In this document: positions 1 through 46,779 of the stretch, in pieces
Numbering within the stretch: position 1 is the first letter of the stretch
Layout of the letters: every line of letters starts with the position of its first letter
Assembly: GCA_020027475.1 (NCBI GenBank)
Contig: JAHRAZ010000013.1
Location: 1-46,779 of the forward strand
Reading direction: 5' to 3'
Source of the DNA: Microthrixaceae bacterium
Lineage (GTDB): Bacteria > Actinomycetota > Acidimicrobiia > Acidimicrobiales > Microtrichaceae
DNA length: 46,779 nucleotides
Notes under the pieces: model-generated
What the model saw: the letters and a program-made list of their open reading frames with translations, nothing else
Databases searched by the model: none
Told to the model about the DNA's origin: nothing
Made by a program: the position numbers and the translations under genes

Positions 1-186
1 GTGGGAAATACCTCGCTCTGGGCCAATGTCGACGGAACCTGTGTCACGGGCGGCGCCGTCCCAGTCACATCCGTGTACGGACCTGACGCTGCTGGCGCCG
101 ACGCCAAGTGCTTCGACCTGTATGGAACCGAAGCGATCGATCTTCAGCCCATGGGCGCCGAATTCTTCATCTGCGCCTTGCCGTAA
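1..186 (+). CDS. C-terminal end of an unknown protein (5' end outside window)
   Basis: An open frame runs from the first base to a TAA stop and encodes 61 residues. It probably continues upstream of the window, so the GTG at base 1 need not be the start. The peptide is rich in Gly, Ala and Asp, contains three cysteines (one close to the C-terminus) and has no membrane segment. I do not recognise the family. It converges on the M15 peptidase gene with about 155 bp between the two stops. Reality as a coding region is likely but not proven from this fragment. Confidence 0.45.
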   Translation: MGNTSLWANVDGTCVTGGAVPVTSVYGPDAAGADAKCFDLYGTEAIDLQPMGAEFFICALP

Positions 187-343
187 GCGAGCGGCACTGG
201 CCGGCTCGAGCACTCGGCAGCTCAAGATACTCCCAGGCCGACAGGAGCGCAGCCGGAACAAACCCCGAGCGACTCCGCCATCTCGCTGATCCGGGCAGCC
301 CCGTCAGCAGCGAGACTGATTGTCCGTCCATTCGGAGCAGCTG

Positions 344-1066
344 TCAGTCCGGAGCGGCGAACAGGAATTGCCAGACTCCACTGTCGGCGACGCCGTTCTC
401 GGGCCGCCCCATGAAGCGAAGTGCGTTGTTCACCGAAGCCTCCGTTGCGGGGCCAAAGTCACCGTCGACAATCAATCCCTGGCCCGCCTTCTGGTTCAGC
501 ACCCATTGCAGTTGGCCCACTCGTGGACCGTTGTCGCCTCGCTTGAGAGGAGTCCCGCGGGAAGATTCCTGCAGGGTCCGCAACACTTGGCCAAGATCAG
601 CAGGCGGAATCGCGTTCTGTTGGTGAATCCCTGACGCGAGGTCTCGCGGCGTGCAGATGATCTCGTAATGCATGGCATCCTTGTTGCCTCGGTAGTCCCC
701 ACCCCAGCGGAAGACCCGTTTGCCGTTCATCGTCCTGATTGCCTTGATCTCGGCAACCATCGCCCCGGGCATGTCGGTTCGAAGTGTCTTCGAGTACGGA
801 TTCTTCGACCAGTTCAAGTCGGCCGCAATGCCATATGCGTGGAGGCTGTAGTTAGATCCGCCAGTTATGACGCGGCAATTGAAAGCCCCGGTATCTGCGC
901 GGTGGGTTTGGTAGTTGTGCTTCCTCAGGATGTCGTTGAGGACCAGCCACGCTGGAACGGTGGCCGTCTTGATCGTGATGCGCCCACCACCGTGAAGCGT
1001 CAGTGTGGTGTGGGGGCCTTGGCAGTGTGGTGCCCAGGCCCGGCGCATTGCCGAGGTGCTACTCAT
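344..1066 (-). CDS. M15-family D-Ala-D-Ala carboxypeptidase-like protein with peptidoglycan-binding domain
   Basis: 240 residues. The N-terminal part (about 25-140) fits the M15 zinc peptidase fold: SLHAYGIAADLN supplies His76 and Asp83, and MHYE at 132-135 supplies the second His and the catalytic Glu, with an FRWGGDY segment between. Residues about 172-236 form a PG_binding_1 repeat (LKRGDNGPRVGQLQ, then DGDFGPATEASV). Such proteins cleave peptide cross-links or D-Ala termini in peptidoglycan. No signal peptide is visible, so export by another route, or a lysin-like role, is possible. The ATG overlaps the stop of the upstream small gene by 4 bp, which suggests translational coupling. Family assignment is firm; the exact bond cut is not. 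Confidence 0.85.
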   Translation of the reverse strand: MSSTSAMRRAWAPHCQGPHTTLTLHGGGRITIKTATVPAWLVLNDILRKHNYQTHRADTGAFNCRVITGGSNYSLHAYGIAADLNWSKNPYSKTLRTDMPGAMVAEIKAIRTMNGKRVFRWGGDYRGNKDAMHYEIICTPRDLASGIHQQNAIPPADLGQVLRTLQESSRGTPLKRGDNGPRVGQLQWVLNQKAGQGLIVDGDFGPATEASVNNALRFMGRPENGVADSGVWQFLFAAPD

Positions 1067-1392
1067 GCTTCGTCCATTTCTTCGCTGACGTTCGAACCGT
1101 GCTCGGCGTTGTCATCGATCTCCGGTTCGTCGTATTCGGGCTTCGAGAGAATTTCGGCGCCGTCTTCGACAGGTTCCCAGGATTCGTCCCATTGATAGGG
1201 ATGCATCTCGCCGTCCCATACCCAGCACCGATCGTTCCCGCCGCCCCGGGGAAGGGTCGCCGGATCCTCGTACACGGGCGATCCCTCGAAGTAGAACAAT
1301 GGTGATGTCACGGTTTCCAACCTACCGAGTGTTCGTGGAATCCCAACTCCCATTCTGACGGGAATTCCATCCGGCGCTTTACAATCTGACAC
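1063..1392 (-). CDS. Small acidic hypothetical protein
   Basis: Up to 109 residues, with a strongly acidic C-terminal third (many Glu and Asp) and an aromatic middle (FYFEGSPVYED, CWVWDGEMHPYQWDESW). I do not recognise a family. The longest frame starts with GTG inside a small palindrome that probably serves the divergent tetR gene. In-frame starts at 1353 (ATG) or 1311 (GTG, with AGG upstream) are more plausible and give about 97 or 83 residues. Its stop overlaps the M15 peptidase start by 4 bp, so the two are probably co-translated. An accessory role for the peptidase is only a guess from that coupling. Confidence 0.55.
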   Translation of the reverse strand: MSDCKAPDGIPVRMGVGIPRTLGRLETVTSPLFYFEGSPVYEDPATLPRGGGNDRCWVWDGEMHPYQWDESWEPVEDGAEILSKPEYDEPEIDDNAEHGSNVSEEMDEA

Positions 1393-1401
1393 AAAGTGTT
1401 A
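1387..1401. promoter_or_regulatory. Candidate TetR operator upstream of tetR-alkB
   Basis: An exact inverted repeat ACAC-AAA-GTGT (1389-1399) sits 13 bp upstream of the GTG start of the TetR gene, and a further half-site-like AAGGTGTT follows at 1401-1408. TetR regulators commonly bind such short dyads to control themselves, here together with the coupled alkB. The arms are only 4 bp, so the assignment is tentative. Confidence 0.3.
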
Positions 1402-1411
1402 AGGTGTTGCG

Positions 1412-2080
1412 GTGGACAAGGCCACAAGCACCCCCGACGCCATTCTCGAAGCCACCATTGAGGCAGTTTCGCTGTTCGGGCTGGCGAAGTTGTCAATGAG
1501 TGATGTGGCCACAAGAGCGAACATCAGCCGCCCGACGCTCTACAAGTACTTCAGCTCCAAAGACGACATTGTTTCCGCTGCCGTGGCCCGTGAAGCGGCC
1601 ATCCTTGTTGACGCCGTGCTGGAGGACGCGTCAGGTCATGATGATCCGGTGGATGCGCTGGAGGCAGCACTTGTCACGGCACTCAGGCTCGCCAGGGAAC
1701 ACCCACTGCTCGATCGGATCATCCGCACCGAGCCCGAGTCACTGCTGCCGTACCTCACCACCGACCGCGTCGATGGTGACGGCGGAAATGGTGGCGCCGC
1801 GGTGCTTTTGTTCGTGCGGATCGCCACCGAGACCCTGATTCGCGAACGACTCGACCTGGATGACCTCACATCGCGTCGCTTGGCGGACATGGTCGCCCGC
1901 CTGCTCGTCAGTTACGCGATCAGCGCACCTGATGATCCGCCGGAGGTGGTGGCGGCCACTGTCTCGCGGATTCTTCTCCGTGGTGCCCTCGACGTTCGCC
2001 AAACACAATCTGATTCTGCGACTGACCATGCGGGTTCCGGCCCGGGCAGTACCAACCCACAATCGAGGACCAGTTCATGA
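1412..2080 (+). CDS. TetR/AcrR-family transcriptional regulator, coupled to alkB
   Basis: 222 residues, GTG start. Residues about 8-55 form the TetR helix-turn-helix (AILEATIEAVSLFGLAKLSM, then SDVATRANISRPTLYKYFSSKDDI). The C-terminal two thirds is the variable ligand and dimer domain; the last 25 residues are polar and probably disordered. The stop overlaps the alkB ATG by 4 bp (2077-2080), so regulator and alkane hydroxylase are translated together. By analogy with other TetR genes linked to alkane hydroxylases it probably represses the operon until an alkane-derived ligand binds; the ligand is inferred. A small dyad just upstream is a possible operator. Confidence 0.88.
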   Translation: MDKATSTPDAILEATIEAVSLFGLAKLSMSDVATRANISRPTLYKYFSSKDDIVSAAVAREAAILVDAVLEDASGHDDPVDALEAALVTALRLAREHPLLDRIIRTEPESLLPYLTTDRVDGDGGNGGAAVLLFVRIATETLIRERLDLDDLTSRRLADMVARLLVSYAISAPDDPPEVVAATVSRILLRGALDVRQTQSDSATDHAGSGPGSTNPQSRTSS

Positions 2081-3330
2081 CTTCAATACCGATTCCCAGC
2101 GGTACCGAATCGCACAAGCGTCAATCCAGCACCGCCGACCCGGCGGAATCCAGCATCGCGAACCCGGCGGAATCCAGCATTGCCAACCCGGCCGATTGGG
2201 TCGACTCTCGTCGCCACGTGTGGGCCATCGGCCTGGCCGTACCGGCCCTGCCTCTTGTGTCGGCCGCACTGGTGGCCTGGACAGGCTGGAATCTGTGGTG
2301 GTGGTTGACTCCCGCATTCATGTATCTGCTCATCCCGCTTCTCGACCTCTGGCTCGGCACGGACACGGCGAACCCGCCGGAGGAGGCAGTGGATCGACTC
2401 GAGGCCGACCACTACTACCGCTGGCTGACCTATCTGTATTCGCCACTTCAATACCTTTCCTTCTTCGTGGGCGCCTGGCTCTTTGTGTCGGGCGGAGATT
2501 CGTGGATCACGAAGTTGGCCATCGCCATCAGTGTGGGTGCGGTCGGCGGCATCGGAATCGCCAACGCCCACGAGTTGGGACACAAGAAGGAAAAAGTGGA
2601 GCGACGCCTGTCGAAATTCGTCCTGGCGCAGACTGCATATGGACATTTCTATGTGGAGCACAATCGGGGACATCACAACCGGGTCGCCACACCCGAGGAT
2701 CCGGCCAGCTCCAGGATGGGGGAGTCCTTCTGGGTCTTTCTACCCCGAACCGTGTTCGGCAGTCTGCGTTCCGCGTGGCGGATCGAATCGAAACGGCTCC
2801 GAGCCCGGGATCAACGCGTGTGGTCGCTGCGCAACGGCGTTCTCAACTCCTGGTTCATCACCGTGGTGCTGTTCGCTGTGGTGGTCGCCTGGCTTGGGGT
2901 GGCCGTGATTCCGTTCCTGGTGATTCAGGCAGTGTTCGGCTTCTGCTTGCTGGAGGTTGTGAATTACGTGGAGCATTACGGACTTCTTCGCCAGAAGGCC
3001 GGCTCCGGTCGCTATGAACGCTGCCGTCCGGCACACTCGTGGAACAGCAATCACCTGGCCAGCAATGTTGCCCTCTACAACCTCGAGCGGCACTCGGATC
3101 ACCACGCTCATCCCACCCGGCGCTATCAGTCCTTGCGCCATTTCGATGACTCGCCACAACTACCGAACGGATACGGACTCATGATCGGTCTGGCCTACTT
3201 CCCGCCGGTCTGGCGGCGGGTCATGGACCATCGTGTGGTGCGGCACTACGGAGGTGATCTGCAGTTGGCCAACATTCAGCCATCGAAGCGCGATCGTCTT
3301 CTCGAGCGGTTTCCGCCCCCCACTTCCTGA
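2077..3330 (+). CDS. alkB: Alkane 1-monooxygenase (AlkB-type membrane diiron hydroxylase)
   Basis: 417 residues. All signatures of AlkB are present: HELGHK (165-170), EHNRGHH (194-200), the AlkB-specific NYVEHYGL (296-303) and LERHSDHHAHP (336-346). These His boxes bind the diiron centre that hydroxylates the terminal methyl of medium-chain n-alkanes in the membrane. Hydrophobic segments lie around 50-95, 120-160 and 265-300. There is no fused rubredoxin and none is encoded nearby, so electrons must come from a rubredoxin elsewhere. The extreme N-terminus carries two copies of an eight-residue unit NPAESSIA from a 24-bp DNA repeat. Coupled to the upstream tetR by ATGA. Family identification is very secure; chain-length preference is not readable. 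Confidence 0.96.
   Translation: MTSIPIPSGTESHKRQSSTADPAESSIANPAESSIANPADWVDSRRHVWAIGLAVPALPLVSAALVAWTGWNLWWWLTPAFMYLLIPLLDLWLGTDTANPPEEAVDRLEADHYYRWLTYLYSPLQYLSFFVGAWLFVSGGDSWITKLAIAISVGAVGGIGIANAHELGHKKEKVERRLSKFVLAQTAYGHFYVEHNRGHHNRVATPEDPASSRMGESFWVFLPRTVFGSLRSAWRIESKRLRARDQRVWSLRNGVLNSWFITVVLFAVVVAWLGVAVIPFLVIQAVFGFCLLEVVNYVEHYGLLRQKAGSGRYERCRPAHSWNSNHLASNVALYNLERHSDHHAHPTRRYQSLRHFDDSPQLPNGYGLMIGLAYFPPVWRRVMDHRVVRHYGGDLQLANIQPSKRDRLLERFPPPTS
2138..2190 (+). repeat. 24-bp tandem repeat in the 5' end of alkB
   Basis: Two full 24-bp units (2138-2161 and 2162-2185) that differ at two bases, plus a partial third. The period is a multiple of three, so the reading frame is kept and the product gains the repeated peptide PAESSIAN ahead of the first membrane segment. 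It looks like a slippage duplication in a region free of functional constraint. Confidence 0.85.
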
Positions 3331-3423
3331 CCGGGTTGCTGGAGGCGGCTAGCGTCGTCGGACGTTCCGTTCGGTTTCGGATTCGGAGATTCCCGGCTTG
3401 CGGAGAAACTCCTGTCGGGATCG

Positions 3424-3906
3424 TCAACCGCCGTAGTTCATGCCCGTGTCCCGCAGGAGCAGCGGCACGGCACTCTCGTCGCGGACACCGGCGTCGACAA
3501 CCTCGGCCACGAATACCGTGTGGTCCCCGCGGGCCACGGTGTCGGTGACCCGGCATTCAAACCAGTACGGGGTCTCAGTCAGCAACGGTGAACCGGTGGC
3601 CGGCCCGTCTTCGTAGGGATGGCCATTGATGAGACCATCCTCCACCGACGTGGAGCGGAAGAACGCCTTTCCGATGTCGAGCTGGTCTGCGGCCAGCACG
3701 TTCACGGCGAAGGTGCCGATCTTGTTCACGATGGCCGTGGCTCCGCTGTCGGCCTTGACACCGACCGCGATCAGCGGGGGATCGAAACTTGTCTGAGTCA
3801 ACCAGTTGACACCGCTGGCGGCGAAATCATCGCCATCTCGGGCGGTGAGCACATACAGCCCGTAGTTGATTGCCCTGAGCGCCAGTTTCTTCTGAGCTGC
3901 ATCCAC
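3424..3906 (-). CDS. Flavin reductase-like (FMN-binding) domain protein
   Basis: 160 residues, GTG start preceded by GGGG at good spacing. The whole protein matches the flavin reductase-like fold of the DIM6/NtaB group: INYGLYVLTARDGDDFAASGVNWLTQTSFDPP at the N-terminus (FMN contact), LIAVGVKADSGATAIV, then FAVNVLAADQ, and a C-terminal YWFECRVTDTVARGDHTVFVAEV strand pair. Such proteins reduce FMN with NAD(P)H for partner monooxygenases, or act as small flavoenzymes. It converges on alkB with 93 bp between stops, so a direct electron link to AlkB, which uses rubredoxin, is not implied. Confidence 0.85.
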   Translation of the reverse strand: MDAAQKKLALRAINYGLYVLTARDGDDFAASGVNWLTQTSFDPPLIAVGVKADSGATAIVNKIGTFAVNVLAADQLDIGKAFFRSTSVEDGLINGHPYEDGPATGSPLLTETPYWFECRVTDTVARGDHTVFVAEVVDAGVRDESAVPLLLRDTGMNYGG

Positions 3907-4014
3907 AGTTGATCCCCTTGTTTGGTGAAGGTCACAGGGTAACGCCCACGGCTGCGCCCTTGGAGCGTCCTGTTCTGTTTGCAGTGACTCGCGACGTCTC
4001 GCTGCTGGTGAGAC

Positions 4015-4407
4015 TCAAGGGCGTGGAACGGCTGGATTGCGCGATTGTGCCGCTGCGCTGGCGTTGATCTTTCGGGACAGGTCGGCCTCGAGAGACAGAC
4101 CATCGTCCAGGGCCATGTGCAGTCCGTCGGTCACTGCGGTTCTGGCGGCGAACACGGCTGCCGGGTCGCCCTCAGGTTTCTGGCCCTTGGCGAACAGGGT
4201 GAGGTCATCCAGGTCGGCGTGAGCGATGAAGTATCCGTTCACGCCGCCGGTGAGCATGATCACCGTGGCCTCGTCGGTGTTGGTCCCCAGCGCCTCGAGT
4301 CGTTCGGCCAACTCGGTCATCGAGGCCAGGTTCATCCAGTTGTTCGGCGGCCGATTGAAGGTGAGAATCGCAACTCGATTGTGGATCTCCAGATCCCAGG
4401 CACTCAT
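4015..4407 (-). pseudogene. Enoyl-CoA hydratase/isomerase pseudogene with internal deletion
   Basis: 130 residues against about 250 in the family. Residues 1-84 are a normal crotonase N-terminus (VAILTFNRPPNNWMNLASM; VIMLTGGVNGYFIAHADLDD). At about residue 85 the sequence jumps to VFAARTAVTDGLHMALDDGLSLEADL, which in intact members lies near the C-terminus. Some 100-120 residues are missing, including the GGG oxyanion loop and the catalytic Glu region, so no crotonase activity is expected. The last dozen residues also look frameshifted: another frame continues as RAIQPFHALESHQQ, which resembles the usual crotonase tail. The ATG at 4407 is preferred over 4413 because GGAGAG lies six bases upstream. 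The next gene upstream on this strand is also truncated. Confidence 0.72.
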
Positions 4408-4578
4408 CAACATCTCTCCTCGCTGTTTGTCAACTCTGGTGTGTTCCAGTCTCCCTGTTGTGTCGGGGGCTGTTGTGCCGGGAGTCGGAACGTTGCTTCT
4501 CTTGCGATGTCGTTTCGTGGTGTCGTTTTGTGTGGTCTCGTGCGGACGTCGCTTGGGGCGGCCCGGGATCCGTCCGGG

Positions 4579-5145
4579 TCAGTTGCCCGCGAGCGATTCG
4601 CCGGCTCGCGTCAGAGCTTCGCTGAACAAGCCTTTGTCGTATGCGAGCTCAGGTTCGGCGGCGAGTGTCATCGGTGCTGAGGTGAAACCGAATGGCGCAC
4701 TGCGCATCACGGTTCCGCAACCTTTTGAATAGTTGATGGCAGCAGTCCCGACAGGATCTCCTGAGCCGAGCGAGTTCATGCAGGTGAGCCCGGGTGCCCT
4801 GGATGCCCAGAGCCAATTCTGACGATCCAATCCTCCCGTCCCGGAATCTGGCGAACCTCGTCCCTGGGTCTGATACCAGCGGAGGAACGCAGCGTGGACC
4901 GAGTCGGCCGCCCCCTCAACAGCGGTCGCATGAATCAGGCCTTCTGCTGCGAAGAGGGTCATCTGGGTGTCATCGGTGATCCCACCGCCATCAAGGCCGA
5001 ATGCTGGGAGCATTTCGGTGACACCGTCGGATCCGCACTTCGAGTGAATCTCGCCAAGTGACAAGAACTCCACGGGGGCGCCCAATGCATCGCCCATGGC
5101 ACCGCCAAGCAGGCAACCTCGGGCACGTTCATCTCTTGTTTTCAT
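4579..5145 (-). pseudogene. Truncated ADP-ribosylglycohydrolase (DraG/ARH family)
   Basis: 188 residues; family members usually have about 290-350. The N-terminal half is well kept: RARGCLLGGAMGDALGAPVEF (8-27), the first metal-binding motif TDDTQM (57-62), and GCGTVMRSAPFG at about 143-154. After that comes a short unrelated tail and a stop. The second metal-binding motif (GDSDSTGAIAGN in the family) and the helices before it are absent, so the dinuclear Mg site cannot form and hydrolysis of ADP-ribosyl links is unlikely. The approximately 165 bp downstream hold no recognisable remnant. A shortened protein with another role cannot be excluded, but decay alongside the neighbouring pseudogene is simpler. 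Confidence 0.7.
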
Positions 5146-5424
5146 GGATATCGACCTGGTTGATCAGCGATTCTGTCGAACGAAACACACCGTAACGGTG
5201 CTCTGTGACATTGCTCGCGGTGTCTCACCATTTATGGACGCCGAGGGGGCCAAGGGTCAGCGGCATCGCTGATGTCAGCCGGGGAATGAGATTGCCTCTC
5301 GGAAACCTGATGGTTCTGCAGGGACCTCCGAGGAGTGCGTGCCTGGGCAACTCCCCGGGGTCCGGATTCCGTGCATTCGAGTGCCATCGCGCAAGGCGCG
5401 CCGTGTGGTTGGGTATCTGATACC

Positions 5425-6471
5425 TCAGGTGCTTGTGGCTGCGAAGATCCGGTCGCGGGATTCACGCCAGAAAGTCGCCGCCTCGACGGCAGGATCGGTG
5501 TCTGGAGCGAAGTCGGAAAGTTTCAGAATGCGTCCAACAAACGATGGTGCATTCCAGAACGTATCTTCGCTGCTCACGCCAAGGCGGTCAGGCCACCAGA
5601 TACTCATGTAGAGATATGGTTCGTTGATTGCTGCGTCACCGGGTGATGCTCCGTAACTGCCGCGGTGATCTTCGTCGCCCACCTCGATGGCAGCATCGAA
5701 GTGCCCCGGCCACAGTTGTGGCCGGCTGGGTTTCACCGACTCCGGATCGGAGCGCAGCAGTTCGAGCGCGGCGAAAGACATGCCGAACCAGTCGCCGAGA
5801 AATGTTGCCGCGACCGCATCGATTTCCAGACTCTGGTTGACATCGCCGAGGGGCGTGCTGTCTCCTTCCGCGGCGGCCTCGGAATCGATTGGGGAGTTGA
5901 GGAAGTCTGCGGCCTCCTGAAGCGTGGTGATCGGCCTGGATCGCGCCACATCGCCAGACTGATCCACGAGATCCGATCCGCGAACCCGAATCTGGCGGCC
6001 CTCACCGAAAAACGGAGTCCCGAATCCGCCCAAAGTCCATCTGAGTCCGAACTTCCCGTTGCTGAAGTGCCTGGCCGGGCCGATCACATAGGCGGCCAGG
6101 CGATGCAGCGACTCGCGGGTAGTCGTCAGCGAAGACGGGGCGGCGGGTAGTCGCCGGTTCCCTCCCAGCCAATGATCCTGCACCCACCTGTGATGTTCAG
6201 GATGATCTGCCAGCCACTTTCCCCAATCGTTGTCACCCGGCATTCCGGCCGCCACGATGGCTGCTGGTGAATCCACGTCCGACACCGCCACCGGGTCGTC
6301 GGCCAGATAAGGAGGTTCCTGGACGGCCGGTGGCGACGGCTCCAGGACCCGGGCAATTTGTTTGCTGCTCAGCAGTTCCTGGGCCTCGGCTTGGGGATTT
6401 CGCACCGGGCAGTTTGTGTCGGGGGAGGAGTAATCGCTGCTGGAGCGGGTGTCGGCGGGAGAGGAACTCAT
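5425..6471 (-). CDS. Conserved hypothetical protein, function unknown
   Basis: 348 residues from the ATG at 6471; the frame stays open another 87 codons upstream, but that extension is Arg-rich and looks non-coding. The first about 130 residues are polar. The well-structured part runs from about 125 to the end (ESLHRLAAYVIGPARHFSNG; LRWTLGGFGTPFFGEGRQIR; ATFLGDWFGMSFAALELL; RPQLWPGHFDAAIEVGD; EPYLYMSIWWPDRLG; TFWRESRDRIF). It has many Trp and Phe, no membrane segment and no signal peptide. I recall similar uncharacterised actinobacterial proteins but cannot name a domain. The start is uncertain because no Shine-Dalgarno sequence precedes the ATG. Confidence 0.65.
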   Translation of the reverse strand: MSSSPADTRSSSDYSSPDTNCPVRNPQAEAQELLSSKQIARVLEPSPPAVQEPPYLADDPVAVSDVDSPAAIVAAGMPGDNDWGKWLADHPEHHRWVQDHWLGGNRRLPAAPSSLTTTRESLHRLAAYVIGPARHFSNGKFGLRWTLGGFGTPFFGEGRQIRVRGSDLVDQSGDVARSRPITTLQEAADFLNSPIDSEAAAEGDSTPLGDVNQSLEIDAVAATFLGDWFGMSFAALELLRSDPESVKPSRPQLWPGHFDAAIEVGDEDHRGSYGASPGDAAINEPYLYMSIWWPDRLGVSSEDTFWNAPSFVGRILKLSDFAPDTDPAVEAATFWRESRDRIFAATST

Positions 6472-6584
6472 GTTCAGAGGAACACGCCAAGTCACCGTCG
6501 TGTTCCCGCGCTCCCGCAGCGTTCTTGTCCGAAGGGGCCTGGATGACTCCTCCTCTGAAGCCGTGCGGAGGGTTATGGGTTGGT

Positions 6585-6956
6585 TCAACCCTCGGGAGCA
6601 TCGATCGCGAAAGCGATCAAGTCCTCCAGTCGCGCATGATCCAATGTGCGCTCGTGGGTTGCGGCCAGCACGATCTGCGGCGCTGCGTTTCCGTCCAATG
6701 CCTGCACCCAGCGTGGTGCACACAGGCACCACCGGTCACCTGGTTTCAGCCCGGGGAATCCGAACTCGGGCATGGCGGTGATGAGGTCGTTGCCCTGCAT
6801 GAGCGAGTAGTCGAGGAACTCCTCGGTCATCACAGCGCAGACCGTGTGAACTCCGTGGTCTTCGTCGCTGGTGTCACAGCATCCGTCCCGGAAGAATCCG
6901 GTGCGCGGGTTCATGCTGCAGGCGACGAGTTCTTCGCCGAGGACATTGAGGGCCAT
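6585..6956 (-). CDS. DUF2237 family protein
   Basis: 123 residues covering the whole DUF2237 domain. The family signatures are clear: LNVLGEELVACSMNPRTGFF near the start, then RDGCCDTSDEDHGVHTVCAV, FLDYSLMQGNDL, FGFPGLKPGDRWCLCAPRW and VLAATHERTLD. The conserved Cys residues (Cys13, the CC pair, Cys in TVCAV, and WCLC) suggest metal binding or redox chemistry, but the function of the family is not established. Start ATG at 6956 matches the family N-terminus. It is divergent from the F420-type gene and about 113 bp upstream of the unknown gene that ends at 5425. Confidence 0.9.
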   Translation of the reverse strand: MALNVLGEELVACSMNPRTGFFRDGCCDTSDEDHGVHTVCAVMTEEFLDYSLMQGNDLITAMPEFGFPGLKPGDRWCLCAPRWVQALDGNAAPQIVLAATHERTLDHARLEDLIAFAIDAPEG

Positions 6957-7119
6957 GAGCTACATCTTGGCTGATTGCGACGCATGTGTTGCCCGGTGAG
7001 TCGCTGGCGGAAGGTCGACCCCAGCCCGCTTCGCCCGCCTGCACGGGTGTGCCCATCGAGAGCGGAGCAGCGACGGGCACCCCACTGGTCTGGTTTCGGC
7101 CCATGTGTGCGGGTTGGCA

Positions 7120-7136
7120 TGCCGGCTTTGCCGGCA
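7120..7136. repeat. Small perfect inverted repeat between divergent genes
   Basis: TGCCGGC-TTT-GCCGGCA, with 7-bp arms, lies in the 263-bp space between the divergent DUF2237 gene and the F420-type gene. It could be an operator or a chance GC-rich hairpin. Apart from it I see no recognisable element in this intergenic stretch. Confidence 0.3.
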
Positions 7137-7219
7137 CCGCCGGGTTCAACGAGCAGCGCCGTGGACCACCGCTGCCACGGGTGATTCGGAAGCAATTCGG
7201 TCCTGTTAGCTTCCGGGTC

Positions 7220-8227
7220 ATGAAAATTGACGGAGGAATCGGATTCAATCTGGATGGGGCTGCTGAAGCGGCCAAAGAAGCCGAGGAGTTCGGCTATGAC
7301 GGAGTTTGGGTTCCCGAAATATCGCGAGACCCCTTCCTCCCGCTCGCGATCGCGGCTGAGCACACCGAGAAGATTGAGTTGGGAACCTCAATTGCCGTCG
7401 CGTTCGCCCGGTCTCCCATGACCACGGCGAACACTGCTTATGACCTGACGCAGTTCTCGAAAGGTCGCTTCATTCTCGGACTCGGCAGCCAGATCAAGCC
7501 CCACATCACGAAACGTTTCTCGATGGAGTGGTCGAAGCCCGCTGCACGGATGCGGGAATACATCCTGGCCATGCAAGCCATTTGGGATTGCTGGATGACC
7601 GAATCCAAGCTCGACTTCCGCGGCGACTTCTACACCCACACCCTCATGACTCCCTTCTTCAATCCGGGACCGCACGGGTATGGCATTCCGCGTGTGTTTC
7701 TTGCTGCGGTCGGACCGCTCATGACGGAGGTCGCGGGGGAGACCTGCGACGGATACTTCTGCCATGGATTCACCACCGAGAGGTACCTGCGAGAGGTCAC
7801 GCTTCCGGCCCTGGAGGCCGGCCGCGCCAAAGCCGGCAAGTCGATGGACGGATTCGAGATCTGTGGACCGAGCTTCGTGATCACCGGAAACAGTGAAGAG
7901 GAATTGGAGAAGGCCAGGGAAGGTACCCGCCAACAGATTGCCTTCTACGGCTCAACACCCGCCTACCGCCCAGTGCTGGAACTCCATGGCTGGGGCGAGC
8001 TACAGACGGAGCTGAATGCCCTTTCGAAGGAAGGCAAGTGGGTGGAGATGGGTGAGCGCATCGACGACGAGATCCTCGATACTTTCGCGGTGGTCGGAGA
8101 ACCCGAGCAGATCGGCCCGGAACTCAAGAAGCGATACGGAGACGTGATCTCTCGAATCAGTTTCTATGCTCCGTATGCATCCGACCCGGACCGTTGGAAG
8201 CAGATCTTCCAAGATCTCCAGGACTGA
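7220..8227 (+). CDS. F420-dependent LLM-class oxidoreductase (TIGR03617-like)
   Basis: 335 residues from the ATG at 7220; the frame is open further upstream but MKIDGGIGFNLDGAAEAAKEAEEFGYDGVWVPE is the usual start of this group. The luciferase-like TIM barrel is seen in FLPLAIAAEHTEKIELGTSIAVAFARSPM, FSKGRFILGLGSQIKPHITKRF and KPAARMREYILAMQAIWDCW. Members close to TIGR03617 use coenzyme F420 for hydride transfer to unknown substrates. Spacing to upstream DUF2237 is divergent. The stop codon lies in the first unit of a 17-bp tandem duplication. Cofactor use is inferred from family and not from a unique residue. Confidence 0.88.
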   Translation: MKIDGGIGFNLDGAAEAAKEAEEFGYDGVWVPEISRDPFLPLAIAAEHTEKIELGTSIAVAFARSPMTTANTAYDLTQFSKGRFILGLGSQIKPHITKRFSMEWSKPAARMREYILAMQAIWDCWMTESKLDFRGDFYTHTLMTPFFNPGPHGYGIPRVFLAAVGPLMTEVAGETCDGYFCHGFTTERYLREVTLPALEAGRAKAGKSMDGFEICGPSFVITGNSEEELEKAREGTRQQIAFYGSTPAYRPVLELHGWGELQTELNALSKEGKWVEMGERIDDEILDTFAVVGEPEQIGPELKKRYGDVISRISFYAPYASDPDRWKQIFQDLQD

Positions 8228-8256
8228 CTGGCCGGAAGAACTGACTTGCCGGAAGG
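8223..8256 (+). repeat. 17-bp tandem duplication across the stop codon of the F420-type gene
   Basis: Two adjacent 17-bp units, ACTGACTGGCCGGAAGA (8223-8239) and ACTGACTTGCCGGAAGG (8240-8256), differ at two positions. The TGA stop (8225-8227) is in the first unit and a second TGA is in the copy. This is one of several similar duplications at gene ends in the window. Confidence 0.85.
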
Positions 8257-8322
8257 CCCCGCAGGTGTCGAGCATCACGGCTTGCGGCATGAGACTGTTC
8301 GCCTGTCGCTCGTTGCCTGCGG

Positions 8323-9396
8323 TCAGCGAATCCACCACACGGGTGCGTCGTCGGTGTTCACAACCTTCTCGTTGACGAGTCTGGCCGGCGGTGCATCGGT
8401 CAGTTCCGCCAAAGCGATGAGTACTGAGTCGTAGTTGACCCGCCAACCAGCCCAGTCCTTCCAAATCGCATCGCGATCGGAGCGTAGGGGAAGTCCCGCT
8501 GACTCCAGTTCGTCGAGCAACTCTTCAAACCGGTCGTGGCGTACCGAGATGGGATCACCGGGTGCCGGATCAGGGTCGTATTCGATGTCGAAGAAATCGG
8601 CGACCTGGCGCAAGGTGTCGAACCCGGTTCGCATCATCAAGGCGCCCTTGCGGTTCGGTGGTTCGAGGGCGCACATGGACAGCGCCGCGGTATCCAGCAC
8701 GACACCCGCCGTGGTCACCCAACTGATGTAGGGCTCCTGGGAGCGGAAGAAGTTCAGGGCAGGGAAGGATGTGTGTGCCTCGCCGAGATCCACGAACCAG
8801 GTTTCCCAGTCCCGCCATTCCAGCTGGAGGGTATCGATGGCATTGGCGTCCCAGGCGCGAGTGAGAAGCACCACCGGATCCGGAGGCGCCCCGGCGAGAA
8901 GAGACAGCTGCACGACGGACTGTTCGCGTTCCGCGAACCTGCTGTAGATGGTGGGGAGGAAACTGATCATCAGTGCAACGAGGCCAAGACCGATGAGAGC
9001 TTCCAAGGCGGAGGTCAGATCCACAATCACGGTGCCATGCCGTTCGAATCCGAGCGTGGTCAAAGATGATGCGCTGACCACAAGGCCATCCCAGCCGGGA
9101 GCACCGAAGGCCCAGTAGATCGGCCAGAACGAGATGATCACAGCGATGGACCAGGCAAAGGGGAGTAGGACCAAAGCGGTTGGAGCTTGGCGAGCGAGCC
9201 ACTTGTCGCGCACCAGGTATGGTCTCTTCTCGTTCGCGGGGATCTTGAAGGCAAAGATCACGACCGCGAACACAGCCCGGGTAAACAGTGATGATTCACC
9301 CCGCGGAACCACCACGGTTCTGATTGCCGACGCGAGAACGCCGAAGACGAAACAGATCCCGAATACCGCGGCGATGATGTGGATGGCCAACAACAT
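8323..9396 (-). CDS. Membrane protein with two-pore-type ion-channel-like pore region
   Basis: 357 residues. Hydrophobic segments lie at about 5-28, 38-51, 72-97 and 130-150. Between the last two sits a pore-like stretch: a pore helix (about 103-112), then TTLGFE (113-118) where potassium channels have TVGYG, followed by an inner helix ending in LMISFLPTIYSRFAERE, which is very like the Ion_trans_2 inner helix. The C-terminal 200 residues are soluble and Trp/Asp-rich with no domain I can name. It may be a cation channel or channel-derived protein; the altered filter argues against K+ selectivity. It is divergent from the VOC gene and converges on the F420-type gene. Confidence 0.7.
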   Translation of the reverse strand: MLLAIHIIAAVFGICFVFGVLASAIRTVVVPRGESSLFTRAVFAVVIFAFKIPANEKRPYLVRDKWLARQAPTALVLLPFAWSIAVIISFWPIYWAFGAPGWDGLVVSASSLTTLGFERHGTVIVDLTSALEALIGLGLVALMISFLPTIYSRFAEREQSVVQLSLLAGAPPDPVVLLTRAWDANAIDTLQLEWRDWETWFVDLGEAHTSFPALNFFRSQEPYISWVTTAGVVLDTAALSMCALEPPNRKGALMMRTGFDTLRQVADFFDIEYDPDPAPGDPISVRHDRFEELLDELESAGLPLRSDRDAIWKDWAGWRVNYDSVLIALAELTDAPPARLVNEKVVNTDDAPVWWIR

Positions 9397-9470
9397 GGAT
9401 TGCGCTCGAGGCTACCGGTTCGCAGATTTCTGCGGGTGCTGTGGAGTGCGGTGATGGGTAGTTTGGTCGC

Positions 9471-9869
9471 ATGACCCACATGCCCCTCGTCGCGCTGGTG
9501 GTGGATGACTACGACCCTGCGATCAGCTTCTTCGTTGACCTTCTCGGCTTCGAACTCGCCGAAGATTCACCCGACGTGGATTCTGATGGCAACGCGAAGC
9601 GCTGGGTTGTGGTTCGCCCACCGGGTGCTGAAACCGGTCTCCTTCTGGCCAGGGCCAAGGGAGATTCCCAGATTTCAACGGTCGGCAACCAGACACGTGG
9701 CCGAGTTGGCTTCTTCCTGCGTGTCGACGACTTTGATGCCACTTACAGCCGGTTGAAGGGGGCGGGAGTGGAGTTCAAGGGTGAACCGCGGGACGAGGAA
9801 TACGGGACAGTGGTGGTGTTTCGCGACATCGCCGGCAATCTGTGGGACCTGCTCGGACCTGCGGCATAG
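9471..9869 (+). CDS. VOC superfamily (glyoxalase/bleomycin-resistance fold) protein
   Basis: 132 residues with one pair of beta-alpha-beta-beta-beta modules: PLVALVVDDYDPAISFFVDLLGFEL, then a KRWVVVRPPGAETGLLLARA strand set, and the second module GRVGFFLRVDDFDATYSRLKGAGVEF ending in VVVFRDIAGNLWDLLGP. It resembles the VOC proteins annotated as glyoxalases in actinobacteria. The first metal position usually held by His is not obvious (LVALVVDD), so metal dependence is doubtful. The substrate cannot be inferred. The gene is transcribed away from the channel-like gene with 74 bp between the starts. Confidence 0.88.
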   Translation: MTHMPLVALVVDDYDPAISFFVDLLGFELAEDSPDVDSDGNAKRWVVVRPPGAETGLLLARAKGDSQISTVGNQTRGRVGFFLRVDDFDATYSRLKGAGVEFKGEPRDEEYGTVVVFRDIAGNLWDLLGPAA

Positions 9870-10085
9870 ACGCCTCCGACTTCATTCCTGCCATGCCTGT
9901 CACCCGCGCTGCCGACATATCGGAGACAACGACCCTGCATGTGGAGTTGTTGTTGGGAGGGTCGGTGATGACTGGTCGGCCGACGGGCGGCCTGCCGGGT
10001 CGGGCTTCATCGGCCAAGTGAATCCGATTTGTTCCGAAGTACCCGACAGTGGGGTTTTGTCGTCCAGCGACTACAACTTGTTTCC

Positions 10086-10775
10086 ATGTTCCGGCTTGTG
10101 GCGAGAGGCCTACTCCCAGCTCTCATCGTGTTCGCAGCGGTGCTGGCCGGTTGTAGTGGCGTGGGCGGCTGGTCAAGCGACGTCGCCGATCCGAAGATCA
10201 CGGTTGCTGGTGATTCCATAGCAGTTGGTCTGGGTGCCAGCCTGCGTGAAGAAGTCAACGATTCAACTGAAGTGAAGGTGATTGCCGTGGGCGGCACCGG
10301 AATGACCTATCCGCAGTCTTTCGATTGGCCTGCTCGGCTGGAGCAGCTAGCGGAGGAGTTCCCCCCGAACGTGCTCGTGTTCTCGGTTGGCTCGAATGAC
10401 GACCGCGAGATGCGTGATCCGGACGGATCAATAGTTGCCGAGCGAGATGACCCGCAATGGTGGGACATCTACCGCGAACGCCTCGAGCGATCCTTCGATG
10501 CGTTCGAGGACACTGACACCGAGGTCTGGTGGGTGGGCCAGGTCTGCGCCGATGGTGAGGGGATCTGTGAAACGAACCGCGACGTCCATCGCCTTGCCAC
10601 AGAGTTGGCCGACGAGCGTGCCTGGGTTGTGTCAGCCGACTTGGGCGAGCTGCTCGGATCCGGTGAGGAAGTCCCGACCGGATGTCTTCACGATGACGGC
10701 ATTCACCTGACCATCGAGTGCCTTGACCGCGCAGCGGTCGGACTACTCGAAGAAGATGGTCACCAGTTCCAGTAG
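10086..10775 (+). CDS. SGNH/GDSL-type hydrolase lipoprotein
   Basis: 229 residues from the ATG at 10086. A signal peptide with lipobox (FAAVLAGC) predicts lipid attachment at Cys23. SGNH blocks are visible: GDSIAVG (42-48, nucleophile Ser44), the block II glycine around 69-72 (GGTG), VGSND with Asn104, and DDGIH with Asp204 and His207. This is a secreted, membrane-anchored esterase or acyl hydrolase of the GDSL class, possibly acting on acylated envelope polymers or lipids. A longer in-frame start at 10029 would place 19 residues before the signal and is less likely. No operon partner is evident. Confidence 0.85.
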   Translation: MFRLVARGLLPALIVFAAVLAGCSGVGGWSSDVADPKITVAGDSIAVGLGASLREEVNDSTEVKVIAVGGTGMTYPQSFDWPARLEQLAEEFPPNVLVFSVGSNDDREMRDPDGSIVAERDDPQWWDIYRERLERSFDAFEDTDTEVWWVGQVCADGEGICETNRDVHRLATELADERAWVVSADLGELLGSGEEVPTGCLHDDGIHLTIECLDRAAVGLLEEDGHQFQ

Positions 10776-10869
10776 CTCCCTCGACTGTCTGGAATCCCGT
10801 CGGAAAGCCCGGGTTTGGGCTGACCGGCCTGCCTTTCGGGGAGGATTCGGACCTGTCGGGGACGTTTCG

Positions 10870-10899
10870 GCCTCAAGGCGTCCGACCCGGTCTTGAGGC
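10870..10899 (+). terminator. Possible stem-loop after the SGNH lipoprotein gene
   Basis: GCCTCAAG (10870-10877) pairs exactly with CTTGAGGC (10892-10899) across a 14-nt loop, followed by TTT. It lies 95 bp after the stop codon. The U-tract is only three bases, so termination is uncertain. Confidence 0.3.
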
Positions 10900-10998
10900 T
10901 TTGGGCGAACTGGTCAATTCGTCTACCGTCCCTCTTTGTGGGACGGTCGCCAACAGATCGTGGTGACGCGGCAAATCGAATAACGGGAGCGCAGAATC

Positions 10999-12495
10999 GT
11001 GGAGCATCTGGATGTTCTGGTGGTGGGTGCAGGACTGTCGGGTGTGGCCGCCGGCCACCATCTGCAGGCGACGGCTCCGTTCGCGGACTACGCCATCTTC
11101 GAATCACGTGATGCCATAGGCGGCACGTGGGACCTTTTCCGTTATCCGGGTATCCGCTCGGACTCCGACATGTTCACCCTCGGCTACCCATTCCGACCCT
11201 GGAACAGCAACATCACCATCGCTGATGGCGGCAGCATCCGTGACTACATTCAGGACACGGCGGTGGCAGAGGGAATCGACCGGAAGATCCGCTTCGGCCA
11301 CAAGGTTCTTTCCGCTGACTGGTCCACCGAGGAATCCCGCTGGCATGTGACAGCCGAGAAGATCCACACCGGCGAGACCTTCAAGCTCACATGTGGCTTC
11401 TATTTCGCGTGCAGTGGTTACTACTCCTACGACAAGGGCCACCTGCCCGATTTCGCAGGAATGGATCGTTTCGAAGGCCAGCTGATCCACCCTCAGGAAT
11501 GGCCGGAGGATCTGGCGTACGAGGACAAAGAGGTCGTCGTTATCGGAAGCGGCGCCACCGCTGTGACCCTCATTCCGGCGATGGCGGACACTGCTGGTCA
11601 CGTAACCATGCTTCAGCGTTCGCCCACCTACATGGCGGTGGTGCCGCCCACGAGTCCGGTGGCACCGATCATGAACAGGGTGCTGCCTGAGCGGTGGTCC
11701 GGTGAGGTCATCCGGTGGTTCCATGCGCTCTCCACCCAAGCCTTCTACCGTTTCTGCCAGCGTTTCCCGCGCGTTGCGAAGAAGATGCTCATGAAGGGTG
11801 TCGAGCAGCAATTGCCTGAAGGCTACGACGTGGAAAAGCACTTCACTCCCACCTACAACCCATGGGATCAGCGCGTTTGCGCCGTTCTTGATGGCGATCT
11901 GTTCACGTCAATCAGCAACGGTGATGCATCGGTTGTAACTGACCACATAGACACCTTCACCGAAGACGGGATTCTGCTGGCCTCGGGTGAGGAACTCGAA
12001 GCCGACATCATCATTGCTGCCACGGGCCTGGAGCTTCTGTTCATCGGTGGTGTGCAGCTGTCGATTGACGGTGACCCCGTGGACTTGCCCAGCAAGCTCG
12101 CCTACAAGGGCATGATGCTCGAGGGGATTCCCAACTTCGCGATGGCCGTGGGTTACACGAACGCATCGTGGACGCTCAAGTGTGACCTGACATGTGACTA
12201 CGTGGCCCGGCTCCTGCGGACAATGCGGGAGCGCGGAATGACGCAGTGCACGCCGGTGAACCGGGATCCCTCGATCGAGCCCCAACCTTTGTTGGGGCTC
12301 ACTGCGGGATACGTCACCCGAGCCGCTGATCGTCTGCCGAAGCAGGGGACGAAGGCGCCTTGGCGCGTTTATCAGAGTTATCTGCAGGACTATCGGATGC
12401 TGAAGCGCGGCGCCGTGGTGGATGACGCGCTCGAGTTGTCCACTCCGCCGAGCACCAGGGAATCCGACGCGTTCAGCCCCACACCTGTTCTGTGA
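10999..12495 (+). CDS. EthA-like class B flavoprotein (Baeyer-Villiger) monooxygenase
   Basis: 498 residues, GTG start. FAD Rossmann motif GAGLSG (10-15), GGTWD (41-45), the type I BVMO fingerprint as FEGQLIHPQEWP (158-169; FxGxxxHxxxWP), and the NADPH Rossmann motif IGSGATA (182-188), followed by QRSPTYM. The RYPGIRSDSDMFTLGY segment is typical of EthA-type enzymes, which oxidise ketones or thioamides with NADPH and O2. The true C-terminus is unusual: its last three codons and TGA are part of a 26-bp palindrome arm shared with three other sites, so the final residues PVL come from the repeat. Downstream genes are the importer operon. Confidence 0.93.
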   Translation: MEHLDVLVVGAGLSGVAAGHHLQATAPFADYAIFESRDAIGGTWDLFRYPGIRSDSDMFTLGYPFRPWNSNITIADGGSIRDYIQDTAVAEGIDRKIRFGHKVLSADWSTEESRWHVTAEKIHTGETFKLTCGFYFACSGYYSYDKGHLPDFAGMDRFEGQLIHPQEWPEDLAYEDKEVVVIGSGATAVTLIPAMADTAGHVTMLQRSPTYMAVVPPTSPVAPIMNRVLPERWSGEVIRWFHALSTQAFYRFCQRFPRVAKKMLMKGVEQQLPEGYDVEKHFTPTYNPWDQRVCAVLDGDLFTSISNGDASVVTDHIDTFTEDGILLASGEELEADIIIAATGLELLFIGGVQLSIDGDPVDLPSKLAYKGMMLEGIPNFAMAVGYTNASWTLKCDLTCDYVARLLRTMRERGMTQCTPVNRDPSIEPQPLLGLTAGYVTRAADRLPKQGTKAPWRVYQSYLQDYRMLKRGAVVDDALELSTPPSTRESDAFSPTPVL

Positions 12496-12539
12496 TGGTC
12501 AGGTCGCGGAAAACCGCGACCTGACCATCACAGAACAGG
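12484..12539. repeat. Palindromic repeat, copy 1
   Basis: Perfect 26-bp arms (12484-12509 and 12514-12539) around an AAAA loop. The core CTGTGATGGTCAGGTCGCG is shared with copies near 20.0, 27.2 and 34.8 kb. The stem tip is GCGG/CCGC. It overlaps the end of the monooxygenase gene and supplies its stop codon. No U-tract follows, so it is not a standard intrinsic terminator, although a transcript would fold into a very stable hairpin. Confidence 0.97.
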
Positions 12540-12693
12540 CTCATTCGGGCTGTTGTCCTGCGTGGCTGTCCGGCGTGGTTGGCTTGCGCGGTTGGCCTGC
12601 GTGAGCGGAGCGGAGCGGTAGAGTCTGAAATCTGCTGGGAACCGGAGCTGCTCAGCGCCGGGGGGAAATGGGTCCGCATGCCTATGGGACGGG

Positions 12694-14895
12694 TTGAGAG
12701 TGTCTGAGCGGATGCAACGCGTGTCCCGGGTGTTCGGCCCGGCACTCGCCGTTCTCGCACTGCAGCTCGCAGTCTTCTGGGTGCCGCCGGGCGACGATCC
12801 CCAGGTCTACGTGTTGGGCCTGACTCAGGGTCTCCTCGTGGCGCTGATGGCCGTCGGTCTGTCGCTGATCTACAAGGCCAACCGAATCATCAACTTCGCC
12901 CAGGCCGATCTCGGCCTTCTTCCGGCTGCGTTGGCGGTCAACCTCGTTGTCCTGAGCGGCCTGAACTACGTCTTGACCCTCGCAGCAGGCATCGTGGTTT
13001 CCCTGCTGCTAGGAGCCGTGGTGGAGCTGGCCATAATGCGTCGCTTCTTCAGAGCGCCCCGGCTGGTTGCCACGGTCGCCACGATCGGTGTGGCTCAGGT
13101 GCTTGCAGTGGCAACCCTCTGGCTGACCGGCGAGTTGTGGGACGAGCGACCCGTGATCGAACCCTTTGCCACGGAGATACTGCCTTTCAGGTGGACCCTC
13201 GACGTCGGCACATTCCCCTTCACCTCGCCATATGTGATTGCCTGGGTTCTGGCTCCTCTGGCTATCGGTGCCGTGGCCGCCGTGTTGCGATTCACGAATG
13301 TAGGAATCGCGATCCGCGCCTCAGCCGAAATGGCGGAGCGTGCCCAACTGCTCGGAATCCCGGTGCAGCGGCTTCACACCTACGTGTGGGCGATGGCCTC
13401 GATGCTGTCGTTCATCTCGCTCTACCTTCAGGCGGGAATGTTCGGTCTGCCGCTTGGCCAGGCTCTCGGGCTCACCCTCATGTTGGGGGCGCTCACCGCA
13501 CTCACCCTCGGTCGGCTGACCCATCTGCCGACCATCGTGGTTTCATCGCTCGCAGTCGGCATCCTGATGCAGGCAGTCACCTGGAAGAGTTCCACCACCA
13601 TTCTGGGCCTTTTCGAGATCCCGCTGAGCAACGAGGCCGTGCCCGCAGTGCTCGGTCTGGTGATCGTGGCGGCACTCCTTCTGCGCCGTTCCGGTGGCAC
13701 CCGTCTCGAAAGTGACACCTCTTCCAGCTGGCGATCCGTGGAGGAGGTACGGCCCGTTCCACGCGAACTCGCCAGGCTTCCCGAGGTTCGATTGGTCCGC
13801 TGGGGTGGCGGATTGCTCGTGGTGGCGGCAGTTGTCGCCTTCCCGCTTGTGATGACGAGCGCCAGCGACATCTCCAAGGCTGCAGCTGTGCTGGCGTTCT
13901 CCATCATTGGCATGTCGCTGGTGGTCCTCACCGGCTGGGCGGGTCAGGTGTCGCTCGGACAGCTTGCCTTTGCAGCCGTTGGTGGAGCGATCGCCGCCAA
14001 GGCGATCATGGACTGGTCCCTCGATCCAGCGTTCGCTCTCGGATTGGCGGCCACTGCAGGTGCAGTTGTGGCCGTTGTGATCGGCTTGCCTGCATTGAGG
14101 CTGAGGGGTCTGTATCTGGCAATCGTCACGTTGGCCTTCGCCCTCGCCGCAGTCCAGTACTTCTTGAACCCGACGTTCTTCTCGTGGGTTCCCACTGGTT
14201 CCATGACCGAACGCCCTGACTTGTTCGGCGTCTGGGAAATCGATTCCGCCAAATCCTTCTACTACCTGTGCCTGATCATCACCGTGGTTGTTGCACTCGC
14301 CCTGACGGGGATCAAACGTTCCCGTACTGGCCGCGTCCTCGTGGCGATGCGAGACAATGAACGTGGTGTTGCTGCCTATGGAGTTTCGGTGGTGCGGACC
14401 AAGCTCATGGCGTTCGCCATTTCGGGAGCACTCGCCGCGGTTGGAGGAGCTCTGCTGGTGCTCCTGCAGCGGGGTTACTCAACCGGACTGTACAGACCGT
14501 TCGACAACCTCATGATGTTCACGGCAGTTGTTGTCGGAGGTCTCGGTTCGCTGCTCGGAGGCGTGATCGGCGCAGTCTTCCTCAAGGGTGGCGAGTGGTG
14601 GCTTCCCGGCAACTGGCGGCTACTGGTCTCGGGTCTGGGAGTGCTTCTGGTTCTGCTTGTTCTGCCGGGCGGCATCGGCGGCGCCCTGTTCAGTTTGAGG
14701 GATTCGTTGTTGCGTGTGGTGGCCCGGCGCAGACAGATCATCGTGCCCAGCCTGCTTGCGGATGTTCGTGATGAGACCGTTTCGAACATGCCCGGCCCGC
14801 ACGGGGTGCCCGACGTCGCCCCGGCCGTTGATGCAGATTCCCCTCCGCCGGAAAACACCGGTGAAGCGCGGGCGAACACGGGAGCGGACTCATGA
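12694..14895 (+). CDS. Fused branched-chain amino acid-type ABC permease (LivH-LivM)
   Basis: 733 residues, about the sum of LivH and LivM. The N-terminal half (about 25-320) is LivH-like, with GLTQGLLVALMAVGLSLIYKANRIINFAQADLG and VGIAIRASAEMAERAQLLGIPV. A polar linker (about 335-365) leads to the LivM-like half (370-665) with GMSLVVLTGWAGQVSLGQLAFAAVGGA, LPALRLRGLYLAIVTLAFA and GRVLVAMRDNERGVAAYGVSV. One polypeptide thus gives both membrane subunits of the importer. About 16-18 membrane helices are expected. A cytosolic tail of about 60 residues follows. Start is uncertain: TTG 12694, GTG 12700 or ATG 12712. The stop overlaps the next gene by 4 bp. Confidence 0.93.
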   Translation: MRVSERMQRVSRVFGPALAVLALQLAVFWVPPGDDPQVYVLGLTQGLLVALMAVGLSLIYKANRIINFAQADLGLLPAALAVNLVVLSGLNYVLTLAAGIVVSLLLGAVVELAIMRRFFRAPRLVATVATIGVAQVLAVATLWLTGELWDERPVIEPFATEILPFRWTLDVGTFPFTSPYVIAWVLAPLAIGAVAAVLRFTNVGIAIRASAEMAERAQLLGIPVQRLHTYVWAMASMLSFISLYLQAGMFGLPLGQALGLTLMLGALTALTLGRLTHLPTIVVSSLAVGILMQAVTWKSSTTILGLFEIPLSNEAVPAVLGLVIVAALLLRRSGGTRLESDTSSSWRSVEEVRPVPRELARLPEVRLVRWGGGLLVVAAVVAFPLVMTSASDISKAAAVLAFSIIGMSLVVLTGWAGQVSLGQLAFAAVGGAIAAKAIMDWSLDPAFALGLAATAGAVVAVVIGLPALRLRGLYLAIVTLAFALAAVQYFLNPTFFSWVPTGSMTERPDLFGVWEIDSAKSFYYLCLIITVVVALALTGIKRSRTGRVLVAMRDNERGVAAYGVSVVRTKLMAFAISGALAAVGGALLVLLQRGYSTGLYRPFDNLMMFTAVVVGGLGSLLGGVIGAVFLKGGEWWLPGNWRLLVSGLGVLLVLLVLPGGIGGALFSLRDSLLRVVARRRQIIVPSLLADVRDETVSNMPGPHGVPDVAPAVDADSPPPENTGEARANTGADS

Positions 14896-17800
14896 CCGCG
14901 CCGCTGCCGATGGACACTCCAGGTCGCTGGGGTCGAACTGCGAACGCCATGCGACACCCGATCGAGTCCATGCGGTCAATGGTCGGCGAGGGTCCCCTGT
15001 ACGTCCTGATCATCCTGTTCGCATTGAACGGCGTGGACGAACTGACCCGCACTGCTTTCGGAGTCCTGTCGCCCGACATCGCCGACGAGTTCGGCGTGGG
15101 TCTGACCGGAATCTTCACCGTTCTCGCGTTTGTTGCGGCTGTCGCCCTCGGCTTGCAGATTCCCATTGCCAATCTGGCAGACCGCTACAACCGTGTGCGC
15201 CTGGCAGTCCTCGGCGGAGTGATTCTTGCCGTCTTCTCGACGTTGGTCGGCCTGGCTCCGAACATCTGGATGGTGGGAATCACCATGGGTGCTGCTGGAC
15301 TCGGCAAGTCCTTCATTGATCCCACCCACAACTCCTTGCTGGCCGACCACTATTCGCCGGATCACCGCGCCAAGGTGTTCGCGTTTCACAGGGGTGCCAA
15401 CGCTGTAGGGCAATTCATCGGGCCACTCCTCGCGGGATTCATTGCGTACTACTTCTCGTGGAGGGTTCCGTTCCTCATTTTCGGTCCGATCATCCTGGCT
15501 GTGTCCCTCCTGGCATTGACCATCAAGGAACCGGTTCGGGGTCGCTGGGAGCGCGAGGCTGCCGGTGCGAGCGACGAGGCTCTGGACGTGGAGGAACCCC
15601 CTCCTTCGATGGTTGAGGCATGGCGAATGTGCTGGAAGGTGGACAGTCTCCGCCGCATCTACCGAACGTTGCCATTCCTCGCACCGGCGATCGTCGGGTT
15701 CGTCTCTTTCGCTTCCTTCCTGTACGCCGAGGAGTTCGGGCTCGACGAGCGGTCCCGTGGTGTGGTCGCCTCACTCACGGAACCAGCCCAGATCGCCGGT
15801 CTCATTGTGGGGGCAGCAGTTGGCACGAGGTTGTTCCGTAAGGACCCGAGTCTCGTGTTCCGCTTCCTCGGTGTGGTCACGCTCGCGGTGGCGGTCTTCG
15901 CTGTCGGCTTCGCATTGTCTCCCGCGTGGTTCATCACGATCGGCGAGATCAAGCTGCCGTGGGTGGCCGTGATCCTCAACGCATTGATATCGGGATCACT
16001 GGCGTTCCTAACCCCCGGAATCCTTGCCGCATTGTCGGTGGCCATTCCCGCCCGTTCGCGCGCCATGGGATTCTCCATGATGTCCGCGTTCGTGATTCCC
16101 GGACTGGTCCTGCTTCCTCTGATCGGGGTTTTCGGTGACGCATGGGGGATCCGCGTGGGCATGTTGGCGATGGCGCCGATGTTCGCCATCGGTGGATTGT
16201 CGATCCAGAGCGCCGGTGTATTCATCAAGAGGGACATGGAAGATGTGTGGACCACGTCCGCGGCCCGTTCGGAGGTACTGGCACAGCGCCGCGCCGGTGA
16301 GGCGAAATTGCTGCTGGTTCGCGGGATCGAGGTCTCGTACGGCGATGTCCAGGTTCTCTTCGATGTGGACATCGAGGTGGATGAAGGCGAGATCGTGGCG
16401 CTTCTGGGCACCAACGGTGCCGGCAAGTCGACCTTGTTGAAAGCGATCTGTGGTGTTGCCGAAGCGGATCGCGGGGCCGTGCTGTTCGACGGGGTGGACA
16501 TAACCCATGCCCCACCCAACGAGATAGCCGGCAAAGGTCTGGTTCAGGTTCCCGGCGGCAGAGGCGTTTTCCCGTCGTTGACGGTGGCAGAGAACCTGCA
16601 GGCGGCGGCCTGGATGGACCGCCACAATCGTTCGTTGGTCCACGAGCGGATCGACGGTGTGTATGAGACCTTCCCGATCCTGAAGGACCGCATCCATGAA
16701 CCGGCAGCGAACCTCTCAGGTGGTCAACAGCAGATGTTGGCGCTCGGAATGTCCTTCCTGTCTCATCCGCGGCTGGTGATGATCGACGAGTTGTCGTTGG
16801 GTCTCGCTCCGCTTGTGGTCGCCCAATTGCTGGACATAGTTCGCCAGATGGCGGATCAGGGAACCACCGTGATCGTGGTGGAACAGTCGGTGAACGTGGC
16901 TCTCACCCTCGCGGATCGGGCCTACTTCATGGAGAAGGGTGAAGTCCGGTTCTCGGGGCCAACCGCAGAACTGCTGAACCGGCCCGACGTTCTGCGATCC
17001 GTGTTCCTCGAGGGCGCGGTCAAGGGTATGGAGGCTTCTTCGGCCGATGTGGAGATCGAGGTTTCTTCCCACGAGGTGGCGGATTCGGGAGCGGGTCCCA
17101 GCCTCGTCACCGGGCCCAGACATGAGGCACCCCACGACCTTGACTCGCTGCCGGACGGAGGTTTGATCCATGTGGGAGGAACGGACGGAGTTCGCGTGGA
17201 TGGCGAGGGAAACCAGCATGCGGAGACCGAGGCGACTGGGGAGGCGGAGACCTTGGAAGTCGAGTCGGCTGAATCTCCGGAATCGGTGGACCTCAGGCAT
17301 TCCCCACCCGCTCTCGAGATCATCGACGTCACCCGTCGTTTCGGTGGAATCAGTGCTGTCAGCCATGTGTCGATGAGGGTCGAGAAGGGCGAGATCCTCG
17401 GTCTGATCGGCCCCAACGGGGCAGGCAAGACGACGTTGTTCGACATCATTTCCGGATTCACCCGTGTCGATGAGGGTCATCTGACAATGAACGGCACGGA
17501 TATCACCAACATGGCACCCCATCGCCGAGCCGCTGCGGGTCTTGGCCGCTCATTCCAGGACGCAGCGTTGTTTCCGAGCCTCACTGTGGAGCAGACGATT
17601 GCGGTGGCGCACGAACGCTGGCTGGACGTTCGCAATCCGGTCATGGAGGCGTTGTGGTTGCCCGCTGCATTTGAAACCGAACTGGCCGTGGGGGAGTCGG
17701 TTGACCGCCTGATCGGAATGTTTGGTCTCGAGGCCTACCGGACGAAGTTCGTGCACGAGTTGTCAACCGGTTCACGCAGGATCGTCGACATCGCCGCTCT

Positions 17801-18107
17801 GGTGGCACACCGACCCCGGTTGGTGATGCTCGACGAGCCGTCCTCGGGAATCGCGCAGCGGGAAGCGGAGGCCCTGGAACCGGTCATTCGCAGCATGCGC
17901 GACGAATTGGATCTCACGGTGATGATCATTGAACACGACATGCCACTGCTGACTTCGGTGGTCGATCGGCTGATTGCCCTCGAGCAGGGGTCGGTGATCG
18001 CAACGGGATCGGCCGAGGAGGTTCTGGCAGATCCGGTGGTTGTCTCCTCCTACCTTGGGGGCAACGACGCCGCGATCACTCGAAGCGGACTTGCTGGGTC
18101 AAGATGA
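14892..18107 (+). CDS. Triple fusion: MFS-type transporter domain + LivF-type ATPase + LivG-type ATPase
   Basis: 1071 residues with no internal stop. Residues about 35-455 are a 12-helix major facilitator domain, including the loop NLADRYNRVRLAVLGG and a DPTHNSLLADHY stretch. Residues about 475-710 are a LivF-like ATPase: Walker A GTNGAGKST (506-514), LSGGQ (608-612), Walker B RLVMIDE (627-633). An acidic, poorly conserved linker (about 715-805) leads to a LivG-like ATPase (about 808-1055): Walker A GPNGAGKTT (840-848), variant signature LSTGS (957-961), Walker B LVMLDEP (977-983). Its ATG overlaps the permease stop (ATGA) and the binding-protein gene follows, so the ATPases surely drive the fused permease. 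The role of the MFS domain is unknown. Confidence 0.95.
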   Translation: MTAPLPMDTPGRWGRTANAMRHPIESMRSMVGEGPLYVLIILFALNGVDELTRTAFGVLSPDIADEFGVGLTGIFTVLAFVAAVALGLQIPIANLADRYNRVRLAVLGGVILAVFSTLVGLAPNIWMVGITMGAAGLGKSFIDPTHNSLLADHYSPDHRAKVFAFHRGANAVGQFIGPLLAGFIAYYFSWRVPFLIFGPIILAVSLLALTIKEPVRGRWEREAAGASDEALDVEEPPPSMVEAWRMCWKVDSLRRIYRTLPFLAPAIVGFVSFASFLYAEEFGLDERSRGVVASLTEPAQIAGLIVGAAVGTRLFRKDPSLVFRFLGVVTLAVAVFAVGFALSPAWFITIGEIKLPWVAVILNALISGSLAFLTPGILAALSVAIPARSRAMGFSMMSAFVIPGLVLLPLIGVFGDAWGIRVGMLAMAPMFAIGGLSIQSAGVFIKRDMEDVWTTSAARSEVLAQRRAGEAKLLLVRGIEVSYGDVQVLFDVDIEVDEGEIVALLGTNGAGKSTLLKAICGVAEADRGAVLFDGVDITHAPPNEIAGKGLVQVPGGRGVFPSLTVAENLQAAAWMDRHNRSLVHERIDGVYETFPILKDRIHEPAANLSGGQQQMLALGMSFLSHPRLVMIDELSLGLAPLVVAQLLDIVRQMADQGTTVIVVEQSVNVALTLADRAYFMEKGEVRFSGPTAELLNRPDVLRSVFLEGAVKGMEASSADVEIEVSSHEVADSGAGPSLVTGPRHEAPHDLDSLPDGGLIHVGGTDGVRVDGEGNQHAETEATGEAETLEVESAESPESVDLRHSPPALEIIDVTRRFGGISAVSHVSMRVEKGEILGLIGPNGAGKTTLFDIISGFTRVDEGHLTMNGTDITNMAPHRRAAAGLGRSFQDAALFPSLTVEQTIAVAHERWLDVRNPVMEALWLPAAFETELAVGESVDRLIGMFGLEAYRTKFVHELSTGSRRIVDIAALVAHRPRLVMLDEPSSGIAQREAEALEPVIRSMRDELDLTVMIIEHDMPLLTSVVDRLIALEQGSVIATGSAEEVLADPVVVSSYLGGNDAAITRSGLAGSR

Positions 18108-18165
18108 TGTGTTCGGCTGAGATCACCCATGAGGGAGACGACATCACCATGTGTTGGGGGAACCA

Positions 18166-19908
18166 ATGTTGCCGGTGAATTCAGATGAACGGAACCAGCG
18201 CAGCCACACACTGTTGAAGTGGGGTCCATTCGTTGTGATCTGCACTGCCATGGCTTTCGTAGCCGGCGCGGTGATCCTCAACGATGGCAGTTCAACGGTT
18301 GAGGCCACGGAGGAGATCGCCGCGCCTGAGGATGACTCGATCGGAGCTCCGGAGCCGACCGGTCTCATGCCGATCACCTACGACGAGGCCTCAGAAGCCG
18401 GCACCGAGGAGGACCGCGACTGGGGTGAGGTCTGTGACACCGAGACCGGACAGGTCAAGCTCCCAATGGTTTTCGCCTCTCCATGTGTTCCCGTGTTCGA
18501 AGACGACAACGGCGGAGCCCAGTCGCCCGGCGTCTCCCAAGACACGATAAAGGTGGTCTGGTACAAACCCGACGAGTCGATGGACCTGACGGCGTTGCTC
18601 GGCGGGCAGGGTCTCGATGAGACACCCGAGGACCAATTCGACACTCTCCAGGACTGGGTTGAGTTGTACAGCTCGGTATCGGAGACTTACGGACGCGAGA
18701 TCGAGTTGATTCCCTTCTATGCCACCGGCACGGAGGGCGACGCCGTTGCATCGAGGGCTGATGCGGAACGTATTGCCGAGGAGCACGAACCATTTGCAGT
18801 CCTGGGAGGTCCGCGAACCGACGGAGGAGCATTTGCGGGAGAGTTGGCTCGCAACGAGATCGTCTGTCTGGGATGCAGCCTCGCCCTGCCCGACTGCAAG
18901 ATTCAGGACATTGCTCCCTACGCATGGGGCACTGCACCTTCGAACACCCAGTTCATTGCCACACTGCTCGAGTGGATGGGTGTTGACGAAGGCGGATCCG
19001 GATTGACCGGGAAGGCCGAGTTCGCCGGTGATCCCGTGTTGGCTGCCAGTGAACGCAAGGTGGGCGTAGTCCACTTCGAGCAGGATCCACCGATCATGGG
19101 GGAATGCACAGGGGACAACTGGGGCGACGAAGCGGTGGTCGAGCCCTATCTCCTCGATTTCGGTGCCATGCCACAGGTCGCAGTGGAGATCATGGCGAAG
19201 ATGAAGAGCGAAGGCGTCACAACCGTGATCTTTATGGGTGATCCGCTCATGCCGATCTATCTGACGAACGCGGCGCAGAACATCGACTTCCACCCGGAAT
19301 GGGTATTCACCGGAACCGTCCTGACCGACACGAATGTGTTCGGCCGCCAGTACGAGCAGAATCAGATGGCGCACGCCTTCGGAGTGTCCCAGACCGGCGT
19401 GCCGATCCCGCCGGAGTCCTACGGTGGCGCGATGTGGCTGTACAAGTGGTACTTCGGTGAGGATGCCACTCCGGCAGCACTCAGCCAATACCAGGTCGTC
19501 GGAGCCAATGTGCCCCGACTCCTTCGAGGAATCCACATGGCGGGACCCGAATTGAGTGCAGAGACGTTCTCCAGGGCGTTGTTCAGGGTGCCACCACTGG
19601 GTGGCGGCCCGACTACCCCGCAGACGAGTAACGGACATTGGGGATTCTTCGACACCACTGACTACAACGGAGTCGATGATCTCACGGAGATCTGGTGGGA
19701 CGCTGAAGCAGTTGGGGAGAACGAAATCGGCGTCGAGGGACTCGGGATGTGGCGATATGTCGACGGTGGAACACGCTTCACCACCCTGAATCCCACCACT
19801 CCCAATCCTTTTGTCGTTGAGGGCACGGTGACGAACTACGAAGAGGCGCCGCCTGAGAGCAGGGCGCCGGAGTACCCGCCGCCGGCGGGTTCACCGGCGG
19901 CCGGTTGA
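18166..19908 (+). CDS. Large periplasmic-binding-type protein of the ABC importer
   Basis: 580 residues from the ATG at 18166 (a GTG at 18151 is also possible). A single hydrophobic segment at about 18-40 without a lipobox Cys suggests a signal anchor or cleaved signal peptide. The body resembles Leu/Ile/Val- or amide-binding proteins (peripla_BP_6 type): SPGVSQDTIKVVW, a long insertion, FAVLGGPRTDGGAFAGELARNEIVCLGC, VAVEIMAKMKSEGVTTVIFMGDP and PEWVFTGTVLTDTNVFGRQY. It is about 180 residues longer than classical LivK. It sits 58 bp after the ATPase fusion gene, completing a three-gene importer. The substrate is unknown; nearby oxygenases and the dehalogenase make a xenobiotic or its product conceivable. 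Confidence 0.85.
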   Translation: MLPVNSDERNQRSHTLLKWGPFVVICTAMAFVAGAVILNDGSSTVEATEEIAAPEDDSIGAPEPTGLMPITYDEASEAGTEEDRDWGEVCDTETGQVKLPMVFASPCVPVFEDDNGGAQSPGVSQDTIKVVWYKPDESMDLTALLGGQGLDETPEDQFDTLQDWVELYSSVSETYGREIELIPFYATGTEGDAVASRADAERIAEEHEPFAVLGGPRTDGGAFAGELARNEIVCLGCSLALPDCKIQDIAPYAWGTAPSNTQFIATLLEWMGVDEGGSGLTGKAEFAGDPVLAASERKVGVVHFEQDPPIMGECTGDNWGDEAVVEPYLLDFGAMPQVAVEIMAKMKSEGVTTVIFMGDPLMPIYLTNAAQNIDFHPEWVFTGTVLTDTNVFGRQYEQNQMAHAFGVSQTGVPIPPESYGGAMWLYKWYFGEDATPAALSQYQVVGANVPRLLRGIHMAGPELSAETFSRALFRVPPLGGGPTTPQTSNGHWGFFDTTDYNGVDDLTEIWWDAEAVGENEIGVEGLGMWRYVDGGTRFTTLNPTTPNPFVVEGTVTNYEEAPPESRAPEYPPPAGSPAAG

Positions 19909-19994
19909 ATCCGGTCTTGCGGGGTTTGGTGGTCCGGACCTGAGCTGATCATTTTCGCCACCCCGGGGATCGTTCGTCAGCCTCCCTTACCCTT

Positions 19995-20044
19995 GTTCTG
20001 TGATGGTCAGGTCGCGGTAAACCGCGACCTGACCATCACAGAAC
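19995..20044. repeat. Palindromic repeat, copy 2
   Basis: Perfect 23-bp arms (19995-20017 and 20022-20044) around a TAAA loop, tip GCGG/CCGC, same core as the other three copies. It lies between the convergent binding-protein and dehalogenase genes, a place where a bidirectional terminator would fit, but no U-tract is present on either side. Confidence 0.97.
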
Positions 20045-20100
20045 GGGTTCAACCGGCATTCGACTGAGTAGGTAACCGGGCCTGCAACCTCGATCCATCC

Positions 20101-20134
20101 CCGGTCAGGCTCAATTTCCGGTCAGGCTCAATTC
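20101..20134. repeat. 17-bp tandem duplication across the stop codon of the dehalogenase gene
   Basis: Two adjacent units, CCGGTCAGGCTCAATTT (20101-20117) and CCGGTCAGGCTCAATTC (20118-20134), differing only at the last base. The dehalogenase stop (TCA on the plus strand, 20128-20130) lies in the second unit, and an equivalent in-register copy of the stop region lies beyond it. Confidence 0.88.
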
Positions 20135-21036
20135 CCGGACAGGAGGGCCTGAGCCTCGTGCCAGTCAACGATCGCTTGGCCGATTTCATCCGCACTGTCC
20201 TCCTGGATGTAGTGGATGCCGGGAACTGTGACTTCGGCCTGATTGTGCCAAGTGCGGCAGAAGTCCCTTTGGGCACTGGTCAGGATCGCGCCGGGCTCTG
20301 CATTGATGAAGAGTTTTGGAATGTCGGAGTTTGATAGCCACTTGCCGTACCGCTCGACCAGGTCACACACGTCCGCGGGTTCGCCCTCTATGGGGATTTC
20401 GCGAGGCCAGGTAAGGGTTGGTCGTCGGCTTTCTCCGGGTTCGGTGTAGGGCCGTCGGTATTCGGTCATCTCGGCTTCGTCCAGAGTGCGCAACACTGAA
20501 CCCGGCAGGACTGCTTCCACGAAGAGGTTGTTTTCGAGAACCAGTTCCTCGCCTGCGGGGGAGCGGAATCCCTCGAAGATCTCCCTGGCCGCCTCAGGCC
20601 AGGAGTTCCAGGTGACTGGTCGAACGATGGCTTCCATGTAGACGATGCCCTTCACCCGGTCGGCGTTGTTCATCGCCCAGTTGAAGCCGAGAGCCGATCC
20701 CCAGTCGTGGATCACGAGCGTTACCTGGTCGCCAAGATCGAGTTGCTCCAGCAGTCCGTAGAGGTAATCCATGTGTTCACCCAGGCGGTACGAGTCGGGG
20801 CCCGATCCCGCCAGCGCGTCGCTATCTCCCATGCCGATCAAGTCCGGAGCAACGCAGCGGGCAATCGGGCTGATGTGGGGAATGATGTTTCGCCACAAGT
20901 AGGAAGACGTGGGGTTTCCGTGGAGGAAGACAACCGTTTCGGAAGGGTTGGCAACGGAGTCGGAGCCACTGTCGTAGTAGGCCATCTGTTTGCCGTTCAC
21001 CGTCAGGTATTTCTTGGGCAGGGCTTCGGTTGTCAT
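20128..21036 (-). CDS. dhaA: Haloalkane dehalogenase (HLD-II type)
   Basis: 302 residues, full length for the family. Alpha/beta hydrolase with the exact haloalkane dehalogenase layout: [12 protein letters not shown] (39-50) giving the halide-stabilising Asn41, nucleophile Asp111 and halide-stabilising Trp112 in [14 protein letters not shown], catalytic acid Glu135 in YMEAIVRP, and catalytic His275 in [10 protein letters not shown]. The Asn+Trp pair and Glu after strand 6 define subfamily II (DhaA/LinB). It hydrolyses carbon-halogen bonds of haloalkanes to alcohol and halide in the cytosol. An NTF2-like gene lies 59 bp upstream, with short degenerate repeats between them. Exact substrate is not predictable. 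Confidence 0.95.
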
Positions 21037-21046
21037 GGTTGTCTCC

Positions 21047-21102
21047 GCTCGTGGGGGTCAGGCAGCTCGTGGGTGTTCGGGCAATCTGCGGGTGGTCAGG
21101 CG
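21047..21102. repeat. Degenerate 18-19-bp triplicate between the dehalogenase and NTF2-like genes
   Basis: Three adjacent related units at 21047-21064, 21065-21083 and 21084-21102, each built on a GTGGG...GTCAGGC pattern. The last unit contains the stop codon of the NTF2-like gene (TCA, 21096-21098). Divergence is greater than in the other duplications, so this one looks older. Confidence 0.65.
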
Positions 21103-21581
21103 TCTTGAATCTGCTCGAGCATCGCCTTCATCTGGGCGTGCATGAGGTTGATGGCCTGAAGTGGCCTCAGCATCACCTTGAATTCGGTGATCAGGCCGTT
21201 GTCGTCGCAGGTGATGATGTCGGCACCGTTGACGTACTTGCCTTCCACGGTGCTCTCGAACTCCAGAAATGCCTGATTGTCGCCCCGGATCTCCTTGACA
21301 TACCTGAACGTCGAATCGCCGGGTGTCGCTGCGGTGGACTCGGTGGAGTCTGCCGACTTGTCGTCTCCGGTTGCGGGGTCGCCAAAGGTTCTGGCTGCCG
21401 CGTTGAGATACACCTTTGTGATCTCACGGCCGACCTGCGGCGAGAACACGATGGGGGAGAGGAAAACGCAGTCCTCGTGCAGGACTGCGTCGAGGCCACC
21501 TTCCAGGTTGCCGTTCAGCCAGGCGTGCCAGTTGTCCAGACACGTGTCGATCGGTTTGGAATTCTGATCGGATGTGGTCAC
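21096..21581 (-). CDS. NTF2/SnoaL-like protein
   Basis: 161 residues, GTG start. The pattern fits the small cone-shaped NTF2/SnoaL fold: CLDNWHAWLNGNLEGGLDAVLHEDCVFLSPIVFSPQVGREI at the N-terminus, then RYVKEIRGDNQAFLEFESTVEGKYVNGADIITCDDNGLITEFKVMLRPLQA at the C-terminus. A polar insertion at about 70-88 (DDKSADSTESTAA) is not typical of the family. Such proteins are found as isomerases, hydrolases or binding proteins and often accompany steroid, lipid or xenobiotic genes. Together with the dehalogenase downstream it could form a two-gene unit. Confidence 0.82.
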   Translation of the reverse strand: MTTSDQNSKPIDTCLDNWHAWLNGNLEGGLDAVLHEDCVFLSPIVFSPQVGREITKVYLNAAARTFGDPATGDDKSADSTESTAATPGDSTFRYVKEIRGDNQAFLEFESTVEGKYVNGADIITCDDNGLITEFKVMLRPLQAINLMHAQMKAMLEQIQDA

Positions 21582-21630
21582 TCCGACACCCTATCCACGA
21601 GGAATGCGCGACCTGCGAGGAAAGTCGCGG

Positions 21631-22458
21631 CTACTCCAGCAGGTCCGGCTCTTCTTCCACGATCCAGTCGCAGAGCGGTTGGTAGTTGAACCAGCCTGCG
21701 ATTTCACTACCGACCTGACCGTGTGTGATTTCGGCGTTCTCCGGAGTGATCGAAACGGTCTGGCCCGCAGCGTCGGCCAGCAGTTGGGCCTGGCAGGTCC
21801 GTTCCATGGTGATGAACCACCAGACTGCCGCGTCCACAGTTGTGCCGGCAGTCAGGTTTCCGTGGTTGCGCAGGATCACGGCTTTGTTCTCCCCGAGAGC
21901 GGCACCGATGCGTTTGCCTTCCTCCACATCGAGTACCACGCCGGTGTAGTCGTCGAAGAGGCTGTGGTCGCCGTAGAAAGCACAGCTGTCCTGGGTCAAC
22001 GGATCAAGGAGTTTGCCGAGTGATGAAAAGGCCTTGCCGTACACGGAGTGCGAGTGTGCTGCGGCGATCACGTCCGGGCGGGCTGCGTGCACCTGGGAGT
22101 GAATCGCGAACGCGGCGCCGTTGACGGGATGCTCACCCTCGACCACCTCTCCGGCGTCATTCACCAGGATCAGGTCACTGACGGAGATTTGCTTGAAGTT
22201 CATTCCGAACGGGTTAACCCAGAAGTGATCCAGGCGTTCCGGATCCCTCGCCGTGATGTGGCCGGCTACCCCTTCATCGAATCCGAATCGGCCGAACAGG
22301 CGCAGGCCCGAGGCCAATCGCTGCTTGCGGTGAGTTCGTTCCTCTTCGGGATCATCGAATTCTGGTGGTGTCGGAATGTTGAACCATTTCTTGGCCATGG
22401 GCGCATTCTTATCAAAAAGCGGCAAACTGCCCGGTCGAAATGTGTCCAACGTTGGCAT
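21631..22458 (-). CDS. Class II aldolase/adducin family protein
   Basis: 275 residues; ATG 22458 has GAGG a few bases upstream, while an alternative start at 22398 gives the shorter family N-terminus MAKKWFNIPTPPEF. The aldolase II domain covers about 45-245: LRLFGRFGFDEGVAGHITARDP, NPFGMNFKQISVSDLILV, the zinc-binding HSHS (His135, His137), and RNHGNLTAG with the third zinc His199. Close relatives in actinobacteria are unassigned aldolase-like enzymes, not confirmed fuculose- or ribulose-phosphate aldolases. It is divergent from the SDR gene (92 bp apart) and 49 bp upstream of the NTF2-like gene, so it may head the minus-strand group that ends with the dehalogenase. Confidence 0.88.
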   Translation of the reverse strand: MPTLDTFRPGSLPLFDKNAPMAKKWFNIPTPPEFDDPEEERTHRKQRLASGLRLFGRFGFDEGVAGHITARDPERLDHFWVNPFGMNFKQISVSDLILVNDAGEVVEGEHPVNGAAFAIHSQVHAARPDVIAAAHSHSVYGKAFSSLGKLLDPLTQDSCAFYGDHSLFDDYTGVVLDVEEGKRIGAALGENKAVILRNHGNLTAGTTVDAAVWWFITMERTCQAQLLADAAGQTVSITPENAEITHGQVGSEIAGWFNYQPLCDWIVEEEPDLLE

Positions 22459-22550
22459 TTTGCCTCAACTCCCAGTGTGGGGTCCCCGATGGTGACCCGG
22501 CGTTCGATGATCGGCAGTAGTGTCCGGCCGACCAGAACGAGGGGAACACG

Positions 22551-23369
22551 ATGAAGAATCTTGACGGCCAAGTGGCGGTGGTCACAGGTGGAGGCAGCGG
22601 AATCGGAAGAGCGACCGCGGTGGCGCTGGCCACCCGACGGTGCCCCATTGCCCTGGTGGATGTCGACGACCAACGACTCGCCGACACCCGAGAGTTTCTT
22701 TCGATGACGGGAGTGCGCGTATCGACTCATCAGGCCGACATGGGCAACCAGGAGCGTGTGTTCGAACTGCCCGATGAGGTGATTGCAGAACACGGTTCAG
22801 TAGGAATCCTGATCAACAATGCCGGGGTCGTCACAGTTGGCAACTTCGAATCGAACACACTTGATGAGCTCCGATGGATGATCGAGACGAATCTCTGGAG
22901 CGTTATCTGCTCCTGCAAGGCATTCCTGCCCGAACTGCACCGGCGACCTGAAGCGCACATCGTGAACCTTTCCAGCATGGCCGGCCTCCTCGGGACGGCC
23001 GGCTCAGTCGGATACTCGGCAACCAAGGGCGGCGTGAGGGCTTTTGGTGAGGGGCTCAGAGCTGAGTTGTCGGGCACGGGGATCGGTCTGACCACCATTC
23101 ATCCGGGAGCGATCCGAACAAACATCATGACCGCGGCTCGTGGTGAGAACGCCGAGATCCTTGCTTCCATGATGGACGAACATGCTGGTTTGCTGGGTAC
23201 CCCTCAGAAGGTCGCGCAGAAGATAGTCAGGGGAATCGAACACAACCGGGCTCGGATGGTCGTCGGACCCGACGCGGTCTTGATGGACATCGTGAGCAGG
23301 ATCATGCCTTCGCGCGGGTCTCTCCTGGGGAAGATGAACGATCTGATGCTGAACAGCAAGTCTGGCTGA
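22551..23369 (+). CDS. Short-chain dehydrogenase/reductase (SDR)
   Basis: 272 residues. Classical SDR features: cofactor motif TGGGSGIGRA near residue 12, acidic residue after strand 2 (LVDVDD), NNAG, Ser of VNLSSMAG and the active-site YSATK with Tyr and Lys four apart, then IHPGAIRTNI. The Asp after strand 2 suggests NAD(H). Its C-terminal part (RMVVGPDAVLMDIVSRIMP) closely parallels that of the second SDR at 41.7-42.5 kb, so the two are paralogues. Alcohol or hydroxyacyl substrates are likely; the specific one is unknown. Divergent from the class II aldolase gene. Confidence 0.92.
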   Translation: MKNLDGQVAVVTGGGSGIGRATAVALATRRCPIALVDVDDQRLADTREFLSMTGVRVSTHQADMGNQERVFELPDEVIAEHGSVGILINNAGVVTVGNFESNTLDELRWMIETNLWSVICSCKAFLPELHRRPEAHIVNLSSMAGLLGTAGSVGYSATKGGVRAFGEGLRAELSGTGIGLTTIHPGAIRTNIMTAARGENAEILASMMDEHAGLLGTPQKVAQKIVRGIEHNRARMVVGPDAVLMDIVSRIMPSRGSLLGKMNDLMLNSKSG

Positions 23370-23394
23370 TTGTCGATTACGGGCATGTCCGAAT

Positions 23395-24819
23395 GTGTCC
23401 GATGAATTGCTGCATAATCAGGCAATGGCTGTTGAGGCGGTTTCCACCACGGGCATCTACTGCCGACCGGACTGTGTGGCGACTCCGAACCCGGAGAACA
23501 CGTCCACATACCCGTCTCCGGTGGCCGCCGAGGCTGCTGGTTACCGATCCTGTCTTCGTTGTCGTCCGTACCGCACCGATCCACCGCTGACCGGGGACGG
23601 AGTCCCACCTGCGATCACCGCTGCACTGGCGCTCATCAGCGAGGGTTACCTGGATACGCGCTCCGAGCCCGCCCTGGCTTCGAGGATCGGGTACAGCACC
23701 AGACAGATGCGTCGTTTGTTCGATCACCATGTCGGCGCAACTCCAGATTTCGTGGCACGAAGCCGACGGGCCCATTTTGCCCGCAGGTTGCTGGATGAGA
23801 CTGACCTGAACATGACTGCCACTGCCGGTGCAGCGGGATTCGGCAGTGTTCGCCAGATGAACCGTGTGATGGATGAGATATTCCGGATGCCACCGCGGGA
23901 TCTTCGTGCGAAGCGTCGCAAAGGTGACGTGCTTGTCGCCGACGGCGGCCTGCGACTGAACCTCTCCTTCAGTGGCGAGTTCAACCAGAAGTTGGCGCTC
24001 GATCACCTGCGACCCCGTGTGACCTCCAGAGTTGAATCGGTGGATGGAGACGCCTATCGGCGAACCACACAGACCTGCGGCAATCCGGGAGTGTTGGAGG
24101 TTGTGCTGGCCGGCCACGATGGTCGACTGGAGATCAGGGCACACCTCCCGACGTTCGATTCGATCATTGACGACGTAGCGCGGGTTCGTGCGATGTTCGG
24201 ACTCAACGAAGACCATGAGTCCGCCGAGGATCACCTCATGGCCGACTCCCTCCTGGGTCCTGTCATTCGCCGCCAGCGCGGTTTGCGCGTGCTTGGCGGT
24301 TGGGACCGATTCGAGACTGCGGTACGGGTGGTGGTCGGCCAACAGATTTCGGTCTCTGGCGCCACCAAGGTGGCTTCGAGGATCGCTGCGCAGTGGGGAA
24401 GTCCCTTGCCGGGGGAAGTCCTGGATCTTGACCGAATGTTTCCCGACCCGGATGTCCTCGCCGACTTGCCGGCGCAAGGTGTCGGCATGCCTGAAGCTCG
24501 AGTGGAAACCGTGAGGGGCATTTCAAGGGCCGTGATCGATGGGAGCCTCGACCTGTATGGCGCGGCCGATCCCTCACAGGCTCGCGATCAGCTGCTCGGG
24601 ATTCGAGGAGTGGGTCCCTGGACCGCTGACATGATCGAAATGCGCGCCCTGCGGAATCCCGACGTGTTCCCGGCTGGTGACCTGGGCATTCGCAAAGCCG
24701 TTTCGCAGTTGTTGGGGGAGGAATCGGTACTGAGCGAATCCAAAGTCTCCTTAATCGCCCAAAGGTGGCGTCCTCACCGGGCTCTGGCGGGACAGCATCT
24801 GTGGAAATCCCTCGGGTGA
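23395..24819 (+). CDS. Ada-type zinc/AraC regulator fused to AlkA-type DNA glycosylase
   Basis: 474 residues. Domains in order: Ada zinc-binding domain with Cys23, Cys27, Cys53 and Cys56 (IYCRPDC and CLRC), where Cys23 would accept methyl groups from DNA phosphotriesters; AraC helix-turn-helix (about 75-175, ASRIGYSTRQMRRLFDHHVGA); AlkA N-terminal domain (about 185-270); and a HhH-GPD glycosylase with GIRGVGPWTADMIEMRAL and catalytic Asp429 (GDLGIRKA). It joins sensing of alkylation to removal of alkylated bases. The Ada C-terminal methyltransferase domain is absent. The start (GTG 23395) gives a shorter N-terminus than usual, lacking the LARDxRFDG element, so the 5' end may be trimmed. Ends 25 bp from the convergent flippase-like gene. 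Confidence 0.9.
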   Translation: MSDELLHNQAMAVEAVSTTGIYCRPDCVATPNPENTSTYPSPVAAEAAGYRSCLRCRPYRTDPPLTGDGVPPAITAALALISEGYLDTRSEPALASRIGYSTRQMRRLFDHHVGATPDFVARSRRAHFARRLLDETDLNMTATAGAAGFGSVRQMNRVMDEIFRMPPRDLRAKRRKGDVLVADGGLRLNLSFSGEFNQKLALDHLRPRVTSRVESVDGDAYRRTTQTCGNPGVLEVVLAGHDGRLEIRAHLPTFDSIIDDVARVRAMFGLNEDHESAEDHLMADSLLGPVIRRQRGLRVLGGWDRFETAVRVVVGQQISVSGATKVASRIAAQWGSPLPGEVLDLDRMFPDPDVLADLPAQGVGMPEARVETVRGISRAVIDGSLDLYGAADPSQARDQLLGIRGVGPWTADMIEMRALRNPDVFPAGDLGIRKAVSQLLGEESVLSESKVSLIAQRWRPHRALAGQHLWKSLG

Positions 24820-24844
24820 GGAATCGGCCGGTGCCCGGGTGCCC

Positions 24845-25981
24845 TCAGCCCGGTTCGTCCAGCCCGCTGCTTTTGGCTTCCAACTCATCGGCAAGCTCTA
24901 CCGCTTCCGGGTGGGAACGCTTGAACAGGAGCAAGGTGAGCCCGCCCGCGATCAACGGCAAGATCATCGTGGCGAGGCGCCAGATGACTATCGCTGCCAC
25001 CAGCTGGGACTCGAAGGTCTTGCCGGTTTCCAGGATGAGCAATCCGAACAACGCAGCATCGAGTACGCCGAGGCCGTTGGCCGGCAGAGCGGTGAGCGGG
25101 TAGGTGATGAAGAAGGCGCCCACAATCGCCAGTGCACCGGCCGATGATTGCGGTACTCCGACGAACCGAACACAGAGAAGGAAGAGGATGCTCTCCGAGG
25201 TCAGCATCAGGATTAGCGAAGCGGATGCAATTTTCCAATGGCTCTTCAGGTCTTCAGCCACCTGCGCACGGAACTTCTTCATGCGTTCCGCCCAATCCTG
25301 CGGGTCCGCCTTGTCTGGTTTGATCTTTCTGACCATTCGAGCGGTAGTCGACCCAACCCAGGCGGCGCCACGGTCGGAGCGCACAATCAGCAATATGGCC
25401 GCAACCATGAGCACACCTGCCAGCCCGGACAACAAGGCGACCAGCCCCAACCGGTCATCGAAACGGTTGATCGCCATCAGCACCACGATGCCGAATATGG
25501 GCGCGGCGAACCTCACGATGTAGAAGAGGACCATGTTCAGAGTGAGGCCGGCGGCCCCGCGAGCCGCACCGATGTTCCAGGCACGGAACATCGAGAATCG
25601 AACCACAAGGTCAGCAGGAGGAGGCGCCACTGTGGCAACTGTGGCAGCGCCCAAGTCGCTCATCGCGGCCCGTCCGAATCCGAGCCCGGGCACGAAGAAC
25701 GCCAAGGGTGCGGCGTTGAGGAACTGGCGCACCACGATGAGCAGGACGAGGATCGCGAACTGCCATGCGGCGATTCCCTTCAGGGATTCACCGACCTGTT
25801 TCCAGTCGACACTGTCGATGATGTACTTGCCGACCAGAACCACGATGACCAGGGCGGCCAAGCGGATCAGCCACTTGATCCAGGCGGGCCTTGGCTTGTC
25901 GGGCTCTGACGTTGTTGTGCCCTTGGGACCGTCTCCATCGGTTTCGGGGTTTCCTTCGCCGGTGGGCCCTGACCCGGTCAT
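24845..25981 (-). CDS. Flippase-like / LPG-synthase-TM family membrane protein (paralogue 2)
   Basis: 378 residues, with a polar N-terminus of about 33 residues and then seven to eight membrane helices. The family (PF03706, UPF0104, YbhN/AglD/MprF-like) is indicated by the helical layout, by VRFSMFRAWNIGAARGAAGLTLN (about 125-148) and by LTALPANGLGVLDAALFGLL near the C-terminus, the usual P-x-G-G-x-G-like re-entrant element. Members transport or flip lipids or lipid-linked groups. Its ATG overlaps the stop of the upstream paralogue by 4 bp (25978-25981), so both are made together and may form a heterodimer. The substrate is unknown. Confidence 0.85.
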   Translation of the reverse strand: MTGSGPTGEGNPETDGDGPKGTTTSEPDKPRPAWIKWLIRLAALVIVVLVGKYIIDSVDWKQVGESLKGIAAWQFAILVLLIVVRQFLNAAPLAFFVPGLGFGRAAMSDLGAATVATVAPPPADLVVRFSMFRAWNIGAARGAAGLTLNMVLFYIVRFAAPIFGIVVLMAINRFDDRLGLVALLSGLAGVLMVAAILLIVRSDRGAAWVGSTTARMVRKIKPDKADPQDWAERMKKFRAQVAEDLKSHWKIASASLILMLTSESILFLLCVRFVGVPQSSAGALAIVGAFFITYPLTALPANGLGVLDAALFGLLILETGKTFESQLVAAIVIWRLATMILPLIAGGLTLLLFKRSHPEAVELADELEAKSSGLDEPG

Positions 25982-27102
25982 GTCGCGGATGCTTGGGCAG
26001 AGGATGGATTGGGGGACATCGCCACGGCGATCGGATCCTCACCAGTCTTGCGTTTGACCAATGTCCTCCAGATGAACTGAACAGCGAAACCGACCGGGAT
26101 CACCAAGAGCCACGTGACGATCCGGTAGACGAACACCGCCGCCGCCATGGTGGACTCGAGAACCTCTTCGGAGAGACCGCTTGCTTCTGTGTTGGCCAGT
26201 CTGGTGAACACGAAAATGTAGGCCAATGCGGCCACGCCCACGCCGCCCGGAGTGATCGGAATCACGGTCACCAACTGCACAACTGCGTATCCGGTGAGCA
26301 CGTCGGCCCAACTGAGTACCTCCGAGGAGATGCCAACCGCTCTGAGTGCCACGACGAGAATGGCGACATTCAAGGCGATAACGGTCAAGTCGGCAGCCGA
26401 CAGGAGCAACCAGCGACTCCGCACCGTGTCAGAAGCGTTTTCCCGCACGGTCAGTACTCGATCCGCCACGCCTTCCAGTGCAGGCTTCTTGAACCAGCCA
26501 AGCACCGTGTTGACTATTCTGCCGACGATGTCTCCGACCTTCCGGGCGAAGCTCTCTGATCGGATGACCCCGGCGAACACCACGATGGCAGCGAGGAGTG
26601 CCACGATGCCGATCAGGGCGATGACCGTCAACCAATCCGGAGCATCTCGCCCCTGGCTCAACTGCGCGGCGACCGCCACTATCGGCAATCCCAGCTTGAT
26701 GAACAGGGTCCAGAATCCGCTGAACACAGTGGATATGCCGAACTGCTCAGTGTTGAATCCCCAATATCGGTACATACCGAACCGAACTGCGATGTCGAAG
26801 GGAATCGGGATGAGGTTGGCCCAGCAGGTCGAGCTCAGCCAGGCGATGGTGCCTTTGATTACTCCCAGGCCGGGGCGGGCTGCGGCCATCACCCAACCCT
26901 GGGCGAACCACAGAACAATTGCTCCGGCAACGAGCTTCGCGATGTCGGAAGCTTCCAGGCCCTTGATCACCTCCCAGACCACATTGAAATCGATGATCTG
27001 TGGCAGGATCACGCCAAAAATGACGACCAGGAGGCCTCCCGTGACGAGCATCCGAACGATTGTCTTTTTCGTTGAAGGCTTTTCGGCCTGGGTGGCTTGC
27101 AT
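25978..27102 (-). CDS. Flippase-like / LPG-synthase-TM family membrane protein (paralogue 1)
   Basis: 374 residues from the ATG at 27102, which has CAGG upstream. The frame is open to a GTG at 27186, but that part contains a 19-bp tandem repeat, out of phase with codons, and is probably non-coding. About eight membrane helices; family marks are IPFDIAVRFGMYRYWGFNTEQFGISTVFSGF (about 105-135) and VTVIPITPGGVGVAALAYIFVFTRL, which is the conserved P-GGVG element. It is clearly homologous to the coupled downstream gene, so a tandem duplication of an ancestral lipid-flippase-like gene is inferred. Copy 3 of the palindrome lies 111 bp upstream of this start. Confidence 0.85.
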   Translation of the reverse strand: MQATQAEKPSTKKTIVRMLVTGGLLVVIFGVILPQIIDFNVVWEVIKGLEASDIAKLVAGAIVLWFAQGWVMAAARPGLGVIKGTIAWLSSTCWANLIPIPFDIAVRFGMYRYWGFNTEQFGISTVFSGFWTLFIKLGLPIVAVAAQLSQGRDAPDWLTVIALIGIVALLAAIVVFAGVIRSESFARKVGDIVGRIVNTVLGWFKKPALEGVADRVLTVRENASDTVRSRWLLLSAADLTVIALNVAILVVALRAVGISSEVLSWADVLTGYAVVQLVTVIPITPGGVGVAALAYIFVFTRLANTEASGLSEEVLESTMAAAVFVYRIVTWLLVIPVGFAVQFIWRTLVKRKTGEDPIAVAMSPNPSSAQASAT

Positions 27103-27130
27103 GTGTACCTGCCGGCTGTTTGTTGGGGCT

Positions 27131-27168
27131 GCGGTGGTTCGTCGGTGCTGCGGTGGATCGTCGGTGCT
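27131..27168. repeat. 19-bp tandem duplication upstream of the flippase-like operon
   Basis: Units 27131-27149 and 27150-27168 (GCGGTGGTTCGTCGGTGCT and the same with one T-to-A change). The period of 19 is not a multiple of three, which argues that this stretch is leader DNA and not the N-terminus of the minus-strand gene. Confidence 0.85.
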
Positions 27169-27212
27169 ACCGGGGTTCTTTGCCACCCGAATCTAACCCG
27201 GGGAGGGCTCGG

Positions 27213-27260
27213 TTCTGTGATGGTCAGGTCGCGCTTTTGCGCGACCTGACCATCACAGAA
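27213..27260. repeat. Palindromic repeat, copy 3 (inverted loop, divergent context)
   Basis: Perfect 22-bp arms (27213-27234 and 27239-27260) around TTTT, tip GCGC/GCGC. Because the arms are palindromic, TTTT here means this copy is the reverse complement of copy 4. It lies between two divergent genes, upstream of both, where a terminator would have no obvious purpose. Confidence 0.97.
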
Positions 27261-27337
27261 GGCAGTCTTGGTGGAGGTCGCTGCCGGAAGAGCAGGAGAA
27301 TCGGGTGAAGAATCGGAGAACCGGGTAGGGGACTGAC

Positions 27338-27355
27338 ATGAATTGGGAGAATTGA
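27338..27355 (+). promoter_or_regulatory. Mini-ORF (MNWEN) overlapping the ribosome binding site of the F420-type gene
   Basis: ATG at 27338 starts a five-codon frame ending in TGA (27353-27355), one base before the ATG of the F420-type gene at 27357. Its body contains GGGAGA, the likely Shine-Dalgarno of the main gene. The sequence TGACATGAA is duplicated (27334 and 27353), so the mini-ORF may only be a by-product of a start-region duplication. Function is speculative. Confidence 0.3.
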
Positions 27356-27356
27356 C

Positions 27357-28256
27357 ATGAAGGTGCGCGTTGGATTCGGTCTCGGCGCAGAGATAGGCGG
27401 TGACCGGCAATCCTTCACCCTTGTTGTGGACGAGCTCGAGCGCATCGGATACGACTCCCTCTGGGTCAGCGAACGGGCAAACTCGCCGACCCTGGATCCA
27501 ATGGTCGCCATGACTTGGGCGGCGGCGAGGACCGAGCGGCTCAAGGTTGGTGCCAGCGTGATGATTCTCCCCGGCAGAAACCCGGTCTTGTTGGCCAAGG
27601 CCATTGCGAGCCTCGACGTGTTGTCCGACGGGCGGTTGCTGCCGGCATTTGGGCTCGGAGTCGCCAACTCGGTGGAACATCAGGCATTCGGAGTCGAAAG
27701 GTCCGAGCGATCGTCATGGTTCGACGAGGCCCTCCCCCTGATGCGTCGTATCTGGGATGCAGGGCAGCCGGAGGTGGATCATGAGGGCGATCACTTCTCG
27801 TTCAAGGGTGTTCGGGTGCTTCCCAAACCCGTTCAACAACCGATCGAGGTCTGGCTGGGCGGCGCACATCCCTCCGAGCTCAGAAGGGTTGGCCGTTTGG
27901 GCGATGGTTGGTTGCCCAGCTTCATTTCTCCTGTCGCCGCCGCAGAGGGTCGGAAGGTGATCGAAGCCCAAGCGGCAACTCATGACCGAGAGATCGATCC
28001 CGAACACTTTGGCGTCCTGATTCCGTATCTGGAGGGACCGTTGCCGGAGGCCTTGGCCGACTTCGTCAAGAAGCGCTATCCGGATTCGAATCCAGTGGAT
28101 GTGGTCGCCTCGGGTCCCAAAAGGGCAGCGGAGTTGATCGAACAATTCGTTGACGTGGGGTTTTCCAAGTTCGTGTTTCACCCGTTCGCACCGGCTGCAG
28201 ATTGGACCGAGAGCCTAGAATCGCTGGCAGAGGCAGTGTTTCCACTCCAGACCTGA
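27357..28256 (+). CDS. F420-type LLM-class oxidoreductase
   Basis: 299 residues, ATG with GGGAGA eight bases upstream. Luciferase-like barrel: MKVRVGFGLGAEIGG, LERIGYDSLWVSERANSPTLDP, ERLKVGASVMILPGRNPVLLAKAIASLDVLSDGRLLPAFGLG, then EVWLGGAHPSELRRVGRLGDGWLPSFISP. These are marks of actinobacterial F420-dependent reductases and dehydrogenases of the LLM class (TIGR03854-like). It differs clearly from the first LLM gene of the window, so they are not recent duplicates. Substrate unknown. It converges on the xdhC-like pair with 53 bp between stops. Confidence 0.88.
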   Translation: MKVRVGFGLGAEIGGDRQSFTLVVDELERIGYDSLWVSERANSPTLDPMVAMTWAAARTERLKVGASVMILPGRNPVLLAKAIASLDVLSDGRLLPAFGLGVANSVEHQAFGVERSERSSWFDEALPLMRRIWDAGQPEVDHEGDHFSFKGVRVLPKPVQQPIEVWLGGAHPSELRRVGRLGDGWLPSFISPVAAAEGRKVIEAQAATHDREIDPEHFGVLIPYLEGPLPEALADFVKKRYPDSNPVDVVASGPKRAAELIEQFVDVGFSKFVFHPFAPAADWTESLESLAEAVFPLQT

Positions 28257-28309
28257 CGTTTTCCGATGCACCGGAAAGTCTTCGATACCGCGAGCATTCT
28301 GACGCAAGT

Positions 28310-29128
28310 TCAGTGCAGAGGGCCTGAACCGTCCCTCAGTTTTGGCGCATTGCGACCGGTGTGGGTGGCGATGATCTCCGCACAGATGGATACCGCAACT
28401 TCCTCGGGAGTCCGCGCTCCGAGGTCGAGTCCGATTGGAGCGTGCAGCCGCTGCAGATCCTCCTGGGTTGCGCCTGCCTCGATGAGTTTCGCTTGACGGT
28501 TTTCCTGAGTGGATCTCGACCCCATGGCTCCTATGTAGCCAACGTCCGTCGAGAACGCCGCAATTACGGCGGGTACGTCGAACTTCGGATCGTGGGTGAG
28601 GATGCAGATGGCGTCACGGACTCCCAGCGACTGAATCCGCGAATCCGCCTCGATGTGTTCCAGCAGTCGATGCGGCCAGTCGATCACTACCCGATCAGCC
28701 ATTGGAAAACGCTCGGTAGTGGCAAAGGATTCGCGGGCGTCGCAAACCGTGATGCTGTATCCCATGATGGAACCCACCCGGGCCAGTGCCGCCGTGAAAT
28801 CGACCGCCCCGAAGATGAGCATTCGTGGCGGCGGAGCGAACACCTCGATGAACACGGTCAGGGCTTGCTGATTGGCTTCGCCCCGGGATCCATAGTGGCG
28901 TATCTCGTTCCGACCCAGTTCGAGGCAGCCGATCGAATCCCGAACAACGACTCGATCCAGATCCGAATTGCCGAGGGAACCGTAGCCGCCGGGTTGAGTA
29001 GGCATTGCCGAAGCCCCAATGAGGATTTTGGACCCAGGACGCGGTCCGTCCACTTCGGTTGCCATTGCCACCGGCCGACCCGCCCTCAGCTCTGTCGCCA
29101 ATTGACTGAACAGTTGGCCGGCCATCAC
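28310..29128 (-). CDS. XdhC-type protein, C-terminal Rossmann domain
   Basis: 272 residues. The C-terminal half is the XdhC Rossmann domain: MLIFGAVDFTAALARVGSIMGYSITVCDARE (about 104-134), RVVIDWPHRLLE, AICILTHDPKFDVPAVIAAF, GYIGAMGSRSTQENR and IGLDLGARTPEEVAVSICAEI. The N-terminal 100 residues are divergent. XdhC/CoxI proteins bind and deliver the molybdenum cofactor, often adding the terminal sulfur, to enzymes of the xanthine and CO dehydrogenase family. Its start overlaps the stop of the small XdhC N-domain gene by 4 bp; together they make up what is usually one protein. Downstream of and antisense to nothing else in the operon. Confidence 0.85.
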   Translation of the reverse strand: MMAGQLFSQLATELRAGRPVAMATEVDGPRPGSKILIGASAMPTQPGGYGSLGNSDLDRVVVRDSIGCLELGRNEIRHYGSRGEANQQALTVFIEVFAPPPRMLIFGAVDFTAALARVGSIMGYSITVCDARESFATTERFPMADRVVIDWPHRLLEHIEADSRIQSLGVRDAICILTHDPKFDVPAVIAAFSTDVGYIGAMGSRSTQENRQAKLIEAGATQEDLQRLHAPIGLDLGARTPEEVAVSICAEIIATHTGRNAPKLRDGSGPLH

Positions 29129-29445
29129 CAGTCCAACGGCTCAAGGAAGAGGTGGATTGTTCCGCCGCAGGTCAGGCCCACTTCGATTGCCTCGTCGTCG
29201 CTGTATCCGAACGAGATCATTCTTCGCTCACCAGTACGAAGGATTTCCATCGCTTCAGTGATCACCGCACCCTCAACACATCCGCCGGACACGGAACCCA
29301 GTACTTCGCCGACATCATTGACTGCCATGGTCGCCCCGGGAGCCCGTGGTCCAGAGCCTTCAACGTCCACGACCCGCGCAATGACGATTTCATGTCCCGC
29401 CGCCTTCCAGCGCTCCAGGTCGTCGAGAAGTTCCCTCATTCGCAA
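29125..29445 (-). CDS. XdhC/CoxI N-terminal domain protein
   Basis: 106 residues that correspond to the XdhC_CoxI N-terminal domain alone: LERWKAAGHEIVIARVVDVEGSGPRAPGATMAV, GEVLGSVSGGCVEGAVITEAMEIL, ERRMISFGYSDDEA and LTCGGTIHLFLEPL. The Cys of GGCVEG and of TCGG are conserved in XdhC proteins and are thought to take part in cofactor binding. The gene is coupled by ATGA to the Rossmann-domain gene. It is divergent from coxS, 182 bp away, which supports a shared role in maturing a molybdenum hydroxylase. Confidence 0.88.
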   Translation of the reverse strand: MRMRELLDDLERWKAAGHEIVIARVVDVEGSGPRAPGATMAVNDVGEVLGSVSGGCVEGAVITEAMEILRTGERRMISFGYSDDEAIEVGLTCGGTIHLFLEPLDW

Positions 29446-29627
29446 TCACAACCGTCGGCCGCAGTGCCAGAGTCGATCAGAGGCTGGGCCACGGCAAACA
29501 GTGTCCCACGGACGTGGACCGAGGGCGTTTTGCAGGCCACACTGGCTCCACGGTGACGGTGCCAATCGCCCCGCCGCGGGTCCCCGGCCCGGAATGGCAA
29601 ACAGATGAGACAATCGGATGACACACG

Positions 29628-30134
29628 GTGAATGACATGGCGGCCTCCTTGGTGGAGGTGCACATCAGGATCAACGGTTCGTCTACCACGACCGAGGTTG
29701 AGCCACGCCAACTGTTGGTGCAGCACCTCAGGGAGGATCATCACCTGAGGGGCACCCACGTGGGATGCGACACGTCAAACTGTGGCGCCTGCACCGTGCT
29801 GCTCGATGGCAAGGCGGTGAAGTCCTGCACCGTGCTGGCGGTGCAGGCTGACGGCCGCGAAGTCGAAACCGTGGAGAGTTTGGCCGCCCCAGACGGCACA
29901 CTCAACCAGTTGCAGGAAGGGTTTCGTTTCGAACATGGACTCCAGTGTGGATTCTGCACCCCGGGAATGCTCATGGCCTGCACAAGTCTGCTCGCCAACA
30001 ATCCCGATCCGAGCGAATTGGAGATACGGCAATCCCTCGAGGGGAACCTGTGCCGGTGCACCGGCTACGAAATGATCGTTCGCTCGGTTCGATGGGCTGC
30101 CGAACACCGAGCTGGGCGGGAGGGCGAAAAATGA
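29628..30134 (+). CDS. coxS: 2Fe-2S small subunit of a molybdenum hydroxylase (CoxS type)
   Basis: 168 residues from GTG 29628 (ATG 29637 is an alternative). Two [2Fe-2S] centres are fully specified: plant-type Cys47, Cys52, Cys55 and Cys67 (GCDTSNCGACTV), and alpha-helical-domain Cys107, Cys110, Cys142 and Cys144 (QCGFCTPGM; LCRCTGY). This subunit passes electrons from the molybdenum centre of the large subunit to FAD in the medium subunit. It overlaps coxM by 4 bp. Substrate specificity lies in a large subunit, which is not in this window, so carbon monoxide should not be assumed. Confidence 0.93.
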   Translation: MNDMAASLVEVHIRINGSSTTTEVEPRQLLVQHLREDHHLRGTHVGCDTSNCGACTVLLDGKAVKSCTVLAVQADGREVETVESLAAPDGTLNQLQEGFRFEHGLQCGFCTPGMLMACTSLLANNPDPSELEIRQSLEGNLCRCTGYEMIVRSVRWAAEHRAGREGEK

Positions 30135-30964
30135 TTCCCTCCAAGTTCGACTATCTGCGGGTCGAATCCGCTGCGGAAGCGATTGCCGCACTCACGCAAC
30201 ATGGATCCGAAGCCAAGTTGCTAGCGGGTGGCCACTCGTTGTTACCCCTCATGAAACTGAGGTTGGCAAATCCCGAAGTTCTGATCGACATGGGCCACAT
30301 CGATGATCTTCGCTACATCAGGGACGCTGGTCATCAGGTCGCGGTTGGGGCGCTCACAACACTTGATGACCTCACCTCAGCACACTTGCTGAAGACAGCT
30401 GCGCCGCTGTTGGCGACGGCTGCTGCAACGGTCGGTGATCCCCAGGTGAGGACTTGCGGAACCATTGGAGGAACCCTGGTACACGGAGACCCGGCCGGGG
30501 ACCTGCCGGCGGTGGCCATCGCCATGAGGGCGGACTTGGTGATCGAGGGTCCCTCGGGTTCACGAGTCGTGTCCGCGGATGACTTCTTCCTGGGTTTCCT
30601 GGAAACTGCTGTGGCTGCAGATGAGCTGCTCACAGAAATCCGGTTCCCGAAAATGGATGGGGTCGGATGGTCGTTCCAGAAGTTCAACCGCCGTGCTCAG
30701 GATTACGCGATTGTGGGTGTAGCCCTCGTCAGCGGCGGCGGGCAATGCGGCGTCGGCCTGGTGAACATGGCTTCGAGGCCGTTGCGTTCGGAGGCGGTTG
30801 AATCAGCGGTCAGAGGTGGCGCGTCCTACGAGGACGCATCCGAGGTGGCGGCAGACGGGACCGAGCCATCGCAGGACCTGAACGCTTCAGCCGACTACCG
30901 CCGCCACCTTGCACGCGTGCTGGTCGGCAGGGCACTTGTTGAAGCCGCGTCCCGCAAGCACTGA
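30131..30964 (+). CDS. coxM: FAD-binding medium subunit of a molybdenum hydroxylase (CoxM type)
   Basis: 277 residues, ATG overlapping the coxS stop. FAD-binding marks of the CO-dehydrogenase/xanthine-oxidase family are plain: KLLAGGHSLLPLMKLRLANPEVLIDMG (about 35-61), ATVGDPQVRTCGTIGGTLVHGDPAGDLP (about 99-126), and a C-terminal CO_deh_flav_C region (KFNRRAQDYAIVGVALV). It relays electrons from the 2Fe-2S subunit to an acceptor. After its stop the strand changes to the desaturase gene, so no large catalytic subunit follows. The 3' flank has degenerate copies of a CCGGGATGTACC/ACTCC motif. Confidence 0.93.
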   Translation: MIPSKFDYLRVESAAEAIAALTQHGSEAKLLAGGHSLLPLMKLRLANPEVLIDMGHIDDLRYIRDAGHQVAVGALTTLDDLTSAHLLKTAAPLLATAAATVGDPQVRTCGTIGGTLVHGDPAGDLPAVAIAMRADLVIEGPSGSRVVSADDFFLGFLETAVAADELLTEIRFPKMDGVGWSFQKFNRRAQDYAIVGVALVSGGGQCGVGLVNMASRPLRSEAVESAVRGGASYEDASEVAADGTEPSQDLNASADYRRHLARVLVGRALVEAASRKH

Positions 30965-31109
30965 TGCCGGAGACCCGACGCCGGGATGTACCTGACTCCT
31001 TGGCTCCGGGATTTCCATGACTCCGGATGTACCGGACCATTGGCCAGCAAGGCGGAGGGCGGACGGCAATTCCCTAAGTTGCGATCAGCCCGCGGCTGAA
31101 CGCAGCGGC

Positions 31110-32195
31110 TCACGCGGCGGCAGGTTCGACCACGCTCTGGGTGGCCGGTCGGAAGCCAACAAGCTGTTCGGCCAGGTCGGTGGTGTTCACCTGTCCGGAA
31201 TCGGGATGCTCCGGGTACACCAGGGTGGTGGGATCCGAGAACACACGAGGCGTCTTGTACAGGTAGAGGAATGCCTTCCAGTGAGGGGGTGACACGTACC
31301 GGTCTGCTTCGTTTTCGAGCAGCCACGCACGGACGCGGTGTGCGTTCGCCCCGCTCATCGTCGGGAACAGGTGATGCTCCACATGATGGCTGAAGTTGAA
31401 GTGGAGCTTGTCCATGAGTTTCGGTGAGTTGACGCTCATCGAGTTGTCGAGCGGATCGTTTGTTTTTGCCATCGGGCGCATGAAGTGATTCGTGGCGATG
31501 TAGGACATGATCGTGAAGTTGTAGACGATCAGCGGGATGATGATCGCGAAGATGGCCCCGATCGGACCCGCCAGGATCGCGACTCCTATCCAGATCACCA
31601 GGAAAACGGCAGAGTCGATGACGGCCCGCCGGCGATTGAGGCGCTTGAAGGACCGTACGTATCGAGCCTGCAGCCACAACACGATCTGACCGTGGAAGAT
31701 GAACCAGTATCCGAAGAACAAATAGCTCGACCAGTGGCCCGAGCCCGGCGCCAACTTGTTCACGAAGCGGGTGGAGGGAGCCTTCTCGTAGCGGGACATG
31801 GTGCCGAAACCATCCGGGTCGGCATTGCCCATGTTGGTCTTGGCATGGTGAATTTGGTTGTGCCAGGTGCGCCAGAGGGTGGGGGAAACGAGCACTGGCG
31901 CGAACCCGACGTAACCGAGGAAGTCCTGAAAGCGTCGGGAGGCCACGATGGAACCGTGGAGGGCCTCATGGGCGAGGAAGCCCATGGCCGAGAACGCGTA
32001 TCCGGCAGCGATGGCCAACAACAGCTGGATGTACCAAGCGGGCTCCACGGTGATGATGCAGGCGATGGCACCGACTGCGATTGCTGCGAGTGGAATGAAC
32101 CACAGTGCTCTCAGAGGACGTCTTTCGAATGTGTCCTCGGGGAGATCTGCCTTGATGCGTTTCCGTACGCTGTCAGGAGTCTCGATTGTTGTCAT
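31110..32195 (-). CDS. Membrane fatty acid desaturase
   Basis: 361 residues. Three histidine boxes of membrane diiron desaturases: HEALHG (about 75-80), HNQIHH (about 112-117) and HHVEHHLFP (about 271-279). Hydrophobic segments at about 30-72, 157-175 and 194-230 give the usual four-helix layout, with box 1 just after the first hairpin. Such enzymes put double bonds in acyl chains of membrane lipids; the acyl-lipid, delta-9 or related position cannot be decided here. The gene is divergent from a TetR regulator, and two inverted-repeat sites lie between them, 71 bp or more upstream of its ATG. Confidence 0.92.
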   Translation of the reverse strand: MTTIETPDSVRKRIKADLPEDTFERRPLRALWFIPLAAIAVGAIACIITVEPAWYIQLLLAIAAGYAFSAMGFLAHEALHGSIVASRRFQDFLGYVGFAPVLVSPTLWRTWHNQIHHAKTNMGNADPDGFGTMSRYEKAPSTRFVNKLAPGSGHWSSYLFFGYWFIFHGQIVLWLQARYVRSFKRLNRRRAVIDSAVFLVIWIGVAILAGPIGAIFAIIIPLIVYNFTIMSYIATNHFMRPMAKTNDPLDNSMSVNSPKLMDKLHFNFSHHVEHHLFPTMSGANAHRVRAWLLENEADRYVSPPHWKAFLYLYKTPRVFSDPTTLVYPEHPDSGQVNTTDLAEQLVGFRPATQSVVEPAAA

Positions 32196-32265
32196 GGGAA
32201 CCCTCCGCTGGGTCGTTCGGCACGCAGGATCTCATCTGGGGCGATTCATCCAACTGGTGTGGTCG

Positions 32266-32311
32266 GTTACGTCACCGTAACCTACGCAGAGGTAAGTTAC
32301 GGTGACGTAGT
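32266..32311. promoter_or_regulatory. Twin operator between the desaturase and tetR genes
   Basis: Left site 32266-32281 is a perfect dyad GTTACG-TCAC-CGTAAC. Right site 32296-32311 is GTTACG-GTGA-CGTAGT, the same dyad with two mismatches in the last half. Together they form a 14-bp inverted repeat (32268-32281 with 32296-32309). The centres are 30 bp apart, about three helical turns, so two dimers could sit on one face. This is very likely where the adjacent TetR protein controls itself and the desaturase. Confidence 0.75.
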
Positions 32312-32323
32312 AGCGTTGTCAAC

Positions 32324-32938
32324 GTGAGCGAGCGCACGAGGCCACGCCTCTCTGCCGGCGAAAGACGCAACCAATTGGTTGAAGTCGGACGAAAAACCTT
32401 CGCCGAGAAGGGCTACGACGCGACCTCTGTGGAGGAGATTGCGGAGCGTGCGAAGATCTCAAAACCTCTGATCTATGAACACTTCGGAGGCAAGGAAGGG
32501 CTGTACGCAGTGATCGTAGATCGCGAGATGGAATATGTGATCTCCAGAATCGCCGCAGCGATCTCCGAGGGAACTCCAAGGAAGCGCCTGGAGGGCGCAG
32601 TGATGGCGTTCCTCCTTTGTGTTCAGGACCGCCCGGACGGGTTCGCGGTGTTGCAGCGCGATTCACCCACCAACACCGGCATGGCGAACCTGCTCGCGGA
32701 TGTGGGCGACCAGGTCAGCAACGTGTTTGCCGCAGAGTTCAAGAAGGCGGGATACGATCGCCGCGCCGCGCCGCTGTATGCGCAGGCGATCATCGGCATG
32801 GTCGCGTTCGTGGCGCAGTGGTGGCAGGAGAACCCCAAGATGGATGTGGAGGAAGTCGGAGCTCACGTCGTGGCAATGATCTGGCTTGGTCTGCGTGACT
32901 TGCCCAAGCACCCCGAATCGCCGGCATGGTCCGGCTGA
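32324..32938 (+). CDS. TetR-family regulator, probably of fatty acid desaturation
   Basis: 204 residues, GTG start. Residues about 13-60 form the DNA-binding domain (RNQLVEVGRKTFAEKGYDATSVEEIAERAKISKPLIYEHFGGKEGLY), followed by a longer ligand domain with hydrophobic helices (FAVLQRDSPTNTGMANLLADV; AQAIIGMVAFVAQWWQEN). This pattern resembles actinobacterial TetR regulators of fatty acid genes that respond to acyl-CoA, though the ligand is inferred. Only 12 bp separate the right operator half from the start codon, so autorepression is expected, with the divergent desaturase as the other target. Confidence 0.9.
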   Translation: MSERTRPRLSAGERRNQLVEVGRKTFAEKGYDATSVEEIAERAKISKPLIYEHFGGKEGLYAVIVDREMEYVISRIAAAISEGTPRKRLEGAVMAFLLCVQDRPDGFAVLQRDSPTNTGMANLLADVGDQVSNVFAAEFKKAGYDRRAAPLYAQAIIGMVAFVAQWWQENPKMDVEEVGAHVVAMIWLGLRDLPKHPESPAWSG

Positions 32939-33107
32939 TTACCCCTGACCGTTCGGTAGATCTCACCTGACGGTGGACCCACTGTCACCAATCACCCGTT
33001 TCCGTGGGGAGCTTTTGGGTTGACAACCGAATGTGGAGGCGGCACGGGTTCGGCAAAGGGGGCAAAGGGAGTCTCGGCTTGGATCGCGTAGCGGGGCTTG
33101 ATCTCAG

Positions 33108-33145
33108 TCACCTGATGGCTACGACCCGATCACCTGATGAGCACG
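33108..33145 (+). repeat. Degenerate 22-bp direct repeat upstream of the second flavin monooxygenase
   Basis: TCACCTGATG occurs at 33108 and again at 33130, each followed within a few bases by ACGAC. It lies in the 262-bp stretch between the tetR stop and the monooxygenase start, where I see no other feature. Confidence 0.5.
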
Positions 33146-33200
33146 ACGCTGACGAGTCCGAACTGCAGGGTCGTCCGTGGATTCGACTAGACCTACTGCT

Positions 33201-34652
33201 ATGCGATTTGCGGTAATTGGTGCGGGGATGGCAGGGATACTGAGCGCTGTGAAGCTGCGCGAGGCGGGCTTCGACGAGGTCACTGTGTACGAGAAGGCCG
33301 ACCGGGTCGGCGGCACTTGGCGTGAGAACAGATACCCAGGTGTGGCCTGCGACGTCCCATCGCATCTATACAGCTATTCATTTGAGCTGAATCCGCAGTG
33401 GAGCCATCTTTTCTCTCCCGGAGATGAGATCCAGAAGTACTTCGAGAGTGTTTCCTCCAAGTACGGCGTGGAGGAAATGACCCGATTCGGTGATGAAGTC
33501 ATCGAATGTGAGTGGTTGGAGAGGGGGTGTTGGCAGATCCGCACGCGTTCCGGACACGACGCGGAGGTGGATGTGATAATCGCTGCCACCGGCGTTCTGC
33601 ATCACCCGTCCAAACCAGAAATCGAAGGAATGGATGACTTTGGTGGATCGATGTTCCACAGTGCTCGATGGGATCACGATCTCGACCTCGACAACGCGAG
33701 GGTTGGTGTGATCGGAACCGGTTCGACGGCGACTCAGATAACGTCTGCGCTGGCGGGCAATGTCGCTCACTTCGACTTGTTTCAGCGCACGGCCCAGTGG
33801 ATCCTTCCCCAGGAGAATCCGGCTTACGACGAGTCTCAGAGGGCGGCTTTCGCCGATGACCCGAAGTCTCTTGAGGACATCCACCAACAGTTTTCCACCA
33901 TATTTGCCGAAGGATTTGCAGATGCGGTGGTTGACGCTGACTCGCCACAAATCCACCTCATCGCGGATGCCTGCCTGAGCAATCTCGAGGAGAACGTCCC
34001 TGACGGGGAGCTGAAGGAGTCGTTGCGACCCGACTACGTGGCGGCATGCAAGAGGCTGGTCGTGTCCCCCGACTTCTATGAGGCAATCCAGCGGCCCCGT
34101 ACATCGCTTGTCACCTCGGGAATTGACCGTATCGAAAAGAACGGGATCCGTACTGTCGACGGAGTGCTGCATGAACTGGATGTGATCGTGTTCGCCACCG
34201 GATTTCAGGCGGATGCTTTCATGAGGCCGATGAATGTGATTGGTCGGAACGGGATTGAATTGGCCGAGGTCTGGACTGACCGTCCGAATGCCTACTTGTC
34301 GATCTCAATTCCTGAGTTTCCAAACCTGTTCATGTTGAATGGTCCCAATGGCCCGGTGGGGAACTTCTCCCTGATCGAGGTGGCCGAGCTGCAATTCGAT
34401 TACATCTTCCAGCTGATCCAATGCCTTGACTCCGGCGATGCAACCGAGGTTTCCGCCGACCCAGCCGCAACGCGGAGTTTCGAGGCGGATCGTGTGGAGG
34501 CCGCGAAATCCACTGTGTGGGTGACCGGGTGTCGCAGTTGGTATCTCGATGATCGAGGGATTCCATCAGCGTGGCCGTGGAAGTTCTCCAGGTTTCAGGA
34601 AGAGATGGCGGCGCCAAACATGGATCACTGGGACGTTCGATCCCCAACATGA
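33201..34652 (+). CDS. Class B flavoprotein monooxygenase (BVMO-like)
   Basis: 483 residues from ATG 33201, where MRFAVIGAGMAG is a natural start; a GTG at 33177 would add eight residues. FAD motif GAGMAG (7-12), VGGTWREN (37-44), BVMO fingerprint FGGSMFHSARWD (147-158) and NADPH motif GTGSTA (172-177), then QRTAQWILP. It oxygenates a ketone, aldehyde or heteroatom substrate with NADPH and O2. It is only distantly like the EthA-type gene at 11 kb (different linker after GGTW). Just after the stop there are imperfect repeats of CCAACATG and then copy 4 of the palindrome. Confidence 0.92.
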   Translation: MRFAVIGAGMAGILSAVKLREAGFDEVTVYEKADRVGGTWRENRYPGVACDVPSHLYSYSFELNPQWSHLFSPGDEIQKYFESVSSKYGVEEMTRFGDEVIECEWLERGCWQIRTRSGHDAEVDVIIAATGVLHHPSKPEIEGMDDFGGSMFHSARWDHDLDLDNARVGVIGTGSTATQITSALAGNVAHFDLFQRTAQWILPQENPAYDESQRAAFADDPKSLEDIHQQFSTIFAEGFADAVVDADSPQIHLIADACLSNLEENVPDGELKESLRPDYVAACKRLVVSPDFYEAIQRPRTSLVTSGIDRIEKNGIRTVDGVLHELDVIVFATGFQADAFMRPMNVIGRNGIELAEVWTDRPNAYLSISIPEFPNLFMLNGPNGPVGNFSLIEVAELQFDYIFQLIQCLDSGDATEVSADPAATRSFEADRVEAAKSTVWVTGCRSWYLDDRGIPSAWPWKFSRFQEEMAAPNMDHWDVRSPT

Positions 34653-34748
34653 TTGGTCACTGGGGTTTGCGGTCGCCAACATGACGGGGCCACCGCTGAA
34701 GACGCCTCCAGTTTGCGGTTCCCCAACACCAACCGCAGCCCAAAAAGA

Positions 34749-34802
34749 CCGTTCTGTGATGGTCAGGTCGCGCAAAAGCGCGACCTGACCATCACAGAAC
34801 GG
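34749..34802. repeat. Palindromic repeat, copy 4
   Basis: Perfect 25-bp arms (34749-34773 and 34778-34802) around AAAA, tip GCGC/GCGC. Same core as the other copies. It lies about 100 bp after the monooxygenase gene and 31 bp from the remnant of a decayed minus-strand gene. Confidence 0.97.
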
Positions 34803-34832
34803 GTGTGTGGCCGGCATCGGTTGTGGTGTTCA

Positions 34833-35230
34833 TCAGAGCTGAGTCCCCAGCAGACACGTGAAGACGACGTCGTCGACGAAACCGGCGAGTCCCAGCAGCA
34901 GTGCAATCGGGATCGCAATCCAAGCTCCGTCGTCGGGGTAGGCGTTCGGCGAAGGTCGTCAGTGCTTCGGCCACACAAACGGCGAGATCGAACTGCACGC
35001 CGACCACAGCCAGCTTCTTCAGCCAGCTCGGTGTGAACGTAACCGGTACGAACTGCACGCCGACCACAGTCAGCTTCTTCAGCCAGCTCGGTGTGAACGT
35101 AACCGGTGCGACTGGTTGCCCCAGGTCATCACGATCGCGCTGGCAAGGACTGTTTCGAGAACCCGTACCAGTACGCAGCGAGTGTGACCAGCTACCGGGT
35201 CCCCGTCACAGGGACAAGCCCTACGAAGTT
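34833..35230 (-). pseudogene. Decayed small membrane-protein gene
   Basis: The minus strand holds protein-like, GC3-rich segments in three frames that line up in order: LVTLAAYWYGF (near 35190-35160, after an in-frame TAG), VLETVLASAIVMTWGNQ (near 35160-35105), FTPSWLKKLAVVGVQF then DLAVCVAEALTTFAE (near 35110-34950), and AYPDDGAWIAIPIALLLG then LAGFVDDVVFTCLLGTQL ending in TGA at 34833. Hydrophobic stretches suggest a membrane protein of roughly 110-130 residues. At least two frameshifts, one nonsense change and a 60-bp duplication break it. I do not recognise the family. The plus-strand open frame across the same bases is taken as a shadow. Confidence 0.5.
34989..35108. repeat. 60-bp perfect-length tandem duplication
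   Basis: Units 34989-35048 and 35049-35108 differ only at one internal C/T position and the last base. Sixty bases equal twenty codons, so the reading frame of the minus-strand remnant is kept across the repeat. It is the longest tandem duplication in the window and, from its near identity, the most recent. Confidence 0.95.
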
Positions 35231-35344
35231 GAGGGCCCTGATCGTTTTCTGACTCTTGTTTCGCTGCAGCGCCGCTCCGCGCCGGTCAATGGTCATCCCG
35301 GTCATTCGTCGCGACAGTGGTTGGAACCGCGCGAAACTCTGGGC

Positions 35345-35848
35345 ATGGCAAGATTCACCTTGGACCCCGAGCGCTCGAGCGTGTCCATCGCCGGAAACTC
35401 CTCGGTGCATCCGATCTCCGCCAACGCCACGGGGCTGACCGGAGCATTCGAGATCAGACTTCGGTCGGACAAGATTCTTGCTGATCCCCGATTGACGGGC
35501 GAGGTGAACATCGACGTCGACAAGTTGCGGTCGGGTAATGCTTTGGTGGACAGGGAGACCCGCCGACGAATCAATGCATCCACCTATCCCCTGATTTCTG
35601 GTGTCGCCCTTGGCAGCGAACGGACCAGCGCCACAACGATGGCCGTGACCGGTGAGATTTCCTTCCGGGGCGAGGTCGTCGGCGTGGATGGCGACCTCGC
35701 GTTGGAGATGGTTGATGGTGAAGCTCACCTCAGCGGGGAACAGACCTTCGACGTCCGCAAGTGGGGTCTGAAGTTGCCTCGACTCGGCTTCTTGAAAGTC
35801 CATCCCGACGTCACAGTCTCAGTGTCGCTGGTGGGGGTGCCGAGCTGA
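35345..35848 (+). CDS. YceI-family lipocalin-like protein
   Basis: 167 residues from ATG 35345; the frame is open about 440 bp further upstream but there overlaps the repeat and the minus-strand remnant. YceI features: FTLDPERSSVSIAGNSSVHPISANATGLTGAFEI, a middle part with LTGEVNIDVDKLRSGNALVDRETRRRINASTYPLI, and a C-terminal GEISFRGEVVGVDGDLALEM strand set. YceI proteins are beta-barrel binders of long isoprenoid-like lipids. No signal peptide is seen, so this copy is probably cytosolic, unlike the anchored YceI protein at 39.6 kb. Confidence 0.8.
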   Translation: MARFTLDPERSSVSIAGNSSVHPISANATGLTGAFEIRLRSDKILADPRLTGEVNIDVDKLRSGNALVDRETRRRINASTYPLISGVALGSERTSATTMAVTGEISFRGEVVGVDGDLALEMVDGEAHLSGEQTFDVRKWGLKLPRLGFLKVHPDVTVSVSLVGVPS

Positions 35849-35903
35849 ACAGCCGCCAGGCCCGATCGCGCGGTCTTCGGGGCAAACATCCGCCGTTGGG
35901 CCT

Positions 35904-36860
35904 ATGGTGGCCTGCGTGACCGACCTCACTGCCGAATCAACAACCGATGAGGTACTGGCTGGTCGTGACCTCTCCGGCAGGACCTACCTGGTCACGGGCG
36001 CCTCGTCGGGTCTTGGCGAGGAAACGGCACGGGCACTTGCCTTTCATGGTGCGTCGGTGGTGATGGCCGCTCGAAACATGGACAAAATTGCAGCGGCAGC
36101 CGCGCGAATCCGCAGCGCCGATCCCGATGCGGATCTCGAGCTGCGATGCTTCGACCTGGCCGACACTTCCAGCATCCGATCCTTTGCCCGGGATCTGCGT
36201 GAGGAACACGAGTCCGTTGATGTGCTCATCAACAATGCAGGTGTGATGGTGTGCCCCTTTGGACTCACCGCAGATGGCTTCGAGATGCAGTTCGGGACCA
36301 ATCACGTTGGCCATTTCCTGCTGACCAACCTGTTGCGTGACATCATCACGGACCGGGTGATCACCCTGTCCAGCGGGGCTCACCTGATCTGCGACGTGGA
36401 TCTCGAGGACGCCGGATTCGATGAGGGTGAGTATGACCCGTGGGAGGCCTACGGTCGTTCGAAGTCCGCCAATGCCCTCTTTGCGTTCGAACTCGCCCAC
36501 AGGGGCCGGGATCGCCATCTGCTGTCGTTCTCTGTTCATCCCGGAATGGTCATGACCGACCTGTCCCGTCACCTCACAGAGGATCTCCTGAACCAGATGA
36601 TGGCTCGTTTGAAGTCGCGTTCCACCCAGGACGACGGATCCGAGGACTCTGCAGTTCCTGCCATGCGGATGCCCGAGGTTGGGGCGGCTACGCAGGTCTG
36701 GGCCGCAACCACTGATGACCTTGCGGACCACAGCGGGGCCTACCTAATGGACTGCCGGCTGGGGAGTGGTTCGGAGGTGGCCGGTTACGTAACCGACAAT
36801 GCCCGGGCGATGGAGCTGTGGGCCTTCACCGAGGAACTACTCGGGGAAAGCTTCTCCTGA
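35904..36860 (+). CDS. Short-chain dehydrogenase/reductase of the retinol-dehydrogenase-like group
   Basis: 318 residues from ATG 35904; GTG 35916 gives the family-like start TDLTAESTTDEVLAG. Motifs: TGASSGLGEE (cofactor), AARNMDK with Arg after strand 2, which favours NADP(H), NNAGVM, LSSGAH, and the active site YGRSK (Tyr and Lys four apart), followed by SVHPGMVMTDLSRHL. The group includes WWOX/retinol dehydrogenase-like enzymes that act on lipophilic alcohols or ketones. It ends 18 bp before the PhyH-type gene, so the two are probably co-transcribed. Confidence 0.9.
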   Translation: MVACVTDLTAESTTDEVLAGRDLSGRTYLVTGASSGLGEETARALAFHGASVVMAARNMDKIAAAAARIRSADPDADLELRCFDLADTSSIRSFARDLREEHESVDVLINNAGVMVCPFGLTADGFEMQFGTNHVGHFLLTNLLRDIITDRVITLSSGAHLICDVDLEDAGFDEGEYDPWEAYGRSKSANALFAFELAHRGRDRHLLSFSVHPGMVMTDLSRHLTEDLLNQMMARLKSRSTQDDGSEDSAVPAMRMPEVGAATQVWAATTDDLADHSGAYLMDCRLGSGSEVAGYVTDNARAMELWAFTEELLGESFS

Positions 36861-36878
36861 GTTCCGATCGGAGAACCG

Positions 36879-37703
36879 GTGGTGGGCACGGAACTCGGTG
36901 ATGCCTCGGACCTTTTCTGGTCAACCGGGGCGTGTGTGGTTCGAGGCGCTGTGGATCGCGGCACGATCGATCGTGCCAGGGAGGCTGTTGAGCGTCTGGT
37001 TCGCACAGGTTCTCTGGCGGACCTGAGTGCGTTGGCCGATTCCGGTGAATCCGCAAGGTTTTCCGCCGGAGTCGACCACTGGCGATCTGACGACGAGTTC
37101 AGAATGGTTGCCACAACAGGACCGCTTCCCGATCTTGTTGCAGGAGTATTGCGCACCGATCGACTCTGGTTGTATGAGGACAGCGTGTTGATCAAGGAAG
37201 CGGGCTGTTCGCTGGAAACCAAGTGGCACAGTGATGACGGTTACTTCCATGTGGAGGGCAGACAGTTGGCAACACTGTGGGTGCCGCTGGACCCGGCCCC
37301 CCTCGCGAGCGGTGCGCTGCGATTCCTGGACGGTTCTCACAGAGCATCCAATCGGTACCGCCCGACCCTGTTCGTGACCGAGGATGCAATTCCCGGCACC
37401 GAAGGGGAACTACCGCCACAGATCGGATTCGAGTCCCCCGATGTGTTCGGTTTTGGTCTGCAAGTGGGCGACTGCACGATTCATCACGCCCGCACGTTGC
37501 ACGCCGCTTCTGGCAACAACTCCGGGGTGAATCGCAGAGCCTTGTCGATTCGCTATTGCGGGGTCGATTCCGTGATCCGACAGAAGGTCGGTGCTCCTTC
37601 CAAACCAGGCTTGGAGTCGATTCCGGATGGCACGCCGATTGCCGAGGCCGCTGAGAACCTGGGACTCCCGGAGGCAGAACTCAGCGGTATCCAGAATTCC
37701 TGA
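36879..37703 (+). CDS. Phytanoyl-CoA dioxygenase (PhyH) family protein
   Basis: 274 residues. Fe(II)/2-oxoglutarate dioxygenase marks: His117-x-Asp119 in KWHSDDGYF, distal His208 in TLHAASGNNS, and a 2-oxoglutarate-binding Arg in NRRALSIRY (about 219-225). WVPLDPAPLASGALRFLDGSHRAS is the usual PhyH beta-core. Members hydroxylate aliphatic carbons in lipids, acyl-CoA or small metabolites. Starts GTG 36879, 18 bp after the SDR stop. An alcohol produced by this enzyme and oxidised by the SDR would be a reasonable pairing, but this is inference from gene order. Confidence 0.88.
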   Translation: MVGTELGDASDLFWSTGACVVRGAVDRGTIDRAREAVERLVRTGSLADLSALADSGESARFSAGVDHWRSDDEFRMVATTGPLPDLVAGVLRTDRLWLYEDSVLIKEAGCSLETKWHSDDGYFHVEGRQLATLWVPLDPAPLASGALRFLDGSHRASNRYRPTLFVTEDAIPGTEGELPPQIGFESPDVFGFGLQVGDCTIHHARTLHAASGNNSGVNRRALSIRYCGVDSVIRQKVGAPSKPGLESIPDGTPIAEAAENLGLPEAELSGIQNS

Positions 37704-37771
37704 ACGCATGGATCAGCCCGAAGGCAGAGGTCGGCCTGACCGGCGATTCCAACCGCGCTCAAACCGGATAC

Positions 37772-38890
37772 TCACGCGCAACTGGTGACCCGCGAACCCG
37801 TCGCAGAGGTGGATTCCACCACTGCCCCCGGATGGAAACTCGCCCAGGAATTCAAGGCCGACTGCAGGGCGGAGTGTTCTTGAGCTCCATCCATCTCGAG
37901 ATCAATCCTGATGCAGTCGGAAGGTCCCTCGGTCCACGAAACGTATTCACCACCGGACCAACCTGAGGTAACCGGGTCAAGCGAATCCAGTACCAGGCCC
38001 TCACGGAGCAGCAAACTGAGGGAAAACGGACCGAATTCGTCGCTCTTGATGGTTGCGGGACTCGGAGGCGTGGCAACGGAGACTGCGCTCTCATCGACCA
38101 GGTACTTGGCACTGTCGAATGCCTGCTCTGTGTTGGCGGGGTATCGAGTCAGGGACTGGTCCGCTCCACCCGGAGCGCCGAGTGCAGCGAACAGATCCTG
38201 TTGGAACGCGGGTCCGCGCAGGTATGGAGCGGAGGTGAGGGCGAGCAGTGTGACTGGCAGATTGAGGAGAACCGGATCCACTCCACCGGAAAGCTGTTCG
38301 TTGATGCTCTCGAGCTGCTCGAGTGGACTCAACGAGTTGTAGTACTGCTGCCGGACCCGCTCGGCGCTTCCCTCTACTGCCACCAGTGCTGCGAGGTGGT
38401 CCTCATCGATCAGACCTTCGGCGACGACATCTCCGATGTCATGGATCTGATCATCGAGAGCGTGCGTGAGTTCGTGGGCAATTATCTCGCGTCGGTACGG
38501 CGTCATCGCGGTTCCCCGGACCTTGAGTGCCTTGCTCCCGGGATCGTAGAAACCGACAACACCGGATCCGAACGCCCTCTTGTACTCGGTGAACAAATCC
38601 TGCTGTGGGGTGATCCAGCCGAGGGCCGTGAAAGCAACGTCGTCCTTGTCCAGGTCGGTCTGCTCGGCGTTGAGGTTCGCGAGGACTTCCGCCTGAAAGG
38701 CTCCATCGGAGAGAAATTCAACGGTGGGCTCGGTGACGAAGTTGTGGCCACGCGCGCGTTGTACGAAAGCAACTATGTTGGCCACGTGCTCTTCAGGCGT
38801 GAGACCACCCGCGGGAGTGCACGATCCAGCCAATGTGGCAGTCGTGACCATCACGGCCATGGCGGCCACGAGCCTTGTCTTCGAGTTCAT
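37772..38890 (-). CDS. Lipoprotein with HExxH zinc-protease-like motif
   Basis: 372 residues from ATG 38890, with GGGGG well placed upstream. The signal peptide ends in a lipobox (LAGSC), so the mature protein is predicted to be lipid-anchored outside the membrane. At about 135-145 of the precursor, IIAHELTHALDDQ is a gluzincin-type zinc motif (HELTH), with a downstream VAVEGSAERVRQQY that could give the Glu ligand. A YDPGSKALKVRG strand precedes the motif. Similar actinobacterial proteins are called hypothetical or peptidase MA-like. Proteolytic action on envelope proteins is probable, not proven. Converges on the PhyH-type gene. Confidence 0.8.
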   Translation of the reverse strand: MNSKTRLVAAMAVMVTTATLAGSCTPAGGLTPEEHVANIVAFVQRARGHNFVTEPTVEFLSDGAFQAEVLANLNAEQTDLDKDDVAFTALGWITPQQDLFTEYKRAFGSGVVGFYDPGSKALKVRGTAMTPYRREIIAHELTHALDDQIHDIGDVVAEGLIDEDHLAALVAVEGSAERVRQQYYNSLSPLEQLESINEQLSGGVDPVLLNLPVTLLALTSAPYLRGPAFQQDLFAALGAPGGADQSLTRYPANTEQAFDSAKYLVDESAVSVATPPSPATIKSDEFGPFSLSLLLREGLVLDSLDPVTSGWSGGEYVSWTEGPSDCIRIDLEMDGAQEHSALQSALNSWASFHPGAVVESTSATGSRVTSCA

Positions 38891-39106
38891 TCGATCCCCC
38901 TGAGAGTCCCTCAGCAACCTATCCGGATCAGCGTGTGCCGACACGACGAACGAAACGCCGCTGGGACCGAGGGAATGAGAAATGGATCGGGTGGAGTTGC
39001 CCGGCACGGGTGGGATGGGAGATCCGACGCCCCGGTTGTGTGCGTGTGGAGAGCTGATTCGTGCGGCCCGGAGCTACCAATGAACATCTGCGGCCAGGGC
39101 GCTGGC

Positions 39107-39173
39107 GCGCACTGATCGCAAGAACGCGCACTGATCGCAAGAACGCGCACTGATCGCAAGAACGCGCACTGAT
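39107..39173. repeat. 19-bp tandem repeat, 3.5 copies
   Basis: Unit GCGCACTGATCGCAAGAAC at 39107-39125, 39126-39144 and 39145-39163, all identical, plus a 10-bp partial unit ending at 39173. It fills part of the 367-bp space between the zinc-protease-like lipoprotein gene and the cold-shock gene, upstream of the lipoprotein gene and downstream of the cold-shock gene. Apart from this repeat and the hairpins next to it I see nothing coding here. Confidence 0.95.
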
Positions 39174-39176
39174 GGG

Positions 39177-39215
39177 AAAAAGGGCTGAAGGCAGGCCTAC
39201 GGGAGGCCCGCCTTC
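39177..39215 (-). terminator. Intrinsic-terminator-like hairpin after the cold-shock gene
   Basis: On the minus strand GAAGGCGGGCCT (39215-39204) pairs with AGGCCTGCCTTC (39198-39187) with one mismatch and a 5-nt loop, followed after five bases by TTTTT (39181-39177). A smaller hairpin with 5-bp arms CGCCT/AGGCG (39229-39244) lies between it and the stop codon. This fits rho-independent termination of the cold-shock transcript. Confidence 0.6.
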
Positions 39216-39257
39216 AAATCGATTCTGACGCCTTTATTCAGGCGAGGTTGTTCGGAC

Positions 39258-39461
39258 TCAGATAGCGCGAACGTTCACGGCTTCAGGACCCTTGCGTCCT
39301 TCACCGATCTCGAACTCGACCTTCTGCCCATCACTGAGCGTTACGCGTCCGGACTGACCCTGGACGTTTGAGAAATGCACGAAGACGTCTTCGCCATCTT
39401 CACGGCTGAGGAAGCCGTACCCCTTCTCATCATTGAAAAACTTGACGGTGCCTTCTGGCAT
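39258..39461 (-). CDS. cspA: Cold-shock domain protein
   Basis: 67 residues from ATG 39461, with AGGAG seven bases upstream. The complete cold-shock domain is present: [20 protein letters not shown] with RNP1 (KGYGFL), DVFVHFSNV as RNP2, then [20 protein letters not shown]. It binds single-stranded RNA and DNA and works as an RNA chaperone, in growth or in cold. An in-frame extension to 39506 is not needed. The gene stands alone and is followed by terminator-like hairpins. Confidence 0.97.
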
Positions 39462-39615
39462 TCTTAACTCCTGGTTTTTCAGGGCCCTTGTGACCCCGGT
39501 CCCCACACGATACTCGGCAAATCGTGGCGCGTGTGCATCGTTGTGGAACTACTTGCCCGAATCCGCCCAGCGGCCGCTCCCGTGAGCGGGCGTTGAGCGT
39601 GCAGAATGGAGGACA

Positions 39616-40404
39616 ATGGCTGGCATGTCCAAGAGAACAAAATATTGGTTGATTGCCGGTGCAGCCTTCGTCGCAATCCTTCTGGGTGGCTTTGTTGTGG
39701 TGAACCTCTGGCTCAGTTCCGATGATGCACCTGAAGAATTTCAGGCATCGGATGAACTGGGCGGGACGACTTCCGCTGAAGACGAGGAAGAACTGGCAAC
39801 TGGCGACAATGCCGGTCCCCCTCCTGGCGTGTGGCTGATTCAGATCGATGGGGCGTCGGACGGCGGCGTGGGTTACCGAGTGATTGAAGACCTTCCCATT
39901 GGTGCTCCTGAGGAGGTGGTGGCTCGCACGGACGTCGTTTCGGGATCGGCCACCGTGGAGGGCAACACAGTTTCGGAAATGTCCGTGCAAGTCGACATGG
40001 CATCTCTTGGCTCGGAAAATGACTTACGCGACGGAATGGTGGCTGACCGCTACCTGCAGGTCGGTGAGTTCGGAACGGCAACATTTGTGATTGTCGAAGA
40101 AATCGAATTGCCCTTGCCAGTGCAAGAGGGGGAGCTGGTGGACTTCGAGGTCGAGGGAGAGATGACACTTCACGGTGTCACCCGGAAAGTGACTGCCGCG
40201 GGTCAAGCCCAATGGACTCCCACGGTGATCGAGGTTGTCGGCTCCGTGGACGTCACCTTGGATTCCTTCGGAATATCAAGCCCGGACGTACTCGGTCGAT
40301 CGGCGCGCAACGAGGCAGTTGTGGAATTCAAGATTCGTTTCGTGCCCGAAGGTGAAGTTCCCCAGGAGGAGATTTCTTCCGAGGGCGAGCCGGCAATCGA
40401 GTGA
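39616..40404 (+). CDS. Membrane-anchored YceI-domain protein
   Basis: 262 residues. One N-terminal membrane segment (about 10-33, YWLIAGAAFVAILLGGFVVV), an acidic linker (about 35-65), and then a YceI domain (about 68-245): GVGYRVIEDLP, ATVEGNTVSEMSVQVDMASLGSENDLRDGMVADRYLQVGEF, FEVEGEMTLHGVTRKVTAAGQAQ and GSVDVTLDSFGISSPDVLG. The domain is placed outside the membrane by the anchor. It is presumed to bind isoprenoid or other long lipids. Divergent from the cold-shock gene (about 155 bp between starts) and convergent with the thioredoxin-fold gene. Confidence 0.88.
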   Translation: MAGMSKRTKYWLIAGAAFVAILLGGFVVVNLWLSSDDAPEEFQASDELGGTTSAEDEEELATGDNAGPPPGVWLIQIDGASDGGVGYRVIEDLPIGAPEEVVARTDVVSGSATVEGNTVSEMSVQVDMASLGSENDLRDGMVADRYLQVGEFGTATFVIVEEIELPLPVQEGELVDFEVEGEMTLHGVTRKVTAAGQAQWTPTVIEVVGSVDVTLDSFGISSPDVLGRSARNEAVVEFKIRFVPEGEVPQEEISSEGEPAIE

Positions 40405-40428
40405 TCAGCTCGGCGGGGGACTGAGGGG

Positions 40429-40992
40429 TCAATTCGGCGAGAGTTTTCTGGCTGCCCGGATGACCTCATCCACCGGCGGGTAGTCGCCGATCGACTCTCC
40501 ACGATGGAGGTAGATCACCGTCAGGGCTTCATCGAGGATCACGACTCCGGGTGATTGCAGCGGATGATTGGTGATTTTGCCCTGTCTCGAGGACCGCAGG
40601 GAGCGCAGGTATCTCCACCACATTCTCGGATCCAGCATCATCCACCAACCGAAGCGACGCAGTTGCAGCGCGTGGTAGAGGTGTTCCTCGGGATCCAGCA
40701 AGAGTTCGTACCCGATGCCGTTCTGCATCAGATATGTCGCCTGGTAGTCGGCGGCCTTGCCCACTCCAACAATCCTCAGGGAATCGGCGTCGAGGCCTGA
40801 GCGGGCACTTTCGAGTCCGAAGAGAAAGTCGCGACATGGCAAACAGCCGTAGTACCGAACGATCGGGATGATCGTGGGGCCGGCGATCACTTCACTCAGC
40901 TTCACTTCGCTTCCGTCATCTCTACGGATGCGCTGGTCCGCGATCCTGTCGCCCACCTGCACCGGGGTTTCCTCGTATGACGGCTCACTCAT
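40429..40992 (-). CDS. Thioredoxin-fold, AhpC/TSA-like redox protein
   Basis: 187 residues from ATG 40992. The start of a peroxiredoxin-like fold is clear: VQVGDRIADQRIRRDDGSEVKLSEV, then IIPIVRYYGCLPCRDF with a CxxC (Cys50 and Cys53), LRIVGVGKAADYQATYLMQNGIGYELLLDPEEHLYHALQL, and a C-terminal HPLQSPGVVILDEALTVIYLHRGESIGDYPPVDEV. The CxxC pair fits a disulfide reductase or SelL-like redox protein better than a classical 2-Cys peroxiredoxin. Its start overlaps the epoxide-hydrolase-like gene by 4 bp, so the two are expressed together. Confidence 0.83.
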   Translation of the reverse strand: MSEPSYEETPVQVGDRIADQRIRRDDGSEVKLSEVIAGPTIIPIVRYYGCLPCRDFLFGLESARSGLDADSLRIVGVGKAADYQATYLMQNGIGYELLLDPEEHLYHALQLRRFGWWMMLDPRMWWRYLRSLRSSRQGKITNHPLQSPGVVILDEALTVIYLHRGESIGDYPPVDEVIRAARKLSPN

Positions 40993-41375
40993 GGCTGCTC
41001 CATCAGTCGGGCCATCTCGGTGTTGAAGGTTCCCACGTCGAAGTAGTCGCGCCACAGGGTGATCTTGCCGTCGTCGTTGAGTTCGAACACCCCGGCCACC
41101 GGAAGTGTCATCCACTTGTCGCCGAGGCGGAATCGGTCGCTCCGCTCGTTCATCACGAGGTTCCCCGAAGCAGTCTCGTTGTGGATGATCCATTCGACCT
41201 CGTCGAGGGCATCAACCATTGGCCCGAGAATCTCTTGAATGCCTTCGGGTCCGTGGTTCTTGCCCATGGGCACGTTGTCGTACTCGACGTCGCCAGTCAC
41301 GAGCTCACAAGCTCGGTCCAGATCCATGTCTGTCATTCGCCGGATGAATTCGTTGACGGTTTCCAATGGGGTCAT
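40989..41375 (-). CDS. Limonene-1,2-epoxide hydrolase-like protein
   Basis: 128 residues with the NTF2-like fold of limonene epoxide hydrolases. The catalytic set of that family is in place: Tyr32 and Asn34 (VEYDNVPM), Arg78 and Asp80 (NERSDRF), and Asp110 (LWRDYFD), matching the known Asp-Arg-Asp triad and the Tyr/Asn that hold the water. It should open an epoxide in one step to a diol; the substrate may be a terpene, a lipid epoxide or an oxygenase product. It is coupled by ATGA to the thioredoxin-fold gene. Confidence 0.87.
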   Translation of the reverse strand: MTPLETVNEFIRRMTDMDLDRACELVTGDVEYDNVPMGKNHGPEGIQEILGPMVDALDEVEWIIHNETASGNLVMNERSDRFRLGDKWMTLPVAGVFELNDDGKITLWRDYFDVGTFNTEMARLMEQP

Positions 41376-41676
41376 GGCAACGTTCTAGCCGCAACCGGGA
41401 CCCGCAAGTGCGTCGGCTCCGCTTGCTGATTGAGTTTGCGAAACCGCTCTCGACGCTCCTCGACTATCGAGGGTTCTCGGTGAGGTGATCCGCCGATTCC
41501 CTTCGCGTGTTCATTGTGCTGCCGGCTGGGTGTCGTGTCGGATGTATCTTCAACAGGTGCCATGCCGGGCGGTTGTCGGGGACCGGGAACACAGCCGGTT
41601 CACAGAGCGGCGAACGAACAGAGCGGGCGATCGAACCGGTCAGGTGAACACAGCTGGTGAACGGAGTGAGGATCGC
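41376..41676. other. Divergent intergenic region between the epoxide-hydrolase-like and SDR genes
   Basis: 301 bp without a convincing gene. It must hold the promoters for both flanking genes, but I cannot assign -35/-10 boxes. GAACACAGCYGGT occurs at 41587 and 41646, and CAGAGCGG-like pieces recur between them, so the part next to the SDR start looks built from degenerate duplications. Confidence 0.5.
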
Positions 41677-42507
41677 ATGAAGGAATTCAACAACAAGGTG
41701 GCCGTGGTTACCGGCGCATCGTCGGGGATCGGACGGGCGCTGGCGCTCAACCTCGCAAACAGGGGTACGCACCTGGCTCTGTGCGACGTGGACGAGATCG
41801 GCCTTGCCGAAACCGCCGGGATAGCACGGAAAGCGGGTTCGGAAGTGACCATTGCGGTGGTCGACGTGGCCGACAGGGCTGCAGTGGAGTCATTCGCGGA
41901 TCAGGTTCTGGAGGACCACGGCCGGGTCAATCTGGTGTTCAACAACGCCGGTGTGGCTCTCAGCGCCACGGTGGAGGGTGAGTCCTACGAAGACTTCGAA
42001 TGGCTCATGGGCATCAACTTCTGGGGTGTTGTGTATGGCACCAAGGCATTTCTGCCCCACTTGAGAGCCACGGGAGATGGCCACATCGTGAACCTCTCCA
42101 GTGTGTTCGGGATGATCGGATTGCCTTCGCAATCGGCATACAACTCTGCCAAGTTCGCTGTCCGCGGATTCACCGAATCGTTGCGGATCGAGCTGAAGAT
42201 GCAGGACTGTGGGGTTTCCGCCACCTCGATCCACCCCGGTGGCATCAGGACCAACATCATCAAGAATGCACGAATCGACTCCAGTGTGGGGATTCTTGGT
42301 CAGAACGCCGAATCAGCCAGAACTGACTTCGAGAAGGCGTTCATCACCACCCCGCGGCGAGCCGCCAAGGTGATTCTTGGTGCAGTCGAGCGTGACAAGC
42401 CGCGGGCGATGGTCGGCCCGGACGGCCACTTGTTCGACGTTGTGTCGAGACTCCCGCCGCGCCTCTATCAATCGTTGATCATCAGGGGTGCCAGACGCCG
42501 TCTCTAG
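41677..42507 (+). CDS. Short-chain dehydrogenase/reductase (SDR)
   Basis: 276 residues from ATG 41677, with GAGGA upstream; the frame is open further 5' but lacks SDR sequence. Motifs: TGASSGIGRA, LCDVDE with Asp after strand 2 (NAD(H) likely), FNNAGVAL, VNLSSVFG, active site YNSAK, then IHPGGIRTNIIKNARID. The C-terminus (RAAKVILGAVERDKPRAMVGPDGHLFDVVSRLPP) matches the SDR at 22.6-23.4 kb, marking them as paralogues of one actinobacterial group. The next gene is the diiron protein, 255 bp away, and a 31-bp-period repeat follows the stop. Confidence 0.93.
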   Translation: MKEFNNKVAVVTGASSGIGRALALNLANRGTHLALCDVDEIGLAETAGIARKAGSEVTIAVVDVADRAAVESFADQVLEDHGRVNLVFNNAGVALSATVEGESYEDFEWLMGINFWGVVYGTKAFLPHLRATGDGHIVNLSSVFGMIGLPSQSAYNSAKFAVRGFTESLRIELKMQDCGVSATSIHPGGIRTNIIKNARIDSSVGILGQNAESARTDFEKAFITTPRRAAKVILGAVERDKPRAMVGPDGHLFDVVSRLPPRLYQSLIIRGARRRL

Positions 42508-42514
42508 AATTGCA

Positions 42515-42565
42515 GGCTCCGCGAGATCGGGTTCCCTCGTTGCCCGGCTCCGTGAGATCGGGTTC
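42515..42565 (+). repeat. 31-bp-period direct repeat after the SDR stop
   Basis: GGCTCCGCGAGATCGGGTTC (42515-42534) recurs at 42546-42565 with one C-to-T change. It begins eight bases after the SDR stop. The rest of the 255-bp gap to the diiron-protein gene shows no clear element besides an imperfect CCACATTCCA/GCACATTCCA pair near 42710-42740. Confidence 0.85.
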
Positions 42566-42762
42566 AGTCGACGACCGGGAGGAAACCACAACACTGCGAG
42601 GTACGGGCGATATCGGCGCTGGCTAGGCTTGTGTGGTCTGCAGGCCGCCAGCGTGCCGTCCGCTGACAGGAGCGGTTCTTTCCGCAAGGCTGGGGGACAG
42701 GTCGTCCACGGACCACATTCCACGGCGCACATTCCAAGGTCCACAATCCTCAGGGGGCAAAC

Positions 42763-43938
42763 ATGGGTCGAAGCAACGAAGAAATCATCGGTCGTGATGA
42801 CGTTGACGACTTGGGGGAGATCCTCTTGTTGAGCAATCAGGATCGTGACGAGGTGATTCACGGCGTCGAGAGCAATGCAGACACGATCTTCACCTGGGAC
42901 TACGACAAAGGTCAGCGCCCCGCCCTGGAGAAGTTGTACGAAAAGGCCAAGAACTCCATGTGGAATGGTGAGACCGACCTCGACTGGTCGATCGAAGTGG
43001 ATCAGGAGGAGCAGGCTCGCAAATCACCCATGACCATGAATGCCGAGTTGCTTCAGGAATTGGGAATCGACCTCAAGGGCACATCTCTCGAGAAATGGGA
43101 TGAAGACCAGTGGATAGCCCACGCCATCGAGAGTCAGAACTGGAGTCTCAGCCAGTTCATGCACGGCGAGCAAGGTGCTCTTCTCTGCACTGCCAAGATT
43201 GTTGAGACCGTGCCCTGGGTTGATGCCAAGTACTACGCATCCACTCAGGTGATGGATGAAGCCCGCCACGTCGAGGTGTTCAGCAAGTATCTCGACACGA
43301 AGCTGAGTGGTCACTATCCGATCAATCACCACCTGAAGTTGTTGCTCGACGACATCATTTCCGATTCGCGTTGGGACATGACCTATCTGGGCATGCAGAT
43401 CATGGTGGAGGGTCTGGCATTGGCAGCGTTCGGGCTGGCAATCCAGGTCACGTCCGATCCGCTGCTCAAGAAGTTGTTGCGCTACGTGATGAGCGATGAG
43501 GCGCGTCACGTTGCGTTCGGTGTGCTGTCACTTCAGGAGTTCTACGCTGAGTTGAGCGACGCAGAAATGATGGATCGTCAGGAGTTCGCATTCGAGGCTG
43601 CAGTGCGGATGCGTGATCGTTTCCTCATGCAGGAGGTCTGGGAGAAGGAGGGCATTCCTGTGAAGGAGGCCATCCGGATCTTCGCTCTCGATGACGAGGA
43701 GACCAAGAATCAAGACCCGTTTCAACAGCTCCTATTCTCGAAGATTGTTCCCAACTGCAAGAAGCTCGGCCTGCTGGATGCCAATGACGGCTGGTTGCGC
43801 AAGCGATTCGACACCCTCGGAGTCTCCCAGTTCGAGGACTGGACGGACACCGGCGAGGAGTATGAACTTCTCGACGAGGTCGCCAAGGATCGTGATGGCG
43901 TGACCCGCTTCGCTGATCTTGGAGTCAGGCAGCCGTAG
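42763..43938 (+). CDS. Ferritin-like diiron-domain protein (putative oxygenase)
   Basis: 391 residues. Two matching helix pairs carry the carboxylate-bridged diiron ligands: Glu136 (FMHGEQGAL), Glu166 and His169 (MDEARH), Glu217 (MVEGLALAAF), Glu246 and His249 (SDEARH). This is the E...ExxH...E...ExxH pattern of ferritin-like oxidases and oxygenases such as acyl-ACP desaturase- or AurF-like proteins. The flanking N- and C-terminal regions (about 1-110 and 300-391) are specific to an actinobacterial group with no known substrate. The gene is followed 29 bp later by an alpha/beta hydrolase, which suggests a two-gene unit. Confidence 0.85.
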   Translation: MGRSNEEIIGRDDVDDLGEILLLSNQDRDEVIHGVESNADTIFTWDYDKGQRPALEKLYEKAKNSMWNGETDLDWSIEVDQEEQARKSPMTMNAELLQELGIDLKGTSLEKWDEDQWIAHAIESQNWSLSQFMHGEQGALLCTAKIVETVPWVDAKYYASTQVMDEARHVEVFSKYLDTKLSGHYPINHHLKLLLDDIISDSRWDMTYLGMQIMVEGLALAAFGLAIQVTSDPLLKKLLRYVMSDEARHVAFGVLSLQEFYAELSDAEMMDRQEFAFEAAVRMRDRFLMQEVWEKEGIPVKEAIRIFALDDEETKNQDPFQQLLFSKIVPNCKKLGLLDANDGWLRKRFDTLGVSQFEDWTDTGEEYELLDEVAKDRDGVTRFADLGVRQP

Positions 43939-43967
43939 CAATCGGCAGCCGCAATATTCAGGTAACC

Positions 43968-44891
43968 GTGACAGAGGAATCGGGAGCGGAGATGGGCGAA
44001 CCTGCCGAAGCTGCTCCTGAGTGGTTCAGGAACGCGCTGGCTGTGCCGTTCGACGATGCGTTCGTCCATGTTGACGGAGCGGACATCCACTATCTGGCTT
44101 GGGGTGAACCCGGCCGTCGCGGTCTTGTGTTCGTCCATGGCGGCGGAGCACACGCCCACTGGTGGACCCACATGGCGGCGACCTTTGCCGGGGAGTACCG
44201 AGTTCTGGCAGTGGATCTCTCGGGCCACGGCGACAGCGACCACCGGGAGTCCTACGAACTCGAAACCTGGACCCGCGAGGTCATGGCGGTGACCCGAGCC
44301 GGGGGCATCAAAGCGCCACCGGTGGTGGTCGGTCACTCCATGGGGGGATTCGTGACCATCGGCACGGCTGCGATGTTCGGCGATGAGCTTTCGGGCGTCA
44401 TCATCTGTGACTCCCCGGTCACGATCCCGGATCCCGAGGTCGGGTCCTTTCGAATCAAGGAAGCGTTTGGGCGGCCACGCCTGTACGAAAGTGTCGACTC
44501 GGCCCTCGAGCGGTTCCGAACCGTGCCCGAGCAGCCCAACTATCTGGATTATGTGATGGACCACGTTGGACGGCGCTCATTGAAGGCGGTCGAGGGCGGC
44601 TTCCAGTGGAAGTTCGATCGCCGGATCTTCACTCAGTTCAGCAGCGGTCTGCGCGGAATCGCCTTGCCCTACCTTTCCCAGGTGAAATGCCGCCTGGCCC
44701 TGCTGCGAAGCGAAAAAGGTCTGGTCACACCTGACATCTCAGCCTCGATGTACGAGGAGATGGGTCGGGTGACACCGGTGGTGGAGATTCCCCTGGCCGG
44801 TCACCACGCGATGCTCGACGAGCCATTGCTGTTGCTGACGGCGATTCGGGCGCTGCTGGCGGACTGGGATCATTCCGATCCACGACCCTGA
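43968..44891 (+). CDS. Alpha/beta hydrolase
   Basis: 307 residues, GTG start. Core fold: HYLAWGEPGRRGLVFVHGGGAHAHWW with the oxyanion HGGG, VDLSGHGDSD, nucleophile elbow GHSMGG (Ser about 125), an Asp region in CRLALLRSEKGLVTPD (less typical) and the catalytic His in LAGHHAMLDEP (about 283). Likely a carboxylesterase or C-C bond hydrolase. It lies 29 bp after the diiron gene. Its 3' end converges on the beta-lactamase-family gene with 14 bp between the stops. Confidence 0.9.
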   Translation: MTEESGAEMGEPAEAAPEWFRNALAVPFDDAFVHVDGADIHYLAWGEPGRRGLVFVHGGGAHAHWWTHMAATFAGEYRVLAVDLSGHGDSDHRESYELETWTREVMAVTRAGGIKAPPVVVGHSMGGFVTIGTAAMFGDELSGVIICDSPVTIPDPEVGSFRIKEAFGRPRLYESVDSALERFRTVPEQPNYLDYVMDHVGRRSLKAVEGGFQWKFDRRIFTQFSSGLRGIALPYLSQVKCRLALLRSEKGLVTPDISASMYEEMGRVTPVVEIPLAGHHAMLDEPLLLLTAIRALLADWDHSDPRP

Positions 44892-44905
44892 TCAGTCGCC
44901 CCAGA

Positions 44906-46138
44906 TCAGTCCTCGGAGTCGACCAGCCCATCAGTCACCACGAGGGAGGCATGTTTGGCCTTGAAAGGTATCTCGGGCTTGGGATCCGATCCCCCAAGTC
45001 GAACCACGATCACTCCTGATCCCGGATCGACAACTATGTACTGACCGCCGAGACCTGACGCCCAATACATGTCCTCGGGAGCCTCGGGAACTCGTGGACC
45101 TTCCTGGGGAATCGGATTTCCCTCATTGTCGAACTGGCTCGGATCCACAGTCGGTCCGGGTCGGTTCAGCCACCAGAGCCATCCGTACGCGGCGTTGAGG
45201 TCCTGGCTCGGTTGCCCGGTGGCCTGTTCCATCCAGTCCTCGGAAACAATCTGGGTTCCATCCCAGTTGCCCTGGTTCAAAGCCAGCACCCCGTAACGAG
45301 CCATGTCCCGACAGGTGGACTGCACGCCCATGAACGTGAGTGGGTTGCCGGCCTGGTCGCGGATGATTGAGCTCTTCGACATGCCGGTCGGGCCGAAAAG
45401 GCGGGCCTCGGCGAAGTCTGCGAGGTCTTCTCCGGTGCTTGCCTCCATCACTTCCTCGAGAGTCTGTATGGCGGCGTTGTTGTAGACCCATTCGGTTCCC
45501 GGCTCGGCGTCCTGGCCCAGATTGATGCTGTACCCGGTCTTGTCCTTCGCAACAGCAGCCATCTGGATGTAGTCCGTCTGGATGGTCTGTTCCCGGCCTG
45601 AGTCATTGCTGAGGAGGTTCTCGATGGTCACGGTCTCGCTCGGCGTGTCCTGCCACTGTTCGATGTAGTCCGAAGCAGGATCCGTGATCTCGAGTGCGTC
45701 GTTGTCGGCCGCGATTCCAACCAACGTGGATGTGAAGGACTTGGATGCAGAGAACACTTCCTGAACGGAATCCTGATCGGTACCGTTCCAGTATCGCTCG
45801 TCCACGATCTTGCCGTCTCTCACCACCAGCAGGCAGTTGGAGTCCGAGTCGACGGCTACCTCGGCAACCTGGTCGATGATCTCGGGGTCGAGACCCGCAG
45901 CGGATGCGTCTGTGGTCTCCCACTCCGCGCCCGGGAAGTTGGCGGTCTCTGCGGCGGCGGAGGTGGATGGTGCTGGGGAGGCCTCTGACCCGTCGGAACA
46001 CGCGGTGAGCAACAACGCGACTCCAAATAGTGAAATCAGGCCGACTCTGGTCCCCGCTGAAAAATCCCTGCCTGGCCCGGGCGACCGTGATGTCGAAACT
46101 CTCGGGTTCCCAAACGATTCCAGATTTTCCAAAAGCAT
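44906..46138 (-). CDS. Beta-lactamase-family serine hydrolase lipoprotein
   Basis: About 410 residues; the start is uncertain (ATG 46138, 46150 or 46195). A hydrophobic segment with lipobox LLLTAC predicts a lipoprotein. The serine-hydrolase fold of class C beta-lactamases and DD-peptidases is seen: SASKSFTS with the SxxK nucleophile, YNNA as the second motif, and ASGLGGQYIVVDPGSGVIVVRLGG near the end, where HxG is replaced by LGG/GLGG. Such enzymes are usually esterases or D-amino-acid amidases. The Pro/Ser/Thr/Ala-rich linker after the lipobox is normal for actinobacterial lipoproteins. Confidence 0.87.
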   Translation of the reverse strand: MLLENLESFGNPRVSTSRSPGPGRDFSAGTRVGLISLFGVALLLTACSDGSEASPAPSTSAAAETANFPGAEWETTDASAAGLDPEIIDQVAEVAVDSDSNCLLVVRDGKIVDERYWNGTDQDSVQEVFSASKSFTSTLVGIAADNDALEITDPASDYIEQWQDTPSETVTIENLLSNDSGREQTIQTDYIQMAAVAKDKTGYSINLGQDAEPGTEWVYNNAAIQTLEEVMEASTGEDLADFAEARLFGPTGMSKSSIIRDQAGNPLTFMGVQSTCRDMARYGVLALNQGNWDGTQIVSEDWMEQATGQPSQDLNAAYGWLWWLNRPGPTVDPSQFDNEGNPIPQEGPRVPEAPEDMYWASGLGGQYIVVDPGSGVIVVRLGGSDPKPEIPFKAKHASLVVTDGLVDSED

Positions 46139-46239
46139 GGGAGGGAGCATTTCAGCCGGGCGCGACACAGACAAGCCGGCGCACCGCGTCCGCATGGGTA
46201 ACCGCGCCCGGATGAATCACCCAGGAGTTCCGCCCGGAA

Positions 46240-46719
46240 TCAGCCGCAACAGTTCGAAGTGGATGCCGCTGCTGGTGACGACACCTTCACCTGCTCTGCG
46301 GCGTCTCCTGAGCAACAACCTGACTCTGCGAACTCAACCGGCTCGGAATGCATCACGTCTGCGTCGGCGTTCTTGACGTACCACTCCCATTTGGCGCCGT
46401 CAGGATCTTCCACCCAGGTTTCGGTCTTCTCGGCAAAGCAGCACACGGTGTCGTCGACTCCAGTGGTCTCCATCCCCGAATCCGTCAATCGGGATTCGGC
46501 CGCGAGCACTTCACCAGCGGTCTCTGTCTCCACGCCGAGATGATTGAGTGTGGCACCTTCCGCGCCCTCGAAGAGCACGAGCTTCAGAGGCGGATCTGCG
46601 ATCTCGAAATTGGCGTAGCCGGGTTTGGTCTTTGCCACGGGAGTGTCGAAGAGCAACGAGTAGAATTCGGTCGCCTGTTCGATGTCGGTCACGTTGAGAG
46701 CGAGTTGTAGTCGGGACAT
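46240..46719 (-). CDS. arsI: ArsI/CadI-type VOC protein (C-As lyase-like)
   Basis: 159 residues. The single-domain VOC fold matches ArsI/CadI: LQLALNVTDIEQATEFYSLLFDTPVAKTKPGYANFEIADPPLKLVLFE, LNHLGVETE with metal His60, the vicinal Cys93-Cys94 pair (TVCCFAEKTETWV) that binds trivalent organoarsenic, and DPDGAKWEWYV with the metal Glu112. ArsI splits the C-As bond of methyl- or aryl-arsenicals. Position 5, where relatives have His, is Gln. A 45-residue C-terminal tail adds two more Cys pairs (GCCSG, NCCG). Upstream partners lie outside the window, so arsenic and cadmium roles cannot be separated by context. Confidence 0.85.
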   Translation of the reverse strand: MSRLQLALNVTDIEQATEFYSLLFDTPVAKTKPGYANFEIADPPLKLVLFEGAEGATLNHLGVETETAGEVLAAESRLTDSGMETTGVDDTVCCFAEKTETWVEDPDGAKWEWYVKNADADVMHSEPVEFAESGCCSGDAAEQVKVSSPAAASTSNCCG

Positions 46720-46779
46720 TGGTTCTCCGTTCGTGTTCCGGCACGTCTGGTCCCGGAACCTGTCTTGGGTGATGTGTTG

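Follow-up and report, generated by a model that had tools for sequence, protein, structure and literature searches.

A Spinster-like MFS domain fused to LivF- and LivG-type ATPases in a conserved operon of Acidimicrobiia and some other Actinomycetota

Here we report that a single 1071-residue protein, encoded on a 46,779-nucleotide stretch of DNA from a Microthrixaceae bacterium (hereafter the window), combines an MFS carrier with two ATPases, one LivF-type and one LivG-type, and that this fusion is real. The combination is unusual: a carrier of a type that usually runs on proton gradients is covalently tied to the ATPases that power a different kind of uptake pump. Primary and secondary active transport tend to be regarded as distinct machineries; in many Acidimicrobiia, and in some other Actinomycetota, one of each is kept covalently linked in a fixed arrangement. 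A search of the open-access literature found no description of an MFS-ABC fusion, and the narrow terms used make this only weak evidence that earlier descriptions are absent.

The fusion gene is a single ATG frame of 1071 codons without interruption (14892-18107, + strand), and it lies among the following features of the window.

6986..8227, + strand: F420-dependent LLM oxidoreductase (TIGR03617), a possible pathway partner outside the transporter, with homologues near relatives' operons
12694..14895, + strand: LivH-LivM permease fusion, 733 aa, with two BPD_transp_2 stretches; partner gene conserved
14892..14895, + strand: 4-base ATGA stop/start overlap coupling LivHM to the MFS fusion, read from the sequence
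14979..16214, + strand: Spinster-like MFS domain, residues 30-441, 12 helices as read (Pfam, PDB profile match to HnSpns, AlphaFold2, Foldseek)
16215..16307, + strand: helical MFS-LivF connector, residues 442-472, of fixed length in type I relatives (model helix 442-467, alignment)
16308..17009, + strand: LivF-type ATPase domain, residues 473-706 (Pfam ABC_tran, NCBIfam LivF/UrtE, conserved catalytic residues)
17010..17306, + strand: LivF-LivG linker, residues 707-805, variable and of low confidence (pLDDT, lengths in relatives)
17307..18059, + strand: LivG-type ATPase domain, residues 806-1056, with a BCA_ABC_TP_C end (Pfam, NCBIfam, conserved residues)
18151..19908, + strand: divergent extracytoplasmic substrate-binding protein, 585 aa, in the usual downstream place; the counterpart in relative L017 matches Peripla_BP_6

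A sequence-only reading had described one frame carrying a 12-helix MFS domain followed by LivF-like and LivG-like ATPases, and profile searches and structure prediction agree with it. Pfam places MFS_1 at residues 47-349 (139 bits) and finds ABC_tran in two stretches which, with BCA_ABC_TP_C, are all above cut-off, while NCBIfam profiles identify the first ATPase as LivF/UrtE-like and the second as LivG/UrtD-like. In the AlphaFold2 model of the whole fusion (mean pLDDT 82.7) the helices read as 12 membrane spans, followed by a helix at residues 442-467 that enters LivF and then by the two ATPase domains, with residues 706-802 between the latter modelled at low confidence (pLDDT <50). The same reading had the gene coupled by ATGA to a LivH-LivM fusion, whose product carries BPD_transp_2 in two stretches (160 bits), and followed by a binding protein; both points hold in the sequence. 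The window's binding protein has no Pfam match up to E = 1, and among five other binding proteins tested, two of them identical, only that of L017 (54.5 bits) reached the Peripla_BP_6 cut-off of 31.7 bits.

The arrangement recurs across a clade as a conserved system beside a LivHM fusion, with an order that varies. We counted only operons containing all four Liv domains, which gave 81 MFS-bearing loci and, after removal of two duplicates, 79 distinct complete operons. In all 79 the MFS domain directly precedes LivF, and in 78 the two share one frame; the lone exception, L129, has its open reading frames split where the assembly contains a run of Ns. With hyphens joining fused domains and slashes separating genes, the arrangements were H-M/MFS-F-G (64 operons), MFS-F/H-M-G (12, plus the one split at the N-run), G/H-M/MFS-F (one) and H-M/MFS-F/G (one); gene order thus varies among operons while the MFS-LivF unit stays together. 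The MFS frame has an ATGA or GTGA overlap in 75 of the 81 loci examined. Open frames of 1700-1900 aa in some relatives had suggested that LivHM, MFS, LivF and LivG might form one chain; this was rejected for the loci checked, where LivHM lies in another frame. The fusion is also present in the isolates IMCC26256 (a complete genome, L029), Ilumatobacter nonamiensis YM16-303 (L046, type I) and Embleya NBC_00888 (type II), and a plasmid search for it returned one record, from Embleya. The sequence-only reading had named two separate genes in orthologues, with a break near residue 455-470, as the outcome that would undo the fusion, and the orthologues do not have it. Although the draft assembly that contains the window is in 149 contigs, the idea that assembly or sequencing errors joined two genes can therefore be dismissed as practically negligible, given the single frame across the distinct operons and the records from these three isolates.

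In the MFS tree the fused domains fall on one side of a branch with 100/99 support, with three free-standing MFS sequences among them, and their distances follow those of the ABC portions (Mantel r 0.88, n = 72, 0/1000 permutations). Seventeen relatives of this importer in the sample lack the MFS domain, ten of them H-M/F-G and seven H-M-F-G. These MFS-less operons are scattered on the ABC tree, a quick tree in which 16 forks are open and one long branch is flagged, and require nine changes, at least seven of them forced by supported branches, in a count that includes one canonical H/M/G/F operon. Such a distribution might stem from recurrent loss of the domain or from its gain by transfer, and its spread over several places in the tree argues that the MFS domain is not a required anchor.

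The key motifs of the ATPases had been described as intact, and the catalytic motifs are so. All 31 aligned rows share the Walker A lysines (K512/K846), the Walker B residues (D632-E633/D981-E982) and the LivG H-loop histidine (H1015). At the H-loop position LivF has Q665, and the LSGGQ of LivF corresponds to LSTGS in LivG. The connector between MFS and LivF is fixed, with 35 residues from D448 to Y483 in 87 of 91 rows, unlike the LivF-LivG linker, which varies from 21 to 119 residues among relatives. D448 was rejected as a fusion-specific linker residue, as it is also found in all 14 free MFS proteins with a residue at that position.

By sequence and fold the MFS domain is Spinster-like. Its best PDB profile matches are HnSpns (1.5e-29) and then SPNS1 (1.5e-23), and when the domain is folded alone Foldseek ranks the E. 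coli D-galactonate symporter DgoT first, SPNS1 second and HnSpns third; with the whole fusion model, the 50 matches listed were ABC-type proteins, which is why the domain was folded alone. As described in the cited excerpt, HnSpns has a motif A charge relay of D87, R91 and D142 together with an RG hinge, and E129 in TM4 is its proposed main protonation switch (PMC9440201). In the profile alignment the window counterparts of the relay and hinge are D97, R101, D152, R216 and G217. In the 118 fused rows, all 115 that have a residue at the site keep D97 and R101; D152 is kept in 114/115, the other having E, and R216 and G217 in 117 of 117.

A check of the competence of the MFS domain, which the sequence-only reading had called for, thus gives a divided answer: motif A is intact in the window protein (D97, R98, R101), but T52, M132 and K139 stand at the matches to HnSpns D41 (TM1), R122 (the TM4 'RxxxG' signature) and E129, which makes proton coupling doubtful in this copy. 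At the pair 52/132, 103 of the 118 fused rows have an acidic residue with Arg, ten have lost both, two are changed singly and three have a gap. Most relatives retain this Asp-Arg pair, part of the proton switch of Spinster carriers, and the window's lineage, a supported clade, has lost it; on a quick tree the joint loss took about five changes, so the covariation does not reflect one event alone. The place of E129 holds K, R or Q in 102 of the 118 fused rows and E in only three, and E in only one of 16 free rows, so that the HnSpns mechanism is not simply transferable to either group. Despite the loss of the pair, the MFS domain of the window's lineage is under purifying selection, with dN/dS against the relative L002 of 0.10 for MFS, 0.12 for LivF and 0.21 for LivG, values that are rough because dS exceeds 1. 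R289 was set aside as a fusion-dependent residue: all 118 fused rows have R there and 12 of the 15 free rows have A or S, but the three free rows with R all fall within the fused clade, so the residue may only mark that clade.

By analogy the substrate may be lipid-like; the top Foldseek match is the D-galactonate symporter DgoT. Urea transport was rejected: the permease scores fall below the UrtB and UrtC cut-offs (57 vs 250 and 81.5 vs 296 bits), and the ATPase scores that exceed the UrtD and UrtE cut-offs refer to the whole protein, each covering two stretches. A TIGR03617 homologue (59-67% identity) lies near the operon in six of eight distinct relatives examined, a check that covered the window's lineage and one further relative, and F420-dependent and flavin oxygenases lie near the operon in the window. 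No general partner gene was seen among the 45 flanking clusters listed across the family. The largest of these clusters resemble antisense or core-gene overlaps; those resembling real genes are present in no more than 13 loci, and one such cluster looks acyl-CoA synthetase-like by eye.

Our preferred explanation, which we hold tentatively and at a little short of an even chance, is that a complete Spinster-like carrier, forming the N-terminal domain of LivF, is physically coupled as a second transporter to a binding-protein-dependent importer of the LivFGHM type. The binding protein would feed LivHM, which would draw its power from a LivF-LivG pair in which one ATP site is complete. The MFS domain would lie next to the permease, with one copy in each complex, and would give the same compound or a related one, probably amphipathic, a second way across the membrane. 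Among most relatives this route could be coupled to protons; in the window's lineage, where the Asp-Arg pair is missing, the MFS domain may work as a facilitator or an exchanger, or the ATPase cycle may gate it through the stiff connector. Since related importers exist without it, the MFS domain would widen or tune transport rather than be needed for it. Among the three roles first proposed (second transport path, exporter linked to import, membrane anchor), the second path fares best because several Spinster transport residues are kept in most relatives and the domain is under purifying selection.

Several other accounts deserve consideration. The MFS domain may have become a transceptor that no longer carries solute but senses the substrate in the membrane or cytoplasm and switches the LivF ATPase through the connector helix. 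The fixed connector length, the related importers without MFS and the loss of the Asp-Arg pair under continuing purifying selection would all suit such a sensor, whereas most relatives keep the residues expected of a working carrier and searches show only MFS and ABC families; we regard it as unlikely, if worth serious attention. We are likewise doubtful of a true hybrid transporter, a single complex of a binding-protein-dependent, ATP-driven importer and a secondary carrier, in which the stiff helix would mechanically couple the LivF ATP cycle to alternating access of the MFS domain; as the window's lineage has given up the Asp-Arg pair, the MFS cycle there may be driven or gated by ATP. Another account would have LivF/LivG hydrolysis drive the MFS domain directly, as ArsA makes an ATP-driven pump of the secondary carrier ArsB, leaving LivHM a separate or shared client. 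This we consider improbable: we know of no MFS carrier driven by ABC ATPases, ArsA is not an ABC ATPase, and the LivHM permease adjoins LivF/LivG in 79/79 distinct operons, all four Liv domains being the counting criterion. Pair loss in the window's lineage and the stiff connector speak for it, as does the arsenite pump ArsAB, in the cited excerpt a secondary carrier that can run on the proton motive force or with an ATPase (PMC13381914).

An exporter linked to import, the MFS domain expelling a co-product or toxic analogue of the compound taken up by the ABC system, has a similarly low probability. Exporters occur among Spns2 and EfpA relatives, as far as the source excerpts describe them, and the oxygenases near the window's operon would fit, but no widely conserved catabolic neighbour was found across the family in the flanking clusters listed. 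The anchor, in which the MFS domain would only tether LivF (and LivG) at the membrane as a passive assembly aid, is weakened by the 17 sampled relatives that manage without it; the domain is modelled as membrane-embedded and is joined to the ATPases, yet selection has preserved its transport-type residues and its entire fold, and we judge this role very unlikely.

Among the closest known systems, the operon resembles the LivFGHM/HAAT importers such as E. coli LivFGHMJK, sharing two BPD_transp_2 domains, LivF and LivG, a BCA_ABC_TP_C end and a binding protein in one operon. It differs from the E. coli system in that LivH is fused to LivM and LivF to LivG, MFS precedes LivF and the binding protein is very divergent, and the window scores below the cut-offs of the E. 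coli LivF and LivG equivalogs (NF008626, 291 vs 441 bits; NF008449, 281 vs 362 bits). The Spinster carriers (HnSpns, SPNS1, SPNS2) include the top PDB profile matches, HnSpns and SPNS1, which also rank high by fold, and the motif A charge relay and the RG hinge are kept, whereas the domain here is fused to ABC ATPases, has mostly K, R or Q at the E129 place and, in the window copy, is without the D41 and R122 matches. ArsAB has a different carrier fold and a separate ATPase, while here the ATPases come with a permease of their own as well. Sensor kinase-MFS fusions (TCDB 2.A.1.34) likewise join MFS to a non-transport module, as described in the cited excerpt (PMC3924187), with a kinase there in place of the ABC ATPases here. 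The MFS-less sister operons H-M/F-G and the single-chain H-M-F-G importers belong to the same ABC clade and keep the same H, M, F, G order, with the binding protein mostly adjacent. Operons with and without MFS thus form natural plus/minus pairs for testing the coupling of ABC ATPases to an MFS carrier, and lineages with and without the proton-switch pair offer a further means of testing it directly.

The gene at 14892-18107 on the forward strand is open in one frame for 1071 codons, and its product matches MFS_1 and two ABC_tran domains in Pfam, as the sequence-only reading of an MFS transporter joined to two branched-chain-type ATPases had proposed. NCBIfam models class the first ATPase as LivF/UrtE-like and the second as LivG/UrtD-like. 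An AlphaFold2 model of the protein (31-sequence alignment, mean pLDDT 82.7) runs from helices read as 12 membrane spans through a helix at 442-467, LivF and a low-confidence stretch at 706-802 to LivG. The gene begins within an ATGA shared with the end of the upstream LivH-LivM gene and is followed by a binding-protein gene; the genome holds one copy, a second hit elsewhere being partial (44 bits). No description of such MFS-ABC fusions was found in the open-access literature using narrow search terms.

The fusion is not an artefact of assembly or sequencing. Matches that begin in the MFS at or before residue 60 and extend into LivF to residue 680 or beyond occur in at least 37 of 61 genomes of the same organism, genus, family and order, including one genome (G036) whose sole spanning match has an internal stop. 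A contig scan gave 168 places encoding a relative, and the best 80 of these carry labels nearly all of Acidimicrobiia, Microthrix, Ilumatobacter or Actinomycetota; a few odd labels, among them Bifidobacterium, Acidobacteria and Thermoanaerobacterales MAGs, appear to come from bins that are mislabelled or mixed. With unfused MFS proteins included, 64 of the 198 genomes sampled from the class had a match to the MFS profile at E 1e-40; in a phylum sample of 396 the figure was 21 at 1e-30, 8 of them outside the class, and a profile of the second arrangement (type II, below) picked up 20 of the 396 at 1e-40. Embleya sp. NBC_00888 (Streptomycetaceae) carries MFS-LivF followed by LivH-LivM-LivG on a 5.7 Mb linear replicon. 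One genome, G045, has at least eight spanning MFS-LivF matches together with sister operons that lack the MFS, which suggests that the system has expanded to handle many substrates.

Ninety-nine operons, 97 of them distinct, contained all four Liv domains, in a sample biased because most loci were fetched as fusion matches and most MFS-less ones deliberately.

Arrangements among the 97 distinct operons (hyphen, same frame; slash, gene boundary)
LivH-LivM / MFS-LivF-LivG (type I, as in the window): 64
MFS-LivF / LivH-LivM-LivG (type II): 12
Type II with MFS and LivF split at an N-run: 1
LivG / LivH-LivM / MFS-LivF: 1
LivH-LivM / MFS-LivF / LivG: 1
LivH-LivM / LivF-LivG, no MFS: 10
LivH-LivM-LivF-LivG, no MFS: 7
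LivH / LivM / LivG / LivF, no MFS: 1

The MFS lies directly ahead of LivF in all 79 MFS-bearing operons, and it is LivG that shifts position. A four-base overlap between the LivHM stop and an in-frame MFS start was present at 75 of 81 loci (46 ATGA, 29 GTGA). The single-chain importers lacking an MFS (L092:3732-7688, L170, L172, L173, L176, L177 and L178) have frames of ~1250-1550 aa, with four transporter domains per polypeptide.

In a midpoint-rooted MFS tree of 74 rows, a branch with 100/99 support separates all 59 fused rows and 3 free (unfused) rows from 12 free rows. Distances for the MFS and ABC parts are correlated (Mantel r 0.88 for n=72, and 0.78 among the 60 of type I). In the ABC tree a supported branch sets the type II operons apart from the rest, and MFS-less operons are scattered, requiring 9 changes, at least 7 of them forced (one canonical operon counted). 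We read this scatter, on the tree, as probable repeated loss; alternatively, the MFS may have been gained repeatedly by domain transfer. Within the stretches fetched, no Liv gene was found at 14 of 16 free MFS loci, the contig stopping just past the MFS gene at L130 and L132; L133 has a LivG-LivF frame ~7 kb off and L138 a weak ATPase hit. The three unfused MFS that sit within the fused clade are those of L153 (genome G526), L125 and L126. The L153 protein stops ~20 residues into the connector with LivF not found nearby, possibly a secondary loss.

Of 91 rows of types I and III, 87 have a connector of 35 residues from D448 to Y483; in type II it measures 36-38 in the 10 of 12 rows cleanly read by a simple pattern. 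The length between LivF and LivG ranges over 21-119 residues in 81 rows. Judged from the alignment, connector conservation is middling, with a mean entropy of 1.78 bits against 1.4-1.6 for the MFS, 0.96 for LivF and 2.86 for the LivF-LivG linker. D448, considered as a fusion-specific residue, is not peculiar to fusions. Geometry, rather than any single residue, is thus what is maintained. In the ATPases, the tested Walker A and B residues are identical in 31 of 31 rows. LivF has the signature LSGGQ (last place Q in 25 rows, E in 6) and Gln (Q665) in the H-loop, whereas LivG has LSTGS/T and His (H1015), so that, of the two sites in a LivF-LivG pair, one would be complete and the other degenerate. 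We take E. coli LivF to have Gln at the same H-loop place.

The neighbourhood includes the following features.
F420-dependent oxidoreductase TIGR03617
Flavin monooxygenase
Haloalkane dehalogenase-family hydrolase
Class II aldolase
Short-chain dehydrogenase
23395-24819: one protein with Ada metal-binding, AraC-type HTH and AlkA glycosylase domains
24845-27186, minus strand: two adjacent membrane genes, the first matching LPG_synthase_TM, the second similar to it by eye

Of 8 distinct relatives examined, 6 have a TIGR03617-like homologue close to the operon. No general neighbour gene was found across the relatives' flanks. Pfam gives no match for the binding protein of the window; that of the relative L017 is Peripla_BP_6, as are 2 of 10 genes tested in the flanks of type II loci. 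At L183 (minus strand, ~3856-7400) the fusion is followed by a tandem pair of binding-protein genes that share 50 and 52% identity with that of the window, and tandem frames also occur at L030, L032, L059, L076 and L090.

The importer half is firmly assigned, by family knowledge, to the LivFGHM type, and the MFS is a conserved, dispensable and geometrically fixed addition to it. The simplest reading, which we hold tentatively at a little under an even chance, is that the MFS provides a second transport pathway. Its main rival, that the MFS senses the transport state, is doubtful; direct driving of the MFS by ATP, the boldest reading, is improbable; and a passive anchor is very unlikely.

A PDB profile search with the MFS placed the Spinster transporter HnSpns first (1.5e-29), then SPNS1 (1.5e-23), DgoT and EfpA; for an MFS-only model (pLDDT 93.1) the top three fold entries were DgoT, SPNS1 and HnSpns. 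According to PMC9440201, proton-linked opening of HnSpns is governed by D41, R122 and E129. The PDB profile alignment puts T52, M132 and K139 of the window at these places, the TM1 match hinging on the placement of a three-residue gap in HnSpns where SPNS1 is gapless. Across 118 fused rows, positions 52 and 132 hold an acidic residue with Arg in 103; 10 rows lack both, 2 keep just one, and 3 have a gap. On a quick tree the lineage of the window has 100% SH-aLRT support as a clade; it accounts for 7 of the 10 pair-less rows and for the single-change row L033, and the other three (L048, L123 and L124) are placed elsewhere. Joint loss takes ~5 changes on that tree, and the covariation would fit a salt bridge. 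At position 139 the fused rows have K in 59 cases, R in 29, Q in 14, A in 5 and E in 3, with others, and the 16 free rows have Q in 8, K in 2 and E in 1, with others; the E129 switch is thus missing from most of the wider group and is not a fusion-linked loss. Between the window and L002, a relative that also has T/M at 52/132, the MFS has a dN/dS of 0.10, against 0.12 in LivF and 0.21 in LivG (dS above 1), which argues that the MFS is retained despite the lost switch pair. Structural motif A of HnSpns, as PMC9440201 describes it, includes D87-R91-D142 and the R233-G234 hinge, and in the same alignment these correspond to D97-R101-D152 and R216-G217 of the window.
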